A program made the position numbers and the translations under genes. From Thysanoteuthis rhombus (Eukaryota; Mollusca; Cephalopoda; Oegopsida; Thysanoteuthidae): 64,000 nt of DNA. Positions 1-64,000 of this stretch are shown here, one piece after another; the stretch's first letter is position 1; every line of letters starts with the position of its first letter. The stretch covers positions 35,719,747 through 35,783,746 of the forward strand of contig OY735211.1 in the NCBI GenBank assembly GCA_963457665.1. Direction: 5' to 3'. Below the pieces are notes generated by a model that worked only from the letters and a program-made list of their open reading frames with translations, was not told the origin of the DNA and made no database searches.

Positions 1-39
1 AGGCCACAAGGGCAGGGCAATCAGGTGTGGAGGATAAAA

Positions 40-100
40 CTTTCTACACCGTAGTAATGTTGTGCAAGACTAGCTTGTGAACCATTACCCCACGGAAAAC
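40..100 (-). mobile_element. tRNA-derived SINE remnant
   Basis: On the minus strand this reads as a tRNA-like A-box (TAATGGTTCACAAGCTAG) and matches the head of the better preserved SINE at 39640-39815. The B-box is not clear, so this is only a fragment. Confidence 0.3.
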
Positions 101-339
101 ACTTCAGTGTGTCTTTTCTAGTCGAGTGAACATTAATAAAACATCATAAAATAGAAAGAAGTCAGAGTGCATGCCGCTATCAATGCCGTTCACTAATAAA
201 AAATTAATGGAAATTTAAAAGAATTTAAAAAAAAAAAAACAGCGTAGAGAAATTTTAATGTAAAAATGTGTCCCAACTTACCTTGAAATTGAAATCTATC
301 AGTTTCACTAGCTGTTCGTTAAATCTCTTTTCTCGCTGA
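101..339. other. no recognisable feature
   Basis: AT-rich DNA with an A12 run near 228. I see no coding potential or repeat signature here. Confidence 0.5.
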
Positions 340-560
340 ATAATGAACAAAAAAAACTATCTCATTGGAAACAGATCAATGGATCCACCCCAAAGTTTGA
401 TCAGTTTTCACAAGGTACATGGCTAACCCTTCGACTAGATATAATTGATATTCAATGACAACTTTTTGAAGTATCATGTGGACAAACCGACAGACAGACG
501 GGCGGACAGATGGACTAACTGAGGGATAGAAAAACACGGGTGAATACATATTCCTCTTCG
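340..560 (-). repeat. dispersed repeat monomer
   Basis: The segment has the landmarks TCCACCCCAAAGTTTGATCAG, a block ending TTTTTGAAGTATCATGTGGAC and a CAGACAGACGG run. Reverse-complemented, it aligns with the units of the tandem array at 42375-43150, and it resembles 8790-8960 on the same strand. The repeat type is unknown; no coding sequence was seen. Confidence 0.45.
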
Positions 561-1924
561 AACCTCGTTGGCAGAGGCAAGTAAGGAATCCCCAGCCACG
601 AGCACATATTACAGAAATATTAAAAACATATTTTGGTTTTCCTGGAAGGCACTAACAAAACTTGAGTCATAGGACTGCAACTACTGGAATTTCAGTCATC
701 TGCTTCTACTTCTGCGAGACCAGAATTAGCAGAACTTGTTAGTTCTGGTTTAATAGTTTCATCTTAAGCATGAGGGTAAAACAAGTTGTGGTTCACGTTT
801 GAGTCAATAATGTGAACACTTACAAAGTGTTTAGAAAACCATAGTTGATTAATGGGTAAAACTTTTCTGCAGAAAGATTTTTAAAACACGAATGCATGTG
901 GGCTGTGAGATGTCGTTATGTTCTCTCTCAGTATTTACAAAACTTGGCTGGTTATGTCACAAGACTGGAAATGCAGGGTACTAGATGAAGATATTGTTTA
1001 GTAGGGTACAAAAAATTTTGCAAGATTAATTCAACTTGGACAGCCTGTGATAAAACTTGAAACCATCTCTTAGATGTGATGAAAACATCTATCTATCGTT
1101 CAGGTACATTACAGCCTGGTTACAAGAGCTGCTTTTTGTAAAATTCATTTGTGTAGCGGTCATTAGGTTTTACAGGGTGAAGGGTACAGGAAAAAGATTT
1201 GGAGTGAAAGATCCGAGAAGTTACAAATTGGGGTATATAGAAGGTATATGTAATTATCATTTTTTTCTCTAAATCCTCTGTTATTTGATGTTCATGCAGT
1301 CTACCTGGGTAAATCAACCGAACTATTATCCTATTTTGGGCTAAGTGCATCTATAGTGGGCTGAAGCTCTGTGATGTGGAGTACTAACATGTCTCATGGG
1401 ATTCTATAAGTTTTGTTCAGTTATAAGGGTAATAAGCACTCGGGTATACCCCTCCCTTAATCCTCAAGTTTTTAACTTACTTAAAGTCCACAGAGAGTTT
1501 TTTTTCCCTCAAAAAATCATAAGTTGAATGAGTGAAATAGAGAGAAAAATGTGGCAACTTTAGGTCTACTTATCTGGTTCAATTTCATCTTATATCGGCT
1601 AGTAGGGAAAGGGGTTCTTATAACAGCCGAAAAAAGTTTTCATCTTTCATCTCACGTTGTTAATTCATCAGTCACCCCAACCACAAGCAGCAAAAATTTG
1701 TCTAAGGGATAGTTGGAGATGTTCTGTCTTTTATCTAAGTTTATGGCCGGTCGAAAATTCTGTCTGGTGTTCCAAAATATGTGGAAACACAAACATAAAG
1801 GCCATTAAAGATACATTCAATCATTTATATACATCCCTTTGGTTTCGGTAACCTTATTTCGTCTCTCAACCCGTTTTTCGATACCGGATTCGTAAATTTC
1901 TTTCGATGTTAACCTGAAATAATG
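561..1924. other. no recognisable feature
   Basis: AT-rich non-coding DNA. The open frames near 1057-1350 and 1657-1851 are short, lysine- or phenylalanine-rich and resemble no family I know, so I treat them as chance frames. The lower end may contain a decayed C-terminus of the adjoining mariner copy. Confidence 0.45.
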
Positions 1925-2125
1925 GACTAACAGGTTTTCAACATCTCTTTTTTTTGTAAGGTGAGTCTTTGTTTATCAAAATTGTTTCGCAAACTCTTAA
2001 TCAAATCATAGTAAATTGAAACAAGGTCAAGAGAATATGGTGGATGAATCATTTTTTCCCAACCGAATACTACTATAAGATCTTTGGTAACTTGCATTCG
2101 AATAGCGGCTGAGGCTTTCATGCAT
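1925..2125 (-). mobile_element. mariner transposase relic (DD34D C-terminal part)
   Basis: The minus-strand frame contains FGWEKMIHPPYSLDL followed by VSIYYDLIKSLRNNF. This is the mariner block usually written gWevl-HPPYSPDLAPsDyhLF-sL around the third catalytic aspartate. Here the position of that aspartate (APSD in the family) reads SIY, so the catalytic residue appears lost. The sequence stays mariner-like for a short distance towards 1900 and then decays. Only the last third of the transposase is recognisable, the N-terminal DNA-binding part was not found, and no terminal repeats are visible. It is a dead fragment, and its nearest neighbour is a Penelope relic in the same orientation. Confidence 0.7.
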
Positions 2126-2369
2126 TATATTGTCTGTCTATTGTCCTCGTCTATGTTTCCAGTTTTTTTTACAACGTTTCAGTCGTATACCTGCCGGCCT
2201 TCATTGGGTGTTGTTGATTCTAGAATCACAACTCAGAGCACATGCTCAGTTGGATTGGACATGTCATATCCATTTTTTTGTACACCCCGATTGTGTTATC
2301 TGGATACTTTCAAGTTTCCCCTCGCATTGGGTAATCTGTTTTTTTTTCTTTTTTCTTGAGAGTCTGTTA

Positions 2370-2850
2370 TGATGAGAGGCTCCCAGATGCTATTGAGATC
2401 AATGCTTGGTCGGTTTGTTGGTTCAACTAAAGTATGTGTGCCGTTTCCTTCAGTCGTCATATTCACCAAATGTTCTCCCTGTCAAAAATTTGCACGTCAT
2501 CCCATAGGAGCCTGAGCCCACCCTGCTCCTTCTAAGTGTGATCCGCCATGCCAGATTTGTACGTGTCGCAGCGTGTTACGGATTCTCAGTGCTCTTCAAT
2601 TTTCATTTTTACAGGCCGGCATGTTCCGCCTTTATAATGTCTACCACAACTACATGGAATGGAATATACGCAATTTTCGGTCATGATTTTTTTTCTCGGT
2701 AGATTGTTTTAGAGAGGTGAAAGTGTAGAGAGGTCCCACTTCGCAACACCATCCAGATGATGTATTGATAGCATAATCTTCTAAGAAATACCCTTGATGT
2801 ATGGGAGGAGGACTGCAGGGTTTGGTTTTGGTTTCGTTGGGTCATCTGTT
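2370..2850 (-). mobile_element. Penelope-like element, RT-endonuclease linker and GIY-YIG relic
   Basis: Read on the minus strand, the segment starts with LPYIKGIS and then LRSGTSLHFHLSK, typical of the linker between reverse transcriptase and endonuclease in Penelope-like elements. The GIY-YIG nuclease follows: VYSIPCSCG, YKGGT (YIGxT in intact copies), KSGMADHT, WDDVQIFDREN with the conserved glutamate, and the C-terminal block PSIDLNSIWEPL. Stops interrupt the frame after IEEH and after ADHT, and there is at least one frameshift before the last block. The reverse transcriptase that should lie above 2850 was not recognised. The nuclease would nick target DNA for reverse transcription; this copy cannot be functional. 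Confidence 0.72.
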
Positions 2851-2859
2851 TTTGTAATC

Positions 2860-3490
2860 AGATCAGGTCGGTTAATTCGGTTTCTCCGGAGGTTACACGG
2901 GCGGAAAGATGTGAAAGAATGAAAACAAAGATGTGGAAAATGGTTGCTGTGTACTGAGAGTTTGGTTAAGGAGTTAAGAAAAGAATTGTCGATAAAGACA
3001 TTTGAGGATTTATCTCTGTTATATGGAAAGAAACTTAACTCAATATTAAATAATAACGTGGGTGGTGTGGATTTACCTTTTTTCACGTCGTGTGGATTTA
3101 CGATCTTATTCCTTTTTAACACTGATGATGTCAGGGCTTCACAGCGAATTCGTAATAAACTACCAGAAAATTGGATTTTTGATTAAGAACACACTTTTAT
3201 ATTGGCAATAGCGATATGAGAAATAAGGAATACAGCTATATTGCCTATTTGAGCAATTCATGGTCCAACTGCGATATCAAGGTATAATATGCTTTTCAGG
3301 ATAAGGGATGTTATAGACAGGGTGCACACATACAATGCCGGTTAAAATAAGAGAACAATTTATCCAAATATAGTTCTTATTGATAGTAATTGCCACAAGA
3401 TCTTGAAATCTACAGAATTTGTGTCTCTTGATATATACTTCCTGTTGCAATTATCCAAGGCAAGGCAGAAGTATAATGAAGAGTATGACT
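2860..3490. other. no recognisable feature
   Basis: The open frame at 2944-3186 (+) overlaps the probable Penelope region and resembles nothing I know. The rest is AT-rich DNA without repeats. Confidence 0.4.
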
Positions 3491-3496
3491 GTTTCT

Positions 3497-3600
3497 GTTT
3501 CTCTGTCTGTAACAATGGACATTCCCACTTAAATATAACAATTCTGTTGATAGAATATCTGTTACCCATCATTTGAAATAATAGACTCTTCCACTGAAAC
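3497..3600 (+). repeat. dispersed repeat, copy 1
   Basis: About 100 bases align directly with 5357-5453. Shared blocks include GTAACAATGGA, TAACA-TT-TGT-GATA and TACCCA-CAT. The family is unknown; it may be part of an untranslated transposon end. Confidence 0.4.
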
Positions 3601-4165
3601 AAATTCAGAAGTTTCTTTTCTAAAAATTCTCATAGAAATTCAGATATATCCGTGAATCTTGGTCCTGGGAATCACCTAGTACGTCGATAATCGAGCCATT
3701 TTTTACGGGTACTATGCATCTGGTAATATTATTCTCTTCAACAGAAAAAGAAGCTTTCGAAAAAGATGTAGTTATCTGGGTTGTTTGCAGACAGAATGTA
3801 AAACACCGACTAAATGTGAATTACACGAAAAATGAAGGACTTCCGGGCTATGGACCCAGGTTGATAGTCAAACTGCAGCGAGCGATGAATTATGTATTTT
3901 TGTTTACTTTGTTTTTTTTTTTGAGAAAAAATGCTTGAGTAAAATTGTCTGGTGTCAGTCACTGGGAAGAGAAAGAATGCACGAGACAAAAAAAGTTGAA
4001 AAATTCAAAAGATGAAGAAGAGGAGGGAAAAGTGATAACAACGAACACGTGGCTGCATCAGAATTTTTCTGACTTGGTGGTGGTCGTCTTTGTTACAAAA
4101 ATATTTTGTTACCAACCAAACTTGCCCCCCTCTCTATCTGTCTGTCTCTCTTCCTTTCTCTCTAT
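3601..4165. other. no recognisable feature
   Basis: Short frames at 3714-3938 and 3945-4229 have no recognisable domain, and the second runs into the AT microsatellite. Confidence 0.4.

Positions 4166-4167
<2 letters not shown>

Positions 4168-4228
<61 letters not shown>
4168..4228. repeat. (AT)n microsatellite
   Basis: About 30 uninterrupted TA units, preceded by a pyrimidine-rich CTCT/CTTT stretch. The tyrosine-isoleucine repeats in frames across it are translation artefacts. Confidence 0.97.
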
Positions 4229-4230
<2 letters not shown>

Positions 4231-5356
4231 TATCTTTCTCTCTTCTTTGCTGCTCAGGATCAGACTTGTTTAAGCATTAAAAGCAAACATTTTAGAACAG
4301 AAATTCTAAATCTTTTTTTGGCCACAGCTTCCTTATGGGCTCGTCTCAGGTTTCAGAGTCCTCTGTCAAACAGTGATACAACACAAATAGATGGACCGAA
4401 AGTCATCTATGACCCCTTTAAATGTGCCAGGTCCCACAAGGAGAGTCATATGACCCCTTTTGAGAATGGCTGCACCGGTGGAAAAACCTTAGATAGCAAA
4501 CAAGCTCCAATGAGTTATCGATCCGGCTGCCATAAAAAGAACCCGAATTTGAGCCAAGTATTCGTTCTTTTCTCGGTATGTTCAATGACGATGTACCAAA
4601 TCGTCGACCGCCCTTGGAAGACAATGGAGCGTTCGCCGAGAAGTCTATTATTGGGTTGCTACGCATGCCACGACCGTGGAGCCGGATTCTCGGGCGTCAA
4701 ACCCAGTTGCAGCTTTTGCAGGTGTTGTCCACTTCCGGTTCTGTGGGAGCTGTCACTGGCCTCTACTGACTGCGCTCTCTTCACTCTTCCCATCGGTCTT
4801 CTCTCCTCGGCTCCAACCCCCCAAGCCCCAACCTGCTAGGTCGATATTGCCCAACTTCTGGTCTCGCTTGCAAACACCTTTGAATCAAGAACACTTATTT
4901 ATTTGAGCAATCTAAAACTTGTTGTCAACAAGCAAAAACGATGATCGTCTAATTGAAGGGTCAAAATGGAAAAAATATTATTTGTTCATATTCCTAATTG
5001 TGATTGATCAAATGGAACAAGAAACACTGCCAATGATAGCAATACCGTCCTGTATATAGATAGCCACCGGCTTCGACAATCATTGATAAATTTTAAATCA
5101 TTCACTGATGATATAACAAAATAAACAAAGCAATTCCCACAATTATGATCTTGAAGTATTTTCAACTCGTAATAATCAATCTTTCAGAATGTTTCTATAA
5201 AAAGAGGCAAATAATTTCTTGTGAAATTTTTTTTTGCGTGCATGACTAGAAAGTTTAAAAACTAAAAGGCCTGCAAACCATAGCAACATTATAAAAACTG
5301 ACTTTTCTCAGAACCAATCAATCTATGAATGTACAGATATTTTTTTCTGTTGGCTT
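4229..5356. other. unassigned, GC-richer block then plain AT-rich DNA
   Basis: 4240-4900 is noticeably richer in G and C than its surroundings and keeps a frame open to about 4839 (+). The translation has scattered cysteines but no domain I recognise. A decayed transposon or SINE is possible. 4900-5356 shows nothing. Confidence 0.35.
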
Positions 5357-5453
5357 CTCTGTTCGTAACAATGGATTCTCCCCCCTTGAAGGTAACAGTT
5401 TTGTCGATAAAAGTATTTCCTACCCAGCATAATGGATTCTTTCACTCATGCTC
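5357..5453 (+). repeat. dispersed repeat, copy 2
   Basis: Direct repeat of 3497-3600, roughly three quarters identical by eye, with the same order of short conserved blocks. It lies about 180 bases before the decayed RTE copy. Confidence 0.4.
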
Positions 5454-5629
5454 AAAAACTTTTTAATGGAACCTCAGATGAAATTTATGAGACGTACACT
5501 TTTGTTTGCCTTATCACCTGCTTTGAGGTTGAGAAAAAAAAAAGTTTAGTAAGAGAATGTGAAGAAACCACTCGAACTCCACAGAAATACATGCATATGA
5601 CAATATCATCGTTTTTGCAGCAATCCTCC

Positions 5630-6290
5630 ATGATCACCGAATAATACTAAACGAGCTGAATGAAGAAAGCAAGATCTTCACCCGAACTCCAATAAAATCA
5701 AACGTCGAGGAGAGAGACACATCAATTAAAATTGAGAACGTAGAGCTGAAGTATGGTGAGTGCTTTACCCAAACGACACAACGCATTTTAAAAGAAGAAG
5801 AAATCAAGCGAATAATGAATTTTATCGACAGAGCAAGAAGATCCCTTTGCTTTGAAAAGAAGGGTCTGTGACCAATACGTTCTCCTAATAGTCACCAACA
5901 AAGGATTTAACCAAGAGATGAGCTCTCAAACTAAGATCCATGCAACGAGCATGGGAGAAAAATCACAAGACAGCACATTATATTTGACCACAAACAGATG
6001 TCAGAGATATCCTTGAAGCCATTAGGAAGTTCAAACAGCAATTGGCAGGCGATGTAATGAGAATATCAGACAACTGCTGGAAATCTCGACTCATAACGTG
6101 ATCATATGCGAAATTGCGGCCGGCAAAAAAAATAAGATGGTGCAATGATTAAGATGTTCAGATTTTATTAACAGTGACGCTCATGCGCAAAAGAAGAAAC
6201 TTACAAAAGTAGGGGAAGACCTATGCCCCAAAACTGATTTTAAAAGACTGATGATGGTGATGATGATGAGTAATGTTGAGAAAGGCATGA
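5630..6290 (+). mobile_element. RTE-like LINE, decayed C-terminal part and 3' tail
   Basis: The plus strand keeps, in shifting frames, the thumb and C-terminal region of the LINE family seen intact at 20205-20625 and 61445-61915. LNELNEESK-type sequence is followed by the IKIENVELK block, the R-ARRSLCF region, a decayed QRA-ERI segment, and the end TTTTAAAAGACTGATGATGG. The 3' tail is a short impure (TGA)n run at about 6249-6272. Catalytic motifs are absent, and many indels and stops make this one of the oldest RTE copies in the window. Confidence 0.72.
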
Positions 6291-8789
6291 GTCAAACCCT
6301 CCCGTGCCCTATGCTAGTGGAATTCAGTGCAATATGTTGACATGTGAACCAAAGTATATTTTTGCGTTATTCTTTATAAAAGATAAGGTTCCAACTTACG
6401 TTATCAAAGTTAACATCAAGTTATACATAAGTACTGACTTCACAGAAAAATAGAAGACGTGAACTCTATTTATCAACTATACATAGACCTATATCTTTCC
6501 TCACACTCAGACGTTTACAATTACTCTCACCCGCTATCTAGTGACCTAGAGTCATTTGCACGCAAATGTCCAAAAAATTCAGGTTACAAACCGTAGCTTT
6601 AAGGAATTGTAATTATTGGTTAATCAAATTTTGACAGCCCTGTAAATATGGTTACCCTATCCCAATATGCCTTATTTCTTCCTCTGTTAATCTTTTCCTT
6701 GTCCCCTTTGGTTTCATACAAGTGGTTCACTCTCTGCATCTTTCCAAAAGTCCTTACGCTTACTATTTTGACCCCAGCACCCTCGCTATTGGGCTGCTTA
6801 CCCCCAACCTACACACTGATCCACTGTCAGTGAAAAAAAAGAAAAGAAGAAAAAAAAAGTACGATGGGAATGCAAAACTCGTCGGGTGACAGGCAGTAAC
6901 GACATCTGGCGAATTATCACGAGCATTCTCGAATGAAAGCGAAAACAGAACCTCTCAAAACATTTTGAATTTTTGATGTTGTTGTTTTTTTTTCTATAAG
7001 ATCCACGACAGTTTCTACCCAGGGGAAAACTGAGTGGTGCGCTTACCTCATGAAGGAAAGTTTCACTTGACACACACGCACTCAAACGGATTAACGGATT
7101 AAATTTTGAAAAAAAAAAAAAAAAAAAAAAAGAGATAAGAAACAAATCGAATTTCCCGAAATTTGCTCTTCTAAATACAAAACAGCGAAGCATGATATAT
7201 CCACCTGAAACCAGTGCAGGCAAAATAAGTAAACGGAATTATCTAAGTGTGCAAAGGATTTATCATTCATTCCGGAGGATAAAAAAAAGTTTGATCTATT
7301 TATTTATATTTTTGTTCGTTCGCTTACCTACATGCCTATATACGTACGGGAAGTCGTCCTAAGCATTCATGAGTCAACTCCAGGATTTATTTCAGGACTC
7401 CGATTCAAATTAATGCTTAAATAAGCAGGAATATTTTTTGCAAAAGCAGAAAAAAACGACAAAAACGGTACAAGATACCCGTGACATAAAAGAATTGTTA
7501 TACAGTAAAAGCATACATCATATAATGTACAATTGAAAGTTTACCTGACCACTACTCTATTTCTAGCGTCAAGAACGACCCTCGATTTTGCAAGGCAAAA
7601 TTAAAAGAAAAAGGACCGAGGGTGATTTTTTGAGATTTATTTCGGTATAAAATAAGAGTCTTCGATGCCGGGAATACAGTAACAAATAATCACAGAGGCC
7701 CTATCAAGCAGGCAAGTAAGAAAAAGAGATTATCTAAAATAGCCATATGACACCGGGCAAATGCAATTGAAATGCCGAGTCTGATTGTCAGAATTTTACA
7801 AAGGTATACACAGTTCATTACATATATCTAGAAAGGAACAAGTTTGTTGTACTTGCAACTAAATCAAGTAATGCCATATGTGTATATGCCTACTTACGCT
7901 TATAGTAGCGACCATCAGCCCCTATCAATTCCTACTCTCTTATGTTTTTTTCATCCTACATTTATACTCTATCATTAAACAACCCAACTTTCTTTTCTCA
8001 CCTTTCTTTTGTCACACTTATAGTATCCGTAGTAGCCATGAACCGAGCCGTCAGCGAAACGATGGATCGTAGACCTGTATTTATGGCTACAAAAGGGGTC
8101 GCAGGAAGTATGAAATGTTTATAACGACACTTGGAATTCAATCGTGCAGAAATTTAAACACTAACTTATAGAATTAATTCTGTTCCAAGTTGTGGTACGG
8201 ACGTTTGTATATCTGTACGTTTAACTTTCAGTTGTACCACAGGTATTCTGCTTTGATAAAACTTACGCTCGTTAAATACGGTTTAGTGGAGAAAAGAGGG
8301 AATCAAACTGCCTTTTAAGTGGTTTACAATATCAGCTAACTGAAACTAACTGAAACCGAAGAAAAGTTTCGTTTTTTTTTAATGAAAAATCAGAAGTTGA
8401 TAGTAAAATTTTAATTTGGCTTAAGACGTTCACATCCTGTTGATGTTTCTGGTTTTGAACACGAAAAAAAAAGCCGATGCTTTTAAAGGAATCGTTTTTA
8501 CTACTCTTCAATAACACGTTCTATGCAGTATTGCACTGAAGGATATAAACTGACAATGATATATGAAACTGATATTATACAAAACTGAAAACGACAAAAA
8601 CTGAATTCGTTTTACTTTGAAATACATATGTTCAATAAATAGTAACAATAATAAAGCACTCAGAGTGCACATCTCTGCTGACACCTAACGCTAACTATTA
8701 AATGAGTGAATATTTCTTTTTGATAAAAAAAGGGTGAAAATCTTTTCCAATGAACAAATATTGAGTAACTTTCCTTCAAATTTGAATCT
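6291..8789. other. no recognisable feature
   Basis: About 2.5 kb of AT-rich DNA with an A/G-rich tract near 6830-6860 and an A-run at 7110-7130. Frames at 6648-6833, 6798-7223 and 7878-8124 have low complexity or resemble no family. No splice-bounded conserved exon was recognised. Confidence 0.45.
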
Positions 8790-8960
8790 AGCCCTTTTAT
8801 TTCTCAATCGAAGAGGAATTTCTAGATCCGCCCCAAAATTTAAACAATTCTATTTTTAACCCTCCCACAAAATTTTTATTGATATTTTTCGAAAACATTG
8901 TGGGATATCACGTGGACAAACAGACGGAGAAGCACGAGTCAATGGAAATACCTGTTCTAA
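8790..8960 (-). repeat. dispersed repeat monomer
   Basis: It contains GATCCGCCCCAAAATTTAA, AACCCTCCCACAAAATTTTT and GGATATCACGTGGACAAAC. These match, in the same order, the repeat at 340-560 and the reverse complement of the array units at 42375-43150. Confidence 0.45.
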
Positions 8961-10365
8961 CTTAATTGGCAGAGTTAAAATATTGCCTTAAAGTTGTCGA
9001 CAGCGAGCCGTCTCTGCCTGTGAATCCACGTATCACCTTTGTCTCTTCTAAGCTTCGGACTATTTTTTAAAGTTTTCTTATATACAGGCGATAAGATGGA
9101 TTTATGCCTTTCCCATGAGTATTAGTCCGAAATGAACGCAGATTGTGCCAGTCAGAGTTTGCCCACGGCTTGCCGATTCCATTTTCTGTTCTGCTAATTG
9201 CTGGGCCATCAGCACCACATAAGCAAACATTTACGAAGCAGAAAAATACCTTCCAGAAATGAAACTAAGGAGAAAGTTTTACATCAGTTGATATTATTTG
9301 CTATGAAACTTGAACAATAGATAACGCACAAACCTAAATGATACAATTTAACTAGGGTGCGTTTTAACATGCTACTTAGTTCTCGATATTCAGAAAAATT
9401 CTATGCATAATTGATTGTACCACACTGTAAATTATCACAAAATAACACGGAACCAGAAATAGCATTTGACGTATACAACTGACATACAATTTAGAAAAAA
9501 CGACAATTCAGATTTTGTTATACTATTTATTACCAACGATATTTATTGCCAAGTCAGTGGTAAAGGCGAGGAAAACGTAATACCCGTGCAGGACGTGTTA
9601 AAGGACGTGTTAAAGGCTCAGAGTACATGTTTACGCGACACATTTAGGAGATAGTTACGGCACACGATTGTGCCACGACACACAGTTTGAGGATCATTGG
9701 TGTAGCGAATAAAACAAAGAAATATAGAACCCAAGCTTAGATAAAGAATTGATGTAACTGACATCAAGTGTCACGATATACGAACGAATGGTATTCATTT
9801 AACTAAAGCATACAACAAGACGTTTGCGTATCTTTGCAATAATGATTTCTTGTCAGGAGACCGTCAATATATCCACTCGATAAAACTGTAAAAAAAAAAA
9901 AAAAGGAATTGGAAAGAAGATATTTTTATCGACACCACGAATATATTTCATTTAAAAAAAAGATAAAAGGAAAGAAATTCAATTTTCTTTAGAACAAGGC
10001 TGTTATTATGGACCTTCTTCTGCAAGGGATTGCTAAAAGACCATTTATTGTTAATTTCGACTGCCTTCAAGTGAATGTTGGTAAGAATGCTTCTTTTATT
10101 ACTGAATTTTGTTTTTGATTTCTGTTTTTGTTCGCTCGTAAGAGATTTCTTCTTTCTGTCAAGTGTCATATTTCAGAACATATTGTAAGATTCACGTGGA
10201 GAGTGTCTATTTCTTCTGTGTGCGTTAAGACATGTGTTTTTATGTTGTTTTTATGTTGCACAAGGCAAAGAAATAGCGAACATATAGACAAAAAGACAAT
10301 CAAAATATATACAGATTAGATACAGATTATCTCTACGTGTTTGTATGGCATATACATGCATGTGT
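8961..10365. other. no recognisable feature
   Basis: AT-rich DNA. 9586-9618 holds a small tandem duplication of GGACGTGTTAAA, and an A14 tract lies near 9890. No domain was seen in the short frames at 9466-9654 and 9948-10319. Confidence 0.45.
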
Positions 10366-10367
10366 GA

Positions 10368-10419
<52 letters not shown>

Positions 10420-10425
10420 AAAAGA
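10366..10425. repeat. (GAAA)n microsatellite
   Basis: Fourteen or so AAAG units in a row. Confidence 0.95.
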
Positions 10426-10980
10426 ACTAGAAAGCACTCAGTGGCTACATACCTCAGGATACGCCACTAAAGACATATAACTAAAATGCGGTAGGGGGCG
10501 TGGATATTTACCCCTTTATGCCTGTGTGTATAGCAAACATAGATTATTAAAAAAAACTTTTTTTTCTATTCTCAGTGCATTTTGGTTATTACCCGATAGA
10601 ACTTCTTGTATATTACAAAAAATATATATCAATGTATCGAATTCCATCTTTTTTCTTATTGATATCATATTTTTGAATGAAACAAAGACACAATTAACAC
10701 GCACGTCGAAAGCAACAACCCTATGTTTCTTACACATCGGCGAGTTGTGAGGTGGTTTAGCCATTTCTTCAAGATGAGCTGAACAGTGAGATCTGAATCG
10801 AGGGCATGAATTTTGATTCTCACCATGGGCTTACTCTTTATTTTCTGATCACATTCTTGATTCGTTGTCGATCGATGACGGCTTGAGTCAAAGCTGTGAT
10901 CGAAAAAAAAATCATGATGATGGTAAAATCTAGTCAAAATTAATGATAGAAATTTTATGATTTTTATCATCTTTTCAATA
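10426..10980. other. no recognisable feature
   Basis: AT-rich DNA with overlapping low-complexity frames on both strands at 10516-10988. No family was recognised. Confidence 0.4.
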
Positions 10981-11130
<150 letters not shown>

Positions 11131-11197
11131 AATACTAGAATGTGGATTCGCTACATAAATTAACTCATGTTTCTGCCCTCTCCGGGCCTCATCAGGC

Positions 11198-11198
<1 letters not shown>

Positions 11199-11270
<72 letters not shown>
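11199..11270. repeat. (AT)n microsatellite
   Basis: About 36 TA units, separated from the previous tract by only 70 bases of unique DNA. Confidence 0.96.
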
Positions 11271-11272
<2 letters not shown>

Positions 11273-11340
11273 TTTCAAACGCACTAAAACACAACCGGTG
11301 TTATTTTTCTAATTATTATTTTTTGTTTTCCTCGCCACCA

Positions 11341-11341
<1 letters not shown>

Positions 11342-11374
<33 letters not shown>
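11342..11374. repeat. (TC)n microsatellite
   Basis: About 16 CT units. Confidence 0.95.
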
Positions 11375-11376
<2 letters not shown>

Positions 11377-12206
11377 AGATAAATCCTACACGTGATATCT
11401 CAGATTGCATTATCAGCTAGTTGATAAATGAAAGATTCAGTAGGTTATTATCAACTGAAAAACAGTCAATCCCAGAAAAAAAAGCATATCTCACTGTGTA
11501 AAATGAAACTTCTGCCAATGTAGTAATTTGATACTCAGTTTCTACGCTGCGACGAAGTTAACTCGGAACAAATGTAGCAACTTTAAAAAATCCGATATCT
11601 ACCAAATAACGTGACAAATGGGCTTATTTTGGAGGTTTTTGGTAAATAAGTAATTGGAAGTAACGAGAAATTAAACAAATTTATCATTATGTATTACCAG
11701 TAACACTTGCTCTGATCAATGAATAACCCTAAGTGTGTAACACTGAATTATTCAAGTTTAATGATTTGAAACCATCCAAACCACTGGTAGCTTAACATTA
11801 TAGAATTTAATCAACGCAGTAACTCACGGATGCAGTCAATAATTGAACAACCGTAGCGTCAAAATTTGTAGTCATGTGAGAAAAAAATTCAATCAAAGAA
11901 TACATAGAGTCAGAAACAATTCTACTTATGAAGCCACCGACGTTTCCCGGTGGAAAATATCTAAAATCGAGTAGAAAAACATCTAGAAACATCTAGATTC
12001 TGGAGAATTTAGATTTCATTAATAAACCCGTCAAATAAAAGCCCCTATAAAGGTAAAAAAAAAAGTTGTTTTTTTTTTTCAAAAAGATATTTCTTAAAGG
12101 GGTTTAGTGGATTATTGATACTAATTTCCAAGTCTATAGACAAAACGGTATGGCCAGGAGTGCTGGAATAAACACAAACAAACAAACACATAAACAAAAA
12201 CAAGCA
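11375..12206. other. no recognisable feature
   Basis: AT-rich DNA without recognisable coding sequence. Poly-A and poly-T runs near 12055-12080 are the only simple sequence. Confidence 0.45.
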
Positions 12207-12279
12207 CACATGAAAAACATGCACACATGAAAAACAAGCACACATGAAAAACATGCACACATGAAAAACATGCACACAT
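12207..12279. repeat. 17-bp minisatellite, about 4.3 copies
   Basis: The unit CACATGAAAAACATGCA occurs at 12207, 12224, 12241 and 12258, with a partial unit at 12275. The second unit differs by one base (CAAGCA for CATGCA). On the minus strand it gives an HVFHVCM-like peptide repeat in an open frame, which I take to be an artefact. Confidence 0.93.
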
Positions 12280-13207
12280 ATGAGCCACTGATGTTTTATA
12301 ATCATCATCTCTTACCTAAGAACTTAGTTTCAGGTAGGATATTTTGATGAATTTGATATTCAAAAATCTCTTTCTACTACATGCTCTATTCCTTTCTTGT
12401 TTCTACTGCGTTGAAACTTTCATTAGATGACTGCATTCAAATATTCCCTATATACATTGTGCAAAAGTTTTCAGCAGAACCAGGTTTTAGACCGTGTATC
12501 CAATCACTAGTTTTTAAAACAGTGCATGGGGAACATTTGCACACACCTAATAATTCAAATTTGTTTGAAAAACGTTATTTTCTGAGCGGCATGATTATAA
12601 TGGCGTCTAATGTCATCAGACATTGAGTACTGAACATCAAAATCACATCCTAGCCAAGCTCAATTAAAAATTGATCACAATCTGAAGTACTCATTAGTTT
12701 GATAAATAGGTGTACACCAGGGAGCCATTTACGCAACAGATTTTATAAGTTCAAGATTAATTTCTACACAATACGATCATTTGCTCGATTGAGATTAGAG
12801 TTCAACTTTAGCAGAAATTATTTGGTGCTAGTTTTACTAATAAATAATCTAAGATTTAACTCTTGAACCCAAAGTAATCACTCGCTGTCTTGCTTTCGAA
12901 CTGACATTTGATGGCAGTTCATATGGTGAGTGAAAAGGTATCTGATACATTGCAAAAGTTTATTTTGATATGCACATACATCTTCATAAAGACAGAATTT
13001 GGACCAGTGATTTCTGATTTTTTTTGCATAACTTCTCTAGTATTCAATCTCGTTTCAATATTTTTCTTGATTTTTATGATTTTTTTCATCTTTGTCAGAA
13101 TTCTATCAATTTTGAATCTATATAAGGATGTTGATTTGAACTTTTTGAAATGTAACGGATACATTCTGCACTGCTGCCACTCATGCGAATATACCCATTT
13201 CGATTTT
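12280..13207. other. no recognisable feature
   Basis: AT-rich DNA. The open frame at 12908-13306 (+) is hydrophobic by composition and ends in the histidine run encoded by the CAT tract. It is not credible as a gene. Confidence 0.45.
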
Positions 13208-13219
13208 CATCATCATCAA

Positions 13220-13253
<34 letters not shown>

Positions 13254-14432
13254 GGCCTTCCAGCGTCCGTCCAAGATTCACCAAACCTCTCCATCATTAT
13301 TTCTGAACTTCGTCAGACCATCTTATATTTTGTCGGCTACGGTTTTGCATTTAATCTCTTGGGATCCACATTGTAACTCGAGATGTCCTGCCATTATCCA
13401 GCCATTCTCGCATCATGACCAGCCCATTGCCATTTGAGTTTTCCAATGGATTCTATCATATCTCAGACTTCTGTTTTTCCTCTGATATATTGTGATCCGT
13501 CCGTGTTATGTTGAGCGTGTTCTCTCCTGTGCACGTTGCATGGTTCTCAGTTTGAAGGGCAATCTTTTGGTTGGATTCCATGTTTCAGTTCAATAGGTGA
13601 CTATCGGAAGGATGCATTAGTTGTACACCCTTCTATTTAGAGCTTGTGGAATTTTCATGTTCTTGAAAGTTGAGCTTGCTTTACCGAAAGCTTGCCAACA
13701 AGTTCTTTGCTTGATTTCTTCTTCTTTTGAGATTTCCATTTCATGGAGATTCGTTGCCTCAAGTAGATGTAGTGGCCCACTTTCTCCAGTTCTGCGTTTT
13801 CGATTTTGACTGTTGTGCCTTTGTCTTCAACATGTTCGTTGTTGATGGCATTTGTTTTACTACGTTTATGTGCAGACAAACATTTTTGCTTTCTCCATTC
13901 AGTTCGTTAAGCATTATTTGGGGATCAGGAAGGTTCTCAGCTTATCTTAAGCTGCTTAAGTATTTGCCGTCAATTCCAATTCCTTTATTTCCTTAGTCTA
14001 AGTATCGGAAGATCACCTTAAGGCAGGCTGTGACGACAACGGTTGAGCTGGTATAACCTTATTCTACCCCTTTTTCGACCTGAAAGGATTCCGAGTCTTA
14101 ATGTAGCCTCATGAAGGAACTGTTGTGTTGGTAAATATGTTGCAATAATCTGGCATATGTACGAAGTATATAATCTTGGGGATTTCCACTGAGTCGAAGG
14201 CCTTTTTGAAGTCAACAAATGCTAAAGCAAGTGACATTTTGTCTTCTTCTGCTTTCTCTTTTGGTTGATTTATCGAATGGAGACGGTCAGTGGTCAAGTA
14301 GCTTCTTTTGAAGCCAGTTGATTTTCATCCAGCGCTTTGGTGATTCAGTTGGTAGTTACTTTGGTAAAAAGTTTATAGATGCAATTGAGCAGGATTATTG
14401 GCCTGTAGTTGTTAAGTTCTTTCGTGTTCCCC
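13208..14432 (-). mobile_element. RTE-like LINE, RT palm to 3' tail (3' segment of an inverted insertion)
   Basis: Read on the minus strand, the element starts at 14432 with GNTKELNNYRPIILL and then YKLFTKVTTN, the reverse-transcriptase fingers. Next come ALAFVDFKKAFDSVE (palm motif A, aspartate kept), the DGKYLSSLR region, the thumb with LEKV-HYIYL, and the C-terminal region that is clean in the 20205-20625 copy. The element ends in a (CAT)n tract at 13208-13252, which is the (TGA/ATG)n tail on the sense strand. The FADD box that should follow YLSSLR is deleted, and stops and frameshifts are common. The segment immediately 5' of this one in the element lies next door in the opposite orientation (14433-14880). 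Confidence 0.85.
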
Positions 14433-14880
14433 AACAGAACTCTCAAAACAAAACGAAAACAAATAACTAGTGTACTTGTAAACAATGGTGACTTAACAAC
14501 GACGGGTTATTGAACGTGCCTAAGCATTCTACAGAAACTTCTATTCCTCCAAACAAGAAACACAGAAAAATAAGCACAATATTTCACGAGCATAAGCAAC
14601 CAGTTCAAAGATTTCCCAGGAGTTACTTCGTGGGAGTTGAAACAAGTCATCAAACGAACAAAAAATGAAAGGTCCCTGGATCAGATAACATCACCGTCGA
14701 CCTACTCAAAAGGCTGGTAAAGTCATCACTAGGAAACTAGCCATTCTATTCAACTTATGCTTAAAACATAGTAAATTCCCCAAAGATTTGAACACCACAA
14801 TCATAATACCGCAGTTGATTTCGTTTTTAACCCAGAATAAATACAAGAATTTTAGTTAATGATACCTTGCATTAACCTAC
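14433..14880 (+). mobile_element. RTE-like LINE, inverted 5' segment (RT N-terminus)
   Basis: The plus strand encodes the region between endonuclease and reverse transcriptase and the start of RT. An LKTKRKQITSVLVNNGDL-like stretch is followed by EDFPGVTSWELKQVI-R, GPDNIT-like residues, and LFNLCLKHSKFPKDLNT then TIIIP. In the element this directly precedes NTKELNNYRPI, where the minus-strand partner at 14432 begins. The two head-to-head pieces therefore look like one insertion with a 5' inversion. The start at 14433 is set by the switch in strand homology; the far end is approximate. Confidence 0.75.
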
Positions 14881-15980
14881 TGCGTAATCACACTGACACA
14901 GACACAGCTCCAGGTATACCATTAGCAAAGCCCTTAGTTATGGAAATAATTACAAAAAGATGCTTATTCAAATGATTTTATTCTCAAAATCTTCAAATAA
15001 AGAGAATTCTTCTTTGAGATTTAAAATATTGTACGAGGATGGACCAAAGACTCAGTAGCCTTAAACTTATCAGTTGAATTTTGATGTGATGTTTTCACTC
15101 AATAATGTTCAATTCATGTGATTAATATTCACCACAGAACTAAATGCCTTAACAAGAAAGAAGATTATGTTAGATTTTTCTCATATAAATTAATGGTAAT
15201 TGTTTCTCTGTTTTACACTATTTCGGCTAGCAAAATGTTCTTATAGAAATGCTTTACTTCTGCATAGCAGCAGGGACCGAGTTAATAAAATACTAGTGGA
15301 AATTTGGACCTATCTCATACCAAAAATAGCTGTGTATTGTCCACTGTTTGGATCGAAGTTAAAGCCAGGATGTTCATTTCCAAAGCAGGGCGACCATCGC
15401 CATTTTGCAGATTGGTGCAACATGACATTCTATCCCATATCTCCCCATTTAGCTTTATTTCGTGCTACTCTAAGTAAATATCAATACTCGCAGAAAATTC
15501 ATAACCTCAATCAAAGAGGAAATACCCAATTAAAATGGATATTTTCTTAATTTGAAGTTGAACGTCTTATGAAGCTATACCATTCAGTTCCTCTAATTGT
15601 AAAGTATTTGTGCAGTTTGTGTTCTGAACAATCGGTTTCCGGGACACTGTGCACGTGTCTTATTTTGGTTGGTGTCTTGTATTCCATTCACATATGGCAT
15701 TTTTATGATCTTCATGAATCAACTTCAAGATGGATTCAAGATAATCATTTTCATTGGACAGATGACAAACAAGTAAATTAAGAGATTTGATGCAGGAATA
15801 CAAAGCTAGCTGTCAACTCATCTCCATTAGCTGGGGCTTCATTATCGACCGCATTATGAGCGCTCAGTAGATTCAGTGACAAACCCGCAGATGATCATTA
15901 GTTATTAATCTTTCACTAGTATTTCTTTTATCTTGATTTGTGTTTCATTTTTATTGAAACTCTTCATTCTAGAGTCGTTA
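14881..15980. other. no recognisable feature
   Basis: The frame at 15200-15550 (+, 116 codons) is the longest non-repetitive open frame in this part. Its translation matches no family I know, has no start context or domain, and is not bounded by convincing splice sites. Confidence 0.4.
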
Positions 15981-15984
15981 GCAA

Positions 15985-16065
15985 GCAGCATAGATCGGTA
16001 ATAAAGAGAAAGCCTCAGGTGAGAGTCGAACTCCCACACCTTATCATTGGGGGCCAGGTACAGTT
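15985..16065 (-). mobile_element. tRNA-derived SINE head
   Basis: The minus strand shows a perfect B-box-like block, GAGTTCGACTC, inside a short stem (TGGGAGTTCGACTCTCA). The CCCCCAATGATAAGG stretch before it is in place of an anticodon arm. The A-box is poor. A SINE head is likelier than a tRNA gene because no acceptor stem can be closed. Confidence 0.42.
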
Positions 16066-16262
16066 GTGATAAAAAGCAACTGAAATTAAGATGAAAGAAA
16101 TACGAGTCAATAGTGATAACGAATGACAATGATTCATCCAGGAAATTCGAACAACACCATAGATGATCAGTTTGTAATGTCAACATTGACATTTTTAATA
16201 CGATCGGTACTTGGTTTTAAGATACATACGTTTGGAAAGATTGAAACGAGATATATAGAGAG

Positions 16263-16537
16263 ATTTTCTCGGACTGTCGTCCTCATCTTAGTTGTTTCAC
16301 TTTTAAACACAACGTTTCGGCTGCTGTACCCTTTTTTCTGGTGGGTGTCGTAAATGGCCTCGGGAAAGCCTCCAACCCAGTTGTAGGCAGCAGAATGAGG
16401 ACATTTCTCCCCCCACCCCTGCTTCGAAGGCCATCCCAACGGCTCAACAGTCTAATTCCCAATCTGTAGGGTACAACAACCGAAACACTGTTAAAAAAAA
16501 ACGAACAGCTAAGATGAGGACAGCAGGCCGAAAAATC
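16263..16537. repeat. inverted repeat, about 70-bp arms around 136 bp
   Basis: The left arm at 16263-16331, reverse-complemented, aligns with the right arm at 16468-16537. Shared blocks are GGGTACA-CA-CCGAAAC, then AAC-A-CTAAGATGAGGAC, then CCGA-AAAAT. The arms are about three quarters identical. The CCGAAAC and GATGAGGAC blocks resemble the end sequences of Penelope-like elements that carry hammerhead motifs, but the core CUGAUGA is not intact. No coding sequence lies between the arms. Confidence 0.6.
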
Positions 16538-16549
16538 CATATACATAGA

Positions 16550-17535
16550 TGACCTCTCATTCCAGAAAATCAGACTTACAGTAATAATCTTTAAAATGGC
16601 CGTCATCTGCGTTTTTATTGCTCGTTGTTGCTGTCAACTGCGCCCGGTTGACTGCCAGTTGTCAATCAAGTGCATGGGTCCTTTTCTTCTGCAATACTTT
16701 CCCTGGTTGGTATGCGAAAGAAAAGGGCCTATCCCCGACTCTGAAAGCTCTGACAGTCAAGAGAGTCCAGTGGAAACATTGTGAAAGGAAGGTGCTCGAC
16801 AGTTGACAGCGACGACAGTAATGGCTATGATAACGATGATGACAATCACCTCGAATATCTATCAATTTTTTGTTCTTCCATTTTTTCTCATTTTTTATCT
16901 TTCCTTTCTTTCCTCTGTTATAGCGTTCTTCTTTTCCTATTTAAAATCTGATGTATTTTCCCTTCTTTATTTGAAACCACCAACCAAACTGTTAAACATG
17001 GTTCAATCGAGTTTTTTTCAGTTTTTGAGTGATTCCAGCTTGCTGGCTATGTATCACACGTACAGGCCGTAGCATTGGAGCTAGAGGGATTAAAGTTTAA
17101 ACATCTGCTCCTTATGATGTTTAGAAAAAATATTGTTTTTTTAATACTCACACAAAAAAGTTTTGGGAGGGTCAGTTTATAATGTAAAGTAATGCTAAAT
17201 CGATCTCTTAGTTTACGTCCTGACACATTCATGCTTGTTTTTTGTTTCGTTTTTGTTTTTTGAAAATAGGGATTTTTTTCAATGATGCAACAAAAGACAA
17301 GATTTTCAACTGATCATTCTTTCTGCCAAAGACGTTGTCCACGTGACAGTCTCTATTAAGTGGTTGTTTCTCTGTTACTTTGGTTTTAATCATGTTTTTT
17401 CTCTCTTTAACGCTCTTCCTGATGGAGATCGGCTCAATTTCCTTAATTGAACTTTTATCTGATTTTCTTTGGAAAAATACATTCTATACGGGTTCTCATT
17501 GACGGGAATGTTTTTTGATTGCATTTACCAAGCAT
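16550..17535. other. no recognisable feature
   Basis: 16590-16830 is somewhat GC-richer and may be a decayed repeat. The rest is T-rich DNA. No recognisable exon or transposon domain. Confidence 0.4.
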
Positions 17536-17539
17536 TGCG

Positions 17540-17570
17540 TTTGATTCCTCTCTCTCTCTCTCTATGTATT

Positions 17571-17628
<58 letters not shown>

Positions 17629-17775
17629 CAGTTCTCTCTCTTGAAGAAAGTCCTTTTCTCGTTTCTTCCTTTCAATGTTCCTTCCTCTTTTCCCCTCTCT
17701 ATTTTTCTCTCGATCTCTTTCTTTTTTATTCCTCTATTTCTCTCTCTCTCTCCCTCCCGCTCTCTCTCTCTTTTC
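17540..17775. repeat. impure (TC)n / C-run region
   Basis: CT tract, C10 run at about 17571-17580, a longer CT tract to about 17622, then imperfect CT and TTTCTC sequence. The serine-leucine frames across it are artefacts. Confidence 0.93.
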
Positions 17776-17779
17776 CACA

Positions 17780-18590
17780 CAGCTTTATAATCACAAAAAG
17801 CTATTTTTTCTTATCAGCACTCATCGTTTCACTAGAAGAAAATGTTTCTAACGGCTCGACTTTTCCCTTTTGTTTCAATGTTAAACTTAATTCCGGTTTA
17901 TATTTTAAATGAAATCTGTTTCTTGTGACTGTTGACAGGTTACATTCACAGACCATGTTCCCAGATATTGAATAGATTATTCTATACACCCAAAGAATTG
18001 CACTTCTTTGCAAAACAATGGGGAGTAAAAATCTTTTAAATGGCTATTAAAGCTGAAAGACAACTAACATTATTTCCTCTAAGATATTGATTAAAACCGT
18101 TTGGAATTGAATTCCACTTAATTGGATTCTGGGATTTTTATCCTCTGCAAGTCAACTCATTAACTGCAGAAGGTAGTAATTGTGATAGCTATTCATTGCA
18201 AGCCCTTGTCCATTGCAAGATAACTTCTTTTAAACTATCCATAGCAAGTAATCCATTGCATGGTAACAGCTTTGACTCACAGATAGAACTGAGTTGCCAT
18301 CAATCACATTAAAAAGGAAATTTTGCTGAGTCAGCTATAGAAATGCAAAGACGAAAATTTCCGCCATCCGCCGTTGATAGCTTGATAGTTACTAAGACGA
18401 TGATAATGAAATGAAAATGGTTCGCATAAATGTATGTGTGTGTGTGTGTCAGTGTGTGTGTGTGTCCAAATCTAGTATAACACAAGTGGTGTGACAACGC
18501 ACATTCAGGCTTTATACTCGATCAAAATCGAGCTCATAACGTTCATACAAATATGATGAGTTAAAGTCTAAAAGTGTTAAAGTAATTGTT
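17780..18590. other. no recognisable feature apart from a (TG)n run
   Basis: A (TG)n tract interrupted by CAG lies at about 18433-18465. 18185-18265 repeats the phrase CATTGCAAG several times imperfectly. No coding sequence recognised. Confidence 0.45.
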
Positions 18591-18595
18591 GTGCA

Positions 18596-18780
18596 TTTGC
18601 CTGATGGCTCAGAGAGTTGCACATTTGCCACTGGCGCTAATGGTCGGTGTTCGAGACCAGGTAAAAGCCAGAATGTTGTGGAAAAGTTGACAATATCGAA
18701 TAGGAATTTTTTTTTTATTGGGGAGATATACTAAGTAGTTTCAAGCCTTTTTCTTTTTCCATATTGTCAACTTTTCTGTC
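18596..18780 (+). mobile_element. tRNA-derived SINE with 3' inverted repeat
   Basis: The A-box TGGCTCAGAGAGTTG and B-box GGTGTTCGAGACC are correctly spaced in a tRNA-like head (about 18600-18661). The body contains GTAAAAGCCAGAAT, shared with the SINE at 19735. GAAAAGTTGACAATAT at 18681-18696 is repeated perfectly inverted at 18761-18776. The element runs almost directly into the (AT)n tract at 18801, which is probably its expanded tail. Confidence 0.68.
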
Positions 18781-18797
18781 GGGTGTACATCCTTTCT

Positions 18798-19388
<591 letters not shown>

Positions 19389-19452
<64 letters not shown>
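19389..19452. repeat. (AT)n-(TG)n compound microsatellite
   Basis: About 19 TA units followed by about 12 TG units. Confidence 0.96.
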
Positions 19453-19734
19453 AGCCTTTTCAATGAGCGTTTTCAAATACCACATTCTGATTCCATATAG
19501 AGTCGATGAGTGACATGTTGATCCTAGGCAGAGCACACGGATACTCTGATCCTAGACTGGAGTGCGGATCCATATATGAATAATCCTTGCATTTTTCCGG
19601 ATACTAAGCTTGTATAAAATAATCATTACACTTTATATCTTGCTTGCATGATTATTACGAAACAAATGCACAAGCTGACCGAGCCTGGAAGAAGAACTAA
19701 GAAGTCATCTTTGACTATAGAGTAAACATAATGA

Positions 19735-19835
19735 CTGGCTTGATGCGTAAGATAGTGGCGTATTCCTTCTGGGGTGTCAGTGGTTAGTTTTCAAGCCTAG
19801 GTAAAAGCCAATATTTCGAGACAGGTGGGCCAGAT
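19735..19835 (+). mobile_element. tRNA-derived SINE
   Basis: A tRNA-like head, TGGCTTGATGCGTAAGATAG, is followed by a decayed B-box region, GTTTTCAAGCCTAGG. The phrase CTAGGTAAAAGCCAATATTTCGAG is shared with the SINEs at 18596 and 56925. Confidence 0.5.
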
Positions 19836-20204
19836 TGCCCGAACACGTCCCTCTTCTACTAAAATGCGGTAATAACGATACGTTTTCTCTGAAATAATAA
19901 ACTAAAACGTACATGTTATCCTCAGATTTTTCATGGCTATGGTTTCATCTGTTACCTGGCATTCTAAGATGGAGCATTGTCATTATTTCATAAATTATTC
20001 GGGCCAGTATTCACATAATTTATTTTCCATCGCAACGTTTCAACTAATGTGCTATTCAGCCTTCCACAGGTCTACGTTACGTCTGAAAATCCTTAAATGA
20101 TGTCTTGTATAAGTTTGATGCAAAAGCACTCCTAAACAAAATCTGTTAATCGTATAAACTCATACAGTATTTTTCAGTCATCAATTATATTCCCTGGCTT
20201 TCTA
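19836..20204. other. no recognisable feature
   Basis: AT-rich DNA before the RTE tail. Nothing recognised. Confidence 0.45.
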
Positions 20205-20625
20205 CCACCACCATCATCATCATCATCATCATCATCATTCTTTTAGCGTCCGTCGTTGGACATAGACCTTCCCCAGGATTTGCCACACTTCCCTATCATG
20301 GGCGTCACGGAGCCAGTATTTCCTGAACTTGTCTAGTTCGTCTCTCCATCTAACACTTTGCCGGCCTCGGTTGCGTATGTGGTCTCGGGGGATCCATGTT
20401 GTGAGTCGCGATGTCCATCGATTGTCTGCCATTCTTGCAACATGGCCAACCCACCGCCATTTGAGATTTTTAATGGATTCTATGATGTCCCTAAGTCTTG
20501 TCTTTTCTCGGATGTACTGTGCTGTCTTGTGGTCTCTCCAAGTGAGGCCCAGCATTATTCTTTCATGTGCCCGTTGCATGGTTCTCAATTTTCGGGTCTA
20601 TCTCTTGTCTGTTAAATAGCATTTT
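20205..20625 (-). mobile_element. RTE-like LINE, 5'-truncated 3' end
   Basis: This is one of the best preserved copies of the C-terminus of the family's reverse-transcriptase protein. The minus-strand frame at 20588-20235 is open for 117 codons: QRAHERIMLGLTWRDHK, ESIKNLKWRWVGHVARM, DNRWTSRLTTW, RGRQSVRWRDELD, KYWLRDAHDREVW, ending VYVQRRTLKE. The frame shifts just upstream (TKRQ block) and homology stops near 20625, so the insertion is 5'-truncated. It ends in (CAT)n at 20209-20237, the sense-strand (ATG)n tail. No endonuclease or catalytic RT domain is present. Confidence 0.88.
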
Positions 20626-20629
20626 TCGT

Positions 20630-21900
20630 TATGAGACAAAGATTCTGGTTTTGATTTGCACGAACTTACTAAGAACACTGACCACATAAGTGATGCTGCA
20701 TGGAGCAAAACGAGTATTCTGAAGGCGAATGATATGGATAATATGCTGTATGTAGAAGAACTTCCTATCCTATCACCATGATCTTTTGTTCTGTCTCATT
20801 CGTCATTAATAGCCTTCCCATCGCCAGTGACTACCTCATAAAAAAATGACATTCTTCTTAGTCGAACAAAAACAGTAAGTAATGTTCGTTTCCGTAAGTA
20901 AACAGGTATGTGCCACCTCTGTCATCTTATGTATTTACCTGTGTTTTTTCAATCTATAATTTTGACTTGATTTCAGAAAGAAGAATGATCTGTACCTTTT
21001 AACCCTATATATGGTTTGCAATGCCTGACTTTATCTTTTAACCTGATAAAAAATCAACAATAATGAAAGTACTTGTCTGAATAATTCATGGAATAACGAT
21101 ATTGGCAGTGAAACTCTCAACGGCTGAGCTTATGAATCCTTCGTGTCATGTAATTGAATTGCACTTACGTTCCTCCTACCAGAAGGTAATTCTAAAATGG
21201 CTTGCTGGAAATGTAATATAGAGTGACTGCAAAACAAATCCAATACATTTCGAAGAGTTCATTCTAACAACCTTACCTAGCTTCAAAGGTGACGGACTTT
21301 TGGCCAAATATTGAATAAATACTAAAATCAAAAATTTTTTGAACAAGATTAAACATTGTACAAGTTATGTACAAAATTCAGAAATATTTAGTCCAAATTC
21401 TGTCAATTTTGAAGCTCATATTAAAACAAACTTTCTGAAATGTATCGTATAGTTTTTGTACTCACTATACTTAGAAACATTTTGAAATATTTTTCTCCCC
21501 AAAACATTGTACTAATCCTGCTATGCTATTTTTAGTAAAGATCAAATACTTAGCCGTCTGAAAAATGCTTGTCTTGCCCAAGAATTTCAGTAGGATGCTT
21601 TCTCCTCATGTGCTTCTACACTCGACACATGTTCTCCAAGTTTAATGTGGCAGTCGTTTTGCTTATTAAGCGAAATTCTAGACAGTTGTCTGTATCGAAA
21701 ATGGACGCTAATTAATCTGTCTCCGTTCACTGCGCTCATACATAGGTCTTAGAATTTTAGTACCACTAGAAACTATCTTATTCATCACCAATCTACAAAT
21801 TACAAAATACAAAATACTAGGTGAGAAGTCACCATCTGTGAAAATTTTTCCAAGTGGTAATTTAAGAGGAGTTCAGCACTAACATAACATGATTATGGTC
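20630..21900. other. no recognisable feature
   Basis: AT-rich DNA without repeats or coding signal that I can support. Confidence 0.45.
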
Positions 21901-21902
21901 TT

Positions 21903-23500
<1,598 letters not shown>

Positions 23501-23504
23501 TCCC

Positions 23505-23775
23505 CTATTACGACCAAATAGCGTTGTGGCACACCGGCTCCTGTACGATCGCCGACGTTAAGTAACGTCGATCCTGGTCAGAACTCGTGGGTGACTGTCT
23601 GGGAATGTGTCGTAAGCAGCTGGGGGTCATGTAGAGGGTCTCCCGTGGCGAAATCGTTCATCCTTCAAATGAGGAGACTGATCTCTACACTACACACGAT
23701 AACATAAGCTAAGGGCCCTTCTCCCCATCCCTACACTCACCTGAACCCTTTGAGTGACAAGAAATGATGATGATT
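23505..23775 (+). mobile_element. 5S-rRNA-headed SINE-like unit (or 5S pseudogene)
   Basis: 23508-23620 aligns over its whole length with metazoan 5S rRNA. Matches include TACGACCA near the start, CACCGG then CGATCGCCGA, GTTAAGTAACGTCGA, CCTGGTCAGAACTCG, GGGTGACTGTCTGGGAA, and a GTAAGCAGC end. The internal promoter boxes are recognisable but altered, and the terminal stem cannot be closed well. About 150 bases of non-5S sequence follow, ending in ATGATGATGATTG. A 5S head, a body and a (TGA)n-like tail match 5S-derived (SINE3-type) retroposons; a plain 5S pseudogene next to unrelated DNA is the alternative. Confidence 0.68.
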
Positions 23776-24825
23776 GAATAATGCGGTTCGGGACTAATAT
23801 CTTCCAATATCAATAAATACTGTTTTGTTATATTTCAGTTAGTTTTTATCAATTAATAAAAGCAATAAGAAAATTAGGAAAAGACTAACTTGATGAGAAA
23901 ACACACAGAAAGATCGTTTCATATATATATATATATATATGTATATAATTTGAAAATAACGTATGTCTAGAGGATGCGTCACATATAGATGAACTTCTCA
24001 TCCTGTCAGCATGATTGTTTGCTACGTCGCATCTGCAAAACGAGGCTGGACGTTAGATCGCAGCTAAATCACCGGTCGACTCTCTTGCTCAATGAAAGAT
24101 GGGGGGGGGGGGGTGCTGTAATAGCAATAATTATGTTGCGCGGTGAGCACTGGACGGAAGGACCCAGCTTTTTATCCCTCGCTGTTTTCCCTAAACGCAA
24201 ATGTTTCTCTCCCTTGACACCATGTGCTGTTCGTGGCAACCGGAGCGCGTCAACATAAACGCCTGGAACAAAACTGAAACAACAGCATCAATTGCCAATG
24301 CATATGACGTAAATATATCTCCTCACTTATCATTCAAATTTAATGACAAACGTTTTTAGAGGGCAACGATCTTACCAGATGTGATATATTCTTTGTCGAA
24401 AAATCATCTCTTTACACTTCTGTTCGATTGGAGGCCACAGTATTAAAATGGTTGGTAGTTTTCATGATTCAATTCAACGTTGTGAGTGACACATCGTGGA
24501 AGACGGGTGTTACACTTCAAGTAACCAAAAGTTATTTGTTACAGTATCTATCACATATAACCACGTTCACGGGAAAAAGTTACGTCCAGTCCACGCCGAG
24601 AACGATTCATTGCAACTTTCGCCACATTATTACACTTGGCAACTAATGGAACAAAAAGTTGCATATATAACACGGATTCAATTATAAGATAAAATGTAAT
24701 GGGAGAGGAATTGCCGATAAGGTAATTATTCATATGATATAGAATCTGCATGTAAAGATAATGGATCTTGTAAGCACGAGAAAAGGAGAAAAACCATTTG
24801 TATGCGGTCAACACGATACTGTCTG
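23776..24825. other. no recognisable gene; small (AT)n and G-run
   Basis: A short (AT)n lies at 23922-23941 and a G12 run at about 24101-24112. 24040-24260 is GC-richer with an open frame that matches nothing I know. Confidence 0.42.
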
Positions 24826-25230
24826 GTGACCGGTACTACTGTCTTGCTTTTGCCTTCGGTTGCCAACAAACAAAAGTAGCTTGGCGACTATCCCCATCTC
24901 TCTGAATGGATCAGCCGAATAAGTCGAGTTATAACGTGGGCTATAAATCAACGGCGAGGGAGAGATTCTTTTCCAAATCCTTACGAAGCGGACACAGTTC
25001 ACGTTGTGTGTGAACTGGCAAATTCAATCGATCGGGTGTAAACTGATGAGAACTGACGTTGTGTCGTACTTTTTGTGAAAACGCGCCTAGAAACGTGTTG
25101 AACTGTTAGCATTCTATCTTACTTCGGACTTGTTAAATCCCGACCAATATTAAACCCTGTATACTGTGGCAGTAGTATACAACTATAACCGAGGACCCGT
25201 CCACCACAGAGCACCGCTGCATTATATTAA
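24826..25230 (+). other. unassigned block with TATA-like motif
   Basis: A GC-richer 400-base block contains GGCTATAAATCAACGG at about 24938-24953, then moderately GC-rich DNA to about 25230. It could be a solo LTR or a promoter-like region. No polyadenylation signal, primer-binding site or duplicated copy was found, so this remains a suggestion. Confidence 0.2.
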
Positions 25231-28200
25231 GACGGGTTGGAGTAGGATTAGAAGCAGGCCTTGATGTCGTTGGTATAAAAAAATTAAAAAAAATAAAAAA
25301 GAACTTAGGCATCTTTGCAGCAGATTTCGCAACCGTGATTATTCAAAATAAATTCTTTGACAAACGATTGGTTGTATGCAGCTGTTCTTTTAATCTGATT
25401 TGTGAGCGTCTTAGCTGAATTTGTATCGAAAATAAGAATATTAATCCAGTACCTTCTGAACGAAAAATTTTAAAACAAGGGAGACAATTGGTGACCATAG
25501 TTTCTAGGAAAATAAAACGTGTAATATTCCATACGTGCAAATTTGCTTTCGTATACGCGTCCATAGCAATTCCATGCATTTATCGCAATTTCATGTTTGT
25601 ACAAGCATAAAATATGAGCGAACGTAAAAATGCAACAATCCTTTCACAAATGTGCATTCAAATTCATGTCGTGACAGAAAAAGCGGTAGGTAACCAAATA
25701 TAAAAGACAAATGGATTCAGAAAGCTGGCGGGGAGGGGCGCTGAGTTATCAAAAAGTTCATCCTTTGTAAATGAAATAGTCTAAACGGCAGGAGAACAAA
25801 TTGACAACGTATTGCAAATGGAAACTGCAATGAATAGAAAAAACAAATTGGCTGGAAAATGTCCATGATTGATTTTGGTTTTCATGTTTGCTTATTAACG
25901 ATCACATATTTTAGCCCCCAACTACTTTTATTCATTTATTTAAATATTTTGACATTGATCGAAGATTACCATTTCTTTTTCCTTTCCACTTTCACATTTT
26001 TGAAGCGGTTCTGGTCCAAACAATTCAATGATAAACTCTGTTATTAGATTCTCCTGAATTTCTATCACCACCTTTACTTATTGTTTTATATCCACACACA
26101 AAATATCGGTCAGAGATGATAAGCCATAAAAATGATAAATAAGGAATATTATGCTGCATAAGATGGTGAATATTTTTCTCAATCCTGGAATTATCTCTAA
26201 TTATAATGTTTATCTACATTTTCCTCTTTCAGGACCAAGGACGAAACAGAATAGGAACAATAAGAGACTTAATTACAAATGCATTAAAAGGGATATGATA
26301 TCTAACCATTATACATTCATACATATATATGAGTGTATCCGACGATATAAGATTGAAATGACAATTCAGAAAACCTTAAAATCGGATTTTTGTTTGTTTT
26401 ATGTTTCGTCAGTTCATCCTCGCTTCCTCAGAGAAGGAAAGGGGTAAGCTGTCTGTTATATATAGTCCATGTCTGTTTGTGGACAAGTTTAATTATCTAT
26501 ACTTATAATGAGTGGATTTTAAACGTTCTAAAAAAAAAAAATAGGGCAAGATTGGGTTGTCCGTATCGGTGAGCAGGTAGGGTATCGAATATCATCTTGG
26601 TGTGTGTATGAATTCGGGAGTAGATTTTTAATTGCTTTAAAAGGCTGGGGAAGTGACATATATTTTAATGATTATTTAAGCTGTGTGTCTCCTGATAATG
26701 TATCAAGTGACATTTTGGTGTGTATGTGTGTGAAATCGGGGAGGGAGGGAGAAAACTGGGAATGTTTGTCGCAAGACACCTAACACTGTTCCATTCCAAG
26801 TTTTCTTCATCCATAACTTGAGGTTGCCTGACCTAAAACATTTTCATTTTACCGTTTTGATTTAAACAGCGACCCCCCCCCTAATCACCGAGCTCCGCTA
26901 CAACCAAACATGGACTCTGTATAACAGACAGCTTCTTGTATATACATTACTTTTTTCTGAAGAAGCCAGAATTAAGAGGATTAACCAAAGGAATCTCATT
27001 TGTACAGAACAGGGCCTTCTCAACTGTCGTGGCATTGTAAGTAGGATGGGGAAAGGGCGCAAATGACCCGCTAGATCGATCCCTCTTAGGTTTCGATCGT
27101 ATGATGTATCTGCATTGTTGTTTTCCGATATCAGATCTGGTTTGGATTTCACTTTCACCCGTCCTTTGTTTGCAATGGCTTTGTTGACAGCTAGTTCCAT
27201 TGGAAAAAACGAAATCAGTTTGTGAATATTACGTTCCTTTTTTTATCCGATTTTGTTTGGTAGCAACTCTGGGAACCTGCTCTTTTTTTTTTTTTTTTTT
27301 AGGTATGAGTGATTTGTTTTATAGTATTGTCAATACAATGCCTCTATATGTCGAACAAGATACCGGCCGAAAAGTTATGATCACTACTGTTGGTTAAATT
27401 TTCTTTAAGTCTTTCGTCGTCTCTAATGATCTTTGTTCATTCTTTCATTTTTTTCTCTTCTCTCTTTGTCTCATATTTCTACACTATGTTGTTGAAAAGC
27501 TGTAGCTGCTGGAAATACTGAGTTCACTTACGGAGTTTTCGTTGTCGTATCTAGGTTCAATGTTCTCGGGGTTTTTCCGGTGCCCTGCGTCGAGTGGGGT
27601 CGGCGAAGCCACAAAAAAGAAAACTGGTAAAGTGTTTGGCGCCACTTGGCAAACTCTCTTCAATCCTGAATTTGTCTAGTATATATACCTATCCGATTGT
27701 ATTATTCTGATTACGTCAGCATAATTTGGCCGATCAGTGCATTTCTTTGTTATTGAATATTTTTAATCAAACACTCTGGAATTCCAATCTTGCTAACGGC
27801 TTTGACACGAACAAAATATACATTCCAGTCTGAATCTATTTTCATCACGATCGTTCGATGAAATTCCTTTACTTGCAATTTCGATTTCAGCTAAACCAAA
27901 AACAGCTAATTTGTTTACCTTTATCAACTTTCGCTTGATTTTTGTAGTCTTGGCTAATTTTCAGTGGCACTTGGTGAACTCATTTTAGCTTATCACTCAA
28001 CTACTTATATATTTATTTGTTTATTTTACCTTTTTATCTATCTGTATGTCTATCTAAACATCTGACTATTTATTCATGTAATTATTGGTTTATTTCCTCT
28101 CTTCTGAGGGGCCACTCCGTTACCTTGTCATTTACAAGAACAAAATATCGTCAGTTGCTGAAGAATGTATTGGGCATGAAATGTTGACATTCACCGGGTA

Positions 28201-28237
28201 ATATTCCCCTTGTAATATATTGTTGACATTCACCTTG

Positions 28238-28240
<3 letters not shown>
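25231..28240. other. no recognisable feature in 3 kb
   Basis: AT-rich DNA with a T18 run at about 27283-27300. The frame ending near 26447 (+) is preceded by a good acceptor-like TTTCCTCTTTCAG at 26221-26233 and followed by GGGTAAGC. Its translation resembles no family, so it is not called an exon. Confidence 0.4.

Positions 28241-28304
<64 letters not shown>
28241..28304. repeat. (AT)n microsatellite
   Basis: About 31 TA units, just after two direct copies of TGTTGACATTCACC (28182 and 28222 region). Confidence 0.96.
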
Positions 28305-28306
<2 letters not shown>

Positions 28307-28845
28307 GTCTATTCGGAAAATGCCTAGCCAATTTGAATATCTCGAGAAACAGTTGCACATCTTTGATATAACTTAGAAACCAATCAGAGGGGACCTTATT
28401 GTGCATGTTTGTTGATTTAGCTCGGGAGTAAATCAGATGCGTTCGTGACTCACAAATTCTCCCATCAATAAATAAATTCTAGTACACGTCTGTGTTTGTG
28501 TGTTGTTTTTGTTTATGTGTGTGTGACGAATGGCTATCAGGTAATCTCTGAGTATTATCCAATATAAAGGTTTCCCTACTTTTCAAAAGTTTGGTATGCA
28601 CCACTTCGCTTCTACGAACGGCATACTTCACTGAAAGTTTCCCCTCTTATCCAAAATATTCTAAAGTGAAGAAGTTATTATCATTAATTCATATGGAATA
28701 ACATTGAGCGTCCCCAAACCAAAAAAAAAAATGATAATGATGATTTGATATCATAATGAAATACGATATCGCTACACAAACACGTTTGTGTTTTTGCCCT
28801 GTTTGGGCAACTTTGTGAAGCAAATCCTTATTCCATGATATTCCA
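28305..28845. other. no recognisable feature
   Basis: AT-rich DNA; nothing supported. Confidence 0.45.
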
Positions 28846-28849
28846 AGCT

Positions 28850-28970
28850 CTACTCTAAACCAACTTAATATCTAAAGTTGAATGTATCGACCACTTAATG
28901 AAATAAACCCATCATACATCGGATTTTGTATTGTATCATATCATATTATATTGTACCCCTGATTTGTTCT

Positions 28971-28973
<3 letters not shown>
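28850..28973 (+). repeat. dispersed repeat 3' end, copy 1 (runs into AT tract)
   Basis: It aligns with the reverse complement of 38755-38890. Shared blocks are AGCTCTACTCTAA, TTGAATGTATCGA, CACTT-ATGAAATAAACCC and CATCGGATTTTG. Both copies end at a microsatellite, (AT)n here and (GA)n in the other. AATAAA lies within the conserved block. Confidence 0.65.

Positions 28974-29054
<81 letters not shown>
28974..29054. repeat. (AT)n microsatellite
   Basis: About 40 TA units with one GTA interruption near 29040. It forms the apparent tail of the repeat at 28850-28973. Confidence 0.96.
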
Positions 29055-29166
29055 ATATGAATGGAAGGAATGTATTTCCGTGTTTCACGGAAGCTTATTA
29101 AGTGGATCTAATTTTCAGGACTCTTGAGATCTTTGGAGCCATAAAAGAACAAGCTCCAGTTGCTTA

Positions 29167-29231
29167 AAAAGAAAAAGAAAAAGAAAAAGAAAAAGAAAAA
29201 GAAAAAGAAAAAGAAAAAGAAAAAGAAAAAA
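29167..29231. repeat. (AAAAAG)n microsatellite
   Basis: About ten AAAAAG units. It could be an expanded poly-A tail of a short plus-strand retroposon, but no body is recognised. Confidence 0.93.
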
Positions 29232-31250
29232 GACAAAAGACCCGTAGTGAAATCCTGCACTGAGAATATGCAACCATTTACAGCAGTTTTGGAAAATTCT
29301 CTTAAATTCTCTGCCGATGCAAAAATGTTTTTCCATATAGGTGATATCATTTCCTTCATATACCGTATATGCTCCCGCAAAAGTTTATTTTTTAGACTGC
29401 GGTTAAGTTTTTGGTGTCAACTATCACATGGACACTACTTTTGAGGGGCTGGTATTCACACTACCATCCAAAATACCGTATCGATAGGCAGAAGCCCAAA
29501 TGGTCTCTAAGTGAATACAAATTATAATACCCGTGATTCTACACATCAAATCATACGGCCAACTAACAAAATACATAAATAATGCCGTGCAGCTGTTATG
29601 AATTTTAAAACGTTTCGTGCCAAATTCTTTCATCTTCCTTTTTTCCCGTGTATTCTTTTTAATGCTCAAACAAACATTTCAAGCTATTGGTGTGTTTTTC
29701 GGATTTTTTTTTAATAAAAAATATCAGATAGTCACACAGTCTCACTGATCACTGTAGCTCGGAGAAATCATAAACAGTCGCGTGTCCAATTGAATCCTGC
29801 ATAAAGGCGTGAAGGAATCAAAATTCTGTTGTGCCTTGAAACAAGAGCAAAGCGTTAATGAATGAAGTAGATTAGTACTACTTTATTAAAAAGACTTTTG
29901 ACAATATGAAACCGGTTGTAATTATACATCGTTAATGATTTTCATACTAGCTGTGTTACTATCTACAGCTGTGTTTACATCTGCAAACAGTGTTACTTGT
30001 GTTATCATGATTTCAAGTTACCGAAATATATCGTAATTAGCGTATGGATATGGTAACGATAGTGAACTAAAAAATGTTGGTGTGGTATTCTGACCCAGTA
30101 GTAATATAATCTTAATGAATTTCGGCCTTGCCAGATTGATACAAAAAAAGGGGATGTCTACACGGGATCGACTTTTACACAAGTACATACGGTTATTTAA
30201 ATTGGTCTTGCATGTTTCATTTAGATCTATAGGTTGACCGAGAAAATAAATGAACAAAAGTATTATGAGATTTTTTAAAACACCTTTTTTTTCTTGGGAA
30301 CAGGAAGAAGTATTTAGATACTTCTGATGCTTACATTTAGAAAAAAACAATCTTTTTTCCACCGTTACTCATGTTCGTATTTCATTTGGCATTGTTTGTT
30401 TGGAAATATATATATTTTTTTTAGCAAATTTTATGTTAAAGTAGATTCCCTGTGTAAAGTCTCAGAAGATTTAAAAGTTTAAACACTAAACATTAAATAA
30501 CTTTTTCAAAAGATTTTTCGTGTCACGCCAGTCACCTATTTCCCAATGTCTGTCAATGTAATTCATGTAATTTTCTCCAGTGTTTTTTTCTCCCTTTCAC
30601 ATATTCTTCGTCATTATTATGCAGAGTATAAATTGTCTCTCGTTTGAATCATCAATTTTTTTAACATGAAACCGTTTCGGGATTTTAAAAACAAAGCAGT
30701 TATATTAACATGGTACCCCAGCAGTATTGATCAAACACCACCTCCTTTTCTGATATATTTTATGTCATACATACAGTTCGTTATTTTATATTTATAAAGA
30801 AGGTGCTTAGCTGCATTACTGTATATATGCTTATATTACCAATGGAATAACGTTATATTCATGTATTTTTGTATCCATCTTTTGAACATTCCATTTGGGC
30901 CCGTGGTTATAGTATCGAACTAAGTCTATAACGTTTAGCAATCCAATCATGCCTTATTTGAAATTCTTGAGAGAAGCATTGTCATGATTCTCCGAACTAT
31001 TGAAATAGTATTCTCACCTTGATGTTTTTATTACTGCGTATCAGTGATGCGTTGACCACGCCTCCTTACATCTCTCACATATGTTTTACACCAGAATGAG
31101 ATTGATCGTTACTTGGTGCCTAACTACCGTGGCCTTGTGTCAAACTGAGCAGAACTTAATCACTACCAAGTATATTCTGCGTTCGTATTTACAGTGTTAT
31201 CCATAGGGATTTCATGAAATAATTTGTTTCACACAACAACAAACACACAC
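29232..31250. other. no recognisable feature in 2 kb
   Basis: AT-rich DNA. The frame at 30018-30362 (-) has no recognisable domain. Confidence 0.45.
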
Positions 31251-31252
31251 AC

Positions 31253-32440
<1,188 letters not shown>

Positions 32441-32443
32441 AAA

Positions 32444-32700
32444 TCTGACTAATTACTGCATTTATGTCATTCCGTATCAATGCGGAAAGATCTATTCTGG
32501 AGAAACTGGCTAGCCTCTCAAGATTCGACTTGACAAACATAAAAAAAGCAGTAATCAAAGGAGAGATAAAAAGATCTAAATTGACTGACCATATTATGAG
32601 AGAAAAAGGTGAACACTTCCCACTCTGAGGAAGAATTACGTATTATAGACAAGGGAAGCTGTTGGAAACTGATTAAAATCAAGTAGGCAGCCAATATCAA
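32444..32700 (+). mobile_element. Penelope-like element, GIY-YIG endonuclease relic
   Basis: The plus strand encodes NYCIYVIPYQCGKIYSGETG, the GIY-YIG core, where intact copies read VYxIPCxCGKxYIGETG. PLKIRLDKHKK follows after a stop, then SKLTDHIMREKGEHF, and in another frame RIIDKGSCWKLIKIK. The second core cysteine is changed to tyrosine, and there are two stops and a frameshift. No reverse-transcriptase block was recognised upstream, so it is a short 5'-truncated relic. Confidence 0.65.
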
Positions 32701-33425
32701 GTGTGAATATATATCAGACGGGTGCAGAGTTCAACCCTATGTGGCTTCCAGTACTTAACAGGGATAAGTATGAAAATCCGAGCCTAACAATGAAAGAAGA
32801 AGAGGTGGACATCACCAGAATCCTAGGTTGTCGCGTAGCTACCATTGAAATATACCGTTTAGAACCATCATTGGATAAATTTTGTTTTGTGTACCACCAT
32901 CATATTCGGATATTGTACCCAAGGAAGACCGTAGAATAGGTCTGCTGGAACGACGTCTTTACAACACAAACAATAAGGAATTTGAAAGACAATCTCATTT
33001 TTGTTTTGTTTTTTTTTTGTTTTTTTTTTGTTGTCACACTGCATGTTTTTGCTACATTGAGCTATTTGTATTCGAGTAATTTCTGACAGTCTGAGATATT
33101 TGATATTTTAACTACTTCAGTGGCTTCAACGTTTTATTGTATTACTTCGCACATGGAGAAACCTGAAGATAATGCTTGAAGATATTAGAAGCAGCGAATA
33201 AGTTGAAAAGCTTAAAGATAATGCCCGTTATATCACATTATACACAGTGATACTTTTCGGCATGTTGCGTTTATGAAATTCAGTTAAAGTAATCAGGCAT
33301 TAATTCTATTACCATTTTCCACACACACACATATACATACTTGTGCTAAAGAGTACACAATCTTAATTTTATTTCTCAAATCCCTTGTGCCTTTATAAGG
33401 CTTCGAAGCCCTCCCAGCTCCAAAA
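32701..33425. other. no recognisable feature
   Basis: AT-rich DNA with a TTTTG-rich stretch at 33000-33030. The short frame at 32703-32939 may be a continuation of the Penelope relic or chance. Confidence 0.4.
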
Positions 33426-33429
33426 GAGG

Positions 33430-33640
33430 AATGATAAGAAAAATGACAAGTTGATACTACCTCACACAAACTTTCCACAGATTGATTCGAAATGATCTTT
33501 TGAAGAATAGACTTCACACATAAAGGAATCAGAACAGATGGCGAATATCCAAGTAACCTAAGATTTGCCGACAATATCGTTCTCGTCACCAAGAATCTCC
33601 ATGAACTTCGGATAATTTCAAACGAGCTGAACTGAGATTG
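33430..33640 (+). mobile_element. RTE-like LINE fragment, RT palm
   Basis: The plus strand encodes GIRTDGEYPSNLRFADNIVL followed by VTKNLHELRIISNELN and a stop. This is the palm region with the FADD box reading FADN, so a catalytic aspartate is lost. Homology ends near 33640 and no tail follows: an isolated internal fragment. Confidence 0.72.
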
Positions 33641-34025
33641 GGTGTGTATGTATAAATCATATTGGTAAGAAATTCATGTATTACGTATCTGTTTGAGCAG
33701 GACGAGTGTGCTAGTACTATGCATTTGTACATGATATAAGTCAAGTTTAAAGGGCACTACTCTAAAATAAAACTCTGGTTAGTTGACTGAGGAACATTAC
33801 TGCCGCTAACAGATTTATTCAATCAATTCGTATCAGGTAAGAAGTCTTGCTTTCAGTCTCTCCATTGTGCAGGCCAGGGTAAGGATCGCATTGAAGACCC
33901 AAGATCGACACCGGTATCGTTGCAAGAGTGGCCCGAAAGAGGCTGATGGCAACGTCAGGGTGCCTTAGGGAAGCTGGCTTCTGGTCTTATGAATAGATAG
34001 CTGTCCTTCTCTAGAAAGCCCAGTC
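33641..34025. other. unassigned
   Basis: 33860-34010 is GC-richer and may be the body of the SINE that starts on the minus strand at 34130. Not otherwise recognised. Confidence 0.35.
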
Positions 34026-34029
34026 TTCT

Positions 34030-34130
34030 CTTATTTCAACCATAGCTGGGGGAGAAGAATTAGATTCATGAGTTTGAACTCAGCTTAACCGAATCCATTG
34101 CCCACGCTGTTAACCATTATGCCACTCCAA
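34030..34130 (-). mobile_element. tRNA-derived SINE
   Basis: The minus strand shows A-box TGGCATAATGGTTAACAG and B-box GAGTTCAAACTCATG at tRNA-like spacing. The body probably continues to lower coordinates. Confidence 0.58.
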
Positions 34131-35165
34131 CCTCCTTACTCAACAGCAGCAAACTCTATACACTAAATCTGTTAACAAAAACACAACACCAATTAATCCA
34201 CTATTAATAGGAAATTCACCGACTTGCATAATAAGCCTGTATTAACAAAAAGTTTAACTCATGGCGCTGTTTGATGCTTTTATTATGTAGTTCATGTCAG
34301 GAATTTCAGTTGTATATAATTTCATTTCTATGATAATGATAGATCGAATTGAATTTTTCTATTTTTGTTGATGCACAATATCCGTCGCTAGTTAATTTGT
34401 ATAAAAATGGTCTGTCATTGCTTTGCTTCGATAAGAGAGTTTCTGTTCTTTCGGGTTTTTTTTTTGTCATGAGTATTACCAATTTAGCAAAGAAAATTAG
34501 ATTTAAATCTCTTCAGTACCAGCAATTATGACTAAAAAATTTCGCATCAGACTAGGAGTCTCGAGACGAAGCAGTCTGTCTTTCTGTTCATTTTTTTTTT
34601 CGAGTCAACTCTTCCAGCTTTTCTTTTGAGATAGATTCGTATTTATAATTCCCCAAGGCTGAATTCGTGATGTGATGAAAAAAAAAAAAAAGAGAGACGG
34701 ATCTGATTAATCACTCCATAGAAACAGTCATATGACCAGCGTCTTTTGGCAGCATACTATGTTTTTGATGGATGATCAATTAAAAAAATGGAAAAAGGGG
34801 GGTCAATGATAAGTTACTTCTGTTGCCTTTCGTTAGACCGTTATCATTTAAAACTTTCAAGAAACAAGCGTGAATGCTTTTGGATACAATCTAGGGACAA
34901 CACAGGTATAGACTCACATTACGAATTGAACCCCCTGAACTCTAAACCTATTTTAGTGTTTTGTTTTGTTTTTGTTTTGTTTTTTGACATAGTGAGGAGT
35001 AAATGTTTAAATTTTGATGGCCCTATCATCAGTGGTGCCGTCTGTACGCACGAAACTTATTTACATAGCCAGTCAGCTAACTAAGTCAACTTGAAAACTG
35101 ACAGTTTTAGTTGACGGTTACAAATGATTCCATTGATACGGAGACGAACACAGCGAATGAAAGTC
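34131..35165. other. no recognisable feature
   Basis: AT-rich DNA with an A14 run near 34680 and T-rich stretches. The frame at 34788-35084 has no recognisable domain. Confidence 0.45.
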
Positions 35166-35168
35166 TAC

Positions 35169-35169
<1 letters not shown>

Positions 35170-35201
<32 letters not shown>

Positions 35202-35421
35202 CAGTCTTTTATTGTACGTCGTTGGACATAAACCTTCCCTAGGATTCGCCTGATATCTCTATCATGGCAGTCACGAAGCCAATACTTTCTGAACTTGTGT
35301 GGTTCGTCACTTCATCTTGTATTCTGCCGGCCTCGATTACGCATGTGATCTCTGGGGATCCATGCTGTGAGTCGTGATGTCCATCGGTTGTCTGCCATTC
35401 TTGCAATATGACCAGCCCATA
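35170..35421 (-). mobile_element. RTE-like LINE, 3' end
   Basis: The minus strand keeps the last part of the RTE protein from WAGHIARM down to the end, with several frameshifts, and ends in an impure (CAT)n tail at about 35172-35202. It stops abruptly at about 35421, where plus-strand RTE sequence begins. Confidence 0.8.
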
Positions 35422-35795
35422 GAAACGAAGAAAGACAAAAAAAAAATGATACACGACTGCAATCATCGAAACAATTTTCGAAAAAGGCCAGGGCTTCAAA
35501 GCTATTAACAAAGCTCTCAACCCGGGACGGAAATTTAAAAAAAAAAACAAACTAGTATACTCGAAGAAAATGGAGACCTTACAACAGACAGAGACCAGAT
35601 TGACCAAGTGCCCAAGAATTCAACCAAAAACAGTTCTCCCAGAAAACAAAACTACAAAAAAAACGAGGAGGATGCGCAAGACGCAAGCAATCAGTTCGAG
35701 GATTTCTCAGAAGTTACGTCTTGTCTACAATAAGTAGGTGCGAACACCCAATTTAAAAAAATACTGATGAACAAAAAATGCAAATCATTTTTGCA
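35422..35795 (+). mobile_element. RTE-like LINE, inverted upstream segment
   Basis: The plus strand encodes IIETIFEKGQGFKAINKALNPGRKF in pieces, then the acidic loop and EDFSEVTS-like sequence, with frameshifts. This is the linker between endonuclease and RT. 35500-35790 aligns with the inverted segment at 14433-14690. Together with 35170-35421 it forms a head-to-head pair. Confidence 0.7.
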
Positions 35796-35884
35796 AAACT
35801 TGCAATATTAGTTATTACATTTTGAAGCAAGACAGAAACTCACAGGAATTATGATATTCAAATTATTAGGGAAATACGATTAAG

Positions 35885-36118
35885 CTTCCATGTTTCAGCT
35901 CCATAAGAGACTATCAGAAGGATGCATTGGTTGCATACTTTTCTCTTTGGGACTAATGGGTATTTCTTGTTTTTGACAGTTGGGCTTGCTCTACCAGAGT
36001 GATTCTTCGCTTGATTTCTTCTTTTTTTGTGGAATTTATGGAAATTCGATATCCCAAGTAGATGTAGTGTTCTACTTTCTCCAGCCTTACGTTTTCGATT
36101 TTGATCGTTGTCTCAAGC
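35885..36118 (-). mobile_element. RTE-like LINE, thumb region fragment
   Basis: The minus strand matches 13570-13830 of the first inverted copy. CCAAGTAGATGTAGTG, CTTTCTCCAGCCTTACGTTTTCG and the YGAETW codons near 35900 are recognisable. Between this piece and the 3' end at 35421 about 65 codons of the element are missing and the inverted segment sits in their place. Confidence 0.7.
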
Positions 36119-36737
36119 AAAATAGCTTATTTTCTCTTCTTTTCCTCTGTTGCCAATCGAATACATTTTCTTAAAAATCAGCATAATCCGAGAAACATAA
36201 AATATACTGCTTGAAATATGAATGAGTCCGTTTACTTTCAACGCCAAAACATCATCTCATCACAATGGACAGCTTGCAGAAGTCAGCACTCATGAAGGGA
36301 TTATCTTTTTTATGCAATACATAAGAATTCTCGTTGAGCAATGCTATTTCAGGTTTGATATCCCATCACGACAGCAAGGATAGCGTATAAAAAATGTTTA
36401 CCTGTGATTATCATACCGACACCTTGATTTTCACTTTTTAGATGCGCTAGCTTCTCTAGTACCGATGGCCGTTACTGACAGACATACCGAAATGTGAGTT
36501 ACGTTTCTTGCTCAGTGTTGCCTATTTGGATGTTTAATATTTAAATCTAGATGTTTTGTGCCGCGTTTAGATTATAGAAATTGCTATTTAGATGATTTTT
36601 AAAGAAGTGATTGATAATTTTATCTTATTTCTAAAAATGAGATAAGTAATATTTTTAATGAGTCAAGTAATATTTTGATAAAATGAATGTTTAAGATTTA
36701 AGTTATATTTGATAATGATAAGTTATATATTTCTTTG

Positions 36738-36743
<6 letters not shown>
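36119..36743. other. no confident feature
   Basis: AT-rich DNA. An acceptor-like CACTTTTTAG at about 36434-36443 followed 52 bases later by GTGAGT was considered as an exon and rejected. Confidence 0.4.

Positions 36744-36794
<51 letters not shown>
36744..36794. repeat. (AT)n microsatellite
   Basis: About 25 TA units. Confidence 0.95.
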
Positions 36795-36796
<2 letters not shown>

Positions 36797-37017
36797 AGAA
36801 TCTAGATGCCTCTTGATGTTTTATGATTTTTTTTGACTCAATTTTATGCAAACATGGAAATAAAATTGGCAACACAGCTCTTTCTATATATTCATGCAAG
36901 AAAAGAACTAGCGCATGTGTGGTCTAACTTTCAGGTTTGTTTTTAAACAGCCTTAGAATAGAAATATGAAAATAGGACGAATTTGCAAATGGGGAATCAA
37001 ACAAACAATGGGGCGTA

Positions 37018-37400
37018 TAATAACCCTATTTATCAGTCAGACGACCATTAATTCCTGAATACAGACAATCTTCTCCCGGTTTTCTAGAGCAAAATTATTC
37101 CCAATGCTTCCCCTGTAGTAAATTTATCTGCGTTGTATTTACATCATGCAAATAGTTGCGATATTCTTTCTGTAATCCTTGCATCTATTCCTAACACCTA
37201 AACACTCTTTTTTCCTAATTTGTAACACATTTATATTATAAAGCATTTATAATTCAACTCTATGGTAAAGCTACATGCAATGTTTTATATAGTAAAATCA
37301 TTAGCAACTCAATTATATTATACATTCTATAGCCCTATTCTTCCAATAATGCTTCCATTAATTCTTGACTGCTGACAGTCTGTTTCTTCCGGATTTCCAA
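37018..37400 (+). repeat. direct repeat pair, about 75-bp copies
   Basis: 37018-37094 and 37330-37400 share CCATTAATTC-TGA, CAGACA-TCT or GACAGTCTG, CCGG-TTTC and AGAGCA/AAGCA blocks in the same order. The 235 bases between them show no coding sequence. A local duplication or short LTR-like ends are possible; no other sign of an LTR element. Confidence 0.4.
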
Positions 37401-38200
37401 AGCACAACATATTGATTTAGTGGCAAAAGTGGCTTGAAACAAATTTTAGTACAAAAATTATCAAATTTGGTACCAAATCATTAATACTTTTCTACCGCTA
37501 AATGTTAGTGCCGAAAAGAGCAAAAATAATTGGGGAAGTAGCTATGAAGTCAGCCAAATAGTCAAAAATTTGAAAAAAAAAAGTTCACCAATGGAAATCG
37601 TTATCGCACCATTGGTGTGGTGACTGGCTTGTCTTGGAGCTCATACCAGCAAATTTAACAGAAAATTCGAGAATGACATACGTCTACATAGAATTCGTGT
37701 CAATTATGCCACCAGTGGTTGAAAGAACAATCGTTTAAATGTGTGCTACGATTGGGGTGAACATGTCCGGAATGACTCACAGTTAGTATCACTGGTCACA
37801 TGAAACAGCTCGTGTTAAGTGAATTCGCCAAATCCTTATCACAATCGTCACGGAGTTTCATGCATAAGAATAACGAAAAACAATAATGAGGAGAGAGAAA
37901 GATGAAAAAGCATTATCGGACGAATAGTAAACCAAAAAGGTGAATAAGCTAATATTATTTCCATGTGTGCACTTTATATAACCTGATGATTTTATTGCCT
38001 GAAATGACTATAACGCGGTCTGAAATTTGATTAACAGTTGTTGCAAAATGTATAATTTGAAAACCAACTTTTACGACTCAATGAGAACAGCGTTTTTTCA
38101 AGTGAGATAGTAATATTCATCTGACCTGGTGATGAGAAATAAATTTGTTTTGGATTCTCTGCGTGAGTCAAAAAAAGATTAGGATAAAACTTTTTTTTCA
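37401..38200. other. no recognisable feature
   Basis: 37570-37830 is slightly GC-richer but not identifiable. Confidence 0.4.
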
Positions 38201-38204
38201 CCAG

Positions 38205-38288
38205 CTACTAAAATGGATTTGATCAGGTTTATTGAAGCCTTCAAAAGCAAAAGAAAGAATGCGTCTGTTATTTCTATGAGGCAGAAAA
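38205..38288 (+). CDS. weak candidate exon, possible receptor N-terminal region
   Basis: A pyrimidine-rich acceptor (CTTTTTTTTCACCAG, ending 38204) and a perfect donor (AAAA|GTGAGT) bound 84 bases. They are open only when two bases complete a preceding codon, giving phase 1 at both ends. The translation is TKMDLIRFIEAFKSKRKN then ASVISMRQK, with one potential N-glycosylation site (NAS). The phase would join correctly to the receptor exon at 43794, creating an asparagine at the junction. Against it: the helix before the first HormR motif in class B receptors normally has a cysteine, and none is present. Exon-like intervals of this size arise by chance in 64 kb. Confidence 0.22.
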
Positions 38289-38335
38289 GTGAGTGATTTT
38301 TGCACTTTCAAACTTTGCAACATAAGCTTATATAT

Positions 38336-38497
38336 CAGCACTTCCTAAACTAGGGTGTGCAGACCCTTGGGGACCAAAAAGGTATTATTGAGATGTGAGA
38401 TTGTTGAGTAGGCAGACCTTTCAAAAGACTTGGGTCCCAAGGAATATTCATGTAAATAAAAAAGGGTCCGTAGTGGTGAAAAGTTTGGCAACCACTG
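38336..38497. mobile_element. hAT-type MITE with 8-bp target duplication
   Basis: The termini are inverted: CAGCACTTCCTAAACTAGG at the left and AAAAGTTTGGCAACCACTG at the right, typical of hAT ends. The interior repeats GACCCTTGGGGACC on one side and GGGTCCGTAGTGGTG on the other. It is flanked by TTATATAT (38328-38335) and TTATATAC (38498-38505), an 8-bp target-site duplication with one mismatch. At 162 bp it has no coding capacity and would have needed a hAT transposase in trans. Confidence 0.88.
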
Positions 38498-38505
38498 TTA
38501 TATAC

Positions 38506-38697
38506 CATGCCATAAATGATTAGCGACGAATTTCCATTTTTGTTTGCATTGTTTTGATGGTATAGTACCTAATTATCCATCGAAGGATAACTTTTATCTA
38601 GGATCAGATTATCTGTGTGCTCTGCATAGGATCAAATTGTCGCTTCCCGGGCCTTCTGGCAAGGATTTGTAACTGGGCACTCATTGATAAGTCTTAC

Positions 38698-38699
<2 letters not shown>
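38506..38699. other. no recognisable feature
   Basis: Short AT-rich interval; nothing recognised. Confidence 0.45.

Positions 38700-38750
<51 letters not shown>
38700..38750. repeat. (TC)n microsatellite
   Basis: About 24 CT units. On the minus strand it is the (GA)n end of the repeat at 38755-38890. Confidence 0.96.
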
Positions 38751-38754
<4 letters not shown>

Positions 38755-38759
<5 letters not shown>

Positions 38760-38890
38760 GTAGTACACATCAGGAATGCAATATGATAAAATGTAATGCA
38801 AAATCCGATGTGTGATGGGTTTATTTCATAAAGTGCTCGATACATTCAACATTAAGCATTAAATTGTTAGAGTAGAGCTTGAAGCTATAT
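38755..38890 (-). repeat. dispersed repeat 3' end, copy 2
   Basis: Reverse-complement match to 28850-28973 as described there. This copy keeps AAGCTCTACTCTAA, ATGTTGAATGTATCGA and ATGAAATAAACCCATCA, and is followed on its 3' side by a short TA run and (GA)n. Confidence 0.65.
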
Positions 38891-38989
38891 TTCATCACAT
38901 ATATATAATGTAGGTCAATAGTCAATATACAAATTCAGTGACAGGGATCTGAGGGGGTAAAACCTACTAATTTTGTTTAATTACTCATA

Positions 38990-39200
38990 AAGCAAGTGGT
39001 TGTCCTATGCTTAAGACACTTTGGACCAACCTTCATGTCGGACGTTCGAATCCTAGCAGGATTCCCTAAATTTCATTCCCCCTAATCAAGGCCTTTCGGC
39101 TACTTTGCACATTAAAGGGTTAGTGAGGAGGGAGCTATTTATGCCGCAGAATTAAGATAATAACTGAATGGAAGTGTTTGATGAACACTGCTGGGGAGCC
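38990..39200 (+). mobile_element. tRNA-derived SINE
   Basis: The B-box GACGTTCGAATCCTAGC is near perfect. The preceding GTGGTTGTCCTATGCTTAAG gives a plausible A-box region. The body with CTTTCGGCTACTTTGCACATTA runs to about 39200. Confidence 0.62.
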
Positions 39201-39415
39201 ATGTTAATGATGTATTGTTTTTAAATACCCGAAACGTTTACATTGTAAACAACCGTTGATCCCGACAAAAAAAAATCATATATGGTACCATAATGTCCAA
39301 GTATGTGTAAGACAGGAAACCACTGAAAGAAAAATACATAAATTGCATAGATAGATATTGAAAATAAGCGACTGAAATGATAATTTTTTTTATATATATA
39401 GTGTTTAAAGCTGTA

Positions 39416-39522
<107 letters not shown>

Positions 39523-39639
39523 CATTACTCCGCTTCACGCGTAGCAAAGCCTAATTGTACCAATCATTCAAGAAGGGAGAGCTTGCCTGCTTTGAAAACT
39601 TGCATTCATGGTTTTTATCTAGGCTAGAACACTGATCAC

Positions 39640-39815
39640 AGGTGGAAAATGCGTAACTACTGCAGCCACGAAGCAGGCTACCTACAACATTTACTAAGCT
39701 CAGCTTAGTCTGACACAAAGTCAAAAATGAAAGCATCCAATGAGGATTGAACTCACTAAGGTAGACATGTTCTGCAAGACTAGTTTGTTAACCACTAGGT
39801 TTCCTATCTTCTTGG
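39640..39815 (-). mobile_element. tRNA-derived SINE
   Basis: The minus strand reads A-box CTAGTGGTTAACAAACTAG and B-box GAGTTCAATCCTCATTGG, both well preserved. The following body (39740 down to about 39640) carries CTTTGTGTCAGACTAAGC, shared with the SINE at 58060-58235. Confidence 0.7.
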
Positions 39816-40700
39816 GGATGCGGCAAGCAAAGAAATGCCTCTGTTTCCCAATATTTTCGTCACGTCATAAATACATAATTAAGCACATGGCTTTTTTTTT
39901 ATTATTTCGTTTCATTTTATTGTTGTTTCCTATGTTATTCAATTTCTGTGTTGTATTGACTAACGTTTTGGCTACTGACGAAAACAATGCCAAGTTCGAT
40001 CGTAATGTTTTCTATGAGTCATCAGTTTAGAAAGAAGCCTTTAAAAAAAAATATCACGATCGAACTTTGCGTTTTCCCCGTCAGCCATCGAAAATGTTTG
40101 TCAATACAACGCAATGCTGGATAATAGAGGGAAAGTAGCAACTGGATGAAACGCTAAAGATCTTTTATGAGCCATCGATTCAAATGAAGTCTAAATGGTC
40201 GACCGGTTAATAGCATGTGGATAATGGAATCAGCGAATCGAATTCCAAATACCAGTTGGAACTGTTTATGTGCACCAATGCTTTTGGGAAAGGCATGAAT
40301 TCATCTCCTCTCTATATCTCCTCTCATTCTCGGAAAAAGCAAGAGACTGACAACTCTGATTACTAACCCCAAAAGTTCAACCTCTCATCTAGCTTCTTAA
40401 TAGTCTGGCAATAGACAGTATAGTGAATATATTTTCGAAATGTAAGGTTAACGATGATCTGGTGAAGCTTCGATTGGCCTAGCAAGCTGGAAGTGGATTA
40501 TGATAAATAGCTCTAGTGACAAAAATTGATTTTAATAAAGAGACTGAGAACGAACTGATGAAATAATGCGATTGTCATCTCAAATTCAGGTGGAAGATTT
40601 TATTTTTCAAATCAGTTTAAATACTATACTAGTGATGATAAGAAAAAATGCCTAAAATTTCTCTCTAAAAACATTTTCAACTAACTTAAAGAGAATCAAA
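39816..40700. other. no recognisable feature
   Basis: The frame at 39740-40030 overlaps the SINE and has no domain. The rest is AT-rich DNA. Confidence 0.42.
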
Positions 40701-40704
40701 CACA

Positions 40705-40800
40705 TGCCAACGTAGCTCAGGGGCCGAGAGTTAAAACGCAAATTATAAGGCCGTGAATTCTTGGCTGCAGTTTTTCCTAAAGGAAACTTATTTCAATAAT
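40705..40800 (+). mobile_element. possible tRNA-derived SINE
   Basis: GTAGCTCAGGGGCCGAGAG is a good A-box-like start. The expected B-box is only faintly visible (CCGTGAATTCTTGG), so confidence is low. Confidence 0.28.
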
Positions 40801-41087
40801 TTGTAGATATCTAGTGCCTTTAGTTTAACCTGGCAAAGGGCAAAAAATAGTGGATCACTCTGAAAGAGGGAATTGGAAATTCGAGAAAAAAGTCGAGAAT
40901 ATCCTGATCACTGCGGTGCTGAAGTCGGTCGTGTGATACTGAGGAAAGTGCTGGAGATTATCGGTGACTTTCTGTCGATCAATCTCCAGTGACACCTACC
41001 AGGCATCTGGCATGGAAATGAAAATAGATAAATACAAGCCTAGCTGCTGCTTGGTCAAGCTCCATTCCTATTTTTATTTCAACTACC

Positions 41088-41089
<2 letters not shown>

Positions 41090-41137
<48 letters not shown>

Positions 41138-41138
41138 T
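41090..41138. repeat. (ATT)n microsatellite
   Basis: About 16 TTA units. Confidence 0.96.
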
Positions 41139-41261
41139 ACTATTGAATTTACTATTATTGACAACCCAGAACTGTTCAATAAGAACCAATCGTATTAAGG
41201 CCAACATAAACAGGACACTGCAAAAATAGTAAATGCACACATCATCAGCTCTATAATAAGT

Positions 41262-41575
41262 CTTGGGGTGTCAAACTTGCTTCATGTAAGAGCCACAATA
41301 AACTAAAGACATTTGAGAGCCACAATTCTTCCCCTCAGTCTGAAGAACGAAGCCTCACTCAAATTTAGCATTCAAACTAGGATCCAAATTCTTTGAAAAA
41401 ATTTACGTTTTAATCCAAATAAGATCACAGTTAAATTTTACAAGGCTTGAAATTCCTTCTTTTCTACCTTATCACCGGTGATAAGTAAAGGAGCTCTGCC
41501 AACATATTTCCACAAACCGCACATTGAATCTCAAAGACCTGCAAGCGGCCTGTGGGCCTTCGTTTGTCATCCCTG
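41262..41575. mobile_element. hAT-like non-autonomous element
   Basis: The left end CTTGGGGTGTCAAACTTGC and right end CGTTTGTCATCCCTG are imperfect inverted copies of the common hAT terminus CAGGGGTGTCAAAC. GCGGCCTGTGGGCC lies just inside the right end. No clear 8-bp target duplication was found and no coding sequence is present, so it is older than the copy at 38336. Confidence 0.5.
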
Positions 41576-41639
41576 TAAACAAATGATGCATTTTCCATAC
41601 AAAAGGTCAAGGTTATTGCTACATAACACTTCGGTCCGT

Positions 41640-41832
41640 CTTACCGACTGAGTTTAACTTGCCACATCTCAACAAAGTTCTACCAACCAATACATCAAAA
41701 ATACCATTGGCTGTCATCCAATATTCATGAGATCCTCACAGACAACAATAAGATTCAACGATTGAAAAGAGACTTCGAAACCTAGAGGCTATCTATATCA
41801 AAGCCAGACAGCCAACCATTTACAAAAATCTC
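41640..41832 (+). mobile_element. probable C-terminal scrap of a GIY-YIG retroelement
   Basis: The plus strand encodes EILTDNNKIQRLKRDFET, then after a frameshift EAIYIKARQPTIYKNLS and a stop. This resembles the C-terminus that follows the nuclease in Penelope-like proteins (il-dnn-l-rl-Ea-yIk-rqPtiN). The nuclease core itself is not seen. Confidence 0.4.
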
Positions 41833-41934
41833 TCATGAGGTGCGAGAAAGCAATCTAAAGTGCTTATAACGGAAGTTGCAATACTATCGGACGATGCTTT
41901 AAATCAACCATCACAACACCTTTCAAACTTTAAC

Positions 41935-42021
41935 TTCAGAACGTTCAAGTTTACATTCAGAACTTTCAAATTTGCCTTCAGAACTTTCAAGTTTACCTCC
42001 ATAAAACTTTCGACTTTACCT
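41935..42021. repeat. 21-bp minisatellite, about 4 copies
   Basis: Units begin TTCAGAACTTTCAAGTTTACC at 41935, 41956 and 41977, with a fourth degenerate 23-bp unit to about 42020. A 21-bp period keeps frame and gives FRTFKFT peptide repeats in the chance open frame at 41860-42111. Confidence 0.88.
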
Positions 42022-42374
42022 TCAGACACTTTTATGAAGAAAAATATTTTTCTTTATCGTGAACTTTGGAACTTTATATTTCAGGATCTTATTTTCCTTT
42101 CCAATATTTGATTACTGGATAGATTTTGAATTCTTTCATGATGGGAATAACTGAATAAATCCTAGATGATTTCTACTTCTTTCAACGAAATAGTTGTTTT
42201 CCTGTCTTTTCATTGTATTCCTCATTTCCCTACGTCTTCAGTATGCGTGTCATTTGGATATCGAATTTTACAATATTAAAACATTATGACATTTAGGAAA
42301 ATTTATTTACCTCTGTCAATGAAGTTGAGAAGAGATGTATGTTTTTAGTCGTGTCTTTTCGTCTGAGCGTTTGT

Positions 42375-43150
42375 TCGTTTATTTATTTGTTCGTCTGTCC
42401 ACACGATATCTCTGAAAGTACCGAATGAATCTCATTGAAGTTTTGTGGAAGCATGGGCAATGGGTTAAGAAAGAAGTGGTAAAATACTGGGGCAAATTTA
42501 GCGAGTTTTTTCTGATTGAGAGATATTTTTTCCATTTTTCTAATTACATTTATACATACATTCATGACACGATATCTCAAAAATTTCTGTAGAGGGGTGG
42601 ACAAGAGGCTACAGAAGAACTGATTAAGTTTTGGAGCGGACCCATGCACGATTATCTTCCCTGCGTCGTATTTATCTCTCCAAACCACATAATATCGACA
42701 TAATTTTATGTTTGTTCACATGGTATCTACTGAAGTTCTGAATGAATCTCAATGATATTAAGTAGAAGGTTGGACAATATGCTACGGAAGAACTGAATGA
42801 ATTTTTGAACCGATCTATGCACAATTATATCCCTTACGTCGCAGGTATATGTCAAAATCACATAATATTTCCGGATGATGAATGAATTTCTATGAAAAGA
42901 ATTAAAAAGGACGAATGGACAATGGGTGGAAAAGATGTGGCGGAATTTTGCAGCAGATCCAGGATTTTTTCGATTGACATATTTTTCCGTTTTTAAAGAT
43001 TACGTTAATGTGTCTGCTCAGGACTATTCACACAACTCCTCCAAAGTTATCGTTAGATTCCAATGATATTTTCTGAAAGAGCAGACGATATGCCAGAGGA
43101 AAACTGATTAAATTTTGGAGCAGATTCGTCTTCTATAATTTTCGTCTTTG
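42375..43150 (+). repeat. degenerate tandem array, about five units of 140-165 bp
   Basis: Units start near 42390, 42556, 42712, 42871 and 43011. Shared landmarks are CACACGATATCTC, GAATGAATCTCAATGA, GGACAATGGGCTAC, GGAAGAACTGATTAA and TTTTGGAGC-GATCC. The reverse complement matches the single repeats at 340-560 and 8790-8960. No open frame is conserved between units. Confidence 0.68.
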
Positions 43151-43278
43151 TTTTTATCAAGTTTTTTTCAATTAACTTCAATATTTGGGATTATTATGTG
43201 TTTGTCCTTGACACAAAACTTTTTAAAAATACATTTCCATTACAGGTTGTACTGTATCAAAATTGGAAAAATACCACG

Positions 43279-43545
43279 TTAGTCGTATAAATTTGGGTTC
43301 AATTGTAGTTTAAGGCTTGAAGTAGTCCTATGGACAGGTACACTAATCTCCACAGTGAATCTTTCCAGCTCCTTTAGGGTTATCTTCCGTCTCTTTGTTG
43401 CCTCTCTGATTAATGCCCTCTTTGCTGGGTCTATGAGTTTTGGTAAGCAGTCGTCTCTTGGTAGTTTTGTTGTGGTGCCATAGTCTTTCCGTTTAGTAAT
43501 ACTGGATTTATTAGAATTCCATGGGACGTTCAAGATTTGGAATTT
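43279..43545 (-). mobile_element. Tc1-type transposase relic, DNA-binding region
   Basis: The minus-strand frame reads NVPWNSNKSSITKRKDYGTT, TKLPRDDCLPKL, and RRKITLKELERFTVEISV with VHRTT after it. This is the second helix-turn-helix region of Tc1 transposases, where the usual GRP-K hook reads DCLPK. The catalytic DD34E domain is missing on the lower-coordinate side, where unrelated DNA follows. It lies about 250 bases upstream of the receptor exon, inside its presumed intron. Confidence 0.78.
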
Positions 43546-43793
43546 TTTCCACTACCTGACCCTGATCTAAGCTTCTCCATAACTTTGTTCATGACATGTT
43601 TGGTTTTTATAATGGCGCTTGCTTGGTAGTGTCCAATGCTTAGTAGTGTTGCAGAGTTTGGGGCCTTTCCTAGGGTCTTACCACACTGTAGTAATTTCAT
43701 TATATTTCTCTTAAACTTGATCTATCGTCATAATTTTTTCATATTATCATTTTTGTTTTATCATAAACACGTTTTTCATTATATTTATTGCAG

Positions 43794-43892
43794 ACGAGAA
43801 TTACTGTGAGAGCACATTTGATGGCTTCCTCTGTTGGGGCCAAACGAAAGCTGGAGAAAGGGCTTACCTCCCTTGCCCTTTCAATACAAAGG
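43794..43892 (+). CDS. class B (secretin-type) GPCR, hormone-receptor-domain exon
   Basis: A 99-base exon with acceptor TTTATTGCAG (ending 43793) and donor AAAGG|GTAAGT (intron from 43893). The first two bases complete a codon and one base is left over, so both flanking introns are phase 1, as is usual for this exon in the family. It encodes ENYCESTFDGFLCW, then GQTKAGERAYLPCPF and NTKG. The pattern C-x-x-T-F-D-G-x-x-C-W, a conserved glycine and a CP pair is the middle of the HormR/HRM extracellular domain that binds peptide hormones and holds three disulfides. The CW and FDG residues are intact. The rest of the domain (the last cysteines and the G-x-W motif) and the seven membrane helices should lie on downstream exons, which I could not find here. 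Nearest relatives may be PDF/calcitonin-type or DH44-type receptors, but the ligand cannot be decided from one exon. Confidence 0.82.
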
Positions 43893-44745
43893 GTAAGTTA
43901 TTCTTAAAACGTTCTTCAAGATACAATAGAACTTGTTAAAATGATAGACTTAATGAAACCGATTTAAAAATGGACATAATATGCTGATTACCTATGATTT
44001 CATTAGATAAGTCTATCTCTTAATTGCTTATAATTCTCTTGATTTAAAATCATTATTGTGTGTTTATTCTATTTACCGTTTAAATGGCATATGACCCAAT
44101 TCTTTGTCGTGATGTGTCCATCTTTTCGCCGAAAAAGCCCCCAAATACTTGATTTCCTTTCCGTTTACTCCCCACCTCGCGAATATGAAAGCCTTAATCC
44201 TAACCCAAACCCCTAATCCTAGCTCTAATCCCTAATAATAGGGAAGGGTCCTAACCAAATAAACTTAACGTATCAATTCCCACTGGTTATGAACATTTTG
44301 GACTGGTAGGGACTAATCAAAATTCTATGCCTTATATTGGCTTTTCTCCTATTTCAAAAGTATTATTATGCGTTACAAACTTCTCCGGATTGGAGACACC
44401 TTTGTTGGAGATCGAAATAAAGGTCCTGATAGTGGAATTTCTGTAGCTGAAAATAGTAACTAACAGTCTTTATGAAAAAAAAACCCACCTATTTTTGTTT
44501 ATTTTTCTTCTCACGTAGATAGATTGCTGGGTTATCATGTTGTGATGGAGTGCGTTGGATAACAAATAACATGTTATTACTTTTTATAGGCATGCGAGAA
44601 GAATCCAAACGTAAGGATCGATTGATCGAAGTTAAGAGGCTTTCTCCAGGGGGTGAGAATAGAACCCTCAATGTTATTGGGTGCTACTTCCAGAATTCTG
44701 ATTTGCTCACTTTGCAAAGCTGCAAAAATCTTATTACTTGACTGA
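43893..44745. other. intron sequence downstream of the receptor exon
   Basis: AT-rich DNA. 44196-44240 has degenerate CCTAA repeats. The frame at 44550-44741 begins after an acceptor-like TTTTTATAG but matches no GPCR sequence. Confidence 0.5.
44196..44240. repeat. degenerate CCCTAA-like repeats
   Basis: TAATCCTAACCCAAACCCC, then TAATCCTAGCTC and TAATCCCTAATA: about seven imperfect relatives of the metazoan telomere unit CCCTAA. Confidence 0.4.
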
Positions 44746-44749
44746 TCTA

Positions 44750-45245
44750 GAATCTAACAAAAAAGATATCCCATCCACTTTTCTGGTCTCTTCGGCTGGA
44801 TCTAAGTGTTGTATCTGTTCCACGGCAGAGCCCAAGGTGCAGTTACTGACACTTGCCCGTCGAATGGGCCGGAGATTGGCGTGTGGATGGTATCAAAGAC
44901 CGAGTGTGCCGGTGCAGCGTGTAAGACAATGAGGTTTTACCGAGGCTGCCACTGCTAAGCGCATTATTTTACTAAGGCTGCCACTGCTCTCCCATTATTA
45001 CTCGGCCCAGCTGCATGGAATCCATTACCCCGGAGCAGCATTGCTCCATTGCAGGTCCCTTGGTGGACGCTTTCGTGGCGGAGGTTGTCTAGCCATTATG
45101 ATGCGCTTTTCAACCGTAGCCGCGTCGGCTGGAGCCATTTTTGGACGGATGGATCCTATTCTTCCCACGTTAAGCTCGACCTTGTGTCACATTTTGCTGC
45201 AGTGAGACAGCGAATAAAAAAAACCCCTCCTCTAATAAAAAAGAT
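44750..45245 (+). repeat. unassigned GC-richer repeat, SINE-like
   Basis: GC-rich relative to its surroundings and ends in A-rich AATAAAAAAAACC, as a retroposon would. GCTGCCACTGCT occurs twice (about 44945 and 44979). It shares TCGGCCCAG and general composition with 55040-55345. Not assigned to a known family. Confidence 0.38.
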
Positions 45246-45775
45246 ATGCAATATCGACCGAGAAAAAATTCAGATGTTTTGATTCTCTGAGATCAAATTG
45301 CTGTTAGAATTTGAGCCCAAATTACCACAACGAATTGAGCTTCTAGTCGGTGAGGAAAAAATACTACTTAATCATTTTTACTTTTCAGGTTTCGTACTTT
45401 CAAATTATGAACTCAAGCTTTTGGTGGAGGATAACGAAAAAGCCCTATTTCATTTGGTCTTCTACTGTTCTAAGCTAAGTTTGTTAAACAACAATCACAT
45501 TCGAAAAATCTAAAATATCTGATGACTTTGGTTGGAAGACTTTCTGAAGGTTTTTCGTTTTATTTATACTTGTGAAATACCCCTTGATTTGCAAACGGTA
45601 TACCTAGAAATTGAATCTAACGCACTGTAAAATCATGGGGATTATCTGAAGTGACAATACCGGAAACTTGACTAAGACATTCGAAAATGAATTCAATTCC
45701 ACCTCACTGTTTTTTCTCGCTGGGTGAGTTCAACCGTTCTCCTTTAGCGATGTCTTTGTTTCATCCCCTAATCCT
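45246..45775. other. no confident feature
   Basis: An acceptor-like TACTTTTCAG near 45389 is followed by an open stretch (GFVLSNYELK then LLVEDNEK). The next receptor exon should contain two cysteines and G-x-W, which are absent, so it is not called. Confidence 0.4.
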
Positions 45776-45779
45776 TTGC

Positions 45780-45838
45780 CTGTCCCTACCTTCTGTTTCC
45801 CTCTCTTTCTCCTCCTCTCCCTCACTCCCTCTCTCTCT

Positions 45839-45888
<50 letters not shown>

Positions 45889-45912
45889 CTCTGTCTCTGT
45901 CTCTGTCTCTGC
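45780..45912. repeat. (TC)n / (TCTG)n tract
   Basis: CT-rich tract with a pure CT core at about 45840-45884 followed by CTCTGT units. Confidence 0.94.
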
Positions 45913-46029
45913 TTTCTTCGCCGTCTTTCTTTTGCAGTCACATTCTCAGAAGCTTTATTTACCCCCTCTCATTTCGACTTAAAACTTTTATTCCAGACAG
46001 AGAAGTGCAAACACGCCGTTTATTATAGT

Positions 46030-46345
46030 ATAGACTAGTTGATACCCGTGAAAAAATTCACGGATATATTTGAATTTCCTTGACACAATGTTTTAAGAAA
46101 AAAATTGCATATCTTTTTGATCGAAAGGTCCGTAGTTTTAAATGGTGAATGGATGGTATTTTGATTAGCAAAATTCTTACCCCATGTTGCGGTCAAGAGA
46201 ATAAAGAGGTCACACTCTTCATTATATTAGTATATGAGTTAGTAGCAGATCATTTACATTAAAAGATCCAATGAGGATCGAACTCACTATCAACGGCCAT
46301 CAATATTTGATTGATTCTATGTGAGGTACATCCTGATCCGTTTTT
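46030..46345 (-). mobile_element. tRNA-derived SINE, copy A of a local cluster
   Basis: The minus strand starts with a B-box-like GAGTTCGATCCTCATTGGAT (46265-46290) and continues through a body conserved with 46670-46920. It ends near a small perfect hairpin, CCGTGAAAAAATTCACGG, at about 46047-46064 next to ATCAACTAGT. Confidence 0.6.
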
Positions 46346-46397
46346 CTTTTTTCATATTATTCATTAACATAGCACTTTGGTAATTGATCATCAGTAT

Positions 46398-46505
46398 AGA
46401 AAATACTGGCCCTGCGACGCCCACGATAGAGAAGTGTGGCAAACCCTGGGGAAGATCTATGTTCAACGATGGACGTTAAAAGACTGATGATGATGATGAG
46501 TGGAA
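46398..46505 (+). mobile_element. RTE-like LINE, extreme 3' end
   Basis: The plus strand encodes KYWPCDAHDREVWQTLGKIY then VQRWTLKD and a stop, followed by (TGA)n at about 46486-46500. Fewer than 35 codons of the element are present, so it is a severely 5'-truncated insertion, lying between two SINEs. Confidence 0.78.
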
Positions 46506-46580
46506 ATCTCATGAGGGTCGAACTCACTAAGTAAGACGAACAAGTTTAGTTTGTTGATCATTATAAAACGTGCGTCCGGG
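46506..46580 (-). mobile_element. tRNA-derived SINE head, copy B
   Basis: Minus strand: TTATAATGATCAACAAACTAAAC as A-box region and GAGTTCGACCCTCATGAG as B-box. A (TTTG)n run at 46603-46636 follows on the plus strand. Confidence 0.6.
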
Positions 46581-46602
46581 TCCATTTTTTCTCTTAATTT
46601 TT

Positions 46603-46636
46603 GTTTGTTTGTTTGTTTGTTTGTTTTTGATTTTGT
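46603..46636. repeat. (TTTG)n microsatellite
   Basis: About eight TTTG units. Confidence 0.9.
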
Positions 46637-46669
46637 TTTTTGTGTTTTTAGAAAAAACTGAATTCATAT

Positions 46670-46920
46670 ACCGAGAAGAGTTCATAGTTTGGAATAGTGG
46701 GTTGGAGGTATTTTTATAAGCAAAATTTTACCCCGAGTGGAAGAGTCCAGGGTTTGGGACAGTGAACCAAGAAAATCACACTGTTCATTATTTAGGTGTA
46801 TATCAAAAGAGCAGGAGCTGGAATCAGACTAGCCATACTACGAGACCCAATGAGGATTGAACCCAATCACTGCAGCCAGCCAGTTTAGCTTGCTGAACGT
46901 TGTTATACGGCATGATTTTT
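46670..46920 (-). mobile_element. tRNA-derived SINE, copy C
   Basis: The minus strand shows the best head of the cluster: CGTATAACAACGTTCAGCAA, then GGCTGCAGTG, then B-box GGGTTCAATCCTCATTGG. The body below aligns with copy A (AGCAAAATTTTACCCC, CACACTGTTCATTAT on the plus strand). Confidence 0.68.
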
Positions 46921-46954
46921 TTTTTTTCATATGATTACTTAGAATATCAGATTA

Positions 46955-47055
46955 TCTATATTGGGAGATCTAATGAGAATTAGACCCACTGACAAAAGCC
47001 AGCAAGATCAACCTACCGATCATTGCTATACGACGTGCATTCAGATCCATTTTTT
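46955..47055 (-). mobile_element. tRNA-derived SINE head, copy D
   Basis: Minus strand: CGTATAGCAATGATCGGTAG and a decayed B-box GGGTCTAATTCTCATTAG. Same family and orientation as A-C. Confidence 0.55.
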
Positions 47056-47059
47056 ATAT

Positions 47060-48655
47060 TATTTATTAGTATAGAAATTTTATTGTAGACTCAAAGTTTA
47101 ACTGTGCAAACTTAAAGATCAGTTTAACTCGACTTCTATAAGTTACAATTTTGTCATTGTAAAAATTCCTCTCACTTTGTTTTTCTGTTGCGTGTCTCCA
47201 TTATTCGCTAGAATTTAAATGTACGCATCTAAAATATCCACATTCTGGCAAGATAGCTTTGTTCCTCGAATACTAGACACAAGTTCAGTAATCCTGTATC
47301 CTTATCATTATTCCTTGTTCGTGTAAAGAAGAGAAATCTGATCAAAAGCAATCAATGCTGTAAGAGTGCCGTGATATATAAAGTGTATTAATAATGTAAA
47401 ACCGAAAAGTACAGATGAAGATTACTTTTTATTAGCTTTTCACAGTCTACTTCCCCATACATCATACAATGTTGAAAAACCAATGTTATGTTCGAAAATT
47501 AATGCACATCTACTTTCACCTCGTTCGATATTCTTGATTATTTCAAGCTAATTGATGAGATTTTCCTTTTAAATTTCTTTTCAGATTTTTGTTTCACTTT
47601 AGGTGGCATTACTTTAAGGGTTTACAAATTTAAGTTGTTTTTTTTAAATGCACTGAAATCTGAATGTGCCGTTGCTGCAAACTAATCTCCAACAATAGTC
47701 TTGCAAGAATATCAACAAAAAAAAAGTGAAGTGCTGTTAGATCAAGGCAAGAGTTTAGCTTAAAAGATTCACACAAAATTAATCCTTATAGCCTAACAAT
47801 CTGGTAGCAACTAGGCTTTACCATTGGAGCAGACGACAAAAGAAGTCTTATCTTTATAACTACTCCAATGAGCATTGCAAAAACAAAAATGTGAAAATAA
47901 CATCGAACGACGCAATTTCTGGAAAATAATACCGAAGATCATAGTTCTTTCGGGAAAAGTTAACAATTCTTCAGTTAGAATAGTGAGTCCATTCGAATTG
48001 ACTTCTAAAATGAAATGCTTTATAAAAGTACTTTATCAAATGTCAATTTTCTCTATTTATAAAAATCATAAAAAGAAAAATATGATATAATATTTACATA
48101 CATTCTAATGTAAAAAGCATGCGATACTTCACTGGCTCCACTTTGCACACTCTTCATCTAAATTTTAAATCTATATAGTACGAGAATTTTAATGCATTTA
48201 TTGCATACATATTTATAAGATAAGTATATAAAGCCTCTTTTGCTTTATCTTTCGGTTTTAAAACTAGGTAAATTCTATTTTTCTGTTGAAAATTTTACTT
48301 GTTGAATCATTCTTCCAGTGGCATCAACTCTTGGACACATTCCCTCTTAGCTGTGCGCACGTACATGCCTGCATATGTTTGCGACCAGCGAACAAAGGAA
48401 ATTCAAGTGCTCTCTAAAGGTTTGTTACCTAAAATAAAGTAGTGAAGAATGAATCGGATGAGTCTTGATCAAAGTATTCCCAGCAACAATAATAATTATC
48501 TGTTAATTGATTCGTGTGTCGTTGATATTAATCAATTACGAAATTGCATCACATAAAAATAAGAAATGCTCGTAACTCCTTGATTTAATGGAATAACAAT
48601 CCGAACAAAGTAGTTCAAAGTATGGAATAACATCTCAACTAATGCAATCATACTT
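47060..48655. other. no confident feature
   Basis: AT-rich DNA. 48319-48418 is bounded by an acceptor-like ATTCTTCCAG and a weak donor AAAGGTTTGT and has one open frame, but it carries no GPCR signature and was not called. Confidence 0.42.
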
Positions 48656-48661
48656 GTTAAA

Positions 48662-49690
48662 CAGTGTCACCCATAAATTAGTGAACCCAAACCATTTTTT
48701 ATAGAACGTTAATTTTCTTCTAAATCAAAAATGGCTGAATTTTATTATTTTATAGTGGAATATTACACAGTGAAAATGGATACTATCAGGTATTAATTAT
48801 GACCAATCTCTACAGCATTGAAACTCAAAAATATGGATATATTAAATATGGATATATCCAAAAATGGGTGCACCTGCACGAAAAAGGTTTATTTAAAATT
48901 AATAACTTGTGTGAGTGCCTCTTATTTTTCAGTATGCATTCTTTGAAATCTGTTCGTCGTATGGTCATCGTTATTTTTCGTTTTTGTACATTCCACAGGC
49001 ACTCAATTGGATTTAAATTCAGTGATATGCTAGTCCAATCGAACATTCTTAACTTTTGCTTCTTCAGAAACACTCTTGTTTTTGTAGCGGAGTGTTTTGG
49101 ATCATTATCATGCAGAAACACAGCTCTTCTTCCCAAGCGTTTTTGTGAAGGCAACATGTTTTCTTTCAATAAATGCAGCTCACCAGTGCAATCAGAGCTC
49201 ATACAACCCCAAACTATGACGTTTCCACCGCCATACTATTGATACCGGATACTCTTCCTTGTGCATCTTGCTGCGATGACACCAAACTCGTTGGATGCCA
49301 TCAGATCCTTATTATCCTACCCAAACTTTAAAGGGGCCTGTCTATGTTTTGATTCTTGTTGTGGTTGCCGACTCAGTCTTCAGTCATGTTTAGGGTACGT
49401 TTCATTTTCATAGTAGAAACATTCACGGCAGACACTTCATTAGTTATATCCTATAGCCAATTTTCTCGGGTTTTCATCTATCAATTTCCTGAAAAAACGA
49501 ATTGACCTTAGTGTCCGCTTACATGTTCAACCTGGACGCTTTCAGTGCACCTCCAACATTTCCACTTCTCTTGTTATTTTGAACAATTTTAACAACACTG
49601 TTTTTGCTCAACTTCAGCCTTAGAGATATCTTTTGCAGCCGTCCTTCTGTTTGTAGAAATGAATAAGATGCCTAGTTGGAAGAGTGTTTT
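48662..49690 (-). mobile_element. Tc1-type transposon, near full-length dead transposase
   Basis: The left end CAGTGTCACCCATAAATTAG then TGAACCC at 48662 is a typical Tc1 terminal repeat. Read on the minus strand, the transposase runs from a helix-turn-helix near 49660 (RLQKISLRLKLSKNSVVKIV, then QNNKRSG), through decayed sequence, to YGGGNVIVWGCMSSD (49199-49242) and the open frame at 48825-49202. That frame keeps FLHDNDPKHSATKTR and WTSISLNLNPIECLW, so the second aspartate and the glutamate of DD34E survive. The SPDLNP loop aspartate is asparagine. Several stops and frameshifts kill the gene. A right terminal repeat is not clear; GGTTCACTTGGCAGCA near 50175 is a possible remnant. Confidence 0.82.
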
Positions 49691-49699
49691 TCCGTGTGG

Positions 49700-51970
49700 A
49701 GCCATTACCGAACTGAACATTTGTCCACTATTTTTGACATTGCGTACACAGTTTATATCAAAATTTATTGTACTTCTTTATGGGCGATACAGTATATTAA
49801 AATTCGCAAATACAGTTTTTTTAGCTATGGGAGATAGGATGTGCCAAAATTATTTCAAAACAATTTCAAGTTTACATCTGCACAAGCGTTCATTGCACAT
49901 ACTTTTGTCACAGGAAGAAAAATTTCTGCAAGATTTTTGCGCATACTGACTGACTGAGGGTTTTTTTTGAATCAATGAATCATTCATGTTTTCATTCATT
50001 TCTCTTGAATTAATTGTTACTTTATTCCACAGGATCGAATCACTAACAGTTTTTTTCAAACCACTTTTTCAGCTGAGAAAAATTGGTACAAGAAAAATAA
50101 AATATTGAGAAATTTTCTGTATATCTATCTCAGATCCATTGCAATTTTTGCTTGAGAAGAAACTTGTCCAATTAGGTTCACTTGGCAGCATTTAATTCAG
50201 CATTCAGTCAGTTTGACAATGGGAAAATAACCTGCAGTTATTATGTCATCCCAAAGGCCCTTCTATACACATTTGTTATTAATGTTTATTTATATACATA
50301 TGTTTGTCTATTAGTTTATCTGTCATATTACCTGCATGTCTATTCTCCTGCATGTGTGTGTGAGTGTAAAGAGGGGAGAGAGGGGAAATGTGGGGAAGGG
50401 GCTAAAGAGATAAAGGAAAAAAGGAAAATGAATGATGAAGAAGCGAAACTTGGGGATTTAATCCAGATTGAAACAAGAATGCATCTTGAAGGGTGGGAAA
50501 TACAGGTCGTACTTTCTTTGTCCATCAGCATCGGCATAGCTGAGAGGGAGAGGGCTATTTAAAAACGTCTTTCGGTTCACACTAGAGCCCTGCCCTAGGG
50601 TTTGCTTATTTGAAGATATCTTATCCCCCAAATATTCGTGGACACTGAGCTGTTCCATAATCTGATTGATCAGCCTTCGGGGTTGCTTTTCACCAATTAA
50701 GTGATAGTGTATGTCTATTTATTACAAAGTTACCTTTTTCATCATACCACATTGAATGTTAGAGCAGTATCCACAAAGATCCGAGCCCCCCTTCCCCTCA
50801 GACCCTTGGATCTCTTGTTACGTCTTGGTACATCAGTCTGTTAATGTAACATAATAACGTCAATGACAAGGGACGCCAATTAAAAACACTATATAGTCAC
50901 CACCCAGTGCTATGGCTGTGAATATACCGTAGTACCAAGATATGCCAGACAATATCATTATAGATACATCGTGCTGATTAAAAGAAACTTTAATGTAATT
51001 TTGATATATACTTAGCGAAAGAATCATATTTTAAAACTAACTTTAACATTGTTTGCTTTCCTTACTATCCTTTTCCTCCTTGCTCCCCATCTTCTCTCCC
51101 TTGTTCCCTCTGTTTCTATTCTATCCCCTGGTCGTTCTCTCAACTTTTCTTCGTCTCCTGTACTCAATGATATATTTACGGTGTGTCATTAGCCTTTGTC
51201 ACTTCCCTACAACCCAGCCTGAGTCTTTTCTCAAGTGCTTCATAAGGGCTTCTAAATACAATATTCGTGAAGATAGATCGATGCAATGAAGAAGATTGTC
51301 TTTCTATAAGATGACAAGACATGACAATTGATTCCTGCTTACGATCGAAAGAATTTCGTCTAAATTTATTCCTTTCTTACTGATCGCAGCCAGACCAGTC
51401 AGGGGGTTTAGGGATAGACGGAGGGTGGTCCTTTGGCTGGTGTTATGTAGAGATCGGGTCTCTTCTAGAATAATCAATGGGATCTCCAAGGAAAGTTTTT
51501 TTCCGTGATACCAATCTCCTTACAGTACCGGGTATTTCCGAACGGTTACCCATGTAGGTACTGACCAAGCTCGACGTTGCTTTACTCCGGTGATTGTACG
51601 AGAACCGATGTATCCAACGTCATTTGGTCGTGACTTGTAAATAGAAAGAAAGCAAAGATAACAATACTTGGAAACAAATAATGCATTCATAGCCTTTGGC
51701 AATTGAATGTACAATCCATTCCATGTGTCGTTTGGTGTCTTTTTCATTCGCTGATTGTCTGACGTCTCATGAGACCAATTAAACAGATTTTGTTACCGTC
51801 TCTTCTTTATCAGGATGGGAGCTGTTACTCCATTGATTAACAGAATTGTAACTGCGAGGAACAGCGGGATGTGTGCATGGAAGACAGCACGGAAGACAGA
51901 CCGAAATTCATGCGAAGCAAAACATCCTTAATAGGAAATAATGATTGTTATTGTATTCCCTCCTGGATTT
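49700..51970. other. no confident feature in 2.3 kb
   Basis: Except for the possible Tc1 right end near 50175, nothing is recognised. The frame at 50182-50562 (+) mixes hydrophobic and basic low-complexity sequence. A pyrimidine-rich stretch lies at 51060-51160. Confidence 0.42.
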
Positions 51971-51975
51971 ATCAA

Positions 51976-52390
51976 TACAGGGTGTTAAAAAAAAAACGTA
52001 TTCTTGAAAACCTGTACCTAAACTATTTTGAATCTATAAACTATCAATTTTTGAACAAATTACAAACCAGATTGCAAAAAGATGCTCATATAATCGCAAA
52101 TACACTTCAACTTTACAATACGTGTTGTAAGTGATTTCCTTTAACCGGAGTGCGGGTTCGTACCCGATACGTTTCGTACCATTGCAAAACGACACAATCG
52201 AAACAACACAAAAGAATGGATACTCGAATGAGGCTAACGCATAATGCATTCATTTCAACTGATAAATACCGTTGTCTTTGAGTACACTGTTACTATATGC
52301 CTAATATCGTTGAGTAAAATTTACGTGCATGTGGATTCTACCTTCTTATCCTTAATGTTGTGTCCTCAATGGAACAGTAAACACCCTGTA
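51976..52390. mobile_element. MITE-like element with TACAGGGTGTT ends
   Basis: TACAGGGTGTT at 51976-51986 is exactly inverted at 52380-52390 (AACACCCTGTA), giving a 415-bp unit. The TA at each end may be the duplicated target, as in Tc1/mariner-type insertions. The interior has no transposase motif; a short frame crosses the left end by chance. CAGGGTGT-type ends are common in several DNA-transposon groups, so the superfamily is not fixed. Confidence 0.6.
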
Positions 52391-52850
52391 AGAACATTCT
52401 TATCATAACAGATTTTCTTGTCAAGAAAACCTTTTTTTAAATACCGACACATGTTTGGCTTTTGAGGCTTCCATTATTTCATGTCTCTGCACTTCTTTGT
52501 CCTTTGTTTGTATCTTGTCATTCTCTACTTCCAATTTCCGTTGCCCATTCATGTTTTTTATCTAAATTTTACTTAACATGGTATTCGTGTTATGTGCAAA
52601 TCTTCCATCTACCTCATTAAACTACCCAGTCTCCTTTTCTCTCTTACTACCCTCTTATTAAACAAAGGATTTGATTCTCTGTTCTTGCCCAGTTATTAAA
52701 CTACCGAACTTTTTTCTTTATATTATTAGTAAAAGCGTCACATCGGAACACAGATAAGAACAGACAAAATAATATTCTATATTTTCTGCGTGGAGGTTCG
52801 TAATCTCTACTGCTGCAGCTACATTTTAGGTCTTTGTATACCTTTGAGAA
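52391..52850. other. no recognisable feature
   Basis: AT-rich DNA; nothing recognised. Confidence 0.45.
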
Positions 52851-52851
52851 A

Positions 52852-52940
52852 ATGATGTTATACATACGAGAAAAATCGTTTTATACATATAGAAAGTCTT
52901 TTTATACATATGAGACAAACCATGTTATACAACTTAGATA
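52852..52940. repeat. short degenerate tandem repeat
   Basis: TTATACATA-GAGAAA-like units recur about four times (near 52857, 52879, 52901 and 52925), with a period of roughly 22-24 bases. Confidence 0.6.
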
Positions 52941-52979
52941 AATCGAGAAATGATGGCCAGCTGCCGACCTTTAAATGTT

Positions 52980-53190
52980 TCATTTTCTGTCTTTGACAAC
53001 ACAATTGATACTTTCATCATAATATATCCCAAAAGGTTTAGGGAATTCGAACGTAGGAAAATTACTAAACCTAAAATATGGTTTCCATAGTCTCCTTCGA
53101 AGTAATCTCCTAGTGTCGAAAGTCTGCACTGCATTTCGTTTAAAGCACACAGCTAAAATTAATTCCCTGAACTTTTGAATCGCACCTTGC
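52980..53190 (-). mobile_element. mariner-like transposase C-terminal scrap
   Basis: The minus strand encodes MQCRLSTLGDYFEGDYGNH. C----x-GDYFEGD is the C-terminal signature of SETMAR/mariner-group transposases. An adjacent frame reads GAIQKFRELI, so the region is frameshifted. No catalytic residues are left. Confidence 0.5.
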
Positions 53191-53264
53191 ATGCGTTCGT
53201 GCATAGGCATACATGTAGGCTATCTATATAGTGACGGGGGGAGTATTTTGACACTTACAAAGTA

Positions 53265-53480
53265 TCAATTTAATATACTTTCATTGCTTACAACTTTCAA
53301 ATCATTAATGTTTCTGTGATCCCTCTGATAAATCTGACCCTTCAAGCATCGCCATAAGTTTTCAATTAGATTCAAGTAAAGGGATTGATTTGGCCACTGG
53401 CGGAAGAAAACTTGTTGATATAAGATTATAACTTTCAATACCCTGTGTACTAATGAAGAAGCTTTTTTGATTTCCAACAT
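53265..53480 (-). mobile_element. Tc1-type transposase C-terminal relic
   Basis: The minus-strand frame reads FFRQWPNQSLYLNLIENLWR then CLKGQIYQRDHRNINDL. This is the WPsQSPDLNPIEnLW block of DD34E transposases with the last glutamate kept but SPDLNP changed to SLYLNL. The sequence upstream in the same frame does not match the catalytic DND region. Confidence 0.75.
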
Positions 53481-53484
53481 ATTT

Positions 53485-54610
53485 AATATTAGTGAGACAA
53501 TTTACGTTGTGAAATGAAAAGTAAAAAAAAAAAAGGAATAATGCTCTTGTAGTAATAATTTTAAAATTCAGGGATGAATACATGTGTGTTTTTCAGTATC
53601 GTACTGAAAAAAAAGAAAAACTTGTACTATTCATGAAAGGTTAGTCACGTGACAAATATGATCTAAAAGTAAGCAGATCGCTGCCATGTCATTAAAATCA
53701 ATCGGGATTTTCTGTCCTCGATATTAATTAGTAGTAAATGATCGTAACTTGTTCTTTGATCAATTATCTTTCGATTTATATGTTTTTATTCTAAGGTAGA
53801 TAACGTTGTTTTGACGAAGATCTTAGCAGGCAAAGATCACCCCATTGCACTGCGCACAAATGGTCCACCAAGACACTTCGGATTGTTTACATTTGGTAGA
53901 CACCCAACCTGGTGAAATAATGACAATATCTCATGATCTGTATTCTCCATTCTTTGTTCTTAATGACCTTAGGTAATACTTCTGTCTCTCCTGGGTATTT
54001 ACTCAGACCCGTAACGGAATTAATATTCCATGGGTGAAATAATCAATGATGAATAAAACTCACATAATTGCGTAACCAGTTGCATTGAAATTTAATATTT
54101 TATGCATTATCATAAACTTTTTTTTGGAAATTTTGGATCAAAGAGTTCTGCGTTCTCAAAATTTGCAGTAAAAGATTTTCTTGGTGCATCAGGTGGAAAG
54201 GTTAGATTATATTACATCAATTTATTTTTTATTGCAAAAATTGCAACTTTTTCATAACTTTTGATCTAATGGACGAATTTTGATCAAATAAAGTACTTTG
54301 TGCTCTTTATCTTTGATATTTCGATATGCTGAAAAGAAGGCAAATTCTGGAAGGGGAAAGGTTGTTTTGGTATCACAAAAACTCTACCTTTGATGCTATT
54401 TTTCAGTGATTTTAGTCAGTTTTCAGCAATTTTCTAGCCTGTTTAACCAAATTTCAACAAATAAAAATTGCTTCAGAAGGCTAAAAGTATTTTTCTCAGC
54501 ACGTTTTGGCATTTTTTTGAGGTCCATTTAGCGCGGAAAAAGTTTGAGTTGACAACACTTGGGGTGACAACCAGAGTTACCACCCCAGGTAACACCAACC
54601 CTAGGGACCC
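53485..54610. other. no recognisable feature
   Basis: AT-rich DNA. 54110-54500 is a T/A-rich stretch with no coding sequence. Confidence 0.45.
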
Positions 54611-54617
54611 AATAAGG

Positions 54618-54618
<1 letters not shown>

Positions 54619-54662
<44 letters not shown>

Positions 54663-54674
54663 TGTGTGTGTGTG
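54619..54674. repeat. (TG)n microsatellite
   Basis: About 27 TG units with one TA interruption. Confidence 0.96.
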
Positions 54675-54704
54675 CGTTTACCAAAAATTGATTCTTTAAA
54701 TGCA

Positions 54705-54955
54705 TATATGAAATGTCAATGGGCTGGTCATGTTTCAAGAATGTCAGACAACTGATGGACTCGCAAGATGGATCCCCAAAAATCATATGCATAACTATGG
54801 CCGATAGAATATAAGATGGTGTGACGAACTAGACATGTTTAGAAAGCATTTGCCTCTGCAACGCCCATGATAGAGAGGTCTGGGGAATCCTGGGGAAGGT
54901 TTATGCCCAACAATAGACCACCAAAAGGCTGATGATGATAATGATGATATATTTT
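54705..54955 (+). mobile_element. RTE-like LINE, 3' end
   Basis: The plus strand encodes MKCQWAGHVSRMSDN, then in shifted frames the WIPKNHM, RWCDELDMF and ATPMIERSG-like remains, ending ACCACCAAAAGGCTGATGATG with an impure (TGA)n tail at about 54926-54946. It is 5'-truncated at almost the same point as the copy at 35170-35421. Confidence 0.78.
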
Positions 54956-55039
54956 TCCAAAGTTTTATAACTATCATCAAACATGACGAAAATATTCACT
55001 TACGGATCGGTACTTCTGCTCAGAATCAGAGTACGTGTT

Positions 55040-55345
55040 CTGCCTAGGAGCAGAGTGTAGTATCTGTTCGCAGTACATGCTTTGGTAGCTTTGCACCGGT
55101 GCAATGACGTGGCTGATGATGGCTTACTGATGCTTGTTATAAACCCAAGAGGCCGAGGATTCGTCCTGTGGCCTCAAAAGATAATTCGGCCCAGTCCCGG
55201 GGGAGCAGTACGCCCTGGTGCAGCACCATCCATTCGCACGAAAAGGGATGGATCAGGCTTGCCCTGACACCTCTGTTACACTAGTGCCGGAGACTGGAGC
55301 AATTTTTACAGCTCTCCTGTGACTGGAAACCCTTATTAAAAACGA
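55040..55345 (+). mobile_element. SINE-like repeat, tRNA-type head possible
   Basis: GGTGCAATGACGTGGC and GGATTCGTCCTGTGG could be A- and B-box remains. The GC-rich body contains CCCAGTCCCGGGGGAGCAG and GCCGGAGACTGGAGCAA, and the end is a short A-rich TTATTAAAAACG. Composition resembles 44750-45245. Confidence 0.45.
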
Positions 55346-55443
55346 CTTCGTATCACATCTTGCTCTTCTGGGGAAGCCAGTAAATACGAATCGGAGTTTA
55401 TTATATGTGTGCACATTGAAATGTGTTACACCACATACACACG

Positions 55444-55445
<2 letters not shown>

Positions 55446-55523
<78 letters not shown>

Positions 55524-55525
55524 AT
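55446..55525. repeat. (AT)n-(TG)n compound microsatellite
   Basis: About 28 TA units then about 11 TG units, continuing impurely to 55550. Confidence 0.96.
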
Positions 55526-55550
55526 GTGCGTGCGCGTGTGTGCGTATGCG

Positions 55551-56150
55551 GATATACATTGTGCTTTATATAAATGGATATCTTTTTAATTCAATTTAAA
55601 TTCTGCACATAACTACGAATGCAATGATCACCGATTGCAACAGGTGGTATCGGAGTGAAGGTTGAGAGGTCTTGGCCCGATACTCTTAACTTCTAAACAG
55701 AAAAGAAGCATTTGCAAATATTAACCGAATCTACGGCACCGTGCGCAGATGTGACGGTAGCGGTTTGTTTGGTCGTGACTCATCATCACCGGGTGAACGA
55801 TCCATACCACGCCCGGTTGATTAACAGATGAAAAAAACAAAACTTTTAAAACGGGAAGGCATCGGTTATTGGGTCTTGGGCCGATGATTCTGCAACAGCT
55901 GCGAAGTCGTGGACAATTACAGCTTTCAAATAATTAACTTTATGCACTGATGACTTTGGGGGGACATTAACAGCTATAATGATCAATTAGTGTTAAGCAT
56001 CATTTCCTTTCGTGACGTTTTTAATGTCTAACTGGTAAGAGCTCATATTGAAATCATGATCATATATTGTGGCGTCACCAGTGTATCCATAGGAGAGTTG
56101 TGGGGTTTCCTTGTCCTTAATAGTCAAGGTTGGTTCACGGAAAACTTGTC
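55551..56150. other. unassigned
   Basis: 55640-55830 is GC-richer and may be an old repeat; no family recognised. Confidence 0.38.
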
Positions 56151-56154
56151 AACC

Positions 56155-56530
56155 TAGTGTGATTCTTGGCTTGATTTCTTCTTCTTTTAATAACTCCACG
56201 GAGATTCCCTGTCCTAAGCAGATGTAGTTGTTTACTTTCTCCAGCCCTGCATTTTTTATTCTGATCGTTGTTTGTTTGTCCTCAACATGTCCGTTGAATA
56301 TGACATTTGTTTTACTGAAGTTCATGTAGAGGCCAACTTTCTTACTTTCTTCATTTAGTTCGTCTCACATTATTCTGAGATCGTGAACGTTCCTTGCAAA
56401 GAGAACGATATCGTCTGCAAATTTAAGGTTACTATCATCTCAAGGCAGGCTGTGAAGAGTTTAGGTGAGCTGGTATCACCTTGCCTCACTCCTTTGGTTG
56501 TGATGTGGTTTCCCTAAGATAATGTAACAA
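56155..56530 (-). mobile_element. RTE-like LINE fragment with intact FADD palm motif
   Basis: Minus strand: NLKFADDIVLFARNVHDLRI, a stop, then DELNEESKKVGLYMNFSKT, NVIFNGHVEDKQ and IKNAGLEKVNNYICLGQ, ending ISVELLKEEEIKPRI. This is the palm motif C with both aspartates plus the thumb start. Stops occur after the palm, and neither the N-terminal half nor the 3' tail is present. Confidence 0.82.
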
Positions 56531-56716
56531 CACAGATACCGTTTTATTAAACGAATATTCAGAATCACCGAGCCCAGTTTTTTTGTCTTGTTCATTGGTA
56601 AAACGTAATTACAATTCCGTTCCACAAATTCCGTATAAAAATGTATACTCCACTAAAAATATTCATACCATCCTTGTTGCATCTATTCTTACAGTAATTC
56701 GTCGATTCTGCAGAGA

Positions 56717-56787
<71 letters not shown>
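56717..56787. repeat. (TTA)n microsatellite
   Basis: About 23 ATT units. Leucine and asparagine runs in frames across it are artefacts. Confidence 0.97.
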
Positions 56788-56924
56788 GTGGTCGACCTCT
56801 GTCTTTATTACATGTTTGTTTTCTGTCTACTCTTCTGCGTGGATTCAATTTGTTTCACTAGACTTCAGTGGTCACTTGAAGTCATGCATTAATGCTTTCA
56901 ACACAATTGAAATAAAACAGATTA

Positions 56925-57070
56925 GCCGATCACCGGGCGTCTATAATGGCTGATATGAATGTGTATTTCTCACTGATGCCTGTGGTCAGTGTACGAGTCC
57001 TCTTACAATGTCAGTATTTCGAAAGTTGATTCGCAAAACAGACAGGGCCTCCCCACAGAATTTGGCCTTG
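56925..57070 (+). mobile_element. tRNA-derived SINE
   Basis: A tRNA-like head, TAATGGCTGATATGAATG, precedes the B-box GTGTACGAGTCCTCTTAC. CAGTATTTCGAAAG follows as in the copies at 18596 and 19735. Confidence 0.5.
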
Positions 57071-57585
57071 TACCGAACTAAGTTTAGTAAATATCATCGC
57101 AGAAAACCTTAAAACGACGTACTTTCTGATTTTCTGTGAATCCATTTATACATTTTTTTACATTTCTTATTGCAGCCAAATTAGGAAAAACATTAACTGT
57201 AATTAACATTAACTGTGTTGAATAAGCTCAGATGTTTGTTCTAGTTTTATTTTCCACATTTCTTTTCCGATCAGGTATCATTATAAACACCTGTAAGTTT
57301 TCCTGAAAGTTCATTTAGAATATTCTCAAAATTCCTGAAACTACCATTGTATCGTATGTTCGTTCTCCCTCTTAAATGCTAATTTGATGTTTTTCCATGC
57401 ATTAACTTCATTGCATCCCAATCTGAAGGCATATAGAAAGAGTAACAGAGCTTGATGTACAATAGTAAATGTCCCAATACAATAAACACCTACTGAGGCG
57501 CATTTTCATTGAATCAAATCATGAATCGTCGTAAATCCGATATCATATGTAGTACAGTCTGATAGGTTGGTGTACTAATTCGGTA
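57071..57585. other. no recognisable feature
   Basis: AT-rich DNA. TTCTTATTGCAG near 57164-57175 is acceptor-like but is followed by stops in every useful frame. Confidence 0.45.
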
Positions 57586-57589
57586 TTAT

Positions 57590-57830
57590 ATCTCCTAGCA
57601 TCTCACCTACTTTGCGAAACAGTTCGTAAAGTCCTCTCTCGGGATTGCATCACATGCTTGTCACGTTACCCTTAATCTTGCGCACGGTCTAAAATCTCTT
57701 TGGGGGAAAAGCAAGAAGGGGGCTAAATCTGGACTATAGAAGGGATTGTTTAGCTAAAAGAATTCCTGCACGAGACGTACGGAATGACTCGCTCTGCCGT
57801 TGAGAGTACAACGGTCATACAGTATACAAA
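57590..57830 (-). mobile_element. mariner-like transposase relic (catalytic C-terminal half)
   Basis: The minus strand encodes LNGRASHSVRLVQEFF, a stop, then LNNPFYSPDLAPFLLFPQRD and, after frameshifts, AIPREDFTNCFAK. The family pattern is hDNAraHta--vqeFLa, hPpYSPDLAPcDffLFP and aIP-edf-ncF. The DNA aspartate reads NG and the APCD aspartate reads APF, so both visible catalytic positions are lost. Confidence 0.72.
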
Positions 57831-58055
57831 CTCACTCAGTAGCGTTCCCCTGCCGACTGTCTGTTCATGCATGCACAGTAAGGTCTCCTCTAATTAGCTG
57901 ATAGGTTGCATCAAGGCCACGCAACCTGTTCTCACGATTTTTAAAATGGCTAGATCATTTTCATACACTCCTCGTATTGTTGCTCATTCGGCATCTTATT
58001 CACCAGTGTTTTTTTTATGTTTTTTTTTTTTTTTTGCTTTTTTCGAAAATTGTAA
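57831..58055. other. no recognisable feature
   Basis: Includes a T-rich run at 58009-58036. Confidence 0.45.
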
Positions 58056-58059
58056 ATTC

Positions 58060-58235
58060 TGATTTTAGAGCAATTATCACACGACATTCTCTTTCGTTCA
58101 TGTGTGTCATTAATATTCACTAAATCTAGCTCAGGTTGGCACAAAGCCACAACTTTGAGACACTCACATAGGATAGAAATCACTTTGTCTGCGAAACTAC
58201 ACCATTAACCACTACTCCACTGTGAGACTCTCCAG
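58060..58235 (-). mobile_element. tRNA-derived SINE
   Basis: The minus strand reads GGAGTAGTGGTTAATGGTGTAG, a good A-box region, and a decayed B-box. The body with CACAAAGCCACAACTTTG resembles the SINE at 39640-39815. Confidence 0.5.
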
Positions 58236-58713
58236 TCCCGAAGCTCATTTGTACAGATCGGTAGATTAAGCTGAATGCCAGAGGTTGTCATTAAACAATA
58301 TTCATCGACTCGAATATGGATAGATCTATTTATATCGAGCGATTAGCATAGACGGGGATCGATTTAATCTAAAGATAAACTATGTATAGAATGAGATGTC
58401 AATGATGTCGAGGCATTAAACTTAATTGCAATTTGGTCTAATCAAATATTTTTCCTGAATATAAATAATTCTGTCTAAACAGCTAAATTTAGATCTGAAT
58501 CCATTCAAATTCTTGAGTTTTGTTTATCACAGACAGTCCTTAGTCTCATGCAGGGTCACGTGGTAGAATGTCGGGTAGATTGAGTTGCATGAGATTAATA
58601 AATGGTGAGGAAATTCAACATCTTTCAAAATCCTGGCCTTTATCTGGGCTCTCCCAAAAGGATAACTGGTCCCGATTGAAAATACGCAACTGACTTAGCC
58701 ACCAAGTAGTTTT

Positions 58714-58714
<1 letters not shown>
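58236..58714. other. no recognisable feature
   Basis: AT-rich DNA; nothing recognised. Confidence 0.45.
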
Positions 58715-58783
<69 letters not shown>

Positions 58784-58816
58784 TGCTTATATATTGGAAT
58801 GAAATGAGACCGTGCG

Positions 58817-58848
<32 letters not shown>

Positions 58849-58875
58849 CATTCACACACACACACACACACACAA

Positions 58876-58940
<65 letters not shown>

Positions 58941-58965
58941 TAGATAGATAGATAGATAGATAGAC
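58715..58965. repeat. compound (AT)n/(CA)n/(AT)n/(GATA)n microsatellite
   Basis: (AT)33 at 58716-58781, (AT)15 near 58816-58845, (CA)n at 58853-58882, (AT)n at 58883-58936, and (GATA)7 to 58963. Confidence 0.97.
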
Positions 58966-58974
58966 AATGAGAAC

Positions 58975-59142
58975 AGATCGGGTGTAGAGATATTTATTCA
59001 CGAACGTTTCATAGGAATGATCCCACATTGTAAACTCCAGCACAATTAGGCTTTCCACTCTATTTTCCTCATCTCACTGATGATGTGTGGGTCATTCCCA
59101 TGAAGCGTCCGTGAATAATTATTTATTCATCCAATCTGTGTT
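58975..59142. repeat. inverted repeat with hammerhead-like motif
   Basis: 58975-59028, reverse-complemented, aligns with 59083-59140: ATGTG-GG-TCATTCC-ATGAA, CGT-CGTGAATAA, and CAATCTGT or CGATCTGT, about three quarters identical. The plus-strand arm is preceded by ACTGATGATGTGTGGG and continues TCATTCCCATGAAGCGTC. That order of CUGAUGA, a short stem and GAA-C resembles a type I hammerhead ribozyme as found at ends of Penelope-like elements. Core positions differ (GAAGC rather than GAAAC in this arm; the other arm has GAAAC but lacks CUGAUGA). Confidence 0.55.
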
Positions 59143-59144
59143 TT

Positions 59145-59830
59145 CCTTTTTCTCCATAAAACATAAATTTCACCAATACGTCGGATATCTCATTCATCCA
59201 ATAATTATAAGCATATATATACTCACATACAAATACACAAGTGTATGTGCGTGAGAAGAAATGACACCAATCTGACAGAATGCTGTGTTGACAATATGGG
59301 AGAGAAAAAATTGAGACAACTTAGTACATCTCATTTTTTATTATTAAATAATGTAATATCTTACTTCCGGTTTTTGTCAGAGCCTTGAAAAGAGAAAGTC
59401 GGTTGGAGAGGAATGGTGAAAATTTCAGAAATGCCGGGATGCCTCGATAATCGTCGGGGTAGAGAAATTGTTGAGTACAGGTGGAGACGTGTGAGGGTCT
59501 TATTACAGTGTATCAGATGGAAAAGTTTTTTTTTAATCATATACGTAAGCTGGATCCCTAGAAAAGAAGATATCCTTTTTAGTAAATGGTTGTTTTGAGG
59601 AAAATGACAGTGTTCTGGTGATGTAGCTGGTGTGGGAAAGGGTTTGGGTTATTTGTTGAAGAGGAATATACAAATATGTGTATAAGAGGAAAAAACGAGA
59701 TTAGAAATCATTCTGGGGAGATTAGCCCGCATAAAATGTGTAACTGTCATTTGTATGAGGTGTTATTTCATGTTATTTTACGATTGCTTGTGGTGGGGAT
59801 TAACGATGCAGGGTACCCCCAACCCCGATA
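59145..59830. other. no confident feature
   Basis: 59400-59600 has a short arginine-rich open frame (+) with no family match. Probably chance or flanking repeat. Confidence 0.4.
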
Positions 59831-59834
59831 TGAT

Positions 59835-60880
59835 TTCTAAAGGGAGTAATCAAGAAACTAAAATACGGCAAAGTCGCAGGCGTCGAAGAGATCCTTCCAG
59901 AAATTTGGAAGTATGTAAACCCAGCTCTGTGCCCATATCTCCGCGATCTTCCTGTCTGCTGCTGGGAACAGGGAAAGCTATCACAAGCCTTCAAAGAGGC
60001 AATCATCGTAACCCTCAACGAAAACGTGTAAAGTCTGACGGCTCAAATTACAGGAACATCACTCTGCTTTATATCACTGGTGAAATCCTCGTGAGGATTC
60101 TGCTGGATGGGCTGGTACAAAAGGTTGCGAGTGGGGTTTCAGCTCAAACCTTGGCGCAATCGACTAATGGACAAATCCAGGGGAAATGTCACGAACAATT
60201 TAATAGGCTGTATGCCACTTTTGTAGACTCGATGAAGGCGTTCAGTACCGTGAGCGGGTCAGGCTTTTGGCAGATCTTGCACCAGCTTTGTTGTCTTCTT
60301 TCTTTCCTATATTTGATCACCCAACCGCTCAGAGCAAGCCCTACGACGACTGATGCCACCGAAATTTTTCGGCGTAGAAGTCAGCTTGACGAAAACGGTT
60401 GATTCTTCAAGACCCAGTGAAGTGTACCACCCACTTTCAATAAATATTAGCAAATGCTAAGCTCAACAAAGAAGTTGAAAACAGGTCTGCTAAAGCAAAA
60501 AAAGCCTTTGGCAGACAACAAAAGCGCGTCTGGACAAACGAGAACCGGAGGAAAGATATCAAACTAAAAGTGCACTGAGCTGTCGTTCTGCCCATTCTCC
60601 TATACGCCTCCTCAAACGTTTCCACCAACGCAGTCGCAGCACCATCATCAAAGTACACCGGTGCGACTTCATTACAAACAATGGAGTTCTTGATATTACC
60701 AGCTTCCCCAGCATCGGAGCTATGCGATAAAAACGCAGTTGCGATGCAGAGGCCACGTTTCGAGAATGGAAGACAATAGACTTCCAAAAACCGTAATGTT
60801 CCAGCGCCAATACAGATATTCAAGGACTCCCTAAAGCAAACCCTCATCTCTACCGTGTTCGATGACGTAAGAGTTACGTT
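59835..60880 (+). mobile_element. second LINE family, decayed reverse transcriptase
   Basis: The plus strand encodes, in shifting frames, VIKKLKYGKVAGVEEILPEI, WKYVNPALCPYLRDL, CCWEQGKLSQAFKEAIIVTL, SNYRNITLLYITGEILVRIL, then YATFVDSMKAFSTVSGSGFW. The aspartate of AFD in palm motif A is serine here. The palm FADD region is deleted, and the sequence resumes with KKAFGRQQKRVW, LLKRFHQRSRSTII and FITNNGVLDI near the C-terminus. This is a non-LTR reverse transcriptase different from the RTE copies elsewhere in the window. The open frame at 59755-60402 covers only part of it. No tail was identified. Confidence 0.75.
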
Positions 60881-60884
60881 GTTC

Positions 60885-61440
60885 ACGGCTCGCAATGCTC
60901 AACAGTGAGCGTCTCTCGTATTCATAGCGACCAACGCTGCCTCTGTAAGGTGGTTCTGTCTGGTTTCCTAATTTACATATGTGGCATCTTTCTTCCTTCA
61001 AAGGAAAAGAAAGCGTTGTCGCCACTGCAATCAATGTTTCTTGAATTATTTTTTCTTATTTTGAAATGTCTTTCATTTCAGTTGATTTTCTACGATATAC
61101 ACGTATTCTTTTGTCTTGGCTTTTTTCTCTTCTCTTAAATAAGTTTGATCTTTCTTTTTTTCTTAAATAGGTTAATATTCTTTCTCGTGAGCTTTTTTAC
61201 CCAAATTCATGAAATCTTCTTTTGAAGAATTCATAGGGTGATGATATTACCTCTACCCAATCATGCCGATGCAACCCTAACCTTTAAAGAGGGAAATAGT
61301 CACTGCTTAACGATTTTCATTGAATAAATATAAGCAAACGATCACTGTTAATCATTGTGAACACTGAAATCCAATCAATCCCGTTAAAAAAGACCACACG
61401 ACTGGTATATTGAATAAAGTACTTTTATCTAAAGTCATCC
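60885..61440. other. no recognisable feature
   Basis: AT-rich DNA with T-rich stretches around 61040-61190. May include the 3' end of the LINE. Confidence 0.42.
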
Positions 61441-61444
61441 AACT

Positions 61445-61915
61445 CCAGAAACATTAAGTGTCCGGTATACCAATGCATTCTCCCAATAGTCACTTATGGA
61501 GCCGAGACATGGAACCTAACCAAGAGACAGACCCGTAAATTGAGAACCATACAACGTGCACATGAAAGAATTATACTGTGCCTCACATGGAGAGACCACA
61601 AGACAGCACAGTACATCCAAGAAAAGACAAGAGTCGGGGACGTCATAGAATCCATTAAAAATCTCAAATGGCAGTGGGCTGGCCATGTTGCAAGAATGGC
61701 AGACGATCGATGGACATCACGACTCACGACATGGATCCCCCGAGATCACATGCGCAACCGAGGCCGGCAGAATGTTAGATGGCGAGACGAGCTAGACAAG
61801 TTCAGGAAGTACTGGCTCCGCGACGCCCATGATAGAGAAGTGTAGCAAATCCTGGAGAAAGTATATGTCCAACGACGGACGTTAAAAGACTGATGATGAA
61901 TGAATGATGAATGAA
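61445..61915 (+). mobile_element. RTE-like LINE, 3' end
   Basis: The plus strand is open from 61493 almost to the end: VTYGAETWNLTKRQTRKLRT, IQRAHERIILCLTWRDHK, ESIKNLKWQWAGHVARM, DRWTSRLTTWIPRDHM, WRDELDKFRKYWLRDAHDRE, then one stop before QILEKVYVQRRTLKD. The 3' end is GACTGATGATGAATGAATGATGAATG, given here in part as an impure (TGA/ATGA)n tail at 61891-61915. It is nearly identical at protein level to the minus-strand copy at 20205-20625, so both are comparatively young. No catalytic domain is present. Confidence 0.88.
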
Positions 61916-63395
61916 ATCAGGAGTAGGCCGATATTAGTTCCCGGTGCGGTAACTCCTCCCATGGGCCGATTTGACCCTCTATGGTTTTTTTTCCATCGTC
62001 CCCGTCCCCTTTCTTCTCATCTACTTTACTTGGGCGCTTCTTTTCTCGCTAATGCTCTAACTCTATTGCTTCAACATTTGAGGCGAGAGCATTAAACCAT
62101 CTTAATCTGAAACTTGGATTCAATAAGGCACTAGGTTTATTTTCCTTGTAGTTTTTGTTGTTGCTTTCTATCCATGGCCTTTTTGTCCTTGTGCTTCGCT
62201 TTTTTCCATATATTCCATATTTTTGTCGATACTTGCTGCCACAGTGTCCAGGAATAAAATATTAACGTCTTCCTGTATTTGTTGTACTGTCTTGGATGAT
62301 ATGCAGACTTGCTTTAAGTGCCCCTTTTTCCCCCGCAAGCGTAGCATTCTTTATCCTTGTCAGTGCATTCGGGTCCGGGGTGTCAAATCCACATTTGTGG
62401 GAAATGATTTTATTTTTTTCCTCTTTTATTTCATTTCCTTATCACTCTGTCTATGGAGTTCTTTTCGGGGCTTCTTCCGCGTAGGGTGGTTTGTTATTGA
62501 CGGACCACTTCAGTCTGCTTTGCCATTTCATTGGCTCTCTCCCCAACGTGCAGAATCAACTAGCGAAATCGGGCGAAAGAGGCTACAGACAGCTAGGTAG
62601 CATGAAAAGAATTCTAAAGCTACTTTTGTCGAATCCAAACGAAGAATCAGGTCAGAAAAGAAGAGACAGCATCGCAAGGTTTAGCCGTCAAATGTTTCAC
62701 TGAGAATTAAAAAACTAAATTCAGTACAGTTACGTTTTCTTTTTATTTACCCAAAAATCTAATTGGGTGGTTTCAACGGATGTTATTTATTTAATCACAC
62801 AATCCTTGCTTTGATTGAAGTCTTCTTTTTTTTAATTTTGTGATATGTACTATTTCAGTGATAACATTAGGGAAAGGTTAAGAAGTTTTAAAAGAGGGTA
62901 GAGAGGGAACAGAAAAGAAAGTTAGTTAGTGTAATAAGATGACAGAAAGAGAGTGGGGAGAAAAGAAAGCTAGGTAGTTTAGTGAGGGAGTAGGACGAAT
63001 ATGAAGCTAATCCGAGTTTGTGTAACATTTAGATAGAAGAATGGACAGACAACGACGATTTAAAGGAGTAAGGGAAGGAAGGAGAAGATACAGGCATAGA
63101 GTGAGAGAAGAAAATAGGAGCGTTACTTTCACATTCCCAGAGCTATAATTTGAATACCTCCATACCCTATCGAGACCTGACATTCTTTGGTTTGATATTG
63201 ACTGGCCTTACCTAAGTACGATACGAGGCTGAATCGAGGGTTCGAACTACGACAACTGCTACAACTACCTCATCCACAGACAGTGTTCAAATAATCTAGT
63301 AACAAAATGTTTATTTCGTTCTTTATTTACTAACTAGTTATAACCTGTGAAGAAAAAGATAGCAAAAGACAAGAGGATACAATGTCACCTAAAAT
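61916..63395. other. no confident feature in 1.5 kb
   Basis: 62000-62340 on the minus strand has a stretch reading VQQIQEDVNILFLDTVAASI with neighbouring lysine-rich sequence. It looks like translated mobile DNA but I cannot place it. 62870-63120 is purine-rich (GA). No other feature. Confidence 0.38.
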
Positions 63396-63399
63396 AGTT

Positions 63400-64000
63400 T
63401 ATAGCGACTCTTGAACGCATCTTCAGGAAAACTGACTTGGAAAGAATGGGAATAAACATAGCCAGAGAATATTTAAACCACTTCATATTGGACGATGAAG
63501 ATTCCATCAGAAGCACTTCAAAGCATGTCAACTGATCTAAAAAAAGAAATGTAAAAATGTATCCTTAAATATAAACCGAACAAAGGCTAAAGTAATGTTC
63601 AACGGTAAAGTTCCTCAAAAGACCATAAGAATAGAAGGCTTGGATCTAGAAGAGGTCAGTAAAAATATCTACATAGGACAAATAATAACGTTAGAGAAAG
63701 GCCATGAAAGAGAAATGAAACAATGCATGGTACTGACTTGGTATGAATACATCGAAGAGCACTTTGGAAATCAAGCAAAGAATCACTCCAGGGTGACAAG
63801 CCTTCGGCAGAGCAAGCTCAACCTTCAAAAATAAGAAAATCTCATTTATCCTTAAAAGAAGAGTATACAACCAATGCATCCAACCGATAGTTACATATGG
63901 AGCTGAAACATAGAAGCTAACCAAGAGACTGAAAACCATGCAACGTGCACACGAGAGAATTATGCTTAAACTCATATGGAGAAACCACAAGACAGAACAA
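63400..64000 (+). mobile_element. RTE-like LINE, palm to C-terminus, cut by window edge
   Basis: The plus strand encodes CIFRKTDLERMGINIAREYL then NHFILDDEDS (in place of the RFADDIVL region). KTIRIEGLDLEEVSKNIYIG follows, with a further shift to LKRRVYNQCIQPIVTYGAET, a stop, and RLKTMQRAHERIMLKLIWRN. The FADD box is degraded. The element continues beyond 64000, so its tail and length are unknown. Confidence 0.82.

Follow-up and report, generated by a model that had tools for sequence, protein, structure and literature searches.

A receptor-ectodomain exon, very probably of calcitonin-receptor type, in a repeat-filled cephalopod window

Calcitonin receptors and their family relatives are plasma-membrane proteins whose HRM domain takes up the C-terminal half of the peptide ligand; they act via Gs and cAMP. 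Among the animals in which such receptors may be sought, the cephalopods have a reduced or lost shell. The family B receptors of molluscs have been surveyed across genomes that include that of Octopus bimaculoides, and this survey describes calcitonin receptors of types I and II, with mussel receptors tested, and proposes the calcitonin-like system as a candidate regulator of mollusc shell mineralisation (PMC7200681). Calcitonin-type precursors are reported from both aculiferan and conchiferan molluscs in a second study (PMC6425005). No published description of the gene treated here was found in the part of the literature that was searched; it would be a further member of a known receptor family.

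The sequence under study, referred to as the window, is a stretch of 64 kb (G000:C14:35719747-35783746) from a cephalopod assembly of 2.73 Gb in 514 contigs. A reflectin-like query has 37 matches in this assembly (E down to 2.5e-46), 35 on contig C45 and 2 on C10; as reflectins are not known outside the cephalopods, the source is very probably one of these animals, and the lengths of the contigs point to about 46 chromosomes, a number also found in squids and cuttlefish. Within the window lies a short interval, the window exon (Table 1). Very probably it is a genuine and conserved exon from a hormone-receptor gene of calcitonin-receptor type, and more of the receptor lies past the end of the window. 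Judging by sequence, we give a probability of about 0.92 to the reading that this plus-strand exon comes from the gene of a calcitonin-receptor-like class B1 GPCR and codes for the first half of its ligand-binding ectodomain.

The window exon and its continuation downstream

Read in the frame from position 43796, the window exon translates as ENYCESTFDGFLCWGQTKAGERAYLPCPFNTK, with two bases of a split codon before this stretch and one base of another after it. The acceptor sequence tatatttattgcag directly precedes the exon, which ends in AGG before the donor gtaagtta. When scored with approximate splice matrices, 79 of the 3365 AG sites on the plus strand did at least as well as this acceptor, and 6 of the 3427 GT sites did at least as well as this donor, the exon's own site being counted each time. 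Pfam HRM (PF02793) is the sole family matched by the exon alone (36.8 bits, E 5.2e-9; cut-off 26.2), and the core motif is absent from all 300 simulated first-order Markov windows. (In the PDB, the exon by itself ranked adiponectin first, but this match consisted of repeated weak stretches of 10.7, 10.7 and 2.7 bits that lack the cysteines, and it was discarded.) A genome-wide DNA search with the 291-bp neighbourhood of the exon, in which very common words were skipped, found a single match, which was the neighbourhood itself. The initial annotation, made from the letters of the window, had proposed a conserved receptor-motif exon at this place and a search against HRM profiles; the exon is confirmed by the Pfam match, the splice-site ranks and the simulated windows, and the profile is matched by the exon both alone and when joined to the next one.

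That next exon lies outside the window. Of the 50 kb taken downstream, 42.5 kb could be read, and with class B consensus pieces as well as profiles from receptors of the same genome as queries, four further exons were located on the plus strand in class B order, their borders being checked (Table 1). The two HRM exons join in phase, and together they cover positions 2-64 of the 66 in Pfam HRM (60.7 bits, E 1.7e-16). The aspartate before CW, the CW itself, CP and G-x-W are all present, in the forms TFDGFLCW, PCP and NGTW, together with five of the six ectodomain cysteines; the remaining one, the first in order, is expected on a 5' exon. Farther along, the TM6 and TM7 exons reach 33.4 bits against Pfam 7tm_2 (PF00002; cut-off 20.6), and the TM4/5 exon alone gives 15.5 bits, below the cut-off. 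Because exon order, strand and phase agree, and the paralogue described below agrees with them, we infer that the five exons are spliced into one mRNA.

Table 1. Features of the window gene and its paralogue (positions with two dots are those of the window; the others are those of contig C14)
Feature	Coordinates	Strand	Details
Splice acceptor region	43774..43793	+	last bases ttattgcag
HRM first-half coding exon, probably of a calcitonin-receptor-like class B1 GPCR (window exon)	43794..43892	+	99 bp, phase 1/phase 1
Splice donor	43893..43900	+	gtaagtta
Putative intron, part within the window	43893..64000	+	20,108 bp of 23,563 bp; suggested by the order, strand and agreeing phases of the exons
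HRM second-half exon	C14:35787202-35787299	+	98 bp, starts after phase 1, ends phase 0
TM4/5-type exon	C14:35806287-35806350	+	64 bp
TM6-type exon	C14:35811216-35811351	+	136 bp
TM7-type exon	C14:35813481-35813522	+	42 bp, GFFVSVLFCFLNEE
Paralogue gene	C14:25.51-25.56 Mb	-	10 Mb from the window gene; HRM1, HRM2, TM1/2-, TM3- and TM6-type exons
Paralogue HRM2 exon	C14:25552935-25553033	-	85% identity to HRM2 of the window gene
Paralogue HRM1 exon	C14:25558245-25558337	-	65% identity to the window exon

How much of the window belongs to the gene? It had been suggested that much of it is intron of a neuropeptide-type receptor gene. The receptor gene is borne out by the later class B exons that follow downstream on the same strand and in the right order. 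The intron is supported for the whole stretch from the donor to the end of the window, since the next exon starts 3,455 bp past that end; for positions 1-43793, where the 5' exon or exons with the signal peptide and first cysteine were sought, no such exon was found. Candidates that end in phase 1 and contain a cysteine were listed from this part, and two of them (22424-22515 and 34837-34905) are imaginable, neither being backed by any support. Frames from the 30 kb upstream of the paralogue were also compared with those of window positions 1-43800: no shared 5' exon was present in at most the best 60 of 11,575 match rows, the strongest matches were shared dispersed repeats, and the 5' exon candidates of the paralogue showed no resemblance to those of the window.

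The window exon had also been described as the only sequence in the window to combine such a receptor motif with a strong acceptor, a strong donor and symmetric phase 1. In six-frame searches of 2871 segments, methods that are weak for single short exons gave no convincing second class B exon. The best match to a class B consensus piece was of TM2/3 type (11996-12103, minus strand, E 0.032); the best to profiles from receptors of the same genome had an E of 0.087, and the best to paralogue exons other than HRM1 an E of 0.019. Downstream, the TM1, TM2, TM3 and C-terminal exons were not found in the readable 42.5 kb with profiles of the same genome's receptors, the TM2 and TM3 exons of the paralogue, and motifs as queries. 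A genome-wide 7tm_2 scan (150 of 168 candidates scored) returned 95 matches, none of them near the window; the suggestion that no receptor is located there is misleading, since the TM6 and TM7 exons pass the Pfam cut-off yet were unlisted.

Receptor subtype, paralogue and selection

Which class B receptor does the exon belong to? The subtype had been left open by the initial annotation. When ranked against solved class B chains, which by name are vertebrate receptor types, the joined HRM exons come closest (best chain of each) to CLR with 53.3 bits, then to the calcitonin receptor (CALCR) with 47.6 and PTH2R with 42.3, followed by PTH1R (36.3), GCGR (30.9) and CRF2R (27.4). The TM6 and TM7 exons give CLR 51.0, CALCR 47.1, CRF1R 46.7 and PAC1 40.7 bits, the margin of CALCR over CRF1R being only 0.4 bits here. 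With CLR and CALCR first for both parts of the protein, the subtype is largely resolved: among solved receptors, the predicted product is calcitonin-receptor-like.

A paralogue adds to this picture. The genome search with the joined HRM exons, in which each of the 49 first-look candidates was scored, gave 46 places with an E of 10 or less, and the best of these outside the window gene are the two HRM exons of a second gene on the same contig (Table 1). Its HRM is split at the identical place with the same phases and has the same short loop, but its HRM1 exon is one codon longer, and the intron between its HRM exons measures about 5.2 kb, as against 23.6 kb in the window gene. Compared with solved receptors, its TM3 exon is closest to CALCR (42.2 bits), followed by CLR (32.2) and CRF1R (30.6).

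A rather unlikely alternative is that this class B1 receptor lies outside the calcitonin-receptor clade proper, in one of the invertebrate clades next to it (Cluster A, PDF receptor or PDFR-related). Molluscs have several such clades, and an oyster gene that was first named CALCR falls in Cluster A according to the mollusc survey (PMC7200681); the solved chains ranked above are, by name, of vertebrate types. Against this, CLR and CALCR are at the top for the HRM exons and for TM6 and TM7, and CALCR for TM3 of the paralogue.

The calcitonin-receptor-like gene also appears to have been maintained. Over the HRM1, HRM2 and TM6 exons (leaving out the extra HRM1 codon of the paralogue, the first D of the window exon, split codons, and the TM4/5 and TM7 exons), the two paralogues have 94 differences in 109 aligned codons, of which 12, 17 and 65 fall at codon positions 1, 2 and 3. 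The resulting pN/pS is 0.18 (bootstrap 0.12-0.25), with silent sites near saturation; the window exon by itself has a pS of 0.77 and a pN of 0.175. Since the differences are thus mostly silent, at least these three exons have been kept under selection at the level of the protein. A decayed or truncated copy, in which HRM and some TM exons are left and a seven-helix receptor is no longer made, would account for the TM1-TM3 and C-terminal exons that were not found downstream, but it is very improbable: all five exons of the window gene are open with intact splice sites, the protein is conserved while silent sites approach saturation, and the downstream interval was readable only in part.

Symmetric phase 1, as in the window exon, had been called the family's usual state for this exon. 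Elsewhere in the genome, four split HRM-1 exons were read by eye: L040, L044 and L051 have phase 1 on both sides, and L055 has it at its downstream end, being open upstream. At L041, also read by eye, the HRM halves stand together, unsplit, in one frame. A comparison from 2006 of the TM region in metazoan family 2 genes reports that, apart from the TM1/TM2 boundary, intron phases are in general poorly conserved (PMC1764030). The claim is thus shown within one genome.

The loop after CP is short. Between CP and the end of the exon there are 5 residues in the window exon (FNTKG) and the paralogue (FNTNG), the last codon being split, and 10 residues in L044, L051 and L055, which are three split HRM-1 exons outside the pair; the same 5-residue gap appears in the alignment to human CLR. 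A missed micro-exon is made less likely by the fact that the window exon and the paralogue have the short loop in common. In human CLR, this loop contributes peptide contacts, so we would tentatively suggest, as a possibility, that the two genes form a cephalopod calcitonin-receptor-like pair in which both members lack 5 residues of the ectodomain loop through a shared loss, with selectivity for peptides or accessory proteins that may be altered.

Other class B receptors and the repeats of the window

Of the 46 places that the joined HRM exons match in the genome, 24 are on contig C21, all but one of these (23 of 24) between 0.13 and 12.4 Mb. A second HRM exon of the type HCRENGTWSTHPKTNDQWTDYSPC is nearly identical in 8 of the 16 loci listed (L045-L050, L052 and L053), which on C21 span 12 Mb and both strands; with half of the listed loci sharing a near-identical HRM2 exon, class B receptors seem to have expanded here fairly recently. 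On C18, at 0.94-1.14 Mb (L002-L005, L009 and L041), five 7tm_2 matches each fall within one open frame (410-815 aa) and therefore point to a cluster of intron-poor class B-like receptors; one frame, near C18:1139433, also contains a whole HRM.

The window itself is rich in other elements. A Pfam search with ten of its frames gave no family above the cut-off and weak matches only, two of them to transposase families. On the minus strand, 43279-43551, about 240 bp 5' of the window exon, matches HTH_Tnp_Tc3_2 with 14.5 bits, and 48825-49235 matches DDE_3 with 22.8 bits, both under the cut-off; these are probably degraded fragments of Tc1-type transposases. The minus strand also carries a full-length 5S rRNA-like sequence at 51517-51635 (Rfam RF00001, 56.8 bits, model 1-120), which may be a copy of the 5S gene, a pseudogene, or part of a SINE whose head is of 5S type. 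A dispersed repeat family occurs in both orientations at 20206-20607, 35172-35419, 46393-46499, 54851-54918 and 61521-61899, two of its copies being 91% complementary to each other along 379 nt; its frame reads GHVARMADNRWTSRL...WRDELDKFRKYW, has no Pfam match over the cut-off and resembles the tail of a non-LTR retrotransposon. In a window so full of simple repeats, repeated elements and weak transposase traces, a chance open frame or repeat-derived sequence might be suspected in place of an exon, but this can be dismissed: the joined HRM match contradicts it strongly, as do the E value of the exon alone, the absence of the motif from the simulated windows, the single DNA match in the genome and the continuation of the gene downstream.

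Comparison with known receptors

Raw sequence thus allows a 99-bp exon to be picked out of a repeat-filled 64-kb window of a cephalopod genome and placed in a gene with a putative intron of more than 23 kb. By analogy with its relatives, the predicted product would be a plasma-membrane receptor for an amidated peptide of calcitonin or DH31 type, whose C-terminal half its HRM domain would bind, and would signal via Gs and cAMP. Together with its paralogue, it would add a calcitonin-receptor-like pair in a cephalopod, which helps the matching of peptides to receptors; because a part in shell mineralisation has been proposed for the calcitonin-like system in the mollusc survey (PMC7200681), the pair should be useful for such matching in a group with a reduced or lost shell.

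The vertebrate receptors CALCR and CLR/CGRP1R share with the window gene five of six HRM cysteines, the D before CW, CW, CP and the stretch GTWFRHP...WTNYTPC, as well as RATLILIPLLG in TM6 and QGFFVSVLFCFLNEE in TM7. They differ from it after CP, where the window gene is 5 residues shorter (CPFNTKAFAFKDC versus CPDYFQDFDPSEKVTKIC). The mollusc calcitonin receptors of types I and II are the group in which its orthologues would be expected, a likeness drawn from their description in the mollusc survey: the six cysteines, D, C-W, C-P and G-x-W described there are present as far as the two HRM exons reach (PMC7200681).
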